Below are positions 1 through 49,336 of a stretch of 49,336 nt of DNA, in pieces; the stretch's first letter is position 1, and every line of letters begins with the position of its first letter. The notes under the pieces are model-generated. The model was not told the DNA's origin. It was given only the letters and a program-made list of their open reading frames with translations, and did not search any database. Source of the stretch: Lachnospiraceae bacterium (lineage in GTDB: Bacteria > Bacillota > Clostridia > Lachnospirales > Lachnospiraceae); NCBI GenBank assembly GCA_017623675.1, contig JAGAOO010000064.1:1-49336 (forward strand). Direction: 5' to 3'. The translations under genes were made by a program, and so were the position numbers.

Positions 1-444
1 CTGCTCGGTGCTGTCCGTTTCTTCTTCCGGTTCTTCCTCGGCTACCAGTGTTCTTACGATTACATTGACCGTTCTCTTTGAATCTCCGGCAATGACTGTC
101 ATGGTGGCTGTGCCATTTTTGACAGCTGTTACTTTTCCATTCTCATCAATGGACGCTACTGAATCATCGCTGCTTGTATATTCCAGTTTACCTTCATAAT
201 CGGTATCAACCGTAAGGCTTTTACTCTCTCCGGCTTCCAGATAAAATGCTACGTTAAAACGTTCCTGTTCAATGTTAAGTGTTACAGGTTCAGACATTAC
301 TTCTTTATCTGCTTCTGTTGAAACCTTCGCTACTATATCCTCGGTGGTATCTTCCGGTTCTGTTTGACTGCCACAACCAACCGTCATGAATGCCATTGTC
401 GTTATTAAAATTCCTGTTATGATTTTCTTTCCCATCTGCTTCAT
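1..444 (-). CDS. Lipoprotein with BIG2-type Ig-like domain (partial, runs off the left edge)
   Basis: The minus strand is open from an ATG at 444 to the window edge (148 codons, no stop reached). A GGGAGGG ribosome site precedes the ATG. The N-terminus is MKQMGKKIITGILITT, then a hydrophobic stretch and a lipobox-like TVGC, so it should be exported and lipid-anchored at Cys24. After an acidic linker, residues about 50-135 carry bacterial Ig-like (BIG2) features: a YTSSDDSVASID block followed by GKVTAVKNGTATMTV. An acidic EEEPEEETDS linker follows at the edge. Such proteins are extracellular adhesion or cell-wall components; the specific role is unknown. The distal domains are outside the window. 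Confidence 0.85.
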   Translation of the reverse strand, partial: MKQMGKKIITGILITTMAFMTVGCGSQTEPEDTTEDIVAKVSTEADKEVMSEPVTLNIEQERFNVAFYLEAGESKSLTVDTDYEGKLEYTSSDDSVASIDENGKVTAVKNGTATMTVIAGDSKRTVNVIVRTLVAEEEPEEETDSTEQ

Positions 445-515
445 TGTAATCCCTCCCTGCTTTTTCTTTTATTCTATCATGCAGTGCTGCCAAAGTATGG
501 CAGATTATAAATTTC

Positions 516-544
516 TTGCACAAAATCTGTTGCTGTGATAATAT
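516..544 (+). promoter_or_regulatory. Promoter of the putative antitoxin RNA
   Basis: TTGCAC (516-521), a 17-base spacer and TAATAT (539-544), with a TG one base upstream of the -10 (extended -10). Near-consensus sigma-A promoter pointing at the convergent terminator at 597-636. No open reading frame with a ribosome site follows it, so a short non-coding RNA is the simplest product. Confidence 0.7.
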
Positions 545-550
545 ACTTAT

Positions 551-636
551 ACAGGGTGGTACTAAGTTGCACCCCTTGCAAATGACGTTTATTTACAAAA
601 TAATCCGCCTTTGGCAGAGGGGCGGATTATTTTTTG
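551..636 (+). ncRNA. Candidate RatA-like antisense antitoxin RNA
   Basis: Predicted transcript of about 86 nt, from a start 6-7 bases after the -10 at 539-544 to the U-tract at 630-635. It folds a 5' hairpin from GGGTG near 554 with CACCCC near 571, then the terminator. It runs against the 32-residue toxin gene on the minus strand, and its 3' end overlaps the toxin stop codon (627-629) inside the terminator stem. In TxpA/RatA of Bacillus subtilis the antitoxin RNA pairs with the 3' end of the toxin mRNA in this convergent layout. The RNA is inferred from promoter and terminator only. Confidence 0.5.
597..636. terminator. Bidirectional terminator shared by toxin mRNA and antisense RNA
   Basis: Arms AATAATCCGCC (599-609) and GGCGGATTATT (621-631) form an 11-bp perfect stem with an 11-base loop. 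A T-run follows on the plus strand (630-635), and TTATTTTG on the minus strand. The toxin stop codon is in the right arm. Confidence 0.8.
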
Positions 637-725
637 TTCTTCTTATCAGAACTTATCTTATAGACAAGACCTATGAGTGCCACTAAAAACAATCCGATTT
701 GGATCAAGTTCTCATATGTAACCAT
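627..725 (-). CDS. Small hydrophobic toxin, TxpA/holin-like type I toxin family
   Basis: A 32-residue peptide, MVTYENLIQIGLFLVALIGL followed by VYKISSDKKNKK. It has one membrane segment (residues 8-23) and a lysine-rich C-terminus, the pattern of the putative holin-like toxin family that includes TxpA. GGGGGAG stands six bases before the ATG at 725; the ATG at 731 would touch the ribosome site, so 725 is chosen. A promoter (771-799) precedes it and a convergent antisense transcript overlaps its 3' end. Known members insert in the membrane and halt growth when antisense repression is lost. Toxicity here is inferred from family likeness. Confidence 0.7.
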   Translation of the reverse strand: MVTYENLIQIGLFLVALIGLVYKISSDKKNKK

Positions 726-770
726 AGGCATCTCCCCCTTTCTCAAGGGGTCAACCGTTCCCACAGTTAT

Positions 771-799
771 ATTATAGCAAATATCACATTTCATGAGAA
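771..799 (-). promoter_or_regulatory. Promoter of the small toxin gene
   Basis: On the minus strand, TTCTCA (799-794), a 17-base spacer and TATAAT (776-771), with TG as extended -10. The start would be near 764, giving a leader of about 39 bases before the toxin ATG. Confidence 0.65.
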
Positions 800-888
800 T
801 GGGAAAACTCAATTTCTTTTGTGGATTTCTGGCTTTCAAAAAGGTCATTTTCAGTTGTGGTTGTGGATAATTAAAGTATTCTTTCCAT

Positions 889-938
889 CAAAAAAACACT
901 CCTGTCTTCACAATGAAACCGACTTCAAGTGTTTTTTT
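889..938 (-). terminator. Probable terminator of the GHKL/STAS-like operon
   Basis: Downstream of the membrane-protein stop (959), the minus strand has AACACT, an inner region with its own small TTCA/TGAA hairpin, then AGTGTTTTTTT. The stem is short and interrupted, but the seven-T tract and the position fit an intrinsic terminator. Confidence 0.5.
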
Positions 939-958
939 ATTACGGATATTCTTAATTA

Positions 959-1432
959 CTATTCCTTTGGTCCTTTATATATAATTTTTTCACCTTTATA
1001 TTTCTTAATAATAATATCGTATATTTCTTCGATACTTTTATTTAGATCGGCATTAAAGATTACAAAATCATCATTCGACATTGAACCAGTTTTCATTACC
1101 AATTTATCTTCTAATGCTTGCAATTTAAAACACAAATAATTGTAATATTTTTTATCTTTATACTTATAAAATAGAGAGGCATGTCTTATCTCATTTAATA
1201 TATCTACTAATTTATCCGTATCACTTAAAATATCATTTCCATAATGAATAAAATTTCTTGCTTCTGGAATTTTTGTCATCAAAAAATCTTTATAAACATC
1301 TTTTAAGAGCTCCGATTCTAAATTTGTTTTATTAATTCTAATATTCCAAAAATATTCGAACACTGCAGTTCCAATGGATATTAAAAGTGCTAAAATTGAT
1401 AACCAAACCTCTAGTCTCATACTGTACCCCAT
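959..1432 (-). CDS. Membrane-anchored protein of unknown function, third gene of the GHKL/STAS-like operon
   Basis: 157 residues if started at 1432. One N-terminal membrane segment (about residues 8-28, LSILALLISIGTAVFEYFW) is followed by a charged, helical cytoplasmic domain with no motif I recognise. The ATG at 1432 begins one base after the STAS-like stop (1434-1436) but has a poor ribosome site. A second ATG at 1420 has GGGG six bases upstream and may be the real start; it removes only four residues. The tight spacing makes it a likely effector or membrane partner of the two upstream genes. It is not related by eye to any toxin or pore family I know. Confidence 0.75.
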   Translation of the reverse strand: MGYSMRLEVWLSILALLISIGTAVFEYFWNIRINKTNLESELLKDVYKDFLMTKIPEARNFIHYGNDILSDTDKLVDILNEIRHASLFYKYKDKKYYNYLCFKLQALEDKLVMKTGSMSNDDFVIFNADLNKSIEEIYDIIIKKYKGEKIIYKGPKE

Positions 1433-1433
1433 A

Positions 1434-1715
1434 CTAATATATATTCTTCTTTATACTGTAAACCAATTCAGGTGTTCCTGCAACAATATCTACTTGCTTT
1501 TCAATACCTGCATAGCCAATATTTTTTACAATTTCAGCAAAAAAGCCCTGAACAAATGAGGATGCTATTTTTTCTATTTGTGTTGGAAAAACTATCATAA
1601 TCTTATCATCATAATTAATATTATCCTTAACTTGCTTATCATAAATCATCTTTCCATATGGGAAACCAGCAAGTCTCGTATCTGATTTATCAAATTTTAA
1701 TTCTATTCTATTCAT
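1434..1715 (-). CDS. STAS-like domain protein (DUF4325-type)
   Basis: 93 residues. GGGAGG precedes the ATG at 1715, which lies inside the 3' end of the ATPase gene (8-base overlap), so the two are translationally coupled. The central stretch IMIVFPTQIEKIASSFVQGF followed by FAEIV matches the STAS-like fold of the DUF4325 type: a hydrophobic strand, a serine pair at the position where anti-sigma antagonists are phosphorylated, then a helix. In SpoIIAA/RsbV systems such a domain binds a GHKL kinase and switches partners after phosphorylation. Here no sigma factor is nearby and a membrane protein follows. The family call is from pattern recognition. Confidence 0.7.
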   Translation of the reverse strand: MNRIELKFDKSDTRLAGFPYGKMIYDKQVKDNINYDDKIMIVFPTQIEKIASSFVQGFFAEIVKNIGYAGIEKQVDIVAGTPELVYSIKKNIY

Positions 1716-2862
1716 TTTTTTCCTCCCTTTTCATAACAAAATTCAAATTATATGCAGTACCAGGAAAATAAATCAAACAATTTGTTACTATTTGCTCATC
1801 TGGAATATCAGTTAAATAGTTTCTATCTTTATTAAATCCTAACCAATTATCTCTATCATATTCTATAAGTTTTCTTATAAAAAATACACTTCTTCTACCG
1901 CTTATCATATAACATGTATCTGTGTCTGCTTTATCCTGTAATGTTTTAATTAGTTTTGTTAAACCTGTTCCTCCAGATTCTTCATATTCTAATCTACCAG
2001 ATATTTTATCTTGCAGAGCAGTGATGTTATAAAAATCTTCCTCCGTGTAATTCTTACAAAAAAATTTCTTATGATAGTAAAGTGCTCTTTTTACTAAATC
2101 ATACCTATCCGTATCAATTCTATTTGTATTCAGTTTGTTCTTTATACCATCACCAAGTAGATTATCAGAAAAATTAAGGACTGCTATATTAATACCATAA
2201 AATTGTCCTTCCTGTCTAATTTCCCGTTCTTCTTTAATGTGGTCACTAGTAATATCAATATCCAACAAGCAATCAGAATCTCCATGTTCACATGCATTTC
2301 CTACTAATTCAGCAATAACTTCCGATACCTGATCTCTATACTCTTCTACAATATCGAAAACTTTTAAAAAGGAATCTAATTCCTTAAATAAATTTCCCAA
2401 ATAATTATTATCACTTGAATTTTCACCTCTGATTAATCGTCTAAAATGATTTCCATATATATCCATCATAAATCTGCTTGGATACATTTTGGCTTTCTCA
2501 TTATCCATACTATTTAACAATAATAATGGCGACGAAAAAACGCCTTGTGTCAGGATATCATCTTCGGGTTTCCAAAACACATAAACTCTATGATGATATG
2601 TATTAATCAAATAATAACATATACATTCAAAAATAACATATGATAATTTATCTGTAATTAGTACCTCGCCAAATTGAAAAACTATTGGAACTTTGATTCC
2701 TTTATACTTTTTATGGACAGAATTAACAAAAGCAATTATTTTATCGATTGTTTCACCAGAAAAAACTCCACTTCTATCCCTAAAAATTACCGCCGATGCT
2801 GTTAGTTTAACAGATACTGTTCTTTTTGAATTTTTCTCAAATAGTTTATTAAGATTTTTCAC
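1708..2862 (-). CDS. GHKL-type ATPase (histidine-kinase/anti-sigma-like ATP-binding protein)
   Basis: 384 residues from a GTG at 2862, preceded by GAAAGGAG nine bases upstream. Residues 1-165 have no domain I recognise. The GHKL fold is clear in the second half: N-box AELVGNACEHG at 184-194, a D-x-G type loop FSDNLLGDG near 231-239, and the second glycine box EESGGTGLTKL at 294-304. No dimerisation and phosphoacceptor-histidine domain, receiver or membrane segment is visible. It is therefore closer to anti-sigma kinases (SpoIIAB/RsbW) or MutL/Hsp90-like ATPases than to a sensor kinase. It is the first gene of an operon with the STAS-like and membrane genes, and has its own promoter at 2890-2919. 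Confidence 0.8.
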   Translation of the reverse strand: MKNLNKLFEKNSKRTVSVKLTASAVIFRDRSGVFSGETIDKIIAFVNSVHKKYKGIKVPIVFQFGEVLITDKLSYVIFECICYYLINTYHHRVYVFWKPEDDILTQGVFSSPLLLLNSMDNEKAKMYPSRFMMDIYGNHFRRLIRGENSSDNNYLGNLFKELDSFLKVFDIVEEYRDQVSEVIAELVGNACEHGDSDCLLDIDITSDHIKEEREIRQEGQFYGINIAVLNFSDNLLGDGIKNKLNTNRIDTDRYDLVKRALYYHKKFFCKNYTEEDFYNITALQDKISGRLEYEESGGTGLTKLIKTLQDKADTDTCYMISGRRSVFFIRKLIEYDRDNWLGFNKDRNYLTDIPDEQIVTNCLIYFPGTAYNLNFVMKREEKNE

Positions 2863-2889
2863 TCGAATAAACTCCTTTCATTTGAGTAA

Positions 2890-2919
2890 ATTATATCTCA
2901 AGAACGATTTAATTGTAAA
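2890..2919 (-). promoter_or_regulatory. Promoter of the GHKL/STAS-like/membrane operon
   Basis: Minus strand TTTACA (2919-2914), 18-base spacer, TATAAT (2895-2890), about 28 bases before the GTG start. The remaining gap to 3115 is A/T-rich and shows no gene. Confidence 0.65.
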
Positions 2920-3115
2920 TACATTTTTACTTAAATTGATAATGCAGTCCTATTATCTCCAAAATGCAAACAATCACTATCATCTGCAGAAAAATTAACA
3001 AAAGACTATAAACACTGTCCGCATAACAGAAATTGATAAATCCATCTATGTGATACAATATATTGTTCAATACCTCATACATTTCTCTGCTCCTTCCTTC
3101 TAAAGTATATCCTGC

Positions 3116-4759
3116 TTACTGCTGAATAAACTCCAGTCCTACTCCTTCCCCATTCACATATATGACCTGGCACAGGAAGCTGCACTGGGTATCTATCTGG
3201 GAGGTACAACTGCTTACCGATGCTGCAGCAATCAGCCCATTTCCTGAAACAGAATAGTTATACCATCCATCCGATGATCGTGTGATTAAGTGAACTGCTA
3301 CCGGCTGTCCTGCGAACTTATTCATGATTGCTATAACCTGACTGCCTGTATATATCTGTCCATGGTATCCGCTTAAGGATGGTGTCAAGGATGCTATCAC
3401 ACCGGAAGTCTGCTGTTCCTCAGTGTCCGGTGCTTCTGTTGCCGGAGGTTCTGTTACCGGTGCCTGTGTGCCAACGTAATCTTCCAGATGCTTAAGACCA
3501 TTTTCTGTATTCGGAATACGTTCCGTACTCTCGCTTGCCGGTGTTTCCGTTGTAGCCTCTGTGGCAGCTTCCGTCTGCGGTTCTACTATTATATCTGTTG
3601 CGGTTGCTGCCTGCTCCTTGGCCAACATCAGCCGAATCCTTGTCGTCCCCGAAAAATTCATTCTTGGAAACGATTCTACTGCCACTTCCAAATAGTTATC
3701 CTTCTGTTTCTGTTCCAGTGTTGTTGCCAATGCAAAACCAAAGATAACCGAAATTAGGATGATGCTGCCTGCCATGATCTTATTCTTTGAAATCTTTTTT
3801 GGTAACTGTGGTACCCGGAACGGTACTATTTTTCGTTTCTTCTTTGCTTCCGGCACTGGCACAACATACCCTTGCACTAAATCCTGATAGGCCTCTGAAG
3901 TAATGAATAAGTCCGGCTGCACTGGCACAAACCAGACCCGGACTTTATCGGAACTATATTTCTTTTTCAATATCGGCTTTTCTTCATCCGGAACAAAAGT
4001 AAATGCCAGAATGATTTCACCGGGGAATTCCCGAAGTTGCTTTAATCTCGCTCCAAGCCCTTGTATCCGATATGGTTTACCGTCTACAACCAGAATCTTA
4101 ATCTGACACTGCTTCCATATTGTATAGCATCTTTCATCTGCGATTCCCAAATCAAAGACCGTATACGGACTGTTTTCATCAATCTGATTATGATTGTAAA
4201 TGACACCACCCCACTGGTAACTGTCTTCGGCTAATTCATCCCAGCCATAATGCATTGCCAGGCATCGGAATACATCCCCACGCTCCGTTACGGATACTTC
4301 CTGATTCTGTTTCCGGATATGTGCAGCCAGATGCATGGAAAGGGCTGTCGTTCCTGCCCCGTTGGTCAGTCCGGCAACCGCTATCCATGTATGATTCAAG
4401 GATTCCATATCATCTGCCTGTTGAATCCATGCTCTTACTATTTCCTGAATATCCCTTCTGCAGCGATTGATTACATCATAGTTTTCTTTTCGAATAAATG
4501 TATCAGTCATTCCTTCATTTTCCACGATTAATAGTACAGGAATATTTCTCATGACCCGCATGGATGCAGCTGCAGCTTCCCATGTATCATTTCTAATCGC
4601 TGCCTCTTCTACTATCAAATGCGTTACAGTTGACAAATGTTTCAACTCTTGCTGGAACAGCACCTGCATATCCTGATTTCCTATTTGCTTAACATGAATT
4701 TCTTCTCGTAGTGTTGCCAGCTCCTCAATATGCTCTGCATCTGTTAAATATAAGATCAT
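3116..4759 (-). CDS. TadZ/CpaE-like protein with degenerate P-loop, membrane segment and external domain
   Basis: 547 residues; AGGAGG precedes the ATG at 4759, three bases after the upstream stop. The order is: a receiver-like domain (1-115), a ParA/MinD-like domain starting near 127 with VAGLTNGAGTTALSMHLAAH, a basic stretch (KKKRKIVPF), one membrane helix (about 332-350, MAGSIILISVIFGFALA), a Thr/Glu/Pro-rich spacer (about 390-445) and a C-terminal domain of about 100 residues that should lie outside. The P-loop has GAGTT where ParA proteins have GKT, so the nucleotide-binding lysine is missing. Receiver plus deviant ParA domain is the TadZ/CpaE plan. As the last gene of the transfer cluster it may localise the secretion apparatus; this is inference. 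Confidence 0.75.
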   Translation of the reverse strand: MILYLTDAEHIEELATLREEIHVKQIGNQDMQVLFQQELKHLSTVTHLIVEEAAIRNDTWEAAAASMRVMRNIPVLLIVENEGMTDTFIRKENYDVINRCRRDIQEIVRAWIQQADDMESLNHTWIAVAGLTNGAGTTALSMHLAAHIRKQNQEVSVTERGDVFRCLAMHYGWDELAEDSYQWGGVIYNHNQIDENSPYTVFDLGIADERCYTIWKQCQIKILVVDGKPYRIQGLGARLKQLREFPGEIILAFTFVPDEEKPILKKKYSSDKVRVWFVPVQPDLFITSEAYQDLVQGYVVPVPEAKKKRKIVPFRVPQLPKKISKNKIMAGSIILISVIFGFALATTLEQKQKDNYLEVAVESFPRMNFSGTTRIRLMLAKEQAATATDIIVEPQTEAATEATTETPASESTERIPNTENGLKHLEDYVGTQAPVTEPPATEAPDTEEQQTSGVIASLTPSLSGYHGQIYTGSQVIAIMNKFAGQPVAVHLITRSSDGWYNYSVSGNGLIAAASVSSCTSQIDTQCSFLCQVIYVNGEGVGLEFIQQ

Positions 4760-4761
4760 CT

Positions 4762-5076
4762 TTATTCCTCCTTCCTCTGCTTATATAAATAGCGTTGCTG
4801 TTCCCGGAAAAACCGCAACGCCAGACAAACATGATCCACGCCGGAAAGATTTGTAACAGATGAACGGGTCACCATTGCAATTACTCCTGTTTCTCCAAAG
4901 ATCAAAGCAACAACTACATATATCCTCTGATCACAGATAAGCCAAAGCATCAGTGCTACAAAAACGATTCCCAATGTTCCCCAGATTGCTCTTCTCAATT
5001 CTTTTTTTCCAAATCCTTCGAACCATTCCGTTTCTGCTTTCATTCCTCTCGGAATAAAAAGTCGTTCTTCCTTCAT
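4762..5076 (-). CDS. PrgI/VirB3-like type IV secretion membrane protein
   Basis: 104 residues with two adjacent membrane helices (about 30-50 and 52-70), a short positively charged N-terminus with IPRGM, and a basic C-terminus. AAGGAGG precedes the ATG. Size, double helix and place between a VirB6-like gene and the end of a transfer cluster match the PrgI/VirB3 group, inner-membrane partners of the VirB4 ATPase. No VirB4 gene follows in this window. The call rests on topology and context. Confidence 0.65.
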   Translation of the reverse strand: MKEERLFIPRGMKAETEWFEGFGKKELRRAIWGTLGIVFVALMLWLICDQRIYVVVALIFGETGVIAMVTRSSVTNLSGVDHVCLALRFFREQQRYLYKQRKEE

Positions 5077-5089
5077 TATGACCTCCTTT

Positions 5090-5308
5090 CTACCATCCGG
5101 TTTTAAAATACCGCATTAAGACCTGCGGAATATCATAAACACAAACTGTTAAAATCAAGGCAATCAGAGCTGTTTTTTTCTGCTTTTTATATACTTGTGG
5201 CTGGTCTTCCTGATCTCGTTCTTTAATACAGCAAAGAATGAAACGCAGAGTCAACCCCAATTGCGTAACAAGAATCAATGCATCTATTAAATCCTTTAAT
5301 GTATCCAT
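5090..5308 (-). CDS. Small two-helix membrane protein of the transfer cluster
   Basis: 72 residues from the ATG at 5308, one base after the upstream stop (5310-5312). A GTG at 5320 is possible but would overlap the ribosome site AAGGGG. Two hydrophobic segments (about 7-28 and 46-66) are separated by a charged loop. I do not recognise the family. Operon position suggests an accessory subunit of the mating channel. Confidence 0.65.
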   Translation of the reverse strand: MDTLKDLIDALILVTQLGLTLRFILCCIKERDQEDQPQVYKKQKKTALIALILTVCVYDIPQVLMRYFKTGW

Positions 5309-5309
5309 A

Positions 5310-6170
5310 TCAAAGCACACCCCTTAACAGGAAGGAACCCATATAAACTGCCTGCATCACTCTTCCACCACCGCCTTGCTTTGGAACCAAAAACTCACTT
5401 AGAATTCTTGGAGTAGCAAACGCTACAACAATAACTACTATTGCATACACAGCCAACTCTGAAGAGTAGACAATCCTTGATATATCTAATTTCATAATCA
5501 TGAACAATGCCACATTCAACAAAAAGACCTGTATGATGATAGTCAAGACTTCTTTTACAAGTAATTTGGTATACGGCTTAAAAACACCTTGATCGGAATC
5601 TAATAGACCACAACAGGCAAGCGGCATCCCTATTCGTAATAGCCATAGTTCTACTCCATTTTTTATCTGAAAAATCATCAAAATGCCTGCAAGCAGTGCA
5701 AAAACAGGTATTAAAAGGATAAGGGGTGTGTTTCCTGATGATTCTCCCATGAGTCTCAATGCATCATATATTGATTTTCCATCTACTAAACTTAAGCTTG
5801 CCAACAAATCATTTGAAAAATCAAATGCGATATCCAGAATCCAGCTCCAGATAGTAGTAAAACTCATGGATATAACCATAGCTTTGCAAAAATTTGTAAT
5901 CAGTACAAAAATATCTGCATTGGCATCACCATCAGTTTGTAATGCGTACACATCAAATATCTTTTTAATAAACTTTAAGATAATTAAATAGTAAGAATAC
6001 AAAAAAATTGTGTTCCTTACCATTGAAAAGATAGTACCAAACTCATCAAAACGCCGTTGTATATCTAATGACTGTATTAACACTGTTTTATTCAACATCT
6101 CAAAAATCCATGAAATACCCTGGTCGCTGAAAACTACATCCCATATTAAATCTATTAAGATTTTATACAT
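5310..6170 (-). CDS. VirB6/TrbL-like mating-channel membrane protein
   Basis: 286 residues from the ATG at 6170, preceded by GTGGGG eight bases upstream; a GTG at 6179 would add three residues. About six hydrophobic segments are seen, with a polar loop after the second, and a glycine-rich end (PKQGGGGRVMQ). This is the profile of VirB6/TrbL-type polytopic proteins that form the inner-membrane channel of type IV secretion systems. It starts just after the VirB2-like gene and is followed by small membrane genes. Confidence 0.7.
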   Translation of the reverse strand: MYKILIDLIWDVVFSDQGISWIFEMLNKTVLIQSLDIQRRFDEFGTIFSMVRNTIFLYSYYLIILKFIKKIFDVYALQTDGDANADIFVLITNFCKAMVISMSFTTIWSWILDIAFDFSNDLLASLSLVDGKSIYDALRLMGESSGNTPLILLIPVFALLAGILMIFQIKNGVELWLLRIGMPLACCGLLDSDQGVFKPYTKLLVKEVLTIIIQVFLLNVALFMIMKLDISRIVYSSELAVYAIVVIVVAFATPRILSEFLVPKQGGGGRVMQAVYMGSFLLRGVL

Positions 6171-6175
6171 TAAAA

Positions 6176-6472
6176 TCACCCCACAAAATATGACTTAACC
6201 AAATCAAACAATTCCGGAGCCAATACAATAAGGACAAAGATTGCCGCTAAACCAATCTGCCATTTCGTGTACCGCTTCCGTTCCTGCTCCTCTTCCTGTG
6301 ACTTTTTTATACATACAACAATAAAAGTCAAGATGATTATGATACCTCCGATAATCTGAGCTGCACCGATTCCATCATTAAACATATTCTGCAATCCTTG
6401 TCCAAAAATGGAATCTAAAATCTTATTTCCTGTTAAAATTACATTCATCATTACATATGGTGTTATATTCAT
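6176..6472 (-). CDS. VirB2/TrbC-like small membrane protein
   Basis: 98 residues with two membrane helices (about 39-56 and 74-92) around a charged loop rich in Glu, Arg and Lys. Its ATG (6472) overlaps the 3' end of the coupling-protein gene by four bases. In Gram-positive transfer clusters a small two-helix protein between VirD4 and VirB6 genes is usually the VirB2/TrbC-like component. No long signal peptide is apparent. Confidence 0.6.
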   Translation of the reverse strand: MNITPYVMMNVILTGNKILDSIFGQGLQNMFNDGIGAAQIIGGIIIILTFIVVCIKKSQEEEQERKRYTKWQIGLAAIFVLIVLAPELFDLVKSYFVG

Positions 6473-8301
6473 TCCTCATCGTCTCCTTCCTTAATACCTG
6501 CTTTTACATTCTTTTCTAATGCCCGTTTTGTTTTTTCCTGATACTTTTTCCAGATACCCCATAGTTCAATGTCTCCAATTGGTTTTGCTATCCGTTCCTG
6601 ATGTCGTTTCATTCTTAATTGGCAGTTATGTTCTTCATCCCCCATTCCAAAGCGTGAATTAAAACTCCATTGACTCAAATCCGGTGCATACATAATTGCC
6701 GGATGATACGATGTCCTCATGATCAGAGAATAAGGACGTTTTATTCTTGCCACCTCTTCAGCAGTCAATAGCCTTCGTCCTACGAGATTGGCACTGGAAG
6801 ACGATTCTCCGGCATGATGCTTATTGTAACTAAGGTTATATGCTTTGGTTGTATAATTATCTAATTCTTTTGATATGATTTCTCTTGTGTCTTCATCTGT
6901 TGACCGCAAATAAACTTTTGTTTCGCAGTTGTTGCGGATTGTTTTCGCTGCCTCTTTTCCATATTTCTCATCCAACTGTGCAAAATCCTGTAGAAATAAA
7001 TGGAATCGGATTCCCTTTCCTCCGGCAACCGTAAGCAATTGGGTAAAATCCGGAATCTTTGCAAAATTTCCGAATTCATCCGCTATAATTTCTATCCGAA
7101 CCGGTAATCTTCCACCTTCACTTTTTGCCAGTCTGGACAAGCGACTGTAGGTTTGTGCAATAAATAAAGTTGCAATAGAATGATAGGTCGTCCGGTCTTC
7201 CGGCAACACAATGAAAACTGCCATCTTTTTTTTGCCCATATCTTCCGGCTGAAAACTACTGCATTTTGTAATACTGCAAAGGTTGGGATTTGTAAACAAC
7301 CGTAAAGTCATTAAAGCAGCAGTATAAAAGGAACTTCTCGTTCTGGACGGTGCAATGCCTGCAACTGCAAAGATACCCTTACATGGATGATTATCTGACA
7401 AAGCTGCACGATAAAGGTTAATTGGCACCAATTCTCCTATCGGTGTACACATTTCTACAAGAAAGTAATATACATTGGTCATGTTCCGGTATTTCTGCAT
7501 TTCCGGTGCCCGATTATCATAACAGACCGCCATGATTGCTCCGGCAATTGCAGTACACTCACCATCCGTCCAAATCCGTTCTCCTTTCGGCTCTCCAACA
7601 AGCTGAGAAACTATGTCCCAGGCAGCATCAGTTGCTTTGGGAATCTCGCCTGCGTCAATATAATCAATCACCGGCTGCAGAAGATTATACTCTGCCGAAA
7701 GTTCCTGTTCATCATAATCAACGATATGCACCTCATATTCCTGTTCTCTAAGAAAGGTAGCAGTATAATCGGACAACTCACCTTTAATATCTGTAATCAA
7801 CATACTTTCTCCGGCCAATGCACAGAAGCCAATTGTTTCTAATACTTCATGTCTTGTCTTGCCGGAACGGGTAGAACCAATCGACAGGGTATGCGTGTCA
7901 TTACCAATGTAATAAACCTTTTCTTTTCCATTCTGCAAATCTCTCTTTCCTATCACCAGTCCACCCTGTTTGATTTCCTGCGTATCCTGATTTATCACAC
8001 AGGTTTCATAGACTTTATCAAATTCTTTTTCCTTAAGCCATTTGGCAGTTCCATGCTGTCCCTGTCCTGCCGGAGCCGGTGTTTTAATATCCGGCGTTAT
8101 TTCAATCAAATCAACTTTATTCTGTACCTGCCCGGCAAATAAATAAAATATGCCTGCCCCTTCCAGAATTAGAAAGGCAACGCCGAATTTCAAATAACTG
8201 CTTTCCGGTATTGGCAGTTTTTTCAGAATAATAAAATTAACTGCAGCAAGAAATAACACAAGGACAATTCCCAGTAATACTTTTTTTCCTTTATCTTTCA
8301 T
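6469..8301 (-). CDS. Type IV coupling protein, VirD4/TraG family
   Basis: 610 residues from the ATG at 8301, with GGAAGAGG upstream and overlapping the relaxase stop; a longer upstream reading lacks a better start. Two N-terminal membrane helices (about 8-28 and 39-57) precede the motor domain. Walker A is GSTRSGKT (142-149) and Walker B is IEIIADEFGNF, followed by a LFLQDFAQL block typical of VirD4/TraG. These hexameric ATPases bind the relaxosome and protein substrates and feed them to the channel. It would be the receptor for any protein with a secretion tag encoded by this element. Confidence 0.93.
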   Translation of the reverse strand: MKDKGKKVLLGIVLVLFLAAVNFIILKKLPIPESSYLKFGVAFLILEGAGIFYLFAGQVQNKVDLIEITPDIKTPAPAGQGQHGTAKWLKEKEFDKVYETCVINQDTQEIKQGGLVIGKRDLQNGKEKVYYIGNDTHTLSIGSTRSGKTRHEVLETIGFCALAGESMLITDIKGELSDYTATFLREQEYEVHIVDYDEQELSAEYNLLQPVIDYIDAGEIPKATDAAWDIVSQLVGEPKGERIWTDGECTAIAGAIMAVCYDNRAPEMQKYRNMTNVYYFLVEMCTPIGELVPINLYRAALSDNHPCKGIFAVAGIAPSRTRSSFYTAALMTLRLFTNPNLCSITKCSSFQPEDMGKKKMAVFIVLPEDRTTYHSIATLFIAQTYSRLSRLAKSEGGRLPVRIEIIADEFGNFAKIPDFTQLLTVAGGKGIRFHLFLQDFAQLDEKYGKEAAKTIRNNCETKVYLRSTDEDTREIISKELDNYTTKAYNLSYNKHHAGESSSSANLVGRRLLTAEEVARIKRPYSLIMRTSYHPAIMYAPDLSQWSFNSRFGMGDEEHNCQLRMKRHQERIAKPIGDIELWGIWKKYQEKTKRALEKNVKAGIKEGDDEE

Positions 8302-9322
8302 ATCCTCTTCCTTTCTTCTGTTCTGCAACAAATTCATCCATGGCTGCTTTTGTTCCAACCCGGCTGAATGCATCATGGTTTTGTAGCGGATATGGCTGCT
8401 CTGCTGCTTGAATCAGATTTTTAGCAATAAATAAAACACTGCGGATTCCCTGGTACGCTTCCATACCTTCCATTTGCTCCGCAGCCTCCTGTGCCTTTTC
8501 GATTTCTAAAACCTGTTTATTTAATTCAAATTGTTTTAATAGAGCCTCTTTCGTAAACGCTTCTACCGGTTCCAACCGATGATTCCGTACCCGATGCCCA
8601 AGGCTATCACTAAAGGTTATATACTTACGTTCATCCTTCCATGTCACACCAAAGCCAAGTTCCTTCATTTTATGAATAAAATCTGCCTGACTGACTGCTT
8701 CCTGAGAACAAAGCACTGCGGCAATCCGGATTTCTTCCTTCCAGCTTTCCCCTTGCTTTAATACCTCTACTTCATTCTTCCTCTTGTGCGGAACCGTATA
8801 ATTTTCTTTCTTTTGACATATGGACAATTTGTACTCCCGGCAAAGCTGGTCGGAATAATCCTTAATTGCCTGCATGTCCTCTTTACTAATATGCCACTGC
8901 TTTCCGGTTTCTTTATTGCAGGCATCAAGAACAAAATGCGTATGGATATGTCCAGTATCAATATGTGTTGCATACAATACCTGAAATCCATCAAACAATT
9001 CATGCTGCAATAGTTTTCCTGCGATTTCCGATGCCATTTCAGGAGTAATTTCATCTTCAATATCAAAACTCTGTACGAAATGAATAATCATTCTTCGTTC
9101 CCCATCTTCCGTCTTGTCCCAAAGCTGTTTATTTAATACGAATTCTTCATAAGCATTCTGAGGAGAACAGTTCATCCCTTTAATCAATTCTTCCCTGGTC
9201 TTATCAAGATTGGTGACATAATCAATGACTCTTTTCATGGATGCATGGGTTTTATATCCATGGTATGTTCCCTGCTTAGAATAAGATTGGCCATTCAAAA
9301 ATTCCACTATCCCCATCGTCAT
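8291..9322 (-). CDS. Relaxase (MobA/VirD2 family)
   Basis: 343 residues. The N-terminus has the relaxase signature RVIDYVTNLDKT with the likely nicking tyrosine at Tyr35, then NCSPQNAYEEF, and the metal-binding histidine motif HIDTGHIHTHF (His120 to His129). These fit the PF03432 relaxases that nick oriT and pilot the strand into the recipient. Its ATG directly follows the mobC stop, and its stop overlaps the coupling-protein start, so the three are one transcription unit. The C-terminus is coiled-coil-like and does not carry the shared tail seen in three other proteins of this element. Confidence 0.93.
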   Translation of the reverse strand: MTMGIVEFLNGQSYSKQGTYHGYKTHASMKRVIDYVTNLDKTREELIKGMNCSPQNAYEEFVLNKQLWDKTEDGERRMIIHFVQSFDIEDEITPEMASEIAGKLLQHELFDGFQVLYATHIDTGHIHTHFVLDACNKETGKQWHISKEDMQAIKDYSDQLCREYKLSICQKKENYTVPHKRKNEVEVLKQGESWKEEIRIAAVLCSQEAVSQADFIHKMKELGFGVTWKDERKYITFSDSLGHRVRNHRLEPVEAFTKEALLKQFELNKQVLEIEKAQEAAEQMEGMEAYQGIRSVLFIAKNLIQAAEQPYPLQNHDAFSRVGTKAAMDEFVAEQKKGRGYER

Positions 9323-9817
9323 TCACCCGTCTTTCATGATATGCATAAGTTGTTTTAAAACCTTTTTTAACGTCTTATTTACATCCTCTAAATCCGGACA
9401 AGTCACCTTGCCCTGATGTGCCAGTATGGTCAACTGATTCAGGTTCGTACCAATCTTTGAAATCTGATGCAGCAATTCTTTTCCGTTGACAATAACAACC
9501 GTTTGCTCTTTTAACGCTGCACGAATCATATACTCACCATCAGTAAGTCCGGCTCGGACTGCAATTTCATGAATGACTTTTTTGTCTTTATTACTGATCC
9601 GGAAATTCATTACAGCATCTTTCCGTTTGGCTCGCTCCCGCTTTTCCATTTCAATAATTGGTTTCGAAAGCCTTGTCACTGCATCTAACTGTTCTGCACA
9701 GTATTCAGAAACACTCTTCCCGGCAAGAGCTGCAGCAACCGTTATCTGCTCTTTCAATTCTTCCCGGCAACGAAAATGAACATCACTTGTCTTTCTGATG
9801 TTATCACTTCCCTTCAT
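9323..9817 (-). CDS. mobC: MobC-type relaxosome accessory protein
   Basis: 164 residues. The C-terminal half has the MobC signature ISKIGTNLNQLTILAHQGKV. The N-terminal half has a helix-rich, basic DNA-binding part with FRCREELKEQI and, later, MNFRISNKDKKVI, which look like two related short segments. MobC proteins bind oriT and help the relaxase melt the nick site. The ribosome site before the ATG at 9817 is weak (AAAGG, 17 bases away), but no better in-frame start is seen. The putative oriT lies immediately upstream. Confidence 0.85.
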   Translation of the reverse strand: MKGSDNIRKTSDVHFRCREELKEQITVAAALAGKSVSEYCAEQLDAVTRLSKPIIEMEKRERAKRKDAVMNFRISNKDKKVIHEIAVRAGLTDGEYMIRAALKEQTVVIVNGKELLHQISKIGTNLNQLTILAHQGKVTCPDLEDVNKTLKKVLKQLMHIMKDG

Positions 9818-9827
9818 CTATATTGCT

Positions 9828-9950
9828 ACTACTACCTTTACTACTACAAGAAGGTCTTAGGGATACCTCCCTAACAAGCTCAATGTGTCACGAATGTGAT
9901 ACATTGGGGAAGCTTGCCCCTACTACCGTAGGTATTACCGAAAAGAAATA
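9828..9950. other. Candidate origin of transfer (oriT)
   Basis: This non-coding stretch between mobC and the primase-like gene is dense in structure. It has CTACTAC direct repeats (about 9835-9847, and again as CCCTACTACC near 9918). It has three inverted repeats: TTAGGGA/TCCCTAA around TACC (9857-9874); AATGTGTCAC/GTGATACATT around GAAT with one mismatch (9882-9905); and GGGG/CCCC around an AAGCTT core (9906-9920). Position just upstream of mobC and the relaxase is where oriT is normally found. The nick site is not assigned. Confidence 0.6.
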
Positions 9951-9952
9951 CC

Positions 9953-10918
9953 CTAGGGCGGTTCTTCCTTCCCAGGAACCTGCGGAGCGTCCTTAGACCG
10001 GCTATTCAGGAAGTCCTGAAAGACCTTCTTGACCAGAAGTTCATTGAAATCCTTATAAGGCTTTGGGGACTGTCGCTTGACTTCATATGTTAGACCGTAA
10101 GCTTTATAAATCTGAATAAATGCATCCTCTCCGGCGGAGTCATTGTCGGTACAGACAATCAGTTTTCGAATATCCGGATGTTCTACGATATATTGTTCCA
10201 AAGCTGCAGTTGAAATGCCGGATAAACTGATATAATGATCGCTATACTTTATACCTGACTGTTTCAGCAGCGTCAGATAGGAAATCAAATCAATTGGCGA
10301 TTCAAAAATATATAAAGCATCTGTGGTTCCCTCGATGGAAAAAGCATAACGTTTGTCTGATCCGGCTGCATCACCTTTGAATGGTCGCTGGGTTTTCGTA
10401 CCACGTAGGGATGCAAACCGTTCTATGCCATTCTTGTCATATCCAACAAAGACACAATTCTCATTTTTATCTTCATAAAGTTTGTGATTTTTCACTAAAT
10501 CCTGAACCAGTTCTGCATCTAATTTCCGGGCATTCACTAAGTAGGCAAATATATGCTTATATGTAGTATTCTTTGGTGGCAGTCTGAAATTTGATTTATC
10601 AACCGTTTTACTTTTCCTTTCAGTAGGGTGGTACAGGAAGTCAGTATTTGATTCCAGGTCAATATTCAATAATTCCTTCACCGCTTCTACCCAAGGAAGG
10701 TGTTTCATCGCCATGACAAATTGTATCGGGCCGCCGCCCCGGTGTTCGGCTTCCCAATACCATTTATCCGGTTCCAACAATAGACCGCCAAAGCCGGGTA
10801 TCCTAAAATATCCTTTGCTATATTCTTCTACTGGATAGCCCTGGCTTTTTGCATATGCAATGATGTTGATGTGATTCACCTGCTCTAGCTGTTCTTCCGT
10901 AAAGCGATAATATGGCAT
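9953..10918 (-). CDS. DUF3991/TOPRIM domain protein (primase-like)
   Basis: 321 residues. The N-terminal part has the DUF3991-type pattern GYFRIPGFGGLLLEPDKWYW followed by HRGGGPIQFVM, as in zinc-finger-less primase modules. The C-terminal part has a TOPRIM fold with the conserved glutamate in YIFESPIDLISYL and the D-x-D in LIVCTDNDSAGEDAF. Such genes are common on Firmicutes integrative and mobilisable elements and are thought to prime the incoming single strand; activity is not shown here. A hairpin with a T-tract stands in its leader (10939-10966). It ends in a proline-rich tail unlike the ArdA tail. Confidence 0.85.
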   Translation of the reverse strand: MPYYRFTEEQLEQVNHINIIAYAKSQGYPVEEYSKGYFRIPGFGGLLLEPDKWYWEAEHRGGGPIQFVMAMKHLPWVEAVKELLNIDLESNTDFLYHPTERKSKTVDKSNFRLPPKNTTYKHIFAYLVNARKLDAELVQDLVKNHKLYEDKNENCVFVGYDKNGIERFASLRGTKTQRPFKGDAAGSDKRYAFSIEGTTDALYIFESPIDLISYLTLLKQSGIKYSDHYISLSGISTAALEQYIVEHPDIRKLIVCTDNDSAGEDAFIQIYKAYGLTYEVKRQSPKPYKDFNELLVKKVFQDFLNSRSKDAPQVPGKEEPP

Positions 10919-10938
10919 TGGGTCACCTTCTTTCTGAC

Positions 10939-10966
10939 ATAAAAATAACGAAGGTCACCCTTCGTT
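10939..10966 (-). terminator. Attenuator-like hairpin before the primase-like gene
   Basis: AACGAAGG (10947-10954) pairs with CCTTCGTT (10959-10966) around a four-base loop. On the minus strand it is followed by ATTTTTATG. It sits in the 64-base gap between ardA and the primase-like gene, so it can end or attenuate the upstream transcript. Confidence 0.55.
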
Positions 10967-10982
10967 CCAATTCAATATTTAC

Positions 10983-11093
10983 TTACATACCCAAGACCGG
11001 GCCTTGTGATGCAGCCTGGGCTTCCAGTAACATTTCTTCGGCCAGTTCATCCAACTTGGCTTCATCTATTCCTTCCGGGAAATTTACCTCTGT
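10983..11093 (-). repeat. Shared gene-end module, copy 1 (ardA)
   Basis: Encodes TEVNFPEG, IDEAKLDELAEEMLLEAQ and AASQGPVLGM plus stop. By hand count it differs from the copy at 13142-13252 at about 7 of 111 positions, although the genes before it are unrelated. Confidence 0.9.
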
Positions 11094-11759
11094 TTGTTCC
11101 TGGGGTTCTGCCGCCTGTACCTGCTGTTTCTCTCCACCAGTTCCAGTCACCCGATATTCTTCCGGAATTTCCTTTCCATCAAATTCCATACACCATTCTT
11201 CGTTAGTATATGAAATATATCCATTATCTGAGAATCCGCCAAAGTCATTAATCATAGCGTCTCGTCCATATGCTTCATAATCAATATAGTTCGCTAAGTC
11301 CCCCATCTTTTCCAAGTCATAGCCTCCGAATTCATTCACCAAATAATGTCCTAAATCATATTGATCATTAACTCCAGGCATGAATACATATGTATCCAGA
11401 TTGTAGGTTAAATTAATACAGGTTTCTAAGCTATCCGGTTCTGCAAGGTCAATTCCGGTACTTAATACCTCCTTAAACATCTCAAACTCATAATCCTCTA
11501 ATTCATTTAATCGTGAAGCTAAATAATTCAGACTGTCTACGTTTTCAAATTCGCCAAGTTTCTCTTTTAGGTTCGAAATATCTGTATCATAATCTGTTAT
11601 GAAATATTCTTCATACTGTTTATTGATACCAATCCGTTCAAACACTCCCTGCATATCTTCTCTGGTGGTCGGAAAAGATACCCATTCACCAAGCAGCTCT
11701 CCTTCGTTGTACTTTCCAAGATTTGTTACATAAGCTTTAAAATTAAATTTCTTATCCAT
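10983..11759 (-). CDS. ardA: Antirestriction protein ArdA with extra C-terminal tail
   Basis: 258 residues. Residues 1-190 match ArdA: FNFKAYVTNLGKYNEGELLG at the start, an acidic body with ITDYDTDI, and YISYTNEEWCMEFDG. ArdA mimics B-form DNA and blocks type I restriction enzymes in a new host; typical ArdA proteins are about 165-180 residues. The extra 60 residues are a Gln/Glu linker and the tail NFPEGIDEAKLDELAEEM then LLEAQAASQGPVLGM, nearly identical to the ends of two other proteins of this element. GGAGG lies upstream of the ATG. Antirestriction makes sense if the protein acts in the recipient. Confidence 0.9.
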   Translation of the reverse strand: MDKKFNFKAYVTNLGKYNEGELLGEWVSFPTTREDMQGVFERIGINKQYEEYFITDYDTDISNLKEKLGEFENVDSLNYLASRLNELEDYEFEMFKEVLSTGIDLAEPDSLETCINLTYNLDTYVFMPGVNDQYDLGHYLVNEFGGYDLEKMGDLANYIDYEAYGRDAMINDFGGFSDNGYISYTNEEWCMEFDGKEIPEEYRVTGTGGEKQQVQAAEPQEQTEVNFPEGIDEAKLDELAEEMLLEAQAASQGPVLGM

Positions 11760-11802
11760 GTGTTATACCTCCATAAAAATAGAGGAAGTTTCTAACCTCC
11801 GC

Positions 11803-11847
11803 TTAGTTTCTGTGTTCAGTTTCTTTCCTTTTTACCATCAATTTCAT
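11803..11847 (-). CDS. Possible 14-codon leader peptide upstream of ardA
   Basis: A tiny frame, MKLMVKRKETEHRN, begins at an ATG at 11847 with AGGT seven bases upstream and stops (11803-11805) just before a weak GAGG/CCTC hairpin with TATTTTTATG (11771-11799), ahead of the ardA ribosome site. The layout resembles a translated leader controlling attenuation, but the hairpin is weak and the frame may be chance. Confidence 0.2.
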   Translation of the reverse strand: MKLMVKRKETEHRN

Positions 11848-11898
11848 ATAAATGACCTGTTACATCCCTCCTTCACAATACTGTGATTCTTATCCGGC

Positions 11899-11985
11899 TT
11901 ACATACCCAAGATCGGTCCCTGTGATGCAGCCTGAGCTTCCAGTAACATTTCTTCTGCTAACTCGTCCAGCCTGGCTTCATCTAT
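11899..11985 (-). repeat. Shared gene-end module, copy 2
   Basis: Encodes IDEARLDELAEEMLLEAQ and AASQGPILGM plus stop. Homology with copies 1 and 3 stops just upstream of the isoleucine, where this gene reads AME instead of PEG. Confidence 0.85.
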
Positions 11986-13119
11986 TTCCATTGCATCTTC
12001 GATTGTTTTATCCGTTATTTCATTGAGATGCTCGCCTTCCACATATTCCTTCACTTCATCTATATCTTTGCAAAACTTCCCATTTCCAGAATAATATCCG
12101 CTTGTAATTTTCTGTACATTAAATGGATATTCCGGATTTTCTGTCGACACTACTTTATAATAATTATCTGCATCCTGTCTATATGGTTCCACAAGCTCAT
12201 TGGCATGTTCTAAAGCGTTTTCATAATTGTTATTCAGCCACCGCACTGCATCTTCTCTTATTTTCTTAAATCCACAAGAATCATATGAATAATTTATGTA
12301 TAACTTATGACTGGTAAATGGAAGATTACTTCCCATTAATTCTTTTGTCAATAAATCATATGAGACCAGCGTTTTTCCATGAATATCAATTAGTCCTCCA
12401 CTTCCATCTTCATAACGTTCCCATCCTTTTGCCTGATATATCGGATGCAATTCTTTCTCATCGACAAATGACATTTTTTCTGCTATCTCATCCAGCCTGG
12501 CTTCGTCTATTTCTTTCTGTACCTCCTTATCAACAACCAACTGCGTTTCAGTTTCTGGCTCCGGCACAACTATTTTTACATTCAAACAATTTTCTACAAA
12601 CATTTCTTCCTTAATCTTTTGAAGATTTTCTCTTGCTCTGAGTTCTACCTGCAGTTCCATCATTTGCTTCATTAAGTAATCTTTTATTTCATCCGGACAG
12701 GTACAGCCACATTCCTCTTCCAGACCTTGAAGTACTTGGTGTGCATTCTCGGCCAGTTCTTTCCATTCATCCACAACCAGATAAAATTCGCTTTCTGTTC
12801 CATAACTACTGAAATCTTCCAGAATGATTTTCTGTATTTCATCCGGTTCTATTCCAAAACGATATCTCGTAGTATACTGTTGTGAAAATTCCTTTACAAT
12901 GTCCTCGACTTCCTCAAGCTGAAAATTTATCTCCTGTTTTGATTCTTCAACCAGTTTCCAATCCGGATTACTTTTCAGAACCTGTTCTAAAATATTTTCT
13001 CTTTCATCCTGAATCATCTGTACCCTTATACCGATTTCTTCATTGTCATTAAAATACCCGTCGTGATAAGCATAAAAAAAATCTCTCCATGCCATTGTTA
13101 ATGGATTTAACCGTCTCAT
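11899..13119 (-). CDS. Unknown element protein with internal and C-terminal copies of the shared tail
   Basis: 406 residues from the ATG at 13119, preceded by AAAGGAG; longer upstream readings only run through the previous gene in another frame. The first half is rich in Glu and Lys and probably coiled-coil; the second half contains aromatic-rich segments (GWERYEDGSGGLIDIHGK and SGYYSGNGKF). I do not recognise a family. It ends with IDEARLDELAEEMLLEAQ then AASQGPILGM, the same tail as ArdA and the AAA ATPase. Around residues 204-216 it has a second, shorter copy, IDEARLDEIAEKM. This suggests a fusion of two tagged units. It lies between the AAA ATPase gene and ardA. Confidence 0.8.
   Translation of the reverse strand: MRRLNPLTMAWRDFFYAYHDGYFNDNEEIGIRVQMIQDERENILEQVLKSNPDWKLVEESKQEINFQLEEVEDIVKEFSQQYTTRYRFGIEPDEIQKIILEDFSSYGTESEFYLVVDEWKELAENAHQVLQGLEEECGCTCPDEIKDYLMKQMMELQVELRARENLQKIKEEMFVENCLNVKIVVPEPETETQLVVDKEVQKEIDEARLDEIAEKMSFVDEKELHPIYQAKGWERYEDGSGGLIDIHGKTLVSYDLLTKELMGSNLPFTSHKLYINYSYDSCGFKKIREDAVRWLNNNYENALEHANELVEPYRQDADNYYKVVSTENPEYPFNVQKITSGYYSGNGKFCKDIDEVKEYVEGEHLNEITDKTIEDAMEIDEARLDELAEEMLLEAQAASQGPILGM
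12472..12510 (-). repeat. Internal partial copy of the shared module
   Basis: Encodes IDEARLDEIAEKM in the middle of the 406-residue protein. It matches the first 13 residues of the tail at 11 positions and then diverges. Confidence 0.7.
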
Positions 13120-13141
13120 GATCAATCTCCTTTCCTTTCGT

Positions 13142-13252
13142 TCACATACCCAAGACCGGTCCCTGTGATGCGGACTGTGCTTCCAGTAACATTTCTTCGG
13201 CCAGTTCATCCAACTTGGCTTCATCTATTCCTTCCGGAAAATTTACCTCTGT
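13142..13252 (-). repeat. Shared gene-end module, copy 3 (AAA ATPase)
   Basis: Same 36-codon block as in ardA, ending in TGA instead of TAA. Similarity begins sharply at Thr-Glu-Val-Asn. Confidence 0.9.
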
Positions 13253-14062
13253 TGGTTCCTGTGTTGCCGGTACGATAATTTTATCCTTTTCAATTATTAC
13301 TTCTATGCTATCTCCGGTTTTATCTGTCAGCTTATATTTCAAATCATCTACTTTCTCGATATCTACATAACCTTCCTGATAATTCTGCAACACAAAATCT
13401 TTTACTATCTGATTGCTGTGTGCGTCTCGGATTCTGTGTAACGTATGAATACTGTTGTCTACGATTTTACCAACCGTTTCGTGGTTATACGTTCCATAAT
13501 AAATCTTATTATCATCCAATAGATTTTGAATCTGCAAATCTTTTTCCATGCTCTCTTGTAAATCGTGTATTCGTCCTTCCTGTTGGAACTGGGTTTTATC
13601 TCGATTTACAAAGAACACAAAATTATTATACTGACCATGAATTTCTAATAATGTCCTTGCATATTCCGGTGTTAACTGCTGATTATAAATACCATTTAGC
13701 AAAATAGGCGAATCCGTTACCACAAAATCCACTTTCCCGATATACCGGTCTACCCTCTTTAACTGTTCCTGAAGAATTTCATACTGGTGTTCCGCAGTTC
13801 CGTCTAACATTTCAAAGTTCTCATCATAGACATAATCCTTCGCTACCTCGGATACATACTCAGCATTGTATCCTCGTTTCTTTAATTGCTGGCAGATATC
13901 CATGCAGGCAACTGTCTTACCGGAACCCGGACCACCAAAGGCACTGATAACTAAAGTCTGCCTGTTATGTAATGCCTGTTGCTGATACACTTTATCAATA
14001 TGTTCAAAAGCATACTCCTGCATATCAGCATTTAAGCTCTCATGTTGATTTTCTTCTTGCAT
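13142..14062 (-). CDS. AAA ATPase (AAA_28/NadR-like P-loop protein) with shared tail
   Basis: 306 residues. Walker A is FGGPGSGKTVACMDI (about 43-57), followed by GYNAEYVSEVAKDYV and a Walker B-like VDFVVTDSPILL, as in AAA_28 nucleoside-kinase-like ATPases. The C-terminal third is a linker with short strands (KYKLTDKTGDSIEVI) and then TEVNFPEG plus the tail IDEAKLDELAEEMLLEAQ and SASQGPVLGM. It starts three bases after the parB stop and is probably in the par operon. Its substrate is unknown. The tail is the same as in ArdA two genes downstream. Confidence 0.85.
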   Translation of the reverse strand: MQEENQHESLNADMQEYAFEHIDKVYQQQALHNRQTLVISAFGGPGSGKTVACMDICQQLKKRGYNAEYVSEVAKDYVYDENFEMLDGTAEHQYEILQEQLKRVDRYIGKVDFVVTDSPILLNGIYNQQLTPEYARTLLEIHGQYNNFVFFVNRDKTQFQQEGRIHDLQESMEKDLQIQNLLDDNKIYYGTYNHETVGKIVDNSIHTLHRIRDAHSNQIVKDFVLQNYQEGYVDIEKVDDLKYKLTDKTGDSIEVIIEKDKIIVPATQEPTEVNFPEGIDEAKLDELAEEMLLEAQSASQGPVLGM

Positions 14063-14065
14063 AAA

Positions 14066-15067
14066 TTATCCCTCCTTCTTAAAATATGCTTCCAAAGCTG
14101 CTTCAATCACTTCTTCAATTTCTTTCTGTCTCGTTCCCTCCTTAAAATACTTCTGAATGATCATACCCTGAATCTTAAATGCTTTTGGACGTCCCGGTTT
14201 CTTCAACTGCTTTCCGGAAAGAATATCCTTCATGGAATCTTCATTCAGTTTGCCCTGCATTTCCAGTTTTCTTAAATCCTGTGCCTTTTTAATATCTACC
14301 TTATAGGCATCCAATAAATCATCTAATTGCTGTTGATGTTCTTCCGTTAAGTAAGATATCTCTACTCCGGCACGTAATGCTATCTCATCCATATCCATCC
14401 GGTCTTTTAATTCACTGGTAAGCGTATAGATTCTTAAGTATCTGCCAACTGTATTTTTTGACAGTTCATAGGCATCTCCGGCATCCCGTAAATTGCCTTT
14501 TGTCCCCATTGGGGACAAACCCTCATCAGCCATTGAATTTACTGGGTTTGCAAGGCTTTTAATTTCTTCATTAATTTGCTCTAAAAAGCCTTTTCTGACC
14601 CCCTGAAAATTAGTCGCATTGTAGTGAGCATTTATGACTTCTGCACGTTCACTATGGCTCATATCCGCCCAGGAACGTTGCAGCAGATTTGTTTCCGTTT
14701 CAATCAAATCTGCTTCCGCTTCTGTCAGCCCTGTCTTAATGACTGCCGGTATCTCCTGCAACCCTGCTTCCTGTGCCATTGCAGTTCGCCGGTGTCCGGC
14801 TAATATTTCATATTCATTTCCCAGAGGCTGAACAATGATTGGTTCCAACACGCCGAATTCTTTGATGGACTGTAATAAATCCTGATTCTTTTTTCCTAGA
14901 TTTACCTGAAACTTGTGATTCTTTTTTGGATGCAGCTTAGCAATCGGTAAAAAGCCGGAATGTCCGGTTTCATCCTGCGTCTGTACAACTTCATCAACTT
15001 CCGGTTCAAATCCACCAAACATATCATCCAGACTGGTAAGTTTTCGGTTGGTGTTTAGTTTACTCAT
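14066..15067 (-). CDS. parB: ParB/Spo0J-family partition protein
   Basis: 333 residues. The ParB N-terminal nuclease-like fold is clear: IKEFGVLEPIIVQPLGNEYE, then ILAGHRRTAMAQEAG, then ETETNLLQRSWADMSHSER. A central helix-turn-helix region (DAYELSKNTVGRYLRIY) binds DNA. The C-terminal part is basic and helical. AAGGAGG lies before the ATG at 15067, which overlaps the parA stop by eight bases. With ParA it should act in partition of a plasmid-like or excised form of the element. Confidence 0.9.
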   Translation of the reverse strand: MSKLNTNRKLTSLDDMFGGFEPEVDEVVQTQDETGHSGFLPIAKLHPKKNHKFQVNLGKKNQDLLQSIKEFGVLEPIIVQPLGNEYEILAGHRRTAMAQEAGLQEIPAVIKTGLTEAEADLIETETNLLQRSWADMSHSERAEVINAHYNATNFQGVRKGFLEQINEEIKSLANPVNSMADEGLSPMGTKGNLRDAGDAYELSKNTVGRYLRIYTLTSELKDRMDMDEIALRAGVEISYLTEEHQQQLDDLLDAYKVDIKKAQDLRKLEMQGKLNEDSMKDILSGKQLKKPGRPKAFKIQGMIIQKYFKEGTRQKEIEEVIEAALEAYFKKEG

Positions 15068-15857
15068 GCTCTACTACCTCCTTTGCAAATGCCTGATAGG
15101 CCTGCGAAACTTTGTTATTCTCTGCATACTGAATAATAGATTGACTCTGCAGCGTAGATTCTCCTACTTTTACTGAATATGGAATCTTTGTTTTATAGAT
15201 GGGAACCGCCTGACCGTATGTATTGCATACTATCTCTTCAACGGTCTGTGTCAGACGCATCCGTTCTTTGTACATAGTAAAAAGAATTCCTTCAATCTCC
15301 AGCTCCGGATTAATCTTCCTCTTTACCCGTAAAATGTTCTTCAGCAAGATTTCTAATCCTTTGGCCGATAAATATTCCGGTGTAACAGGTATTATGACGG
15401 CCTGTGCTGCTACAAGTGCATTGATCGTAAGCATGCCCAACGATGGAGAGCAGTCAATGATGATATAATCATAGTCTGCTTTCAGTTCTGCCAGTATTCC
15501 TTTTAATATACTCTCCCGACATACCGCATTTACTAGGCTCACATCCACTGCTGAAAGTTCCATGCTGCATGGAATGAAATCCAGAGCCACACCGCTATCT
15601 GAGGTATGATGATAGATGTAATGATAATCTTCCGGCAGCTCCATATCTTCCATGACACGCTGCATCAGCGTTGCTATTGTACATTCCAGGCTGTCAGTAT
15701 CATCATAACCCATGCACACTGTTAGAGAACTCTGTGGGTCAAAGTCTATCAGCAGAACTTTCTTACCTGCTTCTGCCAGGGCATAACCCAGATTCATTGT
15801 TGTGGTAGTCTTTCCTACACCACCTTTTTGATTTACGACTGCAATAATTTTTCCCAT
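15060..15857 (-). CDS. parA: ParA-family partition ATPase
   Basis: 265 residues from the ATG at 15857, after AAAGAGGTAAAAGAC; a further 14 codons upstream lack a ribosome site and run through an attenuator hairpin. Deviant Walker A KGGVGKTTTTMNLG is at residues 11-24, Walker A' is LLIDFDPQSSLT, and Walker B is YIIIDCSPSLGMLTINAL. This is the Soj/ParA type that works with ParB at a parS site. It is the first gene of the element's long minus-strand cluster. Confidence 0.93.
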   Translation of the reverse strand: MGKIIAVVNQKGGVGKTTTTMNLGYALAEAGKKVLLIDFDPQSSLTVCMGYDDTDSLECTIATLMQRVMEDMELPEDYHYIYHHTSDSGVALDFIPCSMELSAVDVSLVNAVCRESILKGILAELKADYDYIIIDCSPSLGMLTINALVAAQAVIIPVTPEYLSAKGLEILLKNILRVKRKINPELEIEGILFTMYKERMRLTQTVEEIVCNTYGQAVPIYKTKIPYSVKVGESTLQSQSIIQYAENNKVSQAYQAFAKEVVEHE

Positions 15858-15884
15858 GTCTTTTACCTCTTTTCTTAGATTTAA

Positions 15885-15914
15885 AATACAAAAAGACAAG
15901 CATTTGCCTGTCTT
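15885..15914 (-). terminator. Attenuator-like hairpin in the parA leader
   Basis: On the minus strand AAGACAGGC pairs with GCTTGTCTT around AAAT with one mismatch, followed by TTTTGTATTTT, about 30 bases before the parA ATG. It is a plausible leader terminator for the whole cluster. Confidence 0.5.
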
Positions 15915-15949
15915 AATATCAATGTTTACTGTTCAATTCTTCCCTATTA

Positions 15950-16009
15950 CTCTTTTCCCTAAATGGGCCGATGCGTGGGAAGCACATCGACCCTACCCTA
16001 AGAAAAGAG
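15950..16009. other. Nested inverted repeat upstream of parA (parS or origin candidate)
   Basis: Outer arms CTCTTTTC (15950-15957) and GAAAAGAG (16002-16009) enclose inner arms GGGCCGATGCG (15965-15975) and CACATCGACCC (15983-15993) with two mismatches. No coding frame fits here. Par systems often keep their centromere next to parA, but the 16-bp chromosomal parS consensus is not present. Confidence 0.4.
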
Positions 16010-16071
16010 CCCCGTATTGCCGATAGGACAGCATAACACATCATGTCACTATGCGAAGTCAGGTATTCAAA

Positions 16072-16167
16072 ATGGATTGGGTTCTTTTAGGAATTATATT
16101 ACTTTGCATTATTGCTATGGTCTTCTATACCCTGTTGCAAAAGATTGAAAGACTAAGAAGGTATTAA
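16072..16167 (+). CDS. Small single-pass membrane peptide (31 residues)
   Basis: Reads MDWVLLGIILLCIIAMVFYT then LLQKIERLRRY: one membrane helix and a basic end. An in-frame ATG at 16051 would give 38 residues. Ribosome site AGGT is moderate, seven bases before the ATG at 16072. It lies on the plus strand between parA and the nuclease gene, near the presumed element boundary, and ends just before a strong hairpin. Function is unknown; the composition is like many small membrane peptides. Confidence 0.45.
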   Translation: MDWVLLGIILLCIIAMVFYTLLQKIERLRRY

Positions 16168-16175
16168 TCAAATTA

Positions 16176-16204
16176 CAGCGTAGCAGTTTCTGACTGCTAC
16201 GCTG
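16176..16204. terminator. Perfect 12-bp inverted repeat between convergent genes
   Basis: CAGCGTAGCAGT (16176-16187) and ACTGCTACGCTG (16193-16204) around TTCTG. It lies between the small plus-strand gene and the minus-strand nuclease gene. No good T-tract follows on either strand, so it is a hairpin terminator only by position. Confidence 0.5.
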
Positions 16205-16212
16205 ATACTGTC

Positions 16213-16821
16213 CTAATTGGCATTCTCTTGTATCTCATAAAACCAATCTGCATATCGATGATTGGGTTCATATACTACAACCTCTGCCTGTCCTTCCTCC
16301 AACAGAATCGCATTGAACATATATTGTTCAACATCCTCTTTGGATTCAACATCTACATCATCGGTCAGCCAGACATAAGCAAGCACCCGGTCGTATTGGT
16401 CATACAATTCCTCATCATATTGCAAATACAGGGTTTGATAATCCTCTAGATATTCTTTTGTAAATTCACCGGCTTCTTTTCCCTTTTCTGTATTTCGCTC
16501 TACATCCCGGTGTACCGATTCTTCACAATTGACACAAAGCAGTCGTACACGAATCTCTTCACCGGATTTCTCCACGATAATCGTATCTCCATCTACAACA
16601 CGTACCAACCTTACTGCTTCTAATTCTCCACTCTCTTCAACGGTTTTGAATCCTATACGCCCTGCAGCGAAAAGAATTATGACTGCCAATATCAACACAA
16701 TCAAAATCCTTGGCTTGTGACTGCCAATATTTCTTCTTTTTCTTTGATATGACTTACCCTGCCTTTTGGCACGATTTATTGTATCTTTTACTTTTGTTAA
16801 TTCTTGTAATTCTGATTTCAT
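16213..16821 (-). CDS. Membrane-anchored thermonuclease-like (SNase fold) protein
   Basis: 202 residues. A basic N-terminus (KRQGKSYQRKRRNIG) and a membrane helix (about 39-56) precede an SNase domain: RLVRVVDGDTIIVEK, then RVRLLCVNCEES, then DQYDRVLAYVWLTD, then NAILLEEGQAEVV. In the usual family motif RLIGIDTPE, the aspartate that binds calcium is Asn here (CVNCEE); the glutamate and both arginines are present. Catalysis may be changed. The ATG is seven bases after the stop of the M18 peptidase gene, so it appears to be the last gene of that chromosomal operon rather than part of the mobile element. Confidence 0.8.
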   Translation of the reverse strand: MKSELQELTKVKDTINRAKRQGKSYQRKRRNIGSHKPRILIVLILAVIILFAAGRIGFKTVEESGELEAVRLVRVVDGDTIIVEKSGEEIRVRLLCVNCEESVHRDVERNTEKGKEAGEFTKEYLEDYQTLYLQYDEELYDQYDRVLAYVWLTDDVDVESKEDVEQYMFNAILLEEGQAEVVVYEPNHRYADWFYEIQENAN

Positions 16822-16827
16822 TTTCTC

Positions 16828-18144
16828 TCACTCACAACCATACTGAAAATATATCTTAGCCAGTTCCCGTAGGCTTCGATAATCCTCACAGGCTGCCAGT
16901 TCTCTTGCCGAATGCATAGCCAGCATTGGAATTCCCACATCTGCTCCCTGCATCGGCAGAACTGCTGCCAGAATTGGACCTAAGGTCTGTCCTCCGGGCA
17001 TGCCGGAACGGTTTACCTGTTGCTGACAAGGGACACCCCCAATACGGCACAGTTCCTTAATCACTGCCGATGCCTCACTATCAGACAAATACCTCTGACT
17101 GGCACTGGTCTTGATGACCACACCTTTTCCCAAAGGAACCTGATTGGTTGGGTCGCTTTTTTCCGGATAGTTTGGATGATGTCCTTGGGCTCCATCCATA
17201 GAAAGTAAAAATCCCTTTGCCAAGGCATCTCTCCATTTTGTTGTATCAATCCCCAGTGAAACTCCCAACTTTTCCATTACCTGTGGAAGTAACACCGAAT
17301 CTGCCCCCTGCTTAGAACGGCTTCCAATTTCTTCATTGTCAAACATCGCTGCCACAGCAATATTGGAATGCACCTGTCCGGTCAGATCCTCCATTGCCTC
17401 TACCAAAGCGGATACAGAAGCCAGATTGTCAATCCTCGGTGCACAAATCATTTCCTGATGTAAACCCACCAGTTCCGGTGCATCCATATTGTATAAATAC
17501 AAATCATAATCCAGCAGCTCCTCAGAAAGAATTCCAAATTCCTGTTCTAAATATTCTTTCAAAAAATCCTCTGATTCCTGTAATCCAAAAATAGGCATCA
17601 TCTCCTGCTGGATATTCATTTCTGTCTTTTCTCCACCCTTTGCCAAATGAGGTGCCAGGGAAGGAATCACGCAAACTGCCCGCTTTGATTCAATGAATCT
17701 TACCTGCGGATGAAATGCATCTGTTCCTTTTAATACCACCTTTCCGGCTATGCCTAATGGGCGGTCAAACCACGTAGACTTTAATAAGCCTCCATAGGGT
17801 TCCACATTCCCACGTACATAATAATTCCCCGAAAGTTTGGGATTCGCTTTTATTTTTAAACATGGAGAATCCGTATGTGCGGTTGCAATGCGAATATTAG
17901 GACTTCCCTTTTTATATTCCTGTCCTATACTGACTGCAATCAGCATAGAAGGAAACGGGGTCAGCAGATAATTCTTACCTGCTTCTACCTCCCATGATGC
18001 TCCGTATTCTAGTTCCTGAAATCCTGCCTTTAATAGTCGTTCCTTACAGTGTGCTACTACATGAAACGCAGAGGTTCCCCTTTCTATGATTTCCTTGAAT
18101 GTTTCTATTTCTTTGAATGCTTCCTCATTTTTGAATCTTTCCAT
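16828..18144 (-). CDS. M18 family aminopeptidase
   Basis: 438 residues of usual length for the family. Metal-binding and catalytic motifs are in order: TAHTDSPCLKIK (first His-x-Asp), APRIDNLASV, MFDNEEIGSRS, and near the C-terminus PMLAMHSARELA. M18 enzymes are cytosolic dizinc peptidases that prefer acidic or aromatic N-terminal residues. AAAGGTGAAGAA precedes the ATG at 18144, which overlaps the end of the transglutaminase gene by 40 bases, so coupling is likely. Confidence 0.93.
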   Translation of the reverse strand: MERFKNEEAFKEIETFKEIIERGTSAFHVVAHCKERLLKAGFQELEYGASWEVEAGKNYLLTPFPSMLIAVSIGQEYKKGSPNIRIATAHTDSPCLKIKANPKLSGNYYVRGNVEPYGGLLKSTWFDRPLGIAGKVVLKGTDAFHPQVRFIESKRAVCVIPSLAPHLAKGGEKTEMNIQQEMMPIFGLQESEDFLKEYLEQEFGILSEELLDYDLYLYNMDAPELVGLHQEMICAPRIDNLASVSALVEAMEDLTGQVHSNIAVAAMFDNEEIGSRSKQGADSVLLPQVMEKLGVSLGIDTTKWRDALAKGFLLSMDGAQGHHPNYPEKSDPTNQVPLGKGVVIKTSASQRYLSDSEASAVIKELCRIGGVPCQQQVNRSGMPGGQTLGPILAAVLPMQGADVGIPMLAMHSARELAACEDYRSLRELAKIYFQYGCE

Positions 18145-20708
18145 TTCTTCACCTTCTTTTCTATGTCTGCCAGCTCCAACATCACTCGTTTACAATCAAA
18201 GTCCGAGATTCCATTCTTGCTGTAATTGGCTGTTTCTAACAATTCCGCTAATGTCTCTATATCCCAGTTCCAGCCTTCCAGATGCTCTGCCATGAAACCA
18301 AGCTGTTTCTGATAAGTCGGACATTGTGCATATGCCGGACTCTTCTTTCTCAGTCTTTTACTAATAATATGATAATATGCAATTACATTCTCATTGCCAT
18401 TCTCCGTATGCCATGACTGATATTCCCGATAGCTTTGATATCCTTTCCTACCGCCATAGGACAAAATCAGCAATACCAATACAATGATTAATCCAATCCA
18501 GATTCCCTGAATATCATCCAAATCCAGATTCATCGTATTCAGATAGAACGGCGTATCATCTGTCATTTCTTCTTCGTTATTATTTCCGTTTCCAAAGATA
18601 TCCCAGAAGTTCTCCGTTTCTTCTTCCGGTTCCACAGCCGCCGTTGTCACTTCTTCACAAGTCCAAAATCCAACATCCGCGTATTCCTCTTTTATCTGAT
18701 ATACCTCCACCCATGCGTGAGCTCTGGCATCTGTCACCGCAACTTCAACCACACCGGTTTCTCCCAGCTCCGAATCACCGGAATAATAATCATCATAATC
18801 AAAATCATCCAATAACTCACCATTCATAACATCTTCATAGGTGATAACATAACCTTCTACATAACGTGCGGGTATTCCATTATACCGATAAATCATGGTT
18901 GCTGCGGTTGCAAAATGTGCACAGTACCCCTTCTTTTTTTCTAAAAACCATGTGACAAAATCTTCCCCTCGTGGTGTTCTGCCGGGACGTGTAGTATAGG
19001 AAAATTCCTCTTCAAAATAATCCTTTACCTTCTGGATGATAACTTCCTGACTATCGCCCTCCACAATGCCGGCTTCTTCACTGGCTTTGGCTACCGCATC
19101 ATAACATTCTTCCGGCACATCCAGATAGAAAGTTTCCGCCTGCAATTTGACTGTTTTTTCTATATCAACCATTGTAGAAGGTACGCCATATGTTTTTTTC
19201 TCACTTTCTACAATCGGATAATACACATAATCTGCCCATTCGTTTCTTGTGATTTTTCCATTTACGATATTCAGTGCTCCTTCTTCAAGAGTATCACTTC
19301 CCCAATTGGCGTCTGACAGAAGATACCTATAAAAAACCGTATCATCCTGATAGTCGGAAGGTATATAATCGTTCCGATCTATACTACTGAAGGTGTAATA
19401 AGGTGCATACGGATAATTTTCATTTGCACCCACATTATGAATTAACATACGTCCTTCGCTTCCGGCGTACAAATCATTTTTAGCAGAAAACTGATGCTGA
19501 AAACGAAGCACACTTGTTTCTACAACCTCTCCATATGCCAACAATTCCCGTTCCTCTTGAGATAAGGTATTTTCCTCTTTTGTCAATGCACTATAATATG
19601 GATTATCTTCCTTTTCTTCATAGGTCAGCCAACGGGATTCTGCAGATACATAATCCACTCCTACAAATCCCTTCAAATACACCGGTTCGTAGCTGTATGG
19701 CGTAAATCGAACCACTAAATCTGTCTGGTAATCCGGGCTAACGGAAGCAACTCCACCCAACTGACCGCCACTGATACCACCGGTTGCATCATAACGATTG
19801 AATACGGAAAACCCTCTGGTAGCAATCTGCTGTACCATTTCCTCTGATTCTTCCTTTTGCGGATTCTGACGGTAACGCAGATTAAAGGTGTCCTTATTCC
19901 CTGCGACAGAAGTAATTCCGTATAGCAATAATACCACTGCCGCAAAGACTCCAATGGTTTCCAGCATGGTTGCAGCATCCTGTACATACCAGATTCGAAG
20001 CTTTTTCCCCTTTTTATCCTTCCATTTGTAATCCCGATGCTTCCGGTCCATGCCATAAGCTCCACTGCTGTGAATCGCCCACACTGCCAGATAACCGGCC
20101 AGCATCAAAATCACATATAATGCATCCGGCTCTAATCGGAAGTACATTGGTACTATCCAGAATAGTCCTGTCATTACCAGTAAAAACCATACATTCATGG
20201 TTCGGGATATAATGACATTTGCCACAATCATCATGACGGTTCCCACAAAAATAACAATAACAGAAACTGCCAGAATCTCATTCGCTGCTTCAATCTCATA
20301 ATACTGCATACCGGGCAGGTCAAAGTAAAATTCTACTGTCTCAAAGATTCGATTGACAATCAGATAATAACCACTGTTAATGTATACCTGCAAGCCTTGT
20401 ACCAGAAAGAAAAATATAACAAGGAATACTACATATACCGCATCCATCAGCCAACCCCGATAATAAATCGTCGTAAACAACAATGCCATTCCAAATAGAA
20501 TAGCTGCTGTTGGAAGCACATAAAACTCCAAATCAAAGCTGCTTAAAAAACACCCTAAGCAGCCGAAAATCACGCTGAATACCAGCAAACTTTTTACCAT
20601 ACAGTTTTGCAGCCAGCTACTGGTTTCCATCTGCAAGGGTTGCTTCATTACAACACCATCGGATAAAGTAATCTCTATATTTGGTTTTTTCTTACGTTTA
20701 AACCCCAT
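18105..20708 (-). CDS. Transglutaminase-like membrane protein
   Basis: 867 residues from the ATG at 20708, preceded by CAGGAG. About six membrane helices lie in residues 35-270, a large external region follows, and a last helix is near 730-750. The transglutaminase core has KKGYCAHFATAATMIYRYNG (catalytic Cys) and VTDARAHAWVEVY (catalytic His). Where most relatives have W-x-x-x-D-P-T for the third residue, this one reads GFWTCEEVT. The gene follows DUF58 and MoxR genes, a well-known trio thought to act in assembly or processing of surface proteins. Confidence 0.85.
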   Translation of the reverse strand: MGFKRKKKPNIEITLSDGVVMKQPLQMETSSWLQNCMVKSLLVFSVIFGCLGCFLSSFDLEFYVLPTAAILFGMALLFTTIYYRGWLMDAVYVVFLVIFFFLVQGLQVYINSGYYLIVNRIFETVEFYFDLPGMQYYEIEAANEILAVSVIVIFVGTVMMIVANVIISRTMNVWFLLVMTGLFWIVPMYFRLEPDALYVILMLAGYLAVWAIHSSGAYGMDRKHRDYKWKDKKGKKLRIWYVQDAATMLETIGVFAAVVLLLYGITSVAGNKDTFNLRYRQNPQKEESEEMVQQIATRGFSVFNRYDATGGISGGQLGGVASVSPDYQTDLVVRFTPYSYEPVYLKGFVGVDYVSAESRWLTYEEKEDNPYYSALTKEENTLSQEERELLAYGEVVETSVLRFQHQFSAKNDLYAGSEGRMLIHNVGANENYPYAPYYTFSSIDRNDYIPSDYQDDTVFYRYLLSDANWGSDTLEEGALNIVNGKITRNEWADYVYYPIVESEKKTYGVPSTMVDIEKTVKLQAETFYLDVPEECYDAVAKASEEAGIVEGDSQEVIIQKVKDYFEEEFSYTTRPGRTPRGEDFVTWFLEKKKGYCAHFATAATMIYRYNGIPARYVEGYVITYEDVMNGELLDDFDYDDYYSGDSELGETGVVEVAVTDARAHAWVEVYQIKEEYADVGFWTCEEVTTAAVEPEEETENFWDIFGNGNNNEEEMTDDTPFYLNTMNLDLDDIQGIWIGLIIVLVLLILSYGGRKGYQSYREYQSWHTENGNENVIAYYHIISKRLRKKSPAYAQCPTYQKQLGFMAEHLEGWNWDIETLAELLETANYSKNGISDFDCKRVMLELADIEKKVKKWKDSKMRKHSKK

Positions 20709-21762
20709 AATAGACTCCTGCCTGCATTCCATACTCCATGAAGGCTTCTCCACTGCCAAAAGCCCGGTCACCAACCCACAAGAATTGGGCTTCACTTCCC
20801 CGAATTGCCTGAAGCATCTCTCTGCCTAATGTCTGTTCCTCATATAATTCCTCGTAAAACATCATTCGGAAGCCTTCTTCCAACTGTTCCGGAACATCAG
20901 CTTTCCAAATCATTAATTCCTGCATTTTCTGACTCCACCAAACCAGTGAAACCGGTAATTGATTCTGGTGCATGAATTTCACAATTCCATAGGTGCAATC
21001 AAAGACCTCTTCCAGTAATCCATTGCCATTATCATGCAGTTCTATTAACAGAAACAGCTGTCTGGAGGACATACTTACCCGTTCCTTTACCATCAGAATA
21101 TCCTTCTTCACAGAAAGCTTCCAATGAATGTTCTGCATCTTATCACCGGGCTGATATTCCCGCACATCCTGAACTTCTGAAAAATCTGTGCCTTTTTTGG
21201 TACTTTCTTCTACCTCTTCCATGCCCAAAGTATAACCGTTCAAATCGGTCTCAATATCTACCTGTTCATTGGGTAGCACAATTGCTACATATGGTTCGGG
21301 AAACTCTTTTCGAAAAGCAACCAAGCCTAAAAAGTCTCCCAAAACCACCTTTTGTATCCGAAACTCAATATTGCCGCACTTCGAAACCGTAACCGGGTAA
21401 GTAACCGTTTGTCCTTTTTTTGCCCGTATCGGAATTCGAATACTGTGCAACCTGGTCGTCCCATACAACAGATTCGTTACTGTAATCTCAGCCTGACAAT
21501 TCATCACACCCAGAAAGGTAGGATTCAACAATTGGAAACGCACCAGAAATTCTTCTCCCTTATGCATAGATTCACAAGGTCCTTCCCAATGGTAATCCAA
21601 ATGAACTGCCACCCATTTGGTTGCAACAATACTGAAAATTGGTAAAAAGACCATGACCACCATAATCGCCAGATTCAAAAAACTATGAAAAAACCAAAGC
21701 AGCCATCCATTTAAGGCGAATAAAATCAAATATCCAATTATTCGAATGATTCGTTTTATCAT
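20698..21762 (-). CDS. DUF58 domain protein
   Basis: 354 residues with two N-terminal membrane helices (about 7-45) and an external or cytosolic DUF58 part. The signature is TDFSEVQDVREYQPGDKMQN followed by IHWKLSVKKDILMVKE, here preceded by EESTKKG. DUF58 proteins often resemble von Willebrand type A folds and always travel with MoxR ATPases. The stop overlaps the transglutaminase start by 11 bases. No enzymatic role is known with certainty. Confidence 0.9.
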   Translation of the reverse strand: MIKRIIRIIGYLILFALNGWLLWFFHSFLNLAIMVVMVFLPIFSIVATKWVAVHLDYHWEGPCESMHKGEEFLVRFQLLNPTFLGVMNCQAEITVTNLLYGTTRLHSIRIPIRAKKGQTVTYPVTVSKCGNIEFRIQKVVLGDFLGLVAFRKEFPEPYVAIVLPNEQVDIETDLNGYTLGMEEVEESTKKGTDFSEVQDVREYQPGDKMQNIHWKLSVKKDILMVKERVSMSSRQLFLLIELHDNGNGLLEEVFDCTYGIVKFMHQNQLPVSLVWWSQKMQELMIWKADVPEQLEEGFRMMFYEELYEEQTLGREMLQAIRGSEAQFLWVGDRAFGSGEAFMEYGMQAGVYYGV

Positions 21763-21786
21763 GTCCTGTATAACCTCAAATTGCTC

Positions 21787-22710
21787 CTAAGTTCTCGGTG
21801 CTTCCACACTGTTGAAAATCTTCGTCAGAACCGCTTTGGTATCTAAACCTGCTGCCTTTGCTTTGGTACTTAACTTTACACGATGTCCAAGCGTATCATA
21901 GAAGACTGCCTCGATATCCTCCGGTGAAACGAATTCACTTCCCCGCATAAATGCAATTGCCTTTGCCATACGAAGCAATGCGATACTGCCTCGCGGGCTG
22001 GCACCTAACAGAATGTATTCGCTTTCTCTAGTCTTTTCCACCAAAGTAGTAATATACCCATAAATCATTTCATGCACATACATCTCGTTGACCTTTTGCT
22101 GTAACTCGCTGAATTCCTCTCTGGAAATTACTGCCTTTACATGAGACAGAGGTTTTGCCGCATTCCCTTTCAAGATTTCCACTGCATCCTCATGGGACGG
22201 ATACCCCATGGACAGACATACCATAAAGCGGTCTAACTGCGATTCCGGCAGCATCTGTGTGCCGGCAGAGCCAATCGGATTCTCCGTTGCAATTACAGTA
22301 AACGGATTCGGCAGTTGCCTTGTGACGCCATCAACTGTAACATTTCCTTCCTCCATAACCTCTAATAATGCCGACTGTGTCTTTGGTGAAGTACGGTTAA
22401 TCTCATCCGCCAAAAATAAGTTGCAGAAAATGGAGCCTTTTTTGTATTCAAAATCCTTTGTTTGATTGTTGTACATGGAAAATCCTAAGATGTCACTTGG
22501 TAATACATCCGGTGTAAACTGTGTCCGCTTATAATCCATGGACATCGACTTGGCAATGGTCATAGCAAGGGTGGTCTTTCCAACCCCCGGGATATCCTCC
22601 AGCAAGATATGACCTTCTGCCAGCATAGCTGCCAGAACCTTGCGTACCACATCTTCTTTTCCCTTTACCACCTGATTAATTTCTGCTTGTATTTCATCAA
22701 TTTTACTCAT
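21787..22710 (-). CDS. MoxR-family AAA+ ATPase
   Basis: 307 residues. Walker A is EDIPGVGKTTLAMTI, the MoxR-specific RTQFTPDVLPSDILG follows, then Walker B FLADEINRTSPKTQSALLEV, sensor region ATENPIGSAGTQMLPESQLD, and ILGASPRGSIALLRMAKA. MoxR ATPases act as chaperones for metal insertion or assembly with their DUF58 partner, encoded just downstream. AAGGAGG precedes the ATG. It is the first gene of the five-gene operon ending at the nuclease gene. Confidence 0.93.
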   Translation of the reverse strand: MSKIDEIQAEINQVVKGKEDVVRKVLAAMLAEGHILLEDIPGVGKTTLAMTIAKSMSMDYKRTQFTPDVLPSDILGFSMYNNQTKDFEYKKGSIFCNLFLADEINRTSPKTQSALLEVMEEGNVTVDGVTRQLPNPFTVIATENPIGSAGTQMLPESQLDRFMVCLSMGYPSHEDAVEILKGNAAKPLSHVKAVISREEFSELQQKVNEMYVHEMIYGYITTLVEKTRESEYILLGASPRGSIALLRMAKAIAFMRGSEFVSPEDIEAVFYDTLGHRVKLSTKAKAAGLDTKAVLTKIFNSVEAPRT

Positions 22711-22909
22711 GTCTTCCTCCTTACATGACAGGTTAATTTGATTTGTTATCTTTCTCTTTACATTACATTTTGCTTCATATTCTTTCGATTTTGGGTAGAA
22801 ATCCCTTATTAATTATGCTACCATATTTTCAGTAAATAATATAGTTCTTTCTGGGAATATTTTCGTTAAATTACGAACATATAAGAATGCGTTTTGATAA
22901 GGAGATTAT

Positions 22910-23407
22910 ATGCTAGCAGCCACTACACCTGATGTTAAAACATTTATGAATCACTTTTTGACAGGGACAGATTTTGACCGGTTTTTACTTTGCGAAGCTA
23001 CCATTATGACCGGTTCTACCTATATCATTGACGGTCACATTAACAAGGATTTCTACGATACTGACGATGAACATTTAGAACCCCACCGTATCTATCAATA
23101 CTGGGAGGAGTGTAAGCCTTTAGCATTCCAGATGATAAAAGGCTCCCGGACACCCCTTGCCATGAAAATTGTATTAATGTTGGCACCTTACAATGTAGAA
23201 GCTTTTTTAGACCGTTATAATATTCCTATGTCACCGGAACAGATAGCCGGCCTATACCTAAATATCCGCTATGAGCATGAAGAATTAACCTTATCCTCCG
23301 GAACTGCACTGACAGTCTTTACCTTAGACAAAACCGTAGAACATATGTGGGATGAAATGCTGATTCAATTTTTCAAAAAACAGGGAATTGCATTAATGAC
23401 GGATTAA
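22910..23407 (+). CDS. DUF5721 family protein
   Basis: 165 residues, soluble, with AAGGAGATTAT before the ATG. The sequence (FLTGTDFDRFLLCEATIMTG, later IRYEHEELTLSSGTALT) resembles a small clostridial family annotated DUF5721, of unknown function. It is divergent from the moxR operon across a 199-base gap. That gap contains a TTCGT/ACGAA short palindrome near 22862-22877 and no other gene. Confidence 0.75.
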   Translation: MLAATTPDVKTFMNHFLTGTDFDRFLLCEATIMTGSTYIIDGHINKDFYDTDDEHLEPHRIYQYWEECKPLAFQMIKGSRTPLAMKIVLMLAPYNVEAFLDRYNIPMSPEQIAGLYLNIRYEHEELTLSSGTALTVFTLDKTVEHMWDEMLIQFFKKQGIALMTD

Positions 23408-23432
23408 AAAAAGGAGGATTATGCATCCTCCT
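23403..23432 (-). terminator. Terminator of the ABC transporter operon, overlapping its last codons
   Basis: AGGAGGAT (23412-23419) and ATCCTCCT (23425-23432) around TATGC. The minus strand continues with seven T. The permease stop codon falls in the left arm. It may also stop the plus-strand DUF5721 transcript. Confidence 0.75.
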
Positions 23433-26070
23433 CCCAAAGCTTCAAATCCTTATATGCAATTAAAGTAGAAATCATGGTGATTCCAACTGCCATCAATATT
23501 GAAATTAAAATTCCCATCCAAGGAATTTGATATTGAATCTTATAATAAATATCATTGCTCTTTAATTCCATAGAAAAGAACGTCAGTGCAACGCTTACAA
23601 TCAATCCAAGCAGAATTCCAATCACACTTCCTAAAATAGCAAACAATCCCCCTTCCAAGCTTAACATTTTCAGAATCTGTTTTCGACTCATTCCTACTGC
23701 ACTCATAATCTTAAATTCCCGATGTCGCAATGCAATATTCGAACTTAAGGTATTAAAAATATTCGTAGCCCCAATTCCCGCAATTAATATTGCAATCAAC
23801 AAAATTAACTGTCGATATCCATCCATCGCCGCGATTGATTCCATAGAACCATCATCTAATATAGAGTAGTTTCTGTGATTTTTACAAAACTCATAGATTT
23901 CTGCATTATCATAATTTTCACTGAATTTTAATCGTATTTCTAACAATCCTGCTGCTTTTGTATCTTCGGGACAGATAGTCTCCTGATAAAAGGATTTTGC
24001 AAATATCACATCCGATAACGTACTATGAATGGATGGATAATAATCAATAATTGCAACTACTGGACAAGTAATATAACCCGTTGCCTCCAAATCCTCTAGA
24101 AATTCTTCTTCCGTTTGATAACGATTTCCCTCATTATTCACACCATCCAACCATGTGTTAGGAATAACAAGCTGGTCGCCAACCTGTATATCTTGGCAAC
24201 CTTCTATTGAATGTTTCACAATAATCTCTTCTCCGCCTATCAAATTACTTCCCTGAACATTCCGACAAATTACCACGCCTCCCTGTTCTAAAGCTTCATA
24301 ATCCAACGTCCCCTCCAGCAATACAGACTCTAATTCTTTTAGTTCTGCCTCTTCCAATCCATTTACAAACCAACTATATCCACTATTTTTTGAAATATTC
24401 CCCGTTTCTTGCATTTTCCAATACCCAGAATAGTAATTACCAAAAACCGGTATTGCATCTTCTATACTGTTCAGTGCAATTAATTCTTCAACAAAATTAT
24501 CAACATCTTCATTCGTCATATCATAACCATTCCGAAAGTTAGCTTGTCCTGTATATCCTTCAAGAATATTCTCTGAATCCAGAATCACCTCCATCACATT
24601 GATAATACTAAAGCTAATGATAATCCCTACAACACTAAAGGCAATCCCAACGGTTGATACAATAAACTTTCCCTTGTTTCGCAACAGATTTTTAAAAGCA
24701 TATTCTCCTTCAATGCCAAAAATAATCTTTATCTTATTGACATTTCTCTTCTTAAACTTCTCTTTCTTTATGATTGCATTTCCATTGATTGCTTCCACCG
24801 GAGCCATTAACCCAATTTGTCTGGATGGTTCAATCAAAGAAAAGAATACCGCACAGGCAACAAAGAAAATCGTTCCACAGGTAATCCATGCATTAAATTT
24901 TACATGAAATGTATCATAAATTCCTAACAAATATAAAATTTGCCGGATTCCAGGCATATATTTCCCCAATTCAATTACTGCTACTGACAATCCAATTCCC
25001 AGTACACATCCTATAACAACTTCAACCAATCCTTCTTTCATCAACAACTGTCGCATCTTACGCTGGCCAGTCCCCATACAACGCAGGATTCCATAATCCC
25101 TGGTTCTCTCAGCCACTGACATAACAAATGCATTCCTAATAATAATAACATCAATCCAAAATAATATTATAAATGCAAACATAAACAAGATATATTCCAA
25201 ATCTGTATGAGCGAAATCCCCCGCATGCTTTAATAGGGTTTCATTTTCATATAATTCAATCCCTTCTTCTGCCAGTAAATCTATATAGTTTTTATGATTC
25301 TTAAACCGAACATACACCATCAATTCCTGATAAGAAGCACTACGGTCAATTTGGCTTAAAACAGGATATTCATTTACAAATAGTTGATTATCCATTTCTC
25401 CGTCATCATAATACCCGGTAATCAGATACTCCTCTGACACAAGCCTTGTATCTAAATCTTCTATTTCTTTTCTCTCACCTATTTGATATCCTTCTTCATC
25501 ATAACAATTTATCCTGTTTAAATAATCGTATACTTTACTTCGTTCCCCTATATAACATTCTCCATCCCAGTATTCAAAATGCCAAATATCAACGGAATCA
25601 CCAATTTGATATCCATAATAATCCACAAAACCCAGACTCACCATAACTTCTCTGTTATTTTCCGGATAACGTCCTTCCAATAAAGAATACCGAAACATTT
25701 CCTGTTGATAATCATCCATGTAGTAAATCGAACTGCTCTCACCTGAATTAGTCAGTTCACTTTCCGTAAATCCCTCTCTTGGATTGAAGAATACCAGATA
25801 TTCCTCCTGCCTCAAAACAATTTCTTCAATATAATCCTTTTCTTTCAACACCTGATATTGTTTCGGATTAATCATACCAGCGGCATCATAATCCCCCCAT
25901 TGATTCTTTAATGCCTCGTATTCCGCGTGGCGAATGGATACATAAATAGTTCCAGAACCGAAAAATAAAATAACCGCTAACATAATTCCAAAAATTGTAA
26001 ATATGGTTCGTTTTTTATATGCTATCATATAACGCCAAAACAAATCATCAAATCGCTTAAAATTCTTCAT
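23419..26070 (-). CDS. FtsX-type ABC transporter permease (B)
   Basis: 883 residues from the ATG at 26070, preceded by AAAAGGATAT. Architecture is MacB/FtsX-like and duplicated: helix near 22-42, large external loop, three helices near 300-420, helix near 465-485, second external loop, and three C-terminal helices. Signatures include RTRDYGILRCMGTGQRKMRQ and RHREFKIMSAVGMSRKQILK, typical of FtsX domains. It is last in an operon with the ATPase and a paralogous permease. The substrate is unknown; export of a peptide or lipoprotein, or resistance to a peptide, would fit the class. Confidence 0.9.
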   Translation of the reverse strand: MKNFKRFDDLFWRYMIAYKKRTIFTIFGIMLAVILFFGSGTIYVSIRHAEYEALKNQWGDYDAAGMINPKQYQVLKEKDYIEEIVLRQEEYLVFFNPREGFTESELTNSGESSSIYYMDDYQQEMFRYSLLEGRYPENNREVMVSLGFVDYYGYQIGDSVDIWHFEYWDGECYIGERSKVYDYLNRINCYDEEGYQIGERKEIEDLDTRLVSEEYLITGYYDDGEMDNQLFVNEYPVLSQIDRSASYQELMVYVRFKNHKNYIDLLAEEGIELYENETLLKHAGDFAHTDLEYILFMFAFIILFWIDVIIIRNAFVMSVAERTRDYGILRCMGTGQRKMRQLLMKEGLVEVVIGCVLGIGLSVAVIELGKYMPGIRQILYLLGIYDTFHVKFNAWITCGTIFFVACAVFFSLIEPSRQIGLMAPVEAINGNAIIKKEKFKKRNVNKIKIIFGIEGEYAFKNLLRNKGKFIVSTVGIAFSVVGIIISFSIINVMEVILDSENILEGYTGQANFRNGYDMTNEDVDNFVEELIALNSIEDAIPVFGNYYSGYWKMQETGNISKNSGYSWFVNGLEEAELKELESVLLEGTLDYEALEQGGVVICRNVQGSNLIGGEEIIVKHSIEGCQDIQVGDQLVIPNTWLDGVNNEGNRYQTEEEFLEDLEATGYITCPVVAIIDYYPSIHSTLSDVIFAKSFYQETICPEDTKAAGLLEIRLKFSENYDNAEIYEFCKNHRNYSILDDGSMESIAAMDGYRQLILLIAILIAGIGATNIFNTLSSNIALRHREFKIMSAVGMSRKQILKMLSLEGGLFAILGSVIGILLGLIVSVALTFFSMELKSNDIYYKIQYQIPWMGILISILMAVGITMISTLIAYKDLKLWEEDA

Positions 26071-26115
26071 ATATCCTTTTCTCCACCAGCACATTCTACT
26101 TCCCCACAATTTATC

Positions 26116-26811
26116 CTATAATTGCAATGTACTTTCGTTTGGCACATCAGACAAAATCTTACCATCCTGAATAGAAATAATTCGTTCACACATTCTTGCC
26201 AAATCCATATCATGTGTTACCATAACCAATGTCTGTTGGTACTTTTTCACGGAACGAATCAAAATCTCCATAATTTCCATGGCATGTGTATGGTCCAGAT
26301 TTCCTGTTGGTTCATCTGCAAGAATAATTCTTGGATGATTTGCCAATGCTCGTCCGATAGCCACTCTTTGCTGCTGACCACCCGACAATTGGTTTGGCAG
26401 ATGCGTACGCCATTTGGTTAAATTTAACATTTCTAATAATTCATCTATGTAAGCAGAATCCGGCTTCTTTTTGTCCAACAAAATCGGACTGACAATGTTC
26501 TCCTCCGCCGTCAGAATCGGTATCAGATTATAACTTTGAAATACAAAGCCTATCTTTCGTCTTCGAATGGAGGACCGTCCATCATCATTTAATGTATATA
26601 TGCTTTCCCCATCAATCCAGACTTCTCCTTCGGTTGGCTCACCAACCCCACCAAGCAAATGAAGCAGGGTAGACTTACCTGAACCGGAGGTTCCTGTAAC
26701 TGCCACAATTTCTCGCTTATCAATCTGCAAATCCATATGGTCGACTGCCCGGATTTCCTGATCTCCTTTTCCATAAATTTTTGACAAACCCTTTACTGTA
26801 ATAATATCCAT
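26116..26811 (-). CDS. ABC transporter ATP-binding protein (MacB/LolD type)
   Basis: 231 residues. Walker A GTSGSGKSTLLHLLGG, Q-loop FVFQSYNLIPILTAEEN, signature NQLSGGQQQRVAIGRAL, Walker B IILADEPTGNLD and H-loop MVTHDMDLA are all intact. It is flanked by two FtsX-type permeases, so one ATPase may serve both half-transporters. GGAGG precedes the ATG at 26811. Confidence 0.95.
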   Translation of the reverse strand: MDIITVKGLSKIYGKGDQEIRAVDHMDLQIDKREIVAVTGTSGSGKSTLLHLLGGVGEPTEGEVWIDGESIYTLNDDGRSSIRRRKIGFVFQSYNLIPILTAEENIVSPILLDKKKPDSAYIDELLEMLNLTKWRTHLPNQLSGGQQQRVAIGRALANHPRIILADEPTGNLDHTHAMEIMEILIRSVKKYQQTLVMVTHDMDLARMCERIISIQDGKILSDVPNESTLQL

Positions 26812-26829
26812 TGTAATACCTCCTTACTA

Positions 26830-29460
26830 TTATTCTTCCCAAGTTTTCATTTCCCACTTTGCAATTATTACAGACACCCCGGTAATCATGACTGCCAGCA
26901 AAGCCGAACATACTATTCCAAGCCATGGAATCTGATATTTAATAGAAGCAGATACCTCATGCATAAATAAGGTAATCCAATAACCGATTAACACGCCAAT
27001 ACCAACGCCGATGACACTGCCGATAATTGCAGCCAGACCACCTTCTAGTCCTAACATCTTCCATATCTGTTTCCGGCTCATTCCTACTGCACTCATCATC
27101 TGCAGTTCCCGCTTACGCAATGTAATATTCGAACTTAAAGTATTAAAAATATTCAATGCCCCTATTCCTGCAAGGATGACAGTTACCAGAAGCACCAACT
27201 GTTGAAATCCCTTTGCAGCATCCAAGAGTTCATGGTATCCTCCATCTTCGAGAAAACATTCTGGATGTTGTTTTTGAAATCTATAGATTTCTTCTATATC
27301 ATAATCTTCTTCTGAGATTGCTCGAAATGCAATACTCCCAATGCTATTCGCATCATCACGTATTAGATTTTCCAAATAGAATTCTCTTGCAAAAATCACA
27401 TCCGGAAGTGTAGAATCTAACGATTTCGGATAATAATCAACGACTGCTACAACCGGACAATAGATAACTGCTTCATCCTTAAGGCTTCCATCGTCTTGAA
27501 TAAATGCATCGAGAATGACTTTACCATTACTATCATAAGTAAGTGTTTCTCGCGGAATCCAAATCGTATCTCCCACTTCTAAATCTGTCTGTTGAATCTT
27601 ACTCTCCACCCACTCTCCATTTAAATAATTGTAATTGAGACTGGAACGGCAGAGAATTACTCCTCCCTGCTTTAACGCCTCGTAATCCAATTCCCCGTCT
27701 ATGAGATAAGGTTCTAACTCTGCCAGTTGTTCTTCATCAAATCCATATGCTCTATAATTACTATAAACCGTAGTATCTCTATTCCGATTCGTTGGCAAGC
27801 CATAATTCTTACCATCACTTGACATATATGTTTCAAAATCTACCCGTACTTCCCGAATACTATCCAATACTGAAAAATCTTCTTCCAGTTGTTCAATTTC
27901 CTCCAATGTCATCCCCTCTGAATTATAGAAAAACAAATATGTATCATAATGAATACCCGGCTCTGTATCTTTGAAAGCCGCTTTTACAATCTGAACAATA
28001 TTACTGCCTATCATGATTCCAACTACACTGATAGCGATACCAACCATGGATGCAATAAATTTTCCCTTATTCCGCATAACATTCTTATAGGCATATTCTC
28101 CTTCAACACCCAATACCTTTCGAACCAGTCCCCCTTTTCTGCGCTTAAACTTCTCCTTTTTAATGCTTTTTCGTCCGATAATGGCATCTACCGGTGCAAT
28201 GGCTCCAATCTGTCTTGCCGGCTCCAGCAAAGAAAACAATACTGCACAAAAGGTAAATCCAATACTTCCTGCAATCATCCAAGGAGAAAATACCATATGG
28301 AAAGTATCAAATATTCCGATAGCCTGCAATAATTGACGAAATCCCCCCAGATATTTTCCAAACTGAATCATAACCGCAGTAATTCCAAATCCCAACACAC
28401 AGGCAATGCCTGCCATTGCCAGACCCTCTTTGCAAAGCAGCATCCGCAACCGACGCTGACTAATTCCCATGCACCGAAGGATTCCATAATCTCTGGCTCG
28501 TTCTGCCATACTCATAACGAATACATTCCGAATAATAATAACCGCTATCCAGAACAGAATTGCAAATGTAATCATGAACAAAATATACTGAAGTAACGGA
28601 TCCATCTCTGAGCTTTCGTATCCTTTTCGATACATGGTCACATCCCAATGCTCATCCAGATAAATCCCTTCCTCCTGCATCAATTTATTAATATAATTCT
28701 TATGATTTCGAAATCTGACAAGCACGCTCATGGAAGAGTAATTCTGTTCTTTGTCAATCTGACTAATCATAGGGTAATATTCTAAAAGAAACGTACTTAT
28801 GGTGATATCTGTTTCATAAATTCCCACCAGCTGATACTCATTTATATTCTTGCGCCTTTCAAAATCATCCATAGTGATACTATCTTCTGTCAGTTTTCCC
28901 TGTTCGTCATACTCCGTATGCTTATCTGCAAATTCCCAGGCTTCGCCTGAACCACCAATACAGGTATCTCCATACCAGAATTCATATGTATAAAATTGAA
29001 TCGAATCACCAGTTTCCACTCCCAGAATACTTGCCTGTACCTGATTCATTAATAATTCCCTGTCATTTTCCGGATACCGTCCCTGGAGTAATGTATAATC
29101 ATAAAAGGACTGGTCAAAGCTTTCCAGGTACTGTATTGAAATGGGTGCTTCCCCTTCCATCGTAAACATGGAATCAGAAAAATCACACAATAGCATATCA
29201 TCGATATAATCCATTTTTTTCATACGCTGATATTCCTCTGGATTCACAATTCCGGATGCATCATAATCCCCATTCTGCTTTGTACTGGAGTCACATAATG
29301 CCTGGTACACGGAAATATAAAGAGTTCCTGCACCAAAGAACAAAATCACAGCTAACGTAATGCTTAGAATCGTAAAAATCGTTCGCTTCTTATATGCCAG
29401 CATATATTTCCAAAATAAATCATCAAACTGCCGAAATCCCTTCATCTCCTCTATTCCCAT
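26830..29460 (-). CDS. FtsX-type ABC transporter permease (A)
   Basis: 876 residues from the ATG at 29460, preceded by AAGGAG; a second ATG five codons in aligns with the start of its paralogue. Same eight-helix plan and clear homology to permease B over the whole length: FWKYMLAYKKRTIFTI against FWRYMIAYKKRTIFTI, RARDYGILRCMGISQRRLRM, and RKRELQMMSAVGMSRKQIWK. It is the first gene of the operon. The pair may form a heterodimer with the shared ATPase between them. Confidence 0.9.
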   Translation of the reverse strand: MGIEEMKGFRQFDDLFWKYMLAYKKRTIFTILSITLAVILFFGAGTLYISVYQALCDSSTKQNGDYDASGIVNPEEYQRMKKMDYIDDMLLCDFSDSMFTMEGEAPISIQYLESFDQSFYDYTLLQGRYPENDRELLMNQVQASILGVETGDSIQFYTYEFWYGDTCIGGSGEAWEFADKHTEYDEQGKLTEDSITMDDFERRKNINEYQLVGIYETDITISTFLLEYYPMISQIDKEQNYSSMSVLVRFRNHKNYINKLMQEEGIYLDEHWDVTMYRKGYESSEMDPLLQYILFMITFAILFWIAVIIIRNVFVMSMAERARDYGILRCMGISQRRLRMLLCKEGLAMAGIACVLGFGITAVMIQFGKYLGGFRQLLQAIGIFDTFHMVFSPWMIAGSIGFTFCAVLFSLLEPARQIGAIAPVDAIIGRKSIKKEKFKRRKGGLVRKVLGVEGEYAYKNVMRNKGKFIASMVGIAISVVGIMIGSNIVQIVKAAFKDTEPGIHYDTYLFFYNSEGMTLEEIEQLEEDFSVLDSIREVRVDFETYMSSDGKNYGLPTNRNRDTTVYSNYRAYGFDEEQLAELEPYLIDGELDYEALKQGGVILCRSSLNYNYLNGEWVESKIQQTDLEVGDTIWIPRETLTYDSNGKVILDAFIQDDGSLKDEAVIYCPVVAVVDYYPKSLDSTLPDVIFAREFYLENLIRDDANSIGSIAFRAISEEDYDIEEIYRFQKQHPECFLEDGGYHELLDAAKGFQQLVLLVTVILAGIGALNIFNTLSSNITLRKRELQMMSAVGMSRKQIWKMLGLEGGLAAIIGSVIGVGIGVLIGYWITLFMHEVSASIKYQIPWLGIVCSALLAVMITGVSVIIAKWEMKTWEE

Positions 29461-29564
29461 AATTCTCTCCTTGACATCACACTTTTTCTATGAATACATA
29501 CTACCTGTTACTCCTTACATGAACATTGCTATTTTCTTACTAATTTCTTAAATAATCTCTTTAT

Positions 29565-29611
29565 AATAAAAATCCGTCAACCTCTGATATTATTCTATCA
29601 AAGATTGACGG
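29565..29611 (-). terminator. Terminator downstream of htpG
   Basis: Outer arms CCGTCAA (29574-29580) and TTGACGG (29605-29611) with an inner TTGATA/TATCA stem, followed on the minus strand by ATTTTTATT. Confidence 0.75.
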
Positions 29612-29656
29612 AAAATGGAACTTACAATATAAAAGCTTCCATTCATGGATTGCTTT

Positions 29657-31708
29657 TTACTTTGCTAAAATACCAAGAATCTCATTGCTTCTTGCAATAA
29701 ATTTCGTCATTGCTTCCGGCTCCAATGGCTTATGCGCTATCATAGCCAAATCATATAACTGCTCGCAGATGGTATTCGTATGCTCACCCTCCGGATGCTC
29801 CAATACATACTGTACCAGGGAATTATTGGCATTCAGTACTAAGGTTACACCACTGGCACCACCAAACATGGTCGGGTCAAAGCCACCCATACTGTACATC
29901 CGCATCATATCCTGCATTCTGCGGCTGTCCTCTGACTCTGTAATCATAGAAGAAACATTAGCATTCTTTAATCTCTGAACCTTTACTTCCAGCTTATCAT
30001 TGCCCAATGCTTTACGGAAGAGTTCGGTCAGCTTCTCTGTATTTGCTTTTACCGTCTCCTCATCCTCTTCGGCGTCCTCCACAAAATTATTGGACAACTC
30101 AGAGTCAATCCGTAAGAAATGTACATTCTGGTTTTTCTGCTCCAGATGCGTGATAAATGGTGTATCAATGTTGGTTGTCAGCAGGATTGCATCCATGCCC
30201 TCTTCCTTGAACATATTCACATACTGGGACTGTTCCTTCATATCCGTTACATAGAATACCTGATTCTCATGTTTTTCCTTGCCGGCTTCCAAGTATTCCG
30301 GCAATGTGACATACTTACCTTCTAAGTTCTTAAAGATAATATAATCCGTCATCTTCTCATTGAACTTATCATCTCTTAAACATCCATACTTAATAAATGG
30401 GCTGATATCATCCCAGTATTTTTCATAATTTTCTTTATCGGTCTTACACATACCTGATAACTTATCTGCCACCTTCTTGGTAATGTAATCCGAAATCTTT
30501 TTAACAAATCCATCATTTTGAAGTGCACTTCTGGATACATTCAATGGCAAGTCCGGACAGTCAATTACACCCTTTAATAATAACAGGAATTCCGGAATAA
30601 CTTCCTTAATATTATCTGCTACGAATACCTGATTATTGTATAACTTAATCTTTCCTTCCGCATTCTCAACCTCCAGATTAATCTTTGGGAAGTACAGGAT
30701 ACCCTTTAAGTTAAATGGATAATCCATATTCAGATGAATCCAGAACAATGGTTCCCGATAATCCATAAATACCTTACGATAGAATTCCTTGTATTCGTCC
30801 TCGGTACACTCATTTGGATGCTTCGTCCAAAGAGGTGTCGTATCGTTTAACGGCTTAGGTTTCTTCTTTTCCTTCTTGGCTGGCTTTTCCTCGGCAGAAT
30901 CATTTTCTTCCGACTCTTCGTCATCTGCATCTTCCTCTTCGGTATTGTCACTGTCTTCCTCTGAATCATCAGCGTCTGAAGATTCATCAGCTTCCGAAGT
31001 CTCATCGGCTTCTACTACATCACCATTTTCATCTAAGACTTCCTGTTCTTCTTCCTCAATCTCTTCCTCCGGTGCATCTGCATTGGTGAAGTAGATTTCT
31101 ATCGGCATAAAGGAGCAATACTTCTGAATCACTTCTTTTGCCCGATATTCATTGGCAAACTCATAACTGTCCTCATTCAGGAACAAGGTAATGACTGTAC
31201 CACGCTCGAGCTTATCACCCTTTGAGATTGTGTACTCCGTACCGTTATCACATTCCCAGTAAACCGGTTCTGCACCTTCTTTATAAGACAAAGTTTCAAT
31301 CGTAACCTTATCGGCTACCATAAATGCAGAATAGAAACCAAGACCAAAATGTCCGATAATCTGGTCATCATTTGCCTTATCCTTATACTTCTCTAAGAAA
31401 TCTGCTGCCCCGGAAAAAGCAATCTGACAGATATATTCATTCACTTCATCTTCTGTCATACCAAGACCATTATCAATAAACTGAATGGTCTTATTCTCCG
31501 GACTGACGATTACATCAATTCGATACTTATTATCCTCCGGTTCCTCGAATTCACCAACCATAGATAACTTCTTTAATTTGGTAATTGCATCACAACCATT
31601 GGATATCAACTCTCTAAAGAAGATATCATGATCCGAATACAACCATTTCTTAATAATCGGGAAAATATTCTCGCTATTAATTGTTAAACTTCCTTGCTTT
31701 GCTGCCAT
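29657..31708 (-). CDS. htpG: Hsp90-family chaperone HtpG with long acidic linker
   Basis: 683 residues; E. coli HtpG has 624. The N-domain ATP site is intact: FFRELISNGCDAITK, FIDNGLGMTEDE and IIGHFGLGFYSAFMVADK. The middle domain has the catalytic loop PLNVSRSALQND. Between them, residues about 209-290 form an insert made of Glu, Asp and Ser and ending in a Lys-rich run (PAKKEKKKPKP), like the charged linker of eukaryotic Hsp90. AAGGAG lies before the ATG. Expression should follow heat shock through HrcA, since a perfect CIRCE element lies upstream of its promoter. Confidence 0.95.
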   Translation of the reverse strand: MAAKQGSLTINSENIFPIIKKWLYSDHDIFFRELISNGCDAITKLKKLSMVGEFEEPEDNKYRIDVIVSPENKTIQFIDNGLGMTEDEVNEYICQIAFSGAADFLEKYKDKANDDQIIGHFGLGFYSAFMVADKVTIETLSYKEGAEPVYWECDNGTEYTISKGDKLERGTVITLFLNEDSYEFANEYRAKEVIQKYCSFMPIEIYFTNADAPEEEIEEEEQEVLDENGDVVEADETSEADESSDADDSEEDSDNTEEEDADDEESEENDSAEEKPAKKEKKKPKPLNDTTPLWTKHPNECTEDEYKEFYRKVFMDYREPLFWIHLNMDYPFNLKGILYFPKINLEVENAEGKIKLYNNQVFVADNIKEVIPEFLLLLKGVIDCPDLPLNVSRSALQNDGFVKKISDYITKKVADKLSGMCKTDKENYEKYWDDISPFIKYGCLRDDKFNEKMTDYIIFKNLEGKYVTLPEYLEAGKEKHENQVFYVTDMKEQSQYVNMFKEEGMDAILLTTNIDTPFITHLEQKNQNVHFLRIDSELSNNFVEDAEEDEETVKANTEKLTELFRKALGNDKLEVKVQRLKNANVSSMITESEDSRRMQDMMRMYSMGGFDPTMFGGASGVTLVLNANNSLVQYVLEHPEGEHTNTICEQLYDLAMIAHKPLEPEAMTKFIARSNEILGILAK

Positions 31709-31785
31709 TAAAAAACATCTCCTTACTATTTGTCTTTCTTTATTTTAATTTTGAGTTTTTCACTCTGAACTCCGCTCTAGAACAT

Positions 31786-31814
31786 ATAATAATATCCAAA
31801 AATTGTCTTGTCAA
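31786..31814 (-). promoter_or_regulatory. htpG promoter
   Basis: Minus strand TTGACA (31814-31809), 17-base spacer, TATTAT (31791-31786). This gives a leader of about 70 bases to the htpG ATG. Confidence 0.8.
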
Positions 31815-31821
31815 TAGAAAA

Positions 31822-31848
31822 TTAGCACTCATTTAAATTGAGTGCTAA
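31822..31848 (-). promoter_or_regulatory. CIRCE operator (HrcA binding site)
   Basis: Perfect match to the CIRCE consensus TTAGCACTC-N9-GAGTGCTAA. It lies seven bases upstream of the htpG -35 box and 13 bases past the stop codon of the upstream gene, so htpG is its only evident target. Confidence 0.95.
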
Positions 31849-31861
31849 TAATCCTTTATTT

Positions 31862-33277
31862 TCAACTATTCTTTTTTGAAATTCTTGAAATCTGATATTT
31901 CTGCATTCGTTCTTCCCACTGGCGTTCTCGTTTTTCCCGTTTCTCCCGCCTTTTTTCTTCCTTTACAGAACGAGCAGTTTCTTTTTCCTGTTTTCTTCGC
32001 TCCTCTACTAACTTAAAATCTGACAATTGTAGCCAATCTAACATTCGCTGCCACTGGTTACTATATTCATTGCTAATAATCAACTCTACCTGCTTATCCT
32101 CGGTCAATATTCTGGTAAAACGGAAGGTCTTTTGCAGATAAAGAGTATCTTTATGTACATTTAATTCAGCCAATGGAATTTCCTGTGTCTTACGAAGTGG
32201 TTTTATTCGAACCAGATACGGAACTTGATCCTTCAAAATCAGCCAGATTAATTCCCGCTTCCGAATCTTACCTACATGATTCATGGAAAATGCAGGCACT
32301 GCCAGTTCAATCGATGGATATCGCTTATGACCTCTTCTCGGAAACTTTCGATGTACAAGCGGCGACAAATCATCCTTATGCCAAAGCGTTTTCCATAACG
32401 GCTTTACATAAATATATGTATAATATGTAGAAAGGGTAGACATTTTCCGAAACAGCAGAATTCCCACCAGCATGATAATAATACTAAATATCACACTTAG
32501 TACCGGTGCAAATATCTGCAGCAGAATCAAAATCATATGAAGTACACCCTTCAGTATTTCAATTACCACATTCATACCCTTAATAGGAATCACTGCTCCC
32601 AACAATTCTACTGCATCCATGCATCCATAAATACACACATAAACAATGGCAGTAAAAATGGCTGACAATATAGCAAGCAGTAACGTGACTGCATAAGTTC
32701 CCGGTGATACATAATGAATCTCTGTGGCAGGAGCAGCAGCAACTACCTGAGTCGTAGCCAGTGGAAGCAGTGACAAAGCTACTGTAACAATCATACCACC
32801 CCATTGTTCAATATTATCAATCGTCGCTTTTGAAAACATCTTAGAAGCAGATGTAGAATGTATCACATACATTGCAATTGCAACAATTGTTAACAATATC
32901 GCCGCAACCGGATTGGCAATTGGTAAATCCGAAATAGTTTCTACAATTGGTATACCATTGAGAAAATTACCAACTTGAATCAACCATCCTGCTTCCGGAA
33001 AATAGATTTCCGCATTTTCCACCATTCCAAGAATAGATAATGCCGCCAGTGTAGCTGTGGGATTGACCGACGCTGTTACTGTCGTAGAAAAAATACCTGC
33101 ATAAGTTTCCAGACTCTCTCCCAAGGTTGTATTCACTGCTATTTCTGCATCCGATGCCGAGTGCACAATGTGCCCTTTATACTGCATCACTGTGGTTGAT
33201 ATCATAAGTGTTAGAATCGTAATAAATAATAACACCTGTTTTTTATTCCACTTGTATAATTGTTTCCACTCTCCCAT
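31862..33277 (-). CDS. Polytopic membrane protein of unknown function
   Basis: 471 residues from the ATG at 33277, preceded by AGAGGAGG. One N-terminal helix (about 15-32) is followed by an external stretch and about five more helices between residues 120 and 300. The last 170 residues are cytosolic and end in a highly charged Lys/Arg/Glu coiled coil. I do not recognise the family. It lies 63 bases downstream of the ZIP gene and may share its transcript. Confidence 0.8.
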   Translation of the reverse strand: MGEWKQLYKWNKKQVLLFITILTLMISTTVMQYKGHIVHSASDAEIAVNTTLGESLETYAGIFSTTVTASVNPTATLAALSILGMVENAEIYFPEAGWLIQVGNFLNGIPIVETISDLPIANPVAAILLTIVAIAMYVIHSTSASKMFSKATIDNIEQWGGMIVTVALSLLPLATTQVVAAAPATEIHYVSPGTYAVTLLLAILSAIFTAIVYVCIYGCMDAVELLGAVIPIKGMNVVIEILKGVLHMILILLQIFAPVLSVIFSIIIMLVGILLFRKMSTLSTYYTYIYVKPLWKTLWHKDDLSPLVHRKFPRRGHKRYPSIELAVPAFSMNHVGKIRKRELIWLILKDQVPYLVRIKPLRKTQEIPLAELNVHKDTLYLQKTFRFTRILTEDKQVELIISNEYSNQWQRMLDWLQLSDFKLVEERRKQEKETARSVKEEKRREKREKRERQWEERMQKYQISRISKKNS

Positions 33278-33340
33278 ATTTGTTTCCTCCTCTAAAGTAA
33301 TCAATATCTTCCATTCCATAGTACATCCATGTCACTCAGC

Positions 33341-34096
33341 TTAAGCAAGAATATTATTCATCATCAGCATAATAAAAAATCCAATAATTAAAGAATAGGT
33401 TGCCATTCGTTCATACCCGTGACTATGGGTTTCCGGAATCATTTCATCTCCTACTACATATAGCATGGTTCCTCCTGCAAAGGCTAGAGCAAATGGCAAA
33501 ATAGATTCTGCCAGATTAACTGCAAAAAATCCAAGAAATGTTCCAATTACTTCCACCAAACCGGTTGCCAGTGCAATCAAGAATGTTCTTCGTTTCTTAA
33601 TTCCTGCCAACAACATTGGCGAAATAATAATCATACCTTCCGGAATGTTCTGAATTGCAATACCCACTGCAACAGATAACGCATTTCCTACATCTCCACC
33701 ACCGAATGCCATTCCGGCAGCTAATCCTTCCGGCAGATTATGAATCCCGATTGCCATTACGAATAACAATACCTTATTCAGGTCATGATTATTTTTATGT
33801 TCTTCTTCATCCACACCGGAAATATGATGCAGGTGTGGGGTGACTTTATCCATTAAATTCAAAAAAACAGCACCTGTCAAAAGCCCCAATCCGACAACCC
33901 AGATACCGGATTTTCCAACCATTTCCGCAGCCGGCAAAATCAAGCCAATGATTGCTGCCGCAAGCATAACACCAGCTGCAAATCCCATAATTGCATCATT
34001 CCATTTATGGGGAATCTTTTGAAAAATAAATCCAATCAATGCTCCAATTACGGTTGCACCACCGATGCCCAAAGCCGTCATTGCTACTAATTGCAT
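33341..34096 (-). CDS. ZIP-family metal transporter
   Basis: 251 residues from the ATG at 34096, preceded by AAAGGAG. Eight hydrophobic segments are seen. The metal-site helices carry the ZIP signatures MAIGIHNLPEGLAAGMAFGG and VGIAIQNIPEGMIIISPML, and the variable cytosolic loop is histidine-rich (KVTPHLHHISG, EEEHKNNHD). Family members import zinc, iron or manganese. Metal choice cannot be told here. Confidence 0.93.
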   Translation of the reverse strand: MQLVAMTALGIGGATVIGALIGFIFQKIPHKWNDAIMGFAAGVMLAAAIIGLILPAAEMVGKSGIWVVGLGLLTGAVFLNLMDKVTPHLHHISGVDEEEHKNNHDLNKVLLFVMAIGIHNLPEGLAAGMAFGGGDVGNALSVAVGIAIQNIPEGMIIISPMLLAGIKKRRTFLIALATGLVEVIGTFLGFFAVNLAESILPFALAFAGGTMLYVVGDEMIPETHSHGYERMATYSLIIGFFIMLMMNNILA

Positions 34097-34278
34097 AACC
34101 TGTCTCCTTTTGCACACTATAATCTCTATTTGCTATTATATCCGAAAACATAAAAAAATGATATCGTTTTTCTTTTACAGACAATACTTTTCTTGCAAAG
34201 GGAAAAACTGTAATATAATTATATCCATCTTAGAATTATTACATTTCTTTTATACCAAAGAATACAGGGGGATACACG

Positions 34279-35522
34279 ATGAATTCAGAATTCAAACGCA
34301 TCAGTCGCTCGTTGTTACTGGGACTTACCATTACACAGTCAGTTATATTAATTGCATATCTGTTAGAAGTCATTAAGGGTGAACGAGGCATTTTATATTA
34401 TTTAACCTTAGCAACCGTTATTCTTGTACCGTTAACGTTAGCTTGGATAATGTATAAGCTCAAGCCGGAGCAGTCTATTAGTCGTTATTTAGGAATGATT
34501 GGCTTTTTAGCCATGTATTCCATGGTATTAGTAACCGGAGATACGCCAATGACATTTGTTTATGTTCTGGTTCCAACCTCCTTTTTAATTGTTTGTGCAG
34601 ACACCAGATTGCTGACACTGACTCTCATCTGGTCCACTCTGGCAAACCTAATATCAATCCTTATTCATCTGTTGGTATTTAAGGAAAATGGAGCAGATGA
34701 CATTGCAGATTATGAGATACAGTTTTTAGCTTCCCTATTATTCTTCATTTTCACTGCAATTTCTACCAGTTTGCAATATAAGATTAACAAAAATCGCTTG
34801 GATATTGTGACAGACCAGAAGCAGCAGACGGAAGCTACATTGGAACAAATATTAACCGTAGCCGATACCGTAACGGAAGAAACACAAACCGTATTATCTT
34901 TGGTAGAACAGGTAGAAGATGCATCCAATATCACCGCGCAGTCCATGGAAGAAATCAGTACCGGAACTACACAGACTGCTGATTCCATTCAAGCCCAACT
35001 GGCACAGACCGAGCATATTCAGAAAATCATTGAAACGGCAGAAACCATTTCTGAGGCAATGCAGGATACCATATCCGATAGTCATACACAGATTCAGACC
35101 GGTCGGAATTATATGGATTCTTTGATTGAAAGTGCCAATTTTGTTCAGGAAATTAACACGAATCTTAATACTGAAATGAATGATTTAGTAGAAAGTGCAA
35201 CCAAAGCTTTAGATATTATTCATATCATTCAGGAAATCGCTGCACAGACGAATCTGTTGGCATTAAATGCATCTATTGAATCAGCCAGGCAATTTCCAAT
35301 ATAGCAGACAGTGCAAAGGAGGAAGCTGAATCCATCCAATCCCTCCTCGAAGTAAATGCAACTTTAGTTTCCAGTGTAGAGACCATTTCAGCTATTAGTG
35401 AAGAAGTATCTGCAACAACCCAGCAGACACAGGCAATGGCTCAAAACAATCTGGCTCTTTCCAACCAAATGAAGGAAAGCATTCAGATTCTTTCCAATTC
35501 CGTAGATGAATTAAAGTCGTAA
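34279..35522 (+). pseudogene. Methyl-accepting chemotaxis protein, disrupted by a deletion and frameshift
   Basis: The reading frame starts at 34279 with six membrane helices in residues 1-165 and no HAMP domain, then enters a signalling domain up to EIAAQTNLLALNASIESAR. Here it shifts and stops at 35302-35304. The next frame continues without a gap in sense as QAISNIADSAKEEAESIQ and runs to a stop at 35520-35522. Normal receptors have about 25 residues (AGEAGRGFAVVADEIR and following) at this junction, and they are missing. An out-of-frame deletion in the hairpin tip therefore inactivated the gene, unless the assembly is wrong. The truncated 341-residue product would lack half the signalling domain. 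Confidence 0.85.
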
Positions 35523-35548
35523 TTCGTTACAGATTCGTACTTACAAAG

Positions 35549-35583
35549 AAAATGCAGCTTCCTCACCGGAAGCTGCATTTTCT
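35549..35583. terminator. Bidirectional terminator
   Basis: Perfect 14-bp stem AAAATGCAGCTTCC/GGAAGCTGCATTTT around TCACC. The loop and right arm include the stop codon of the minus-strand YkgJ-like gene. It serves both the chemoreceptor pseudogene and that gene. Confidence 0.85.
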
Positions 35584-36216
35584 TGTTTCATATTCTTCAT
35601 AGAAATCAGAATTTCTATCATAAGGTGTAAGATAAAACACATTCAAAATCCTCATATTCAACTGCTTTAATGCTCCTTCATCATACATGCCCTTCATCGC
35701 CTGATTTTGATACTTTTTCAAAAAATAATGCCAATCCGAAATAAAATTCTCATAGCGTTTCAAGTCCGACACACCCAGCCATTGTCGAATCTTTACCTTT
35801 GTTTTCTGCTCAGCCTTACATTCATGTATTTGAAGAAAATATTGAAAGGTATCATTTTCATACACCCTTCCTAAGGGAAACATCCGGCACATTCCCGGAC
35901 GAATACTATGTATTCTGCAACGCCCCTGTTCATTTAAATAGTAACAGGATTTTGATGTTTCCTGCATTTTCAGATTCGGCAGGATGAGCCCCTCTACCAC
36001 ATTCAATTCAACAGAGGTGGCTAACAGCTCTTGAAATGACTGATTTTGTCCCACCGCTAATTGATATACATCATAGGGATCCAACACGATAGACTGCCCC
36101 ATATTGCGACAGCAAGCAGAACATCCTTTGCAGTCATTACAGCCTACCTTTGCCATATCACTGCTACTATATACTTTTCCATCCGACACCTCTGCCAGAT
36201 TCCATTCTCGTTCCAT
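35563..36216 (-). CDS. YkgJ-family cysteine cluster protein
   Basis: 217 residues. The cysteine cluster is split into CNDCKGCSACC near the N-terminus, then CYYLNEQGRCRIHSIRPGMC in the middle, then HECKAE, matching the CxxCxxCC (PF03692) family. These proteins probably bind an Fe-S cluster or zinc; function is not established. AAGGAG precedes the ATG. The gene follows the TPR-DUF4125 gene by 13 bases and is probably transcribed with it. Confidence 0.88.
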   Translation of the reverse strand: MEREWNLAEVSDGKVYSSSDMAKVGCNDCKGCSACCRNMGQSIVLDPYDVYQLAVGQNQSFQELLATSVELNVVEGLILPNLKMQETSKSCYYLNEQGRCRIHSIRPGMCRMFPLGRVYENDTFQYFLQIHECKAEQKTKVKIRQWLGVSDLKRYENFISDWHYFLKKYQNQAMKGMYDEGALKQLNMRILNVFYLTPYDRNSDFYEEYETRKCSFR

Positions 36217-36229
36217 ACAATCTCCTTAT

Positions 36230-38578
36230 CTAAGATAATGCCTGTTCTGCTTCTTCCAAGCCTTTATATCCATATAAAAGCACTGTATTAAGCATAATCT
36301 GTTCTGCCAGATTGTTCTCTTCCTGCACCAACTGTGTAATAAAGCGACCATACATAATAAGCATGGTATCCGAATAAGTCAACAATTCTCCACGCAAATA
36401 TGTCTCATAAGAAGTATCCCATTCCATATCTTCACTGGTGTGAATGCTTCTTGCATTTCCAGCCAGTTTTGGATACTTTGACTGGAATTCCTCCATCCAC
36501 TTCACCTGTATCTTAACGATTTCATCCACAATGCTACGCTTCTCCGGTGAAACCGGTGGCAAATTCGGTGCTATCTTTGCATATTCTTCCGGTGCAGTGG
36601 ATTCCATCATACGTCCATACTTTTCCGTAATCATATTCCAGCCTTCAGACATTTTTCCTTCGAATTCCATCCGGTACTGAAGAAGCATTTCCCTTGTCCA
36701 AGTCAGGTATTGGCTGACCCTCATTATATGGAAGGTATACCAGTCATCCTGACAGCCTGCTCTTCCACCTTCATTCTTTACCTGGTCAAATGCATGGAAT
36801 TCCATTGCAGCAATTCGTTCTGCCAGTTCCTCTACTGTACAATCTATCCATTCCGCACTTTCTTCCAATCCTTCTCCATAATTCTCCAGATAGAGAATAT
36901 CTCCTTTGGATTTTGGATAAACAATTCCCTGATTCACCATTCCTTCCAGCAAATCTGCTGCTATCGCTTCTATCAGTTGATTATTTGCTGCCACATCCTG
37001 TAAATCAGTCACAATTAACTGTTGTGCTAATGTTTTTATGTTATCACAAAATTCGAAGCAATTCATTCCACGATTCAACCACTTATCATGAGGACAAAAC
37101 TGACGGTTAATTAAGTATGCCGCATGAATCGCATACTCTAATGACTTACTCCGCATCAAGGAAGCAGATACCCAATCCTGCCTTTTTGCCATTCTGGGAT
37201 AATTGTACTGTCCATACTGTGAGAACAATGAAGTATACTGTGCCAATCTTAACAACCATGTTCTTCCCGGATAATACGCTTTAATTTGGTTGCGAATTCG
37301 TGAAAATTCACCCAGGTCATCCCGGAACACTTTTCCGTTCACAGCAGCAGCCAGACGTTCTTCTCCCACTAACGACCAGTCATTTTCTCCTTGTGGTCCC
37401 TCTTTACAACCAGTTAATTGCAGATAGAAATCTGAAATTCTTCGTACTCCAAACCGTTCTTTTGAATGAACCGTCCAGAACGTACTGTCATTTACTCCAT
37501 TTACCCATTCTTCATAAGCCTTCTGTAATTCTTCCCCAATTGCTTCATAATCCTCATCCGTCAACCACATGCTAAAGCCAATTCCAAAATCATGATCTTC
37601 CGATATTGCATCATCGAATCCAAATCGGTCGGAACCTTCTCCTACGAATCCTACCGCAATTCTTGCCTCGTATTCAGGAAATTGCTCATGAATCTTCTCA
37701 GCACCATTCTCCCGGTAGAATCTTTCGCTCAGTTCTAAACCGGATAAGCGTTTTGCTTCCTCAGCACTACCAGCTTCGTCCGATTCTTGAAGCTTTGCCT
37801 TCACTTGTTGCAGATTGGCTTCCACCCGACGATAAGCTTCTGTTCTTCCAATATAAGCTTCAATCATATGTAATGCCCGCTCATAATAGACTTCCGACTC
37901 TTTATACTCTTTCTTTTGAAAGCTTGCTTCTCCCATAGCAGACAAAGCCGCTGCCATATGGGTATCCTCCACATTCATTGATTCAAAAATTGTGATTGCC
38001 TGTTTTAGGTGACTCATAGCATCTTCTATATCATGATTTGCTATCTCGCTGGCTCCCAGATTTGCCAGCGTAACAGCTGTCTGGAATTCCTTTCCCGGTG
38101 TCTCCCTTACAATCACCAATGCCTTTTGTAAACATTGAACTGCCATATCATATCGTCCCATTTCCTGATAAAGCAACGCAACGTTATTATATAATTCTGC
38201 ATACCGGAAATCCATCTCCGGTACTTGCCCTTCAAATAGAGCAAATACCTGACTGTAATACTTCATTGCCATCTCTAAATCTCCTGCTGCCCGCAAAGCA
38301 TTAGCTGAATTTAGCAGGGTGGTTGCATGTGGCAAAGAATCAGCCAGGCCTGCCTTCTCAATCAATTCCAAGACTTCTGTAATTGCTTGTTTTGCTTTAT
38401 CATACTGACTGGTTTCCCGAAAGAAGCCCATCATTTCATTTAGAATCGTAATTCTGGCACTAATATCCTGTTCCTGTAATGCCTGCTCCATACTCCTTTG
38501 AAAATAAGGCTCTACTTTATCCATTTCCCCCTTTGAGAATAATTCATCCAATCCATCAAAAAACAATTGTATATTCAT
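36230..38578 (-). CDS. TPR-DUF4037-DUF4125 fusion protein
   Basis: 782 residues from the ATG at 38578, preceded by GGAGG. Residues 1-270 are tetratricopeptide repeats (for example AELYNNVALLYQEMGRYDMA, TVANLGAS-like turns). Residues about 300-600 carry a DUF4037 domain with a nucleotidyltransferase-like site, GEGSDRFGFDDAISEDHDFG. The last 180 residues match DUF4125 (QDDWYTFHIMRVSQYLTWTR). The nucleotidyltransferase part suggests nucleotide transfer to a protein or small molecule, with the TPRs choosing the partner. This is inference; no substrate is known. Confidence 0.85.
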   Translation of the reverse strand: MNIQLFFDGLDELFSKGEMDKVEPYFQRSMEQALQEQDISARITILNEMMGFFRETSQYDKAKQAITEVLELIEKAGLADSLPHATTLLNSANALRAAGDLEMAMKYYSQVFALFEGQVPEMDFRYAELYNNVALLYQEMGRYDMAVQCLQKALVIVRETPGKEFQTAVTLANLGASEIANHDIEDAMSHLKQAITIFESMNVEDTHMAAALSAMGEASFQKKEYKESEVYYERALHMIEAYIGRTEAYRRVEANLQQVKAKLQESDEAGSAEEAKRLSGLELSERFYRENGAEKIHEQFPEYEARIAVGFVGEGSDRFGFDDAISEDHDFGIGFSMWLTDEDYEAIGEELQKAYEEWVNGVNDSTFWTVHSKERFGVRRISDFYLQLTGCKEGPQGENDWSLVGEERLAAAVNGKVFRDDLGEFSRIRNQIKAYYPGRTWLLRLAQYTSLFSQYGQYNYPRMAKRQDWVSASLMRSKSLEYAIHAAYLINRQFCPHDKWLNRGMNCFEFCDNIKTLAQQLIVTDLQDVAANNQLIEAIAADLLEGMVNQGIVYPKSKGDILYLENYGEGLEESAEWIDCTVEELAERIAAMEFHAFDQVKNEGGRAGCQDDWYTFHIMRVSQYLTWTREMLLQYRMEFEGKMSEGWNMITEKYGRMMESTAPEEYAKIAPNLPPVSPEKRSIVDEIVKIQVKWMEEFQSKYPKLAGNARSIHTSEDMEWDTSYETYLRGELLTYSDTMLIMYGRFITQLVQEENNLAEQIMLNTVLLYGYKGLEEAEQALS

Positions 38579-38668
38579 ATGCTTCCATCCTCCAGTCCAT
38601 AACGATTCATAATTAGTAATCATTCCTAACATATAATAGCATACTTTATACATTATATGAAGCAAAAA

Positions 38669-39532
38669 CTATTGATTTTTCCGAACATAAACCATTCCAA
38701 ATGCATTCGGTCCAACATGACTTCCAATTACGGCACCTGCATGAATCATATGCTTCATGCGAATCTGGTATCCTGCCAATCTGAGATGCTTCCGTAGTTG
38801 CTGTGCCGCCTCGTCTACATAGCTATACATCAGATAAATCGGGTAACGTTCATCCGGTACCTCATGTTGAAGCTGTTCCAATAAATATTTTACTGCCTTT
38901 TGTTCTCCTCTTATTCGTGCAATCATTTCCGGTGTTCCTTTTTGATTTACAAATAATACCGGCTTCACCTTGACAATGCTGCCAATCGCAGCTACAACCT
39001 TAGAAATTCTTCCTCCCCGATGCAGATACTCCAACGTATTTACACAAGCATATAACCGTAAATCGGTACGTAGACTTAGCATTGCATCTGCAATTTCTCT
39101 TGCAGACTTACCTTGTTTTCTTAACAATGTCGCTTGCTCTACCAATAATAACTCTCCGGCTGATGCCGAACAGCAGTCAATAATATAACATCCCTTTTCT
39201 TCGTAGCTGTCACCATATACACTCCTTGCTGCACTGACAGCACTCTGATAGGTTCCACTTAGAGAAGAAGACAGCAAAATTGCCACCACTTCCTCTCCTG
39301 CTGCTTTCGCTTCCTTGAAAATCATTTCAAACTCATATGGTGGAACCTGAGATGTTTTCGGAAAAACAGGACTGTTGATTAGTCTTTCATAAAAATCCGT
39401 TCTGGATATATCCACATTCTCTTTTAATACTTCATTATCAAACATGATAGACAACGATGCACAAGTGACTCCCCAATCCTCCAGCATATTTGACTCTATA
39501 TCGGAAGCCGAATCTGTTACTATTCTTACCAT
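38669..39532 (-). CDS. DegV-family fatty-acid-binding protein
   Basis: 287 residues starting MVRIVTDSASDIE, the DegV hallmark. Other family blocks are KTSQVPPYEFEMIF, AILLSSSLSGTYQSA, YLHRGGRISK and MIHAGAVIGSHVGPNAFG. DegV/FakB proteins bind a fatty acid and present it to the FakA kinase. No fakA gene is adjacent. Confidence 0.93.
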   Translation of the reverse strand: MVRIVTDSASDIESNMLEDWGVTCASLSIMFDNEVLKENVDISRTDFYERLINSPVFPKTSQVPPYEFEMIFKEAKAAGEEVVAILLSSSLSGTYQSAVSAARSVYGDSYEEKGCYIIDCCSASAGELLLVEQATLLRKQGKSAREIADAMLSLRTDLRLYACVNTLEYLHRGGRISKVVAAIGSIVKVKPVLFVNQKGTPEMIARIRGEQKAVKYLLEQLQHEVPDERYPIYLMYSYVDEAAQQLRKHLRLAGYQIRMKHMIHAGAVIGSHVGPNAFGMVYVRKNQ

Positions 39533-39693
39533 AGCTATAGCACCTCATTTTTTGTGATTTCAAAAATAGTATAAGCAGTAGCAAAAGAAATATCCAAAAA
39601 TTATATAATAAATTCTCTTCCGTTCGACTTATTTTTCTGATAAAATATATCCATAGCGTAAATCGCGAAAAAATTCATTATAGGAGGTATTTT

Positions 39694-40842
39694 ATGGCAA
39701 ACAGATTTGTATTAAACGAGACTAGCTATCATGGTTCAGGAGCAATTCAAGCGATTCCGGAGGAAATTACCGGTCGTGGATTTCAAAAAGCATTCGTATG
39801 TTCCGATCCTGATTTGATTAAATTCGGGGTTACAAAAAAGGTGACGGACGTATTAGATGCAGCAAACATTACATATGAGATTTATTCAGAAATCAAACCA
39901 AATCCAACGATTGAAAATGTGCAGACTGGTGTTGCTGCTTTTAAGGCTTCCGGTGCAGACTGTATTGTAGCAATCGGAGGCGGTTCCTCGATGGATACTG
40001 CCAAAGCAATCGGCATTATTATTAAAAATCCGGAATTTGCAGATGTCAGAAGTCTGGAGGGTGTGGCACCAACCAAGAACAAATGTGTTCCAATCATTGC
40101 AGTGCCAACTACTGCAGGAACCGCAGCAGAGGTTACTATTAATTATGTTATAACTGATGTTGAAAAGAACCGTAAAATGGTATGCGTAGATGTTCATGAT
40201 ATTCCTGTAGTTGCCGTTGTTGACCCTGATATGATGAGTTCCATGCCAAAGGGATTAACCGCAGCAACCGGTATGGATGCTTTGACCCATGCTATCGAGG
40301 GTTATATTACAAAGGGTGCTTGGGAACTGAGTGACATGTTCCACTTAAAAGCAATTGAGATCATTTCTAAACATTTACGTGGTGCTGTAGACAATACCCC
40401 GGAAGGCAGAGAGGGCATGGCTCTTGGTCAGTATGTGGCTGGCATGGGCTTTTCCAATGTAGGTCTTGGTATTGTACACTCTATGGCTCATCCTTTAGGT
40501 GCTTTATATGATACTCCACACGGAATTGCAAATGCCATTATTCTTCCAACGGTTATGGAATATAATGCACCTGCTACCGGTGACAAATATCGTGAAATTG
40601 CAAGAGCTATGGGCGTAAAGGGTGTGGACGACATGTCCATTGAAGAAGCCAGAACTGCTGCTGTGGAGGCTGTACGTCAATTATCAAAGGATGTAGGAAT
40701 TGCAGAAAACCTAAAAGAGATTGTAAAGGCAGAGGATATTCCATTCTTAGCCCAGTCTGCTTACGACGATGCCTGCAGACCTGGTAATCCAAGAGATACC
40801 AGTGTGGAAGAAATCACTGCTCTTTATAAATCATTAATTTAG
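39694..40842 (+). CDS. fucO: Lactaldehyde reductase / iron-dependent alcohol dehydrogenase
   Basis: 382 residues with AGGAGG before the ATG. NAD-binding CIVAIGGGSSMDTAKAIG is at about 90-107. The iron ligands are in MDALTHAIEGYI (Asp and His) and IVHSMAHPLGALYDTPHG (two His). Length and sequence fit FucO, which reduces L-lactaldehyde to 1,2-propanediol in fucose and rhamnose fermentation. No other propanediol genes are near. The 161-base gap upstream shows TGATAAAAT as a possible -10 but no clear -35. Confidence 0.9.
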   Translation: MANRFVLNETSYHGSGAIQAIPEEITGRGFQKAFVCSDPDLIKFGVTKKVTDVLDAANITYEIYSEIKPNPTIENVQTGVAAFKASGADCIVAIGGGSSMDTAKAIGIIIKNPEFADVRSLEGVAPTKNKCVPIIAVPTTAGTAAEVTINYVITDVEKNRKMVCVDVHDIPVVAVVDPDMMSSMPKGLTAATGMDALTHAIEGYITKGAWELSDMFHLKAIEIISKHLRGAVDNTPEGREGMALGQYVAGMGFSNVGLGIVHSMAHPLGALYDTPHGIANAIILPTVMEYNAPATGDKYREIARAMGVKGVDDMSIEEARTAAVEAVRQLSKDVGIAENLKEIVKAEDIPFLAQSAYDDACRPGNPRDTSVEEITALYKSLI

Positions 40843-40870
40843 TAAGCACTAGAAATAAGGAGTATTCATT

Positions 40871-41266
40871 ATGTATGAAATGAAACCGGAATATTTGACT
40901 AATATTCCTCTCATTGATGAAGAACACCAGCAATTGTTCGATTATGCCAATCAGATTTATGACCTGCTTCATCAGGAATTCATTGCTGATAAATACGATA
41001 ATATTGCAGATATCTTGGGAAAACTGCGAGATTACACAAAGAAACATTTTGCAGATGAAGAAGCCTATATGGAATCGATTCAATATAAGAGACTCTTTTC
41101 TCAGAAGGTACAGCATAACGCATTTATTCAGAAATTAGAGGAATGGGACTTAGAATCCATTGACGGCTCAGATAATCAGGATGCGACGATTCAGGAAATG
41201 CTCAACTTCTTAACGGACTGGTTGATTCATCATATTCTGGAACTGGATACCCAGATTGGGAAGTAA
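40871..41266 (+). CDS. Bacteriohemerythrin
   Basis: 131 residues. The di-iron ligands of the hemerythrin fold are visible: PLIDEEHQQLFDYAN (His and Glu context), KKHFADEEAYME (His and Glu), KVQHNAFI, and WLIHHILELD (His and Asp). It should bind oxygen or sense it reversibly. It is 28 bases downstream of fucO on the same strand and may be cotranscribed; a hairpin follows the stop. Confidence 0.92.
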   Translation: MYEMKPEYLTNIPLIDEEHQQLFDYANQIYDLLHQEFIADKYDNIADILGKLRDYTKKHFADEEAYMESIQYKRLFSQKVQHNAFIQKLEEWDLESIDGSDNQDATIQEMLNFLTDWLIHHILELDTQIGK

Positions 41267-41271
41267 ATTGT

Positions 41272-41302
41272 AAGGGCGGAAGGTATGACACCTTCCGCCC
41301 TT
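41272..41302 (+). terminator. Hairpin after bacteriohemerythrin
   Basis: Perfect 13-bp stem AAGGGCGGAAGGT/ACCTTCCGCCCTT around ATGAC, six bases after the stop codon. The T-tract is poor (TTGATT), so it may act as an mRNA 3' end stabiliser as much as a terminator. Confidence 0.65.
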
Positions 41303-41367
41303 GATTCATCAATAAGCTTGAAAAATACTTTTTTAATTAATTGATTCTTCCTTCAGACCATATATAA

Positions 41368-41784
41368 TCACTTCTTGATTCGCACTGTATACTGCGAAAT
41401 AATCATAACTGCACCAACCGCTGTCATAATGATTCCAATAATCAAAACTGGCTTCCACGCACTAAAATATGCACACTGAATATAGTAATCAACAAGTATG
41501 GAATCGACTTGATTAGACGGTACTCCAAGCGAAATCAGATAGTAATATCTATTCTCATTTGGTCCATCATTCTTATACTGCACCTCTTTGTCAAACACAC
41601 CATAATTGCACGGTATTTCACCTTCCACTACCATTCCGTTCTGAATATCATAGCTCTGTATATTTGCAATGTTAACCGGCGTCTTGTTTACATAACCATA
41701 GTCATGAATTCCCCAGATCATCAGGCATATTCCGACAACTAATAACGCCCACTTAACATCTTCAACACTTAGTTCACTTTGCAT
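41368..41784 (-). CDS. Two-helix membrane protein of unknown function
   Basis: 138 residues with helices near 12-28 and 110-130, and an external domain between them (NGMVVEGEIPCNYGVFDKEV, then YYLISLGVPSN). It may belong to a Lachnospiraceae family of the DUF6709 type, but I am not sure. No neighbour hints at function. The 175 bases upstream to 41959 hold nothing I can name. Confidence 0.65.
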   Translation of the reverse strand: MQSELSVEDVKWALLVVGICLMIWGIHDYGYVNKTPVNIANIQSYDIQNGMVVEGEIPCNYGVFDKEVQYKNDGPNENRYYYLISLGVPSNQVDSILVDYYIQCAYFSAWKPVLIIGIIMTAVGAVMIISQYTVRIKK

Positions 41785-41959
41785 CTTGTTCCCCTCTCCA
41801 ATCGTCCTCTTATCTCATAGTAATCTCTATGAAAAATATAGTCTCCGGTTGTAAATTCTAATATCAACAACATGTAAAGCCTAAGTAAAATCAAATCATT
41901 AACGCTACGGGCAAATCAATCACTATTTGACACTATTTGGCACTCTTTTTCAGGCTAAG

Positions 41960-42343
41960 CTATAAAAGGACAATTCCTAAACCCGTTAAGATGTGCCCAA
42001 TTCCTGCTATCCCGGCAATTGAAGCATCTGCTCCCTTTGAAAGCTCTATGCCAAGAACCTGCATAATACCCCGTACAAACATCATAATTCCGGTCAAAGG
42101 AACACCAATATTATATATCACAAAAAAGATACGTAACAGCTTCTGCTGCTTCAAATCTATTCTTTCTTGAAATAACGCCACCAACAGAAATACTACCATT
42201 CCCAGTAAGAAGAAATGCGTATGTACCTTTCCCAAAACCGTTGTGCCGGAAAAATCATTAAACTTTGTAAATTCCCGATAGAAGACACCTCCTATCATTG
42301 CCAATATTGCGTAAATTTAGGATATATTAATATACTTTTTCAT
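41960..42343 (-). pseudogene. DUF2871-family membrane protein, interrupted by an in-frame stop
   Basis: A strong GGAGG site and ATG at 42343 begin MKKYINIS, then TAA (42319-42317), then the same frame continues IYAILAMIGGVFYREFTKFN to the end. The continuation matches DUF2871-type proteins (VHTHFFLLGMVVFLLVALF), which normally include this first helix. A single base change at codon 9 therefore breaks the gene. Restart at the internal TTG or ATG near 42298-42304 could give a protein lacking the first helix. Confidence 0.75.
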
Positions 42344-42405
42344 AAGTTCTTTCCTCCGTTTATAGTCAATTCTTAGCTCTTTGTACTTCTTTCGTTAATT
42401 ACAAA

Positions 42406-42440
42406 TTAACCCTGTCTCAATTATAACAAGACAGGGTTAA
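42406..42440 (-). terminator. Terminator downstream of the YhgE/Pip gene
   Basis: Perfect 12-bp stem TTAACCCTGTCT/AGACAGGGTTAA with an 11-base loop, followed on the minus strand by TTTGT. It lies 34 bases after the YhgE/Pip stop. Confidence 0.7.
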
Positions 42441-42473
42441 TCTCTCAATTAGTTTTTCCAAAAAGTTCCAAGA

Positions 42474-45155
42474 CTATGCGAGTCCATGTTCTTCAATCCA
42501 ATTTAACATGATAGACTTTGATTCCTCAATTCTTTTTCCTCGAATCTCAAATACGACAATTGTTAATACCGTAAAGAATAATGCAAGCGACACCAATACT
42601 GTCAATTCTGTTCCAATGCTTTGTCCACCTGCAATTGCACTTCTAAACGCATCTACCGAATATGTAAATGGCACAAACTTATGAATCGCAGCTGCAAGCT
42701 TACCGGATATCTCTATCGGATAAGTTCCTGCTGAGCCGGCAAGCTGCAATACCATGAATATAAGCATGATAAAGCTTCCAACCTTACCAAGTAGTACATC
42801 AAAGAAGTATTGAATTGACATAAAAGCAATTGCCGCAACTGCTGCAACAAGGAATGTTTTTCCCATACTTTCCGGACTAAAGCCTAACGTACCTTTCAAA
42901 ATCAACATTGCTGAACCTGCCATCAATATTGCCATCGGATAACAGATAACCGCCTTACTAGACCACCACACAAATCCATTTTTTAATTCACCCGTATATT
43001 CTGTCAAAGGATACATCAGACAAAATGCCAAGCATGCAACCCATAATCCTACCGATAACATGTATGCCGCCATTGCATGACCATTGTTCTCTACATGTGT
43101 AATCTGAGTTTCTTCCGTCTCTACCGGAGCAACAAACATATCGATATTCTTATCCGTTGCTTCATTTTCTCGTACCTCTACAGCACCATCGGCAAGTTCA
43201 TCATGGAGTTTTTCTGTACCATCCTGTAATTCAACCAAGCCATCTTCCAATTCTTTTGAACCGTCTGAAAGCTTAAATGCTCCATCTGATATCTGTGCCG
43301 CACCACCGGTAAGATTTGAAACACCGCTTAACAAGGTTGTATCATTTTCCACTAATTGCCTGGTTCCCGCCTGTAATGCTAACACACCATTTTCCATCTG
43401 TGTTACACCTGAGTCAAGACCTTCTGCAAGAGTTGATGAACCATCTGCAAGCTTATCTGTACCCATACTAATTGCTTCATTATAACCTTCCAGGGTTGTA
43501 AGACCTGTATTCAAGTTGGCAACACCGTTTGTGTATGTCACAAGTCCGGTCTGAAGACTTGATGTCCCAGACTGTATGGACGTAATTCCGGTATTGATGC
43601 TTATCATTCCCGGAATTAATCCTAATGAAGAATCTGTTCCATCAAGCCCTTCTTTTACGGATAACAACCCCGTCTCCAGACTTGTAATGGCATTCGCTGA
43701 AGGAATTAATACCTGATCTGCACCAGTATTTAATGCATCAATACTATTTGCAAGGTTAGTAACCGTTCCATCCGATCCAACCATTGCCTGAATATTTTCA
43801 TCTACATTTGTAAGTACAGTATCTGCATATCCAACATAATACACTGCACCACCTGTAGGATTCGTTCCATCCGTAACCAATAAACTATCCATTGCAGCTT
43901 GAATCGTTTCCCTCTGTTTTACTGTAAGAGACGAATCGGTAGCTAAAAGTGTAGTCAGTTTTGTATATGCATCCATGATTTCTGTTTTTGCACTATTTGT
44001 ATTAGTCTCAGCTGTCACAATATAGGAATCTAACGTGTTCATAGAAGCAACCAAGCCTGTCTGTGAATTATTTACTCCTGCATTCAACGTATCAATCGAC
44101 GAATCCAATGTATTTAGTCCGCTGACTGCAGCCCCTAACTGCTGTCGTTTCTCTTCTGTCAACGTTTCTCCAATGCTGTTACTCATCGTCTGCATTCCCA
44201 CAAGAATTTGTCCACTGCCTTCCTGAAGTCTTGTTGTCCCATTTGACAAGGAACTAACACCTGCAAGCAAAGTTGCATCATTTGCAGCCAATATTGACGC
44301 ACCATTTCTTGCACTTGAAACTCCCTCTGTATAAGAAGAAAGGCTATGATTCAACTCCTTTGCACCATTTGCCACCTGATAGGCTCCGGTAACGGCATCC
44401 TTCTCAAGTGTCTCAACTCCACCATATACCTGACTTACACCATCATTCACAGCTTCTACTCCGGCTACATAACCAGAAAGCCCCTGTTCCAAGGTTTCAG
44501 CACCATTCTTGAATGTAAGAGAACTATTTGCAAGTACCTGTAAATTCTCTCGAATCGTTTCATTTCCCTCAAGTAACTTATCTTCGCCATCCAGCATTTC
44601 CTGTGTTCCATTAACCGCTTCGTCAAAACCATCAGCAACCGTTACCAAATTGTCAAACACTGTCTCTGTGTAGGAACGTGTAACCTCTTCTATAATATTT
44701 GCCTTAATTTCCTTCATCGCACTTTCTGATAACTTCATAGAAATATAGTTCACACCGGGGTTCGTCTGATAGGAAAGAATCATCTTTTTCGGATTGTCAT
44801 CCATAACTGTAGCTGCATTGGCTGAGAAATCCTCCGGAATCGTTATTACCATGTAGTAATTACCTTTTTCCAATCCATGCTGTGCATTTTTCTCATCAAC
44901 TACCATAAATGACATCGAATCGTTTTCGCTTAGTGACTCAGCCAAATCATCACCGACTGACAATGTTTTACCATTATAAATAACGGATTTATCCTTATTC
45001 ACTACCGCAACCGGGAGTTCCCCAAGGTCTCCATAAGGATCCCACATGGAGGATAAGAATAATCCGGCATAGATGGATGGAATCAAAATGATTGCAACCA
45101 TTACGACTAATAATAATTTGTTATGTAATAATGATTTCAACTCGTTTTTAATCAT
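42474..45155 (-). CDS. YhgE/Pip domain membrane protein
   Basis: 893 residues from the ATG at 45155, preceded by AAAGGAGG. The N-terminal YhgE block is MIKNELKSLLHNKLLLVVMV then AGLFLSSMWDPYGDLGELPV. A central region of about 450 residues is made of short repeats of the L-x-x-G type (for example LQTGLVTYTNGVANLNTGL). Five membrane helices form the C-terminal ABC-2-like part. Pip of lactococci is a phage receptor, and other members are linked to ESX secretion or antimicrobial tolerance. It is divergent from a TetR gene that is likely its regulator. Confidence 0.92.
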   Translation of the reverse strand: MIKNELKSLLHNKLLLVVMVAIILIPSIYAGLFLSSMWDPYGDLGELPVAVVNKDKSVIYNGKTLSVGDDLAESLSENDSMSFMVVDEKNAQHGLEKGNYYMVITIPEDFSANAATVMDDNPKKMILSYQTNPGVNYISMKLSESAMKEIKANIIEEVTRSYTETVFDNLVTVADGFDEAVNGTQEMLDGEDKLLEGNETIRENLQVLANSSLTFKNGAETLEQGLSGYVAGVEAVNDGVSQVYGGVETLEKDAVTGAYQVANGAKELNHSLSSYTEGVSSARNGASILAANDATLLAGVSSLSNGTTRLQEGSGQILVGMQTMSNSIGETLTEEKRQQLGAAVSGLNTLDSSIDTLNAGVNNSQTGLVASMNTLDSYIVTAETNTNSAKTEIMDAYTKLTTLLATDSSLTVKQRETIQAAMDSLLVTDGTNPTGGAVYYVGYADTVLTNVDENIQAMVGSDGTVTNLANSIDALNTGADQVLIPSANAITSLETGLLSVKEGLDGTDSSLGLIPGMISINTGITSIQSGTSSLQTGLVTYTNGVANLNTGLTTLEGYNEAISMGTDKLADGSSTLAEGLDSGVTQMENGVLALQAGTRQLVENDTTLLSGVSNLTGGAAQISDGAFKLSDGSKELEDGLVELQDGTEKLHDELADGAVEVRENEATDKNIDMFVAPVETEETQITHVENNGHAMAAYMLSVGLWVACLAFCLMYPLTEYTGELKNGFVWWSSKAVICYPMAILMAGSAMLILKGTLGFSPESMGKTFLVAAVAAIAFMSIQYFFDVLLGKVGSFIMLIFMVLQLAGSAGTYPIEISGKLAAAIHKFVPFTYSVDAFRSAIAGGQSIGTELTVLVSLALFFTVLTIVVFEIRGKRIEESKSIMLNWIEEHGLA

Positions 45156-45262
45156 ATTACAGCCTCCTTTTAACACCCACTTATTAGACATCTGTCTCTT
45201 ATAACAATGGCTATCTTAATCTACAAGTGTATATCACGCAATGGTCAGTTATTTCCCATTTT

Positions 45263-45278
45263 GTGTATTAATATACAC
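45263..45278. promoter_or_regulatory. Candidate TetR operator
   Basis: GTGTAT-TAAT-ATACAC, a 6-bp palindrome with a 4-base spacer, in the 272-base gap between the divergent YhgE/Pip and TetR genes. Related half-sites AGTGTATAT (about 45227) and ACACACTTGT (about 45340) flank it. Confidence 0.45.
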
Positions 45279-45379
45279 TTTTGCATTATTTTGTATATTT
45301 AATTCTCAAAATTAAGAATTAATTTAGATTTTAATTACACACTTGTTGCTTTATATACATTTATATATTATATTAAATA

Positions 45380-45407
45380 TTGAAATTGAAATCGTTAACT
45401 ATATAAT
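45380..45407 (+). promoter_or_regulatory. Promoter of the TetR regulator gene
   Basis: TTGAAA (45380-45385), 16-base spacer, TATAAT (45402-45407), ending 20 bases before the ATG at 45428. AAAGGAGAATTCAT is the ribosome site. Confidence 0.6.
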
Positions 45408-45427
45408 TTCAGAAAAGGAGAATTCAT

Positions 45428-46036
45428 ATGGAAATAGATTGGACAAACTATGACTCCCATCCGGACCGACGTCAGAGAAAATCATGTATTGCCATAGAAA
45501 AGGCTCTGCTTGAGCTTATGCAGACAAAGCCGATTGATATGATTTCCATCAGTGAACTTGCAGAGAAAGCCGACGTAAATCGTAAAACGTTTTATAATAA
45601 CTACAATTCGATCGAAGATGTTGAACAAAGCATCGACCGTAAGATTACTGCATTTATATTTGATACCCTTCCAAAAAAAATAACAATCAACAATGAAATA
45701 GAAATCTACCATTTACTCCTTAATTTCACATTATCGATTAAGCCTTACAAGGAATTACTTGGAAAAATGGCAAAAAATAAAGGCTCGATAACAATTACCG
45801 AGCATTTAAAAGACCAGATTCTTCCATATGTAGAAAAGAGTCTGGAAAACTACAATATAGCAAAGGCCGTCATACCATATATCAACACATATATTGTAGA
45901 CAGCCTTTCAAGTATCTATTTCCAGTGGTTTAACGACAACAATCTGAATGCACAACAGGTAGCTCTGCTTGCCTATAACCTAACCACATCTGCTATTAAA
46001 CTTGACAATTACCGGGACATTGTTTGTGAATCATAG
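45428..46036 (+). CDS. TetR/AcrR-family transcriptional regulator
   Basis: 202 residues. The N-terminal helix-turn-helix is typical: AIEKALLELMQTKPIDMISI, SELAEKADVNRKTFYNNY. The C-terminal part is a helical ligand/dimer domain. It is divergent from the YhgE/Pip gene, a common pairing in Firmicutes, and likely represses that gene and itself through the palindrome in the gap. Confidence 0.9.
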   Translation: MEIDWTNYDSHPDRRQRKSCIAIEKALLELMQTKPIDMISISELAEKADVNRKTFYNNYNSIEDVEQSIDRKITAFIFDTLPKKITINNEIEIYHLLLNFTLSIKPYKELLGKMAKNKGSITITEHLKDQILPYVEKSLENYNIAKAVIPYINTYIVDSLSSIYFQWFNDNNLNAQQVALLAYNLTTSAIKLDNYRDIVCES

Positions 46037-46059
46037 GGTATTCATTTATACGTTGTATT

Positions 46060-46551
46060 TTACATCTGTTGAACCCGATTCAGATATCTATCCCAGTTCA
46101 TGATTACATCATCGCAATGCACTTTAATCTGATAAGTATCAGACGGAAGCGTATCATATTGATCTTCATTCGCTTTTTCAAGGAATAGAACGTAGTCATT
46201 CGTATCTTCTATACGTTCTATCCCCTGAAGATACATTCCACCGAGATGATTTAGCACTTCATTAAGAGCACTATCGTCCAAAGTAACATCTTTCACCTCT
46301 TCTATGAGCTTTTCATTCGCATCATATACTTTCATGCCATCCTTAATTCCCATAACAATCGAACTATTTTTGAAATAAATCTGTGTCAAATCCGCATAAC
46401 TTTCAACAAACTGACTGTTCTGGGAATTGTTGCTTTTAACAATAAGTGCCTCCACTTCCAACACCAAATCCGTCTTGTTATTATTTCTTTTAACTATATG
46501 ACAATCATCATATCGAAAGTTGTCCACTTCATTCATTGATTTGAAACTCAT
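46060..46551 (-). CDS. Hypothetical soluble protein
   Basis: 163 residues with AAAGGAAATGG before the ATG. It is acidic and mostly beta in pattern, with no membrane segment or signal peptide. A stretch LVLEVEALIVKSNNSQNSQF followed by LTQIYFKNSSIVMGIKDG looks like two adjacent strands. I do not recognise a family. It lies convergent to the TetR gene and 40 bases downstream of the hydrolase gene, with which it may be transcribed. Confidence 0.7.
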   Translation of the reverse strand: MSFKSMNEVDNFRYDDCHIVKRNNNKTDLVLEVEALIVKSNNSQNSQFVESYADLTQIYFKNSSIVMGIKDGMKVYDANEKLIEEVKDVTLDDSALNEVLNHLGGMYLQGIERIEDTNDYVLFLEKANEDQYDTLPSDTYQIKVHCDDVIMNWDRYLNRVQQM

Positions 46552-46590
46552 ATTACCATTTCCTTTCTAAACCTATTGAAATGTATGCAA

Positions 46591-47436
46591 CTAAGATACA
46601 CAATGCGTAGGGGAATAAACCTCTTCTATCCATCTTCCAACTATGTTGGTCAACTTCATACGTTGACCGATAAAGCTGTGATTACTTGCAATCGATTCAT
46701 ACTGAATATTACCGCCAGCCTCTGCCAGTTTCGTTGCTAATGGTTTCAGCATTTTATCCGGAGGGGCAATTGTATCATAAGATGCCTCAACCAATAAGAC
46801 ATTTTTATGAATTAACTCTTCATACCGATTCAAGACACTGAGTTCCTGTTGATTAACAAGTGCATTTTCATACACTTCGCTTGCAGAAGTCATCTTAAGA
46901 CACTGGCCTTCTGTTTCTATCATCAGGAATAAGTCTTTTTCCATTTTGTACCGAAAAGCCGCACCAATGTCATAAGCAGCCATAGCAACAACACCTCTAA
47001 TAAAACCAAGGTCTTTTGCGGCGTTAAGTACCGTCTGTCCACCCATGCTGTGACCAACAAGGAAAATGTTGTTCACATCAATTCCGTACTGATCCGCGAT
47101 GGCAGCATTATGTGCCCATTTTGCTATAGCAATCAAATCCTCCTTAAGATTCGTGAATAAATAATTTCCTTCACTTCCCCAAGCACCACGATGATTCATA
47201 TGAATCACAACACATCCCATTCGCATAAACGCGAGTTCAAGATCATTATTCGTAGTATATCCCGGGAATCCATGGGACATAATAATGGTTGGATATGGTC
47301 CACTGATTCGTTTATCGGGTACAAGCAGATAGCCATATAAGTGACATCCACCACTTACAATATTCAATTCAAATATCTCAGGACAAGATGTTTGATAATC
47401 TTCTTCGTATTCAACAAAAGCATTATTTGATTTCAT
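46591..47436 (-). CDS. Alpha/beta hydrolase
   Basis: 281 residues with GGGAGG before the ATG. The nucleophile elbow is GHSMGGQTVLNAA, the oxyanion strand has IIMSHGFPGYTTNND, the likely acid is in ASYDTIAPPDKML, and the histidine is in ASNHSFIGQR. It resembles dienelactone-hydrolase or acyl-peptide-esterase types without a signal peptide. The substrate is unknown. A 49-base gap separates it from the flavodoxin gene upstream. Confidence 0.88.
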   Translation of the reverse strand: MKSNNAFVEYEEDYQTSCPEIFELNIVSGGCHLYGYLLVPDKRISGPYPTIIMSHGFPGYTTNNDLELAFMRMGCVVIHMNHRGAWGSEGNYLFTNLKEDLIAIAKWAHNAAIADQYGIDVNNIFLVGHSMGGQTVLNAAKDLGFIRGVVAMAAYDIGAAFRYKMEKDLFLMIETEGQCLKMTSASEVYENALVNQQELSVLNRYEELIHKNVLLVEASYDTIAPPDKMLKPLATKLAEAGGNIQYESIASNHSFIGQRMKLTNIVGRWIEEVYSPTHCVS

Positions 47437-47485
47437 AGAACCTCCCTTTTCACCTAAAAGTCACTGTCATACCTATAGTTCATTC

Positions 47486-47989
47486 CTATAATTGTGAAAT
47501 AAAGTTTTCCTTTAACCTCTGACAAAACGCATCTATCTTTTCATCATCTTCAACCTTCCTGTTTTCTTTTGGGTCGACCAAAATCAGTTCAGCTTCAAAT
47601 TCTTCTATACCAATATATTTCTTCATTTTTTTAATTGCCTTATCAGCACCACCGCCACTAAAACATGTAAATACTGCGATTTTCTTCCCGCGAATATCCG
47701 GGTTTTCTTTTATAAAAGTTCTAACAGGCGGTGTAAAATTACTGGCCCATACCGGAGTGCCCAAGATAATTCTATCATACTTCTCAACGCTGAATTCATA
47801 CGGTTGTAATATAGGCTTTTCTCCCATAACAGCACTTTTCCCACCCCAGATAAACTTTTTTGCGCCTTCATCCGGATATGCTTTGACTGGTTTGATTTGA
47901 ATGATATCCGCTTCTATTTTTTCTGCAATTTTATCTGCTACATATTTTGTATTCTCTGACATTGAATAATATACGATTGCTGTTTTCAT
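47486..47989 (-). CDS. Flavodoxin-like protein
   Basis: 167 residues from the ATG at 47989, preceded by GGGAG and overlapping the PadR stop by four bases. The FMN phosphate loop is YYSMSENTKYVADKI, followed by ILGTPVWASNFTPPVRTF (FMN ring contact) and FTCFSGGGADKAIKKM. It fits the flavodoxin/NADPH-quinone-reductase-like small flavoproteins. Coupling to a PadR gene suggests induction by an aromatic compound, antibiotic or redox stress. Confidence 0.9.
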   Translation of the reverse strand: MKTAIVYYSMSENTKYVADKIAEKIEADIIQIKPVKAYPDEGAKKFIWGGKSAVMGEKPILQPYEFSVEKYDRIILGTPVWASNFTPPVRTFIKENPDIRGKKIAVFTCFSGGGADKAIKKMKKYIGIEEFEAELILVDPKENRKVEDDEKIDAFCQRLKENFISQL

Positions 47990-48534
47990 TTCTTCTCCCA
48001 CTCCTTCATCTGTTCTTTCGCCTCTTTGCACCAATCCAGATACGCCTCATATGTTTTAATACCAAACTGAACCGTTAAATAATAATACTTATGCGTATCA
48101 TTCTCCAAATACTGCATCAGATTTTCTGCAAACATATTTAAAACGACTAATTCGTTCCTGCACTTTTCCTCAAAGCAATCAATGTGCTCCTTTGCTCCCT
48201 CAAAACCGTTCTCATTTCCAAAGAAAAGTTTTAAGAGTGTCTCATATCGAAGTTCATCTTTTTCTGCTGGTTTTTTCAACCACTCTTTTAATGTTTCTTT
48301 TCCAGACTCTGTAATTGAATAAGAAATCTTCTCTCGCCCATTGGAACTGGTATCTTCCTTAGTCACTTTGCCTTCCGTTTCGAGTTGGTTTAAAGTCGGA
48401 TATATACTTCCATAACTGCCACCCCAGAAAAAACGGAGAGTCGTATCAAGCCTTTTTTTCATTTCATAACCGGTCATAGGCTCATGACTTAACAAACCTA
48501 ATAAAACATAATCCATCTTCTTTGAATTTGCCAT
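47986..48534 (-). CDS. PadR-family transcriptional regulator
   Basis: 182 residues from the ATG at 48534, with AAGGAG eleven bases upstream. The winged helix is YVLLGLLSHEPMTGYEMKKR and SYGSIYPTLNQLETEGKV, a textbook PadR N-domain, followed by a helical dimerisation domain. The frame stays open upstream to 48678, and a longer product starting at 48615 is possible (see the Fe-S motif entry). A promoter and an inverted repeat overlap just upstream, so autoregulation with the coupled flavodoxin gene is likely. Confidence 0.88.
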   Translation of the reverse strand: MANSKKMDYVLLGLLSHEPMTGYEMKKRLDTTLRFFWGGSYGSIYPTLNQLETEGKVTKEDTSSNGREKISYSITESGKETLKEWLKKPAEKDELRYETLLKLFFGNENGFEGAKEHIDCFEEKCRNELVVLNMFAENLMQYLENDTHKYYYLTVQFGIKTYEAYLDWCKEAKEQMKEWEKK

Positions 48535-48678
48535 TCTTCTATCTGCTCCTTTTAAATCCATCGGACATTTCTGATTACATTTTTTACAGGAAATACATTT
48601 CTCTTTCTCAGACATAATATGTATTCCTGCATACCTTCCATAGCCCCTTGAATAATTAAATAAAGGGACATATATCAA
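48535..48678 (-). other. In-frame Fe-S cluster motif upstream of PadR (N-terminal extension or ferredoxin remnant)
   Basis: The frame of PadR continues upstream without stop and encodes VPLFNYSRGYGRYAGIHI then MSEKEKCISCKKCNQKCPMD. The cysteines form C-x2-C-x2-C-x3-C-P, a classical 4Fe-4S ferredoxin motif as found near the end of polyferredoxin-type proteins. The ATG at 48615 has AGGA nine bases upstream. Either the regulator carries an Fe-S module, or the tail of a decayed ferredoxin gene was left in the leader. I cannot tell which. Confidence 0.5.
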
Positions 48679-48720
48679 ACAGATACATCAAATAATATAT
48701 CAGTTTGATACATTTGTCAA
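48673..48720 (-). promoter_or_regulatory. Promoter and operator of the padR-flavodoxin operon
   Basis: Minus strand TTGACA (48720-48715), 17-base spacer, TATTAT (48697-48692). TATCAAAC (48673-48680) and GTTTGATA (48703-48710) form an inverted repeat across the -10, suitable for PadR binding. The -35 directly follows the T-tract of the tRNA terminator. Confidence 0.65.
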
Positions 48721-48721
48721 G

Positions 48722-48758
48722 ATAAAAAAATAACCTTGAGAACCCACTGTTCTCAAGG
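48722..48758 (-). terminator. Terminator of tRNA-Trp
   Basis: 10-bp stem CCTTGAGAAC/GTTCTCAAGG around CCACT, followed on the minus strand by TTATTTTTTT. Lies eight bases after the tRNA 3' end. Confidence 0.9.
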
Positions 48759-48765
48759 CTTCTAG

Positions 48766-48836
48766 CAGGGGATGAGAGAATCGAACTCCCGCCAAAGGTT
48801 TTGGAGACCCCTATCATACCATTTGACCAATCCCCT
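48766..48836 (-). tRNA. tRNA-Trp (anticodon CCA)
   Basis: 71 bases. Acceptor arms AGGGGAT/ATCCCCT, D-arm GTCA/TGAT, anticodon arm GGGGT-CTCCAAA-ACCTT with anticodon CCA (two G-T pairs), four-base variable loop, T-arm GGGAG-TTCGATT-CTCTC, discriminator G. The 3' CCA is not encoded. Confidence 0.95.
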
Positions 48837-48845
48837 ATGAAAGGT

Positions 48846-48874
48846 ATTATAGCACAAAAAGCGAGATTTGTCTC
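48846..48874 (-). promoter_or_regulatory. tRNA-Trp promoter inside the rRNA terminator
   Basis: Minus strand GAGACA (48874-48869), 17-base spacer, TATAAT (48851-48846) with TG as extended -10. The tRNA begins nine bases after the -10. The -35 box is in the terminator stem. Confidence 0.65.
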
Positions 48875-48876
48875 GC
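48854..48876 (-). terminator. rRNA operon terminator
   Basis: GCGAGA/TCTCGC stem (48861-48876) around TTTG, followed on the minus strand by TTTTTGTG. First strong terminator after the 23S gene. The 220 bases between it and the 23S end (48877-49096) show no tRNA and no clear 5S gene. Confidence 0.75.
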
Positions 48877-49095
48877 TAAATATGCATTTTCACTCGCCAT
48901 GCCTCACCTCAATTCCGCTACGCTTCATTTCGGTGTTCCGGCTTCGCCGTATACAGCCAGCTATCACCAGCCCTCGGTATGCAAGCATCCCTCCGTCTGC
49001 TTCTATCTGTCTGTGCATGGCTCATGCACCTTCAAAACATCATACAAAGTACTCATCTAATCAGACGGTCATCTCGTGACCGCTTCCTTCCTTCT

Positions 49096-49336
49096 CTGGT
49101 CAAGCCCTCGACCTATTAGTACTTCTCAGCTCCATGTGTTGCCACACTTCCACCCGAAGCCTATCAACCTCGTCGTCTGCAAGGGGTCTTACTCTTACGA
49201 TGGGATATCTTATCTTGAGGGGGGCTTCACGCTTAGATGCCTTCAGCGTTTATCCCTGCCGGACTTGGCTACCCTGCTCTGGATTTGGCAATCCAACAGG
49301 TACACCAGCGGTCCGTCCATCCCGGTCCTCTCGTAC
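49096..49336 (-). rRNA. 23S rRNA, 3' end (partial, runs off the right edge)
   Basis: The minus strand reads the conserved 23S 3' domain: GTACGAGAGGACCGGGATGG at the window edge (just 3' of the sarcin-ricin loop), then the helices leading to GAGAAGTACTAATAGGTCGA and the 3' end GGGCTTGACC. The 3' boundary is placed near 49096-49098 from the family pattern. Confidence 0.97.

Follow-up and report, generated by a model that had tools for sequence, protein, structure and literature searches.

A C-terminal tail shared by unrelated cargo proteins of a Lachnospiraceae conjugative element: a candidate type IV secretion signal

The tailed genes and their element

The window, i.e., the whole stretch of 49,336 nucleotides that was analyzed from a Lachnospiraceae contig, carries an element with a type IV secretion system of the VirD4/TrbL/pilin type, in which an ArdA antirestriction protein, a 406-aa protein and an AAA_28-type ATPase end in a common tail (Table 1). 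The sequence-only reading had described this tail on the three proteins, its absence from the relaxase, ParA, ParB and the primase-like protein, and a sharp upstream border of the ardA and ATPase copies. All three tailed C-termini were recovered on the minus strand, the other proteins were indeed untailed in the window, and the border was sharp in the alignment, with 7 differences between CAGGAA and the stop.

Table 1. Genes and tail copies of the element in the window
Feature	Position	Strand	Basis
TrbL/VirB6-like channel protein, untailed	5310..6179	-	PF19597, E 3.8e-57
T4SS pilin-like protein, untailed	6176..6472	-	PF18895, E 6e-06
VirD4 coupling protein, CD1115-like, putative tail receptor	6469..8301	-	Pfam PF02534, E 1.2e-47; NCBIfam NF045973, E 6.2e-85; start set by eye
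Relaxase, untailed, end KGRGYER	8291..9322	-	PF03432
MobC/NikA-like relaxosome protein, untailed	9323..9817	-	
DUF3991/Toprim primase-like protein, untailed here	9953..10918	-	Pfam PF13154, PF13155
ardA, antirestriction protein ArdA with C-terminal tail, 258 aa	10983..11759	-	Pfam PF07275
Tail copy 1, ArdA end, ...PEGIDEAKLDELAEEMLLEAQAASQGPVLGM	10986..11090	-	
406-aa protein with C-terminal tail	11899..13119	-	Open reading frame
Tail copy 2, end of 406-aa protein, EIDEARLDELAEEMLLEAQAASQGPILGM	11902..11988	-	
Internal truncated tail copy in 406-aa protein, EIDEARLDEIAEKM	12471..12513	-	Repeat and profile matches
AAA_28-type ATPase with C-terminal tail, 306 aa	13142..14062	-	Pfam PF13521, E 1.6e-10
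Tail copy 3, ATPase end, ...PEGIDEAKLDELAEEMLLEAQSASQGPVLGM	13145..13249	-	
ParB, untailed	14066..15067	-	PF02195, E 6.9e-15
ParA, untailed	15060..15857	-	Name and start by eye, open reading frame only

At the nucleotide level the tail forms a direct repeat of 118 nt, which matches at 94% between ardA and the ATPase gene and at 69% between ardA and the gene of the 406-aa protein. Compared pairwise over their last 40 aa, the three proteins scored 183, 129 and 126, while the background (133 ORFs, 8,766 pairs, after 12 of 8,778 pairs with scores of at least 45 and alike cores had been removed as homologues) reached a maximum of 44; the cores of the same trio scored 36–45, and the proteins are unrelated outside the tail, as had been stated. 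The tail is not part of a conserved ArdA domain, a possibility raised earlier: the Pfam ArdA match (E 2.2e-37) covers residues 9–182 of 258, the solved Tn916 ArdA (PDB 2w82) aligns to residues 7–171, and the tail (approximately residues 226–258) lies outside the fold, preceded by a linker that is hypervariable in comparison with the related element L015.

The 406-aa protein gave no Pfam match above the cut-off. Its N-terminal part is homologous to a tailed 258-aa protein of the sister element G106 (core score 374), and it is weakly related to a fusion protein of L015 (core score 100). The internal copy that it contains lacks the LLEAQ..GPVLGM end, i.e., the terminal half, and resembles tail copy 2 at 91% over 43 nt; in the tail search it matched at 59% over 17 aa, and it may be the relic of a tail that was buried by gene fusion.

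Tails in related elements and selection on the peptide

Within its own genome the tail of the window was found at four places, all at this locus, and the second ATPase copy of that genome bears no tail. No exact match existed among 298 other genomes of the family, and a tail profile run against 397 family genomes had strong hits in no genome but G000 and G106; a further 19 genomes gave weak matches, the best at E 0.068, and the two inspected loci among these (G003, G176) had no common tail. Searched alone, the tail was found only in the window and, in diverged form, in G106, and L015 was reached via a neighbour gene; a DUF3991 scan yielded three loci, of which L014 is G106 and the distant L016 was left out. 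Neither tblastn of the tail alone against plasmids and phages nor an ATPase scan of genome contigs returned anything, and the viral contigs searched gave nothing useful. A Pfam scan of the tail was without a match above the cut-off; for the IDEAL family (PF08858, cut-off 22 bits) two window tails were unmatched on their own and one G188 tail reached 19.2 bits. The matches sit on diverse cargo in VirD4-encoding elements (window, G106, L015), in agreement with the earlier expectation, and VirD4 was detected in all six elements scanned (these three, a G188 fragment, G278 and G054). ArdC, pentapeptide-repeat, DUF4116, helicase/methylase polyvalent and DUF3991/Toprim proteins are the tailed families added by the relatives.

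In the sister element G106, which belongs to the same genus, a diverged tail is present on the orthologue of the window ATPase (70% identical), on a partner protein and on an ArdC that occupies the ardA slot and is still tailed. The three tail pairs of G106 score 59–85 (background peak 44), and a 618-aa protein 28 kb off bears a weaker tail, with 40, 41 and 51 against the tails of its own element. In G188, a different common tail is found on six unrelated proteins, all 15 pairs scoring 47–105. Between the window and G106, orthologous tails score 44 (ATPase) and 45 (406-aa and 258-aa proteins), and non-orthologous ones 42–46 among the pairs listed; the ATPase cores score 991 though their tails score 44. 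In the best cases, the tagged proteins of one element carry a near-identical version of the tail, and the versions vary between elements; by gapped identity, the tails within G106 (19/30, 17/25, 14/28) are no closer to each other than orthologous tails across elements (15/23, 16/23).

Codon counts for 12 tail pairs, which took in four of the six G188 tails, gave pS of 0.88–1.02 and pN of 0.06–0.17 in five pairs, 0.41–0.47 and 0.04–0.08 in four, and 0.09–0.22 and 0.01–0.06 in the remaining three. As synonymous sites are near saturation with few replacements in five of the pairs, the peptide itself looks to be under selection, while the three pairs with pS ≤ 0.22 indicate that recent copying does occur.

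Among the pairs listed for nine ArdC-anchored regions there was no tail-like pair, apart from the cases of L078 (a lysine-rich pair, score 46), L079 (a near-terminal match, score 51) and L084 (repeats up to 150, apparently non-coding). The pairs listed for G102, G208, G368, G494, G522 and G604 likewise included none that was tail-like; G102 and G494 are short contigs, and the top pair of G208 (52) consists of adjacent ORFs judged by eye to be transporter ATPases.

A short acidic motif at cargo C-termini

Cargo was a positional category, covering genes between ParB and MobC or those from the start of the contig on, and downstream/transfer ORFs (machinery) were all same-strand ORFs up to 17 kb further; ORFs were called mechanically and background regions came partly from the surroundings of ArdC or relaxase matches. 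Across 15 related elements, with ORFs of at least 180 aa kept, a short C-terminal [DE]-hydrophobic-[DE] motif was found in 34/73 cargo proteins, 4/101 downstream/transfer proteins (including the tailed DUF4116 protein of G188) and 3/133 background proteins, counts that are not independent because several elements of the f22 family are closely related, which makes p-values optimistic. The motif is terminal (last 8 aa, 34/73 cargo proteins vs. 185/4,696 internal windows) and present in cargo of 13 of the 15 elements. It is missing from 39/73 cargo proteins, and in its simple form from the positional cargo of the window (0/4) and G106 (0/5). The mean net charge of the last 20 aa was −4.15 and −4.28 for cargo vs. 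−0.11 to −0.20 for controls, and over the 73 cargo proteins there is a trend towards a run rich in Glu, accompanied by hydrophobic residues, close to the C-terminus.

A PSSM trained on seven f1 elements was applied to eight elements of the f22 family, partly read before it was built, and passed 20/53 cargo, 5/84 downstream/transfer and 2/133 background ORFs (at least 90 aa for cargo and machinery, at least 180 aa for background); it also passes 8/86 downstream/transfer ORFs in its own training elements. In three elements unread until the PSSM was fixed, 5/18 upstream vs. 1/21 downstream ORFs passed. The simple rule, a regex set later, after the sequences of G728, G711 and G703 had been viewed, gave 8/18 vs. 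1/21 in the same three held-out elements (ORFs of at least 120 aa, three of five contigs, G703C4 and G716 excluded). Relaxases fit the simple rule in 2/32 cases and a looser end, [LMI][DE][MIFLV], in 5/32; the PSSM passes 11/32 and is unspecific for them, since the KGRGYER ends of the window and G106 relaxases are among these.

Ends that bridge long tails and the short motif occur in L015 (ELEM), G188 (EMEM) and the 618-aa protein of G106 (EMEM), and the link between the two rests on these cases, as the positional cargo of the window and G106 is without the simple motif; both may be forms of one signal. Two CD1110-type elements may carry a weak form of it: the PSSM passes 1/58 ORFs, namely VirD4, and a loose motif fits 3/58, i.e., two ArdA polyproteins (GEIEL, QDLERS) and a neighbour (HDMEV).

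Candidate functions and known systems

We propose, with moderate confidence, that the tail is a signal by which proteins are recruited, through their C-terminus, to the type IV secretion system encoded by the same element, as the sequence-only reading had suggested and as the comparisons partly support. As a portable mark it would designate proteins helpful to incoming DNA, i.e., ArdA or ArdC, the AAA_28 ATPase and their partners, and in relatives also polyvalent, pentapeptide-repeat and Toprim proteins; these would be substrates of the VirD4-type system, so that donor-made protein copies would reach the recipient during mating. In this signal, a linker of hypervariable sequence would be followed by an acidic segment, judged by eye to favour a helix, and by a short tip that is hydrophobic in part; in many relatives it would consist of no more than a stretch of acidic residues with a [DE]-hydrophobic-[DE] motif among the last 8. 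We infer that the tail binds VirD4 and that tagged proteins are translocated. Delivery of antirestriction proteins is not required, since ArdC of R388 is active if the recipient itself expresses it, with export left open (PMC7213743), ColIb-P9 ArdA is expressed during conjugation from a leading-region promoter (PMC8744291) and pLS20 ardC is presumed to be expressed in the recipient (PMC8708921). Uniformity within an element and difference between elements would be expected if the tails had to match a single receptor drifting along with its element. Such drift could amount to a private address code per element, in which tail and receptor change together and selection and gene conversion keep the cargo tails matched, an idea that we hold as tentative and rather unlikely. 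If true, a captured gene would become deliverable on acquiring the local tail, and co-resident elements would not deliver one another's protein cargo. Support from the relaxases is weak, and because only 2/32 fit the simple rule, our confidence in both the secretion signal and the private code is reduced.

Alternatively, though this is somewhat unlikely, the tail could be a docking handle that tethers the proteins to a single non-secretion hub in donor or recipient, such as the incoming DNA complex, an element-encoded scaffold or a replication/partition factor. No candidate for such a hub was found; still, docking classically makes use of shared C-terminal peptides of this design, acidic and hydrophobic at the tip, uniformity inside an element suits any single partner, the motif is missing from most relaxases, and some ParBs have a related end (EEEDEELTL in G561, EEGEEMIE in G496). 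The classical docking peptide at the C-terminus of SSB combines an acidic run with a Pro-Phe end (DDDLPF in pLS20), whereas the tails mostly end in M, I, L or V and none of those listed ends in PF. An improbable role is that of a degron or stability tag making the proteins short-lived, e.g., once the element is established in the recipient: the extreme C-terminal position and the hypervariable linker would suit it, but a long segment is preserved at the amino-acid level and a host protease would not need element-specific versions.

The tails might also be merely recent DNA copies, spread by gene conversion or cassette swapping, with a functionless peptide. The close ardA and ATPase copies with their sharp border and the three pairs of low pS are what such a homology patch would leave, but retention of the peptide in five pairs near synonymous saturation disfavours it as the sole explanation and makes it very improbable. 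Hardly credible is a by-product of last codons overlapping the Shine-Dalgarno sequence of the next gene: some tails directly precede GGAGG, but 40/60 motif-bearing genes end at least 25 bp ahead of the next mechanical start, and common tails of 20–30 aa could not be produced in this way.

For conjugation among Gram-positive bacteria it is largely unsettled which proteins accompany the DNA and by what means they are selected. If the tail is a secretion tag, delivered cargo would be readable from sequence, the proposed transfer of polyvalent proteins would gain a handle, and work on protein delivery in commensal gut bacteria could draw on a short portable tag; if it serves docking or degradation instead, a peptide alike on up to six unrelated genes per element would still be unusual.

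Among known systems, the tail resembles the E-block of Dot/Icm (T4BSS) substrates, described in PMC11602083 as a Glu stretch together with several hydrophobic residues, by which otherwise unrelated proteins end, and with a receptor proposed in the coupling complex. Here, by difference, the elements are conjugative with VirD4/TrbL, the cargo consists of antirestriction and similar proteins, and the best cases have a single uniform version of 20–30 aa per element. Substrates of VirB/D4 systems, for which Vergunst reportedly described positively charged C-terminal signals in 2005, are alike in the C-terminal position of a signal on proteins sent via a VirD4 system and opposite in charge, the cargo ends here averaging net −4.2 over the last 20 aa. 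In F-type systems, plasmid-encoded maintenance proteins including ParA, ParB and SSB enter the recipient and the receptor is of the VirD4 type, whereas a common tail is not described for these substrates in the available text (PMC8406263). Polyvalent proteins of Firmicutes conjugative elements, for which transfer was proposed, comprise the same families as the tailed cargo (ArdA, ArdC-N, zincin, SNF2/methylase), though the portion of that survey at hand describes no common C-terminal tail (Iyer 2017, PMC5512222). The Bacillus subtilis plasmid pLS20 shares a CD1115-family VirD4, a MobP relaxase, a DUF3991/Toprim protein and a zincin/ArdC, but its ArdC ends in ENTEEDQISTAS and its DUF3991/Toprim protein in a basic end; of 34 pLS20 proteins checked, the simple motif fits one, namely the relaxase, and the PSSM passes two.

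Shared tails in the window element and its relatives

The window, one complete contig of 49,336 bases from a 2.8-Mb genome of 84 contigs, begins with a partial conjugative element. Three of its proteins, ArdA, a 406-aa protein and an AAA_28 ATPase, end as the sequence-only reading had claimed in a common tail, IDEA(K/R)LDELAEEMLLEAQ(A/S)ASQGP(V/I)LGM, on unrelated cores. Their last 40 residues score 126, 129 and 183 pairwise, compared with a maximum of 44 among 8,766 background pairs (133 ORFs from other regions). ParA, ParB and the relaxase carry no such tag, as had also been stated, and neither do MobC, VirD4, the pilin and TrbL. A fourth tail copy, without the terminal half, lies inside the 406-aa protein. 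The sister element G106 encodes a 258-aa protein homologous to the N-terminal portion of the 406-aa one (core score 374), with its own tail at the terminus; from this we infer that an old tail was buried through gene fusion and lost its tip afterwards.

The G106 element (JAMOZY010000010.1, Clostridium sp. MAG) belongs to the same genus and has a nearly identical gene order, with an extra 526-aa protein and with ArdC in the ArdA slot. Its ATPase ends in ...MLLEAQAEQGMVMER, the 258-aa protein in ...MLLEAQADQGMAMER and ArdC in ...MLLEAQAEQGMILEM. A 618-aa protein ending in ...RLEEQMRLEAQAEAMEPEMEMVM, putatively part of the element, lies about 28 kb further on, beyond a VirB4-like ATPase (TraG P-loop) and ahead of a recombinase named by eye; its likeness to the other three tails is weaker (scores 40, 41 and 51). 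In locus L015, from a Lachnospiraceae MAG, a single fusion protein including an ArdA part ends in ...IDEARLNEIAEEMMLEEQAFMNGPELEM. In the G188 element, from a different genus, six unrelated proteins (ArdC, ArdA, a pentapeptide-repeat, a DUF4116-repeat, an NT5C/DpnD-PcfM and one unknown protein) end in versions of ...AIEEALEAAELQExxFEMEM, and all 15 pairs score 47–105.

Several side features were recorded in these and other loci (see table). The window and G106 elements adjoin the same chromosomal gene pair, which suggests one insertion site in two species; the L015 element sits at another location. The inverted repeat is a candidate oriT element on sequence grounds, and its exact pattern was not found in the fetched loci of other genomes, G106 included. 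Terminator-like sites numbered 9 in the stretch searched (4.9 expected). The ATPase of G054, one of the genomes with Tad-like genes, matches VirB11 and TadA models, both below cut-offs; pLS20 carries an annotated tadA. The Tad-like genes here were named by eye.

Coordinates of the features (loci are fetched sequences; G numbers are genomes)
Feature	Locus	Position	Strand	Remark
Partial conjugative element	window	1 to about 16,000	minus	ParA (by eye), ParB, AAA_28 ATPase, 406-aa protein, ArdA, DUF3991/Toprim protein, MobC, relaxase, VirD4, pilin, TrbL
Inverted repeat, 22 nt, GGTATTTCTTTTCGGTAATACC	window	9931-9952	minus	after DUF3991 stop, ahead of mobC
Identical repeat	L015	10970-10991		same placement
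Terminator-like hairpin	window	10947-10966	minus	between ardA and DUF3991 gene
Terminator-like hairpin	window	11784-11800	minus	between 406-aa gene and ardA
Chromosomal gene pair	window	16213-18144		nuclease-like, aminopeptidase-like (by eye)
Same pair, G106	L010	12667-14720		
Second AAA_28 ATPase, same genome as window	L008 (G000:C4)	517-2109		69% over residues 17-214; 530 aa; long different C-terminal part, no tail
530-aa ArdC-region protein and 399-aa neighbour	L079 (G007, other element type)	9153-10745, 10823-12022		share KLAEK(K/H)SELG about 20 residues short of the end (score 51); may represent a further type of shared tail
Large reading frame	L117 (G496)	8145-17651		seemingly interrupted by an ORF of 593 aa that may be a group II intron; single 2368-aa frame in G430
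Tad pilus-like genes (by eye)	L059 (G054), L061 (G278), L116 (G561), L118 (G496), L125 (G510)			downstream of VirD4/TrbL

Grouping by element and selection on the peptide

By score, the tails cluster by element: pairs reach 126–183 within the window and 59–85 within G106, while the two window–G106 orthologue pairs score 44 and 45, about the same as non-orthologues across elements, although the ATPase cores score 991 (182/260 positions identical). Gapped identities group less cleanly (19/30, 17/25 and 14/28 within G106; 15/23 and 16/23 for orthologues across elements), so that clustering by element holds firmly in the window and G188 and is softer in G106.

Copying of DNA between genes could produce such likeness and does occur, as among 12 tail pairs from three elements three have few synonymous codon differences (window ardA vs ATPase, pS 0.20; G106 ATPase vs 258-aa protein, 0.22; G188 ArdA vs DUF4116 protein, 0.09) and look like recent copies. 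Copying alone does not explain the older pairs, however, where pS is high and nonsynonymous difference (pN) low: five pairs, three from G188 involving the pentapeptide protein and two from G106 involving ArdC, have pS 0.88–1.02 and pN 0.06–0.17, and another four have pS 0.41–0.47 and pN 0.04–0.08. From these codon counts, the tail peptide itself looks to be under selection.

A shorter motif in a wider set of elements

Relaxase profiles matched 11/397 family genomes and 38/295 order genomes (both E 1e-40) and 7/84 class genomes (E 1e-50), the window's genome being among those matched. Among eight second-family elements, many cargo proteins (encoded between ParB and MobC, or from the contig start) end with an acidic run and a hydrophobic-acidic tip, e.g., DDWELEV, DDWEIEI, DEEMEL, EEEMEL or EEELEM. 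A PSSM of the last 8 residues, trained on seven first-family elements, passed 32/48 cargo and 8/86 downstream/transfer ORFs (same strand, up to 17 kb further) in its own training set, and 20/53 cargo, 5/84 downstream/transfer and 2/133 background ORFs in the second family (Fisher, 8.8e-11 vs background and 4.2e-6 vs downstream/transfer, p-values that are optimistic because close relatives make the counts non-independent). A simple rule, [DE][LMIV][DE] within the last 8 residues of ORFs ≥ 180 aa, fitted 16/33 and 18/40 cargo ORFs in the first and second sets, 3/51 and 1/50 downstream/transfer ORFs, and 3/133 background ORFs. Positional cargo of the window (0/4) and G106 (0/5) lacked it, and each of the other 13 elements had at least one such protein. 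The motif stood at the very end in 34/73 cargo ORFs, four residues further in in 10/73, and in 185/4,696 internal windows; mean net charge was -4.2 over the last 20 cargo residues vs -0.53 inside the same proteins.

Three class-level elements were read only after the PSSM had been fixed, and the simple rule was fixed later; the PSSM passed 5/18 upstream vs 1/21 downstream ORFs and the rule 8/18 vs 1/21. In one of them, G728, ArdA (PF07275) ends in TDEMEV and the relaxase in EELDEMEF. Relaxases in general support the signal little: of the 32 distinct sequences, the rule fits 2 and the ending [LMI][DE][MIFLV] occurs in 5. In the window and G106 the relaxase ends in KGRGYER. Large motif-bearing proteins in G278, G345 and G711 all have helicase domains, and two have methylase domains, in line with polyvalent proteins.

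Proposed export and known systems

The tagged proteins adjoin the transfer genes on the same strand, and they are of a kind that helps DNA on its arrival in a new cell. Most likely the tail is a C-terminal signal that VirD4 would read, which explains the position of the tag, its spread over unrelated proteins and its likeness within an element. Delivery may nevertheless be unneeded, since in the excerpts of the relevant reports R388 ArdC is active when expressed in the recipient, with export left possible there (PMC7213743), a leading-region promoter drives expression of ColIb-P9 ArdA (PMC8744291) and pLS20 ardC is presumed to be expressed in the recipient (PMC8708921). The pLS20 ArdC, a single case, has no acidic tail.

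Among the papers listed by full-text literature searching, often a share of those matched and with most subscription journals outside its reach, none describes such a tail in its title or abstract opening. C-terminal secretion signals are already known, and the tails resemble the Dot/Icm signal as excerpts portray it, in likeness and not in membership; what appears distinctive here is that the tails occur in conjugative elements of Clostridia, that the cargo is antirestriction proteins and that, in the best cases, each element has a near-uniform version.
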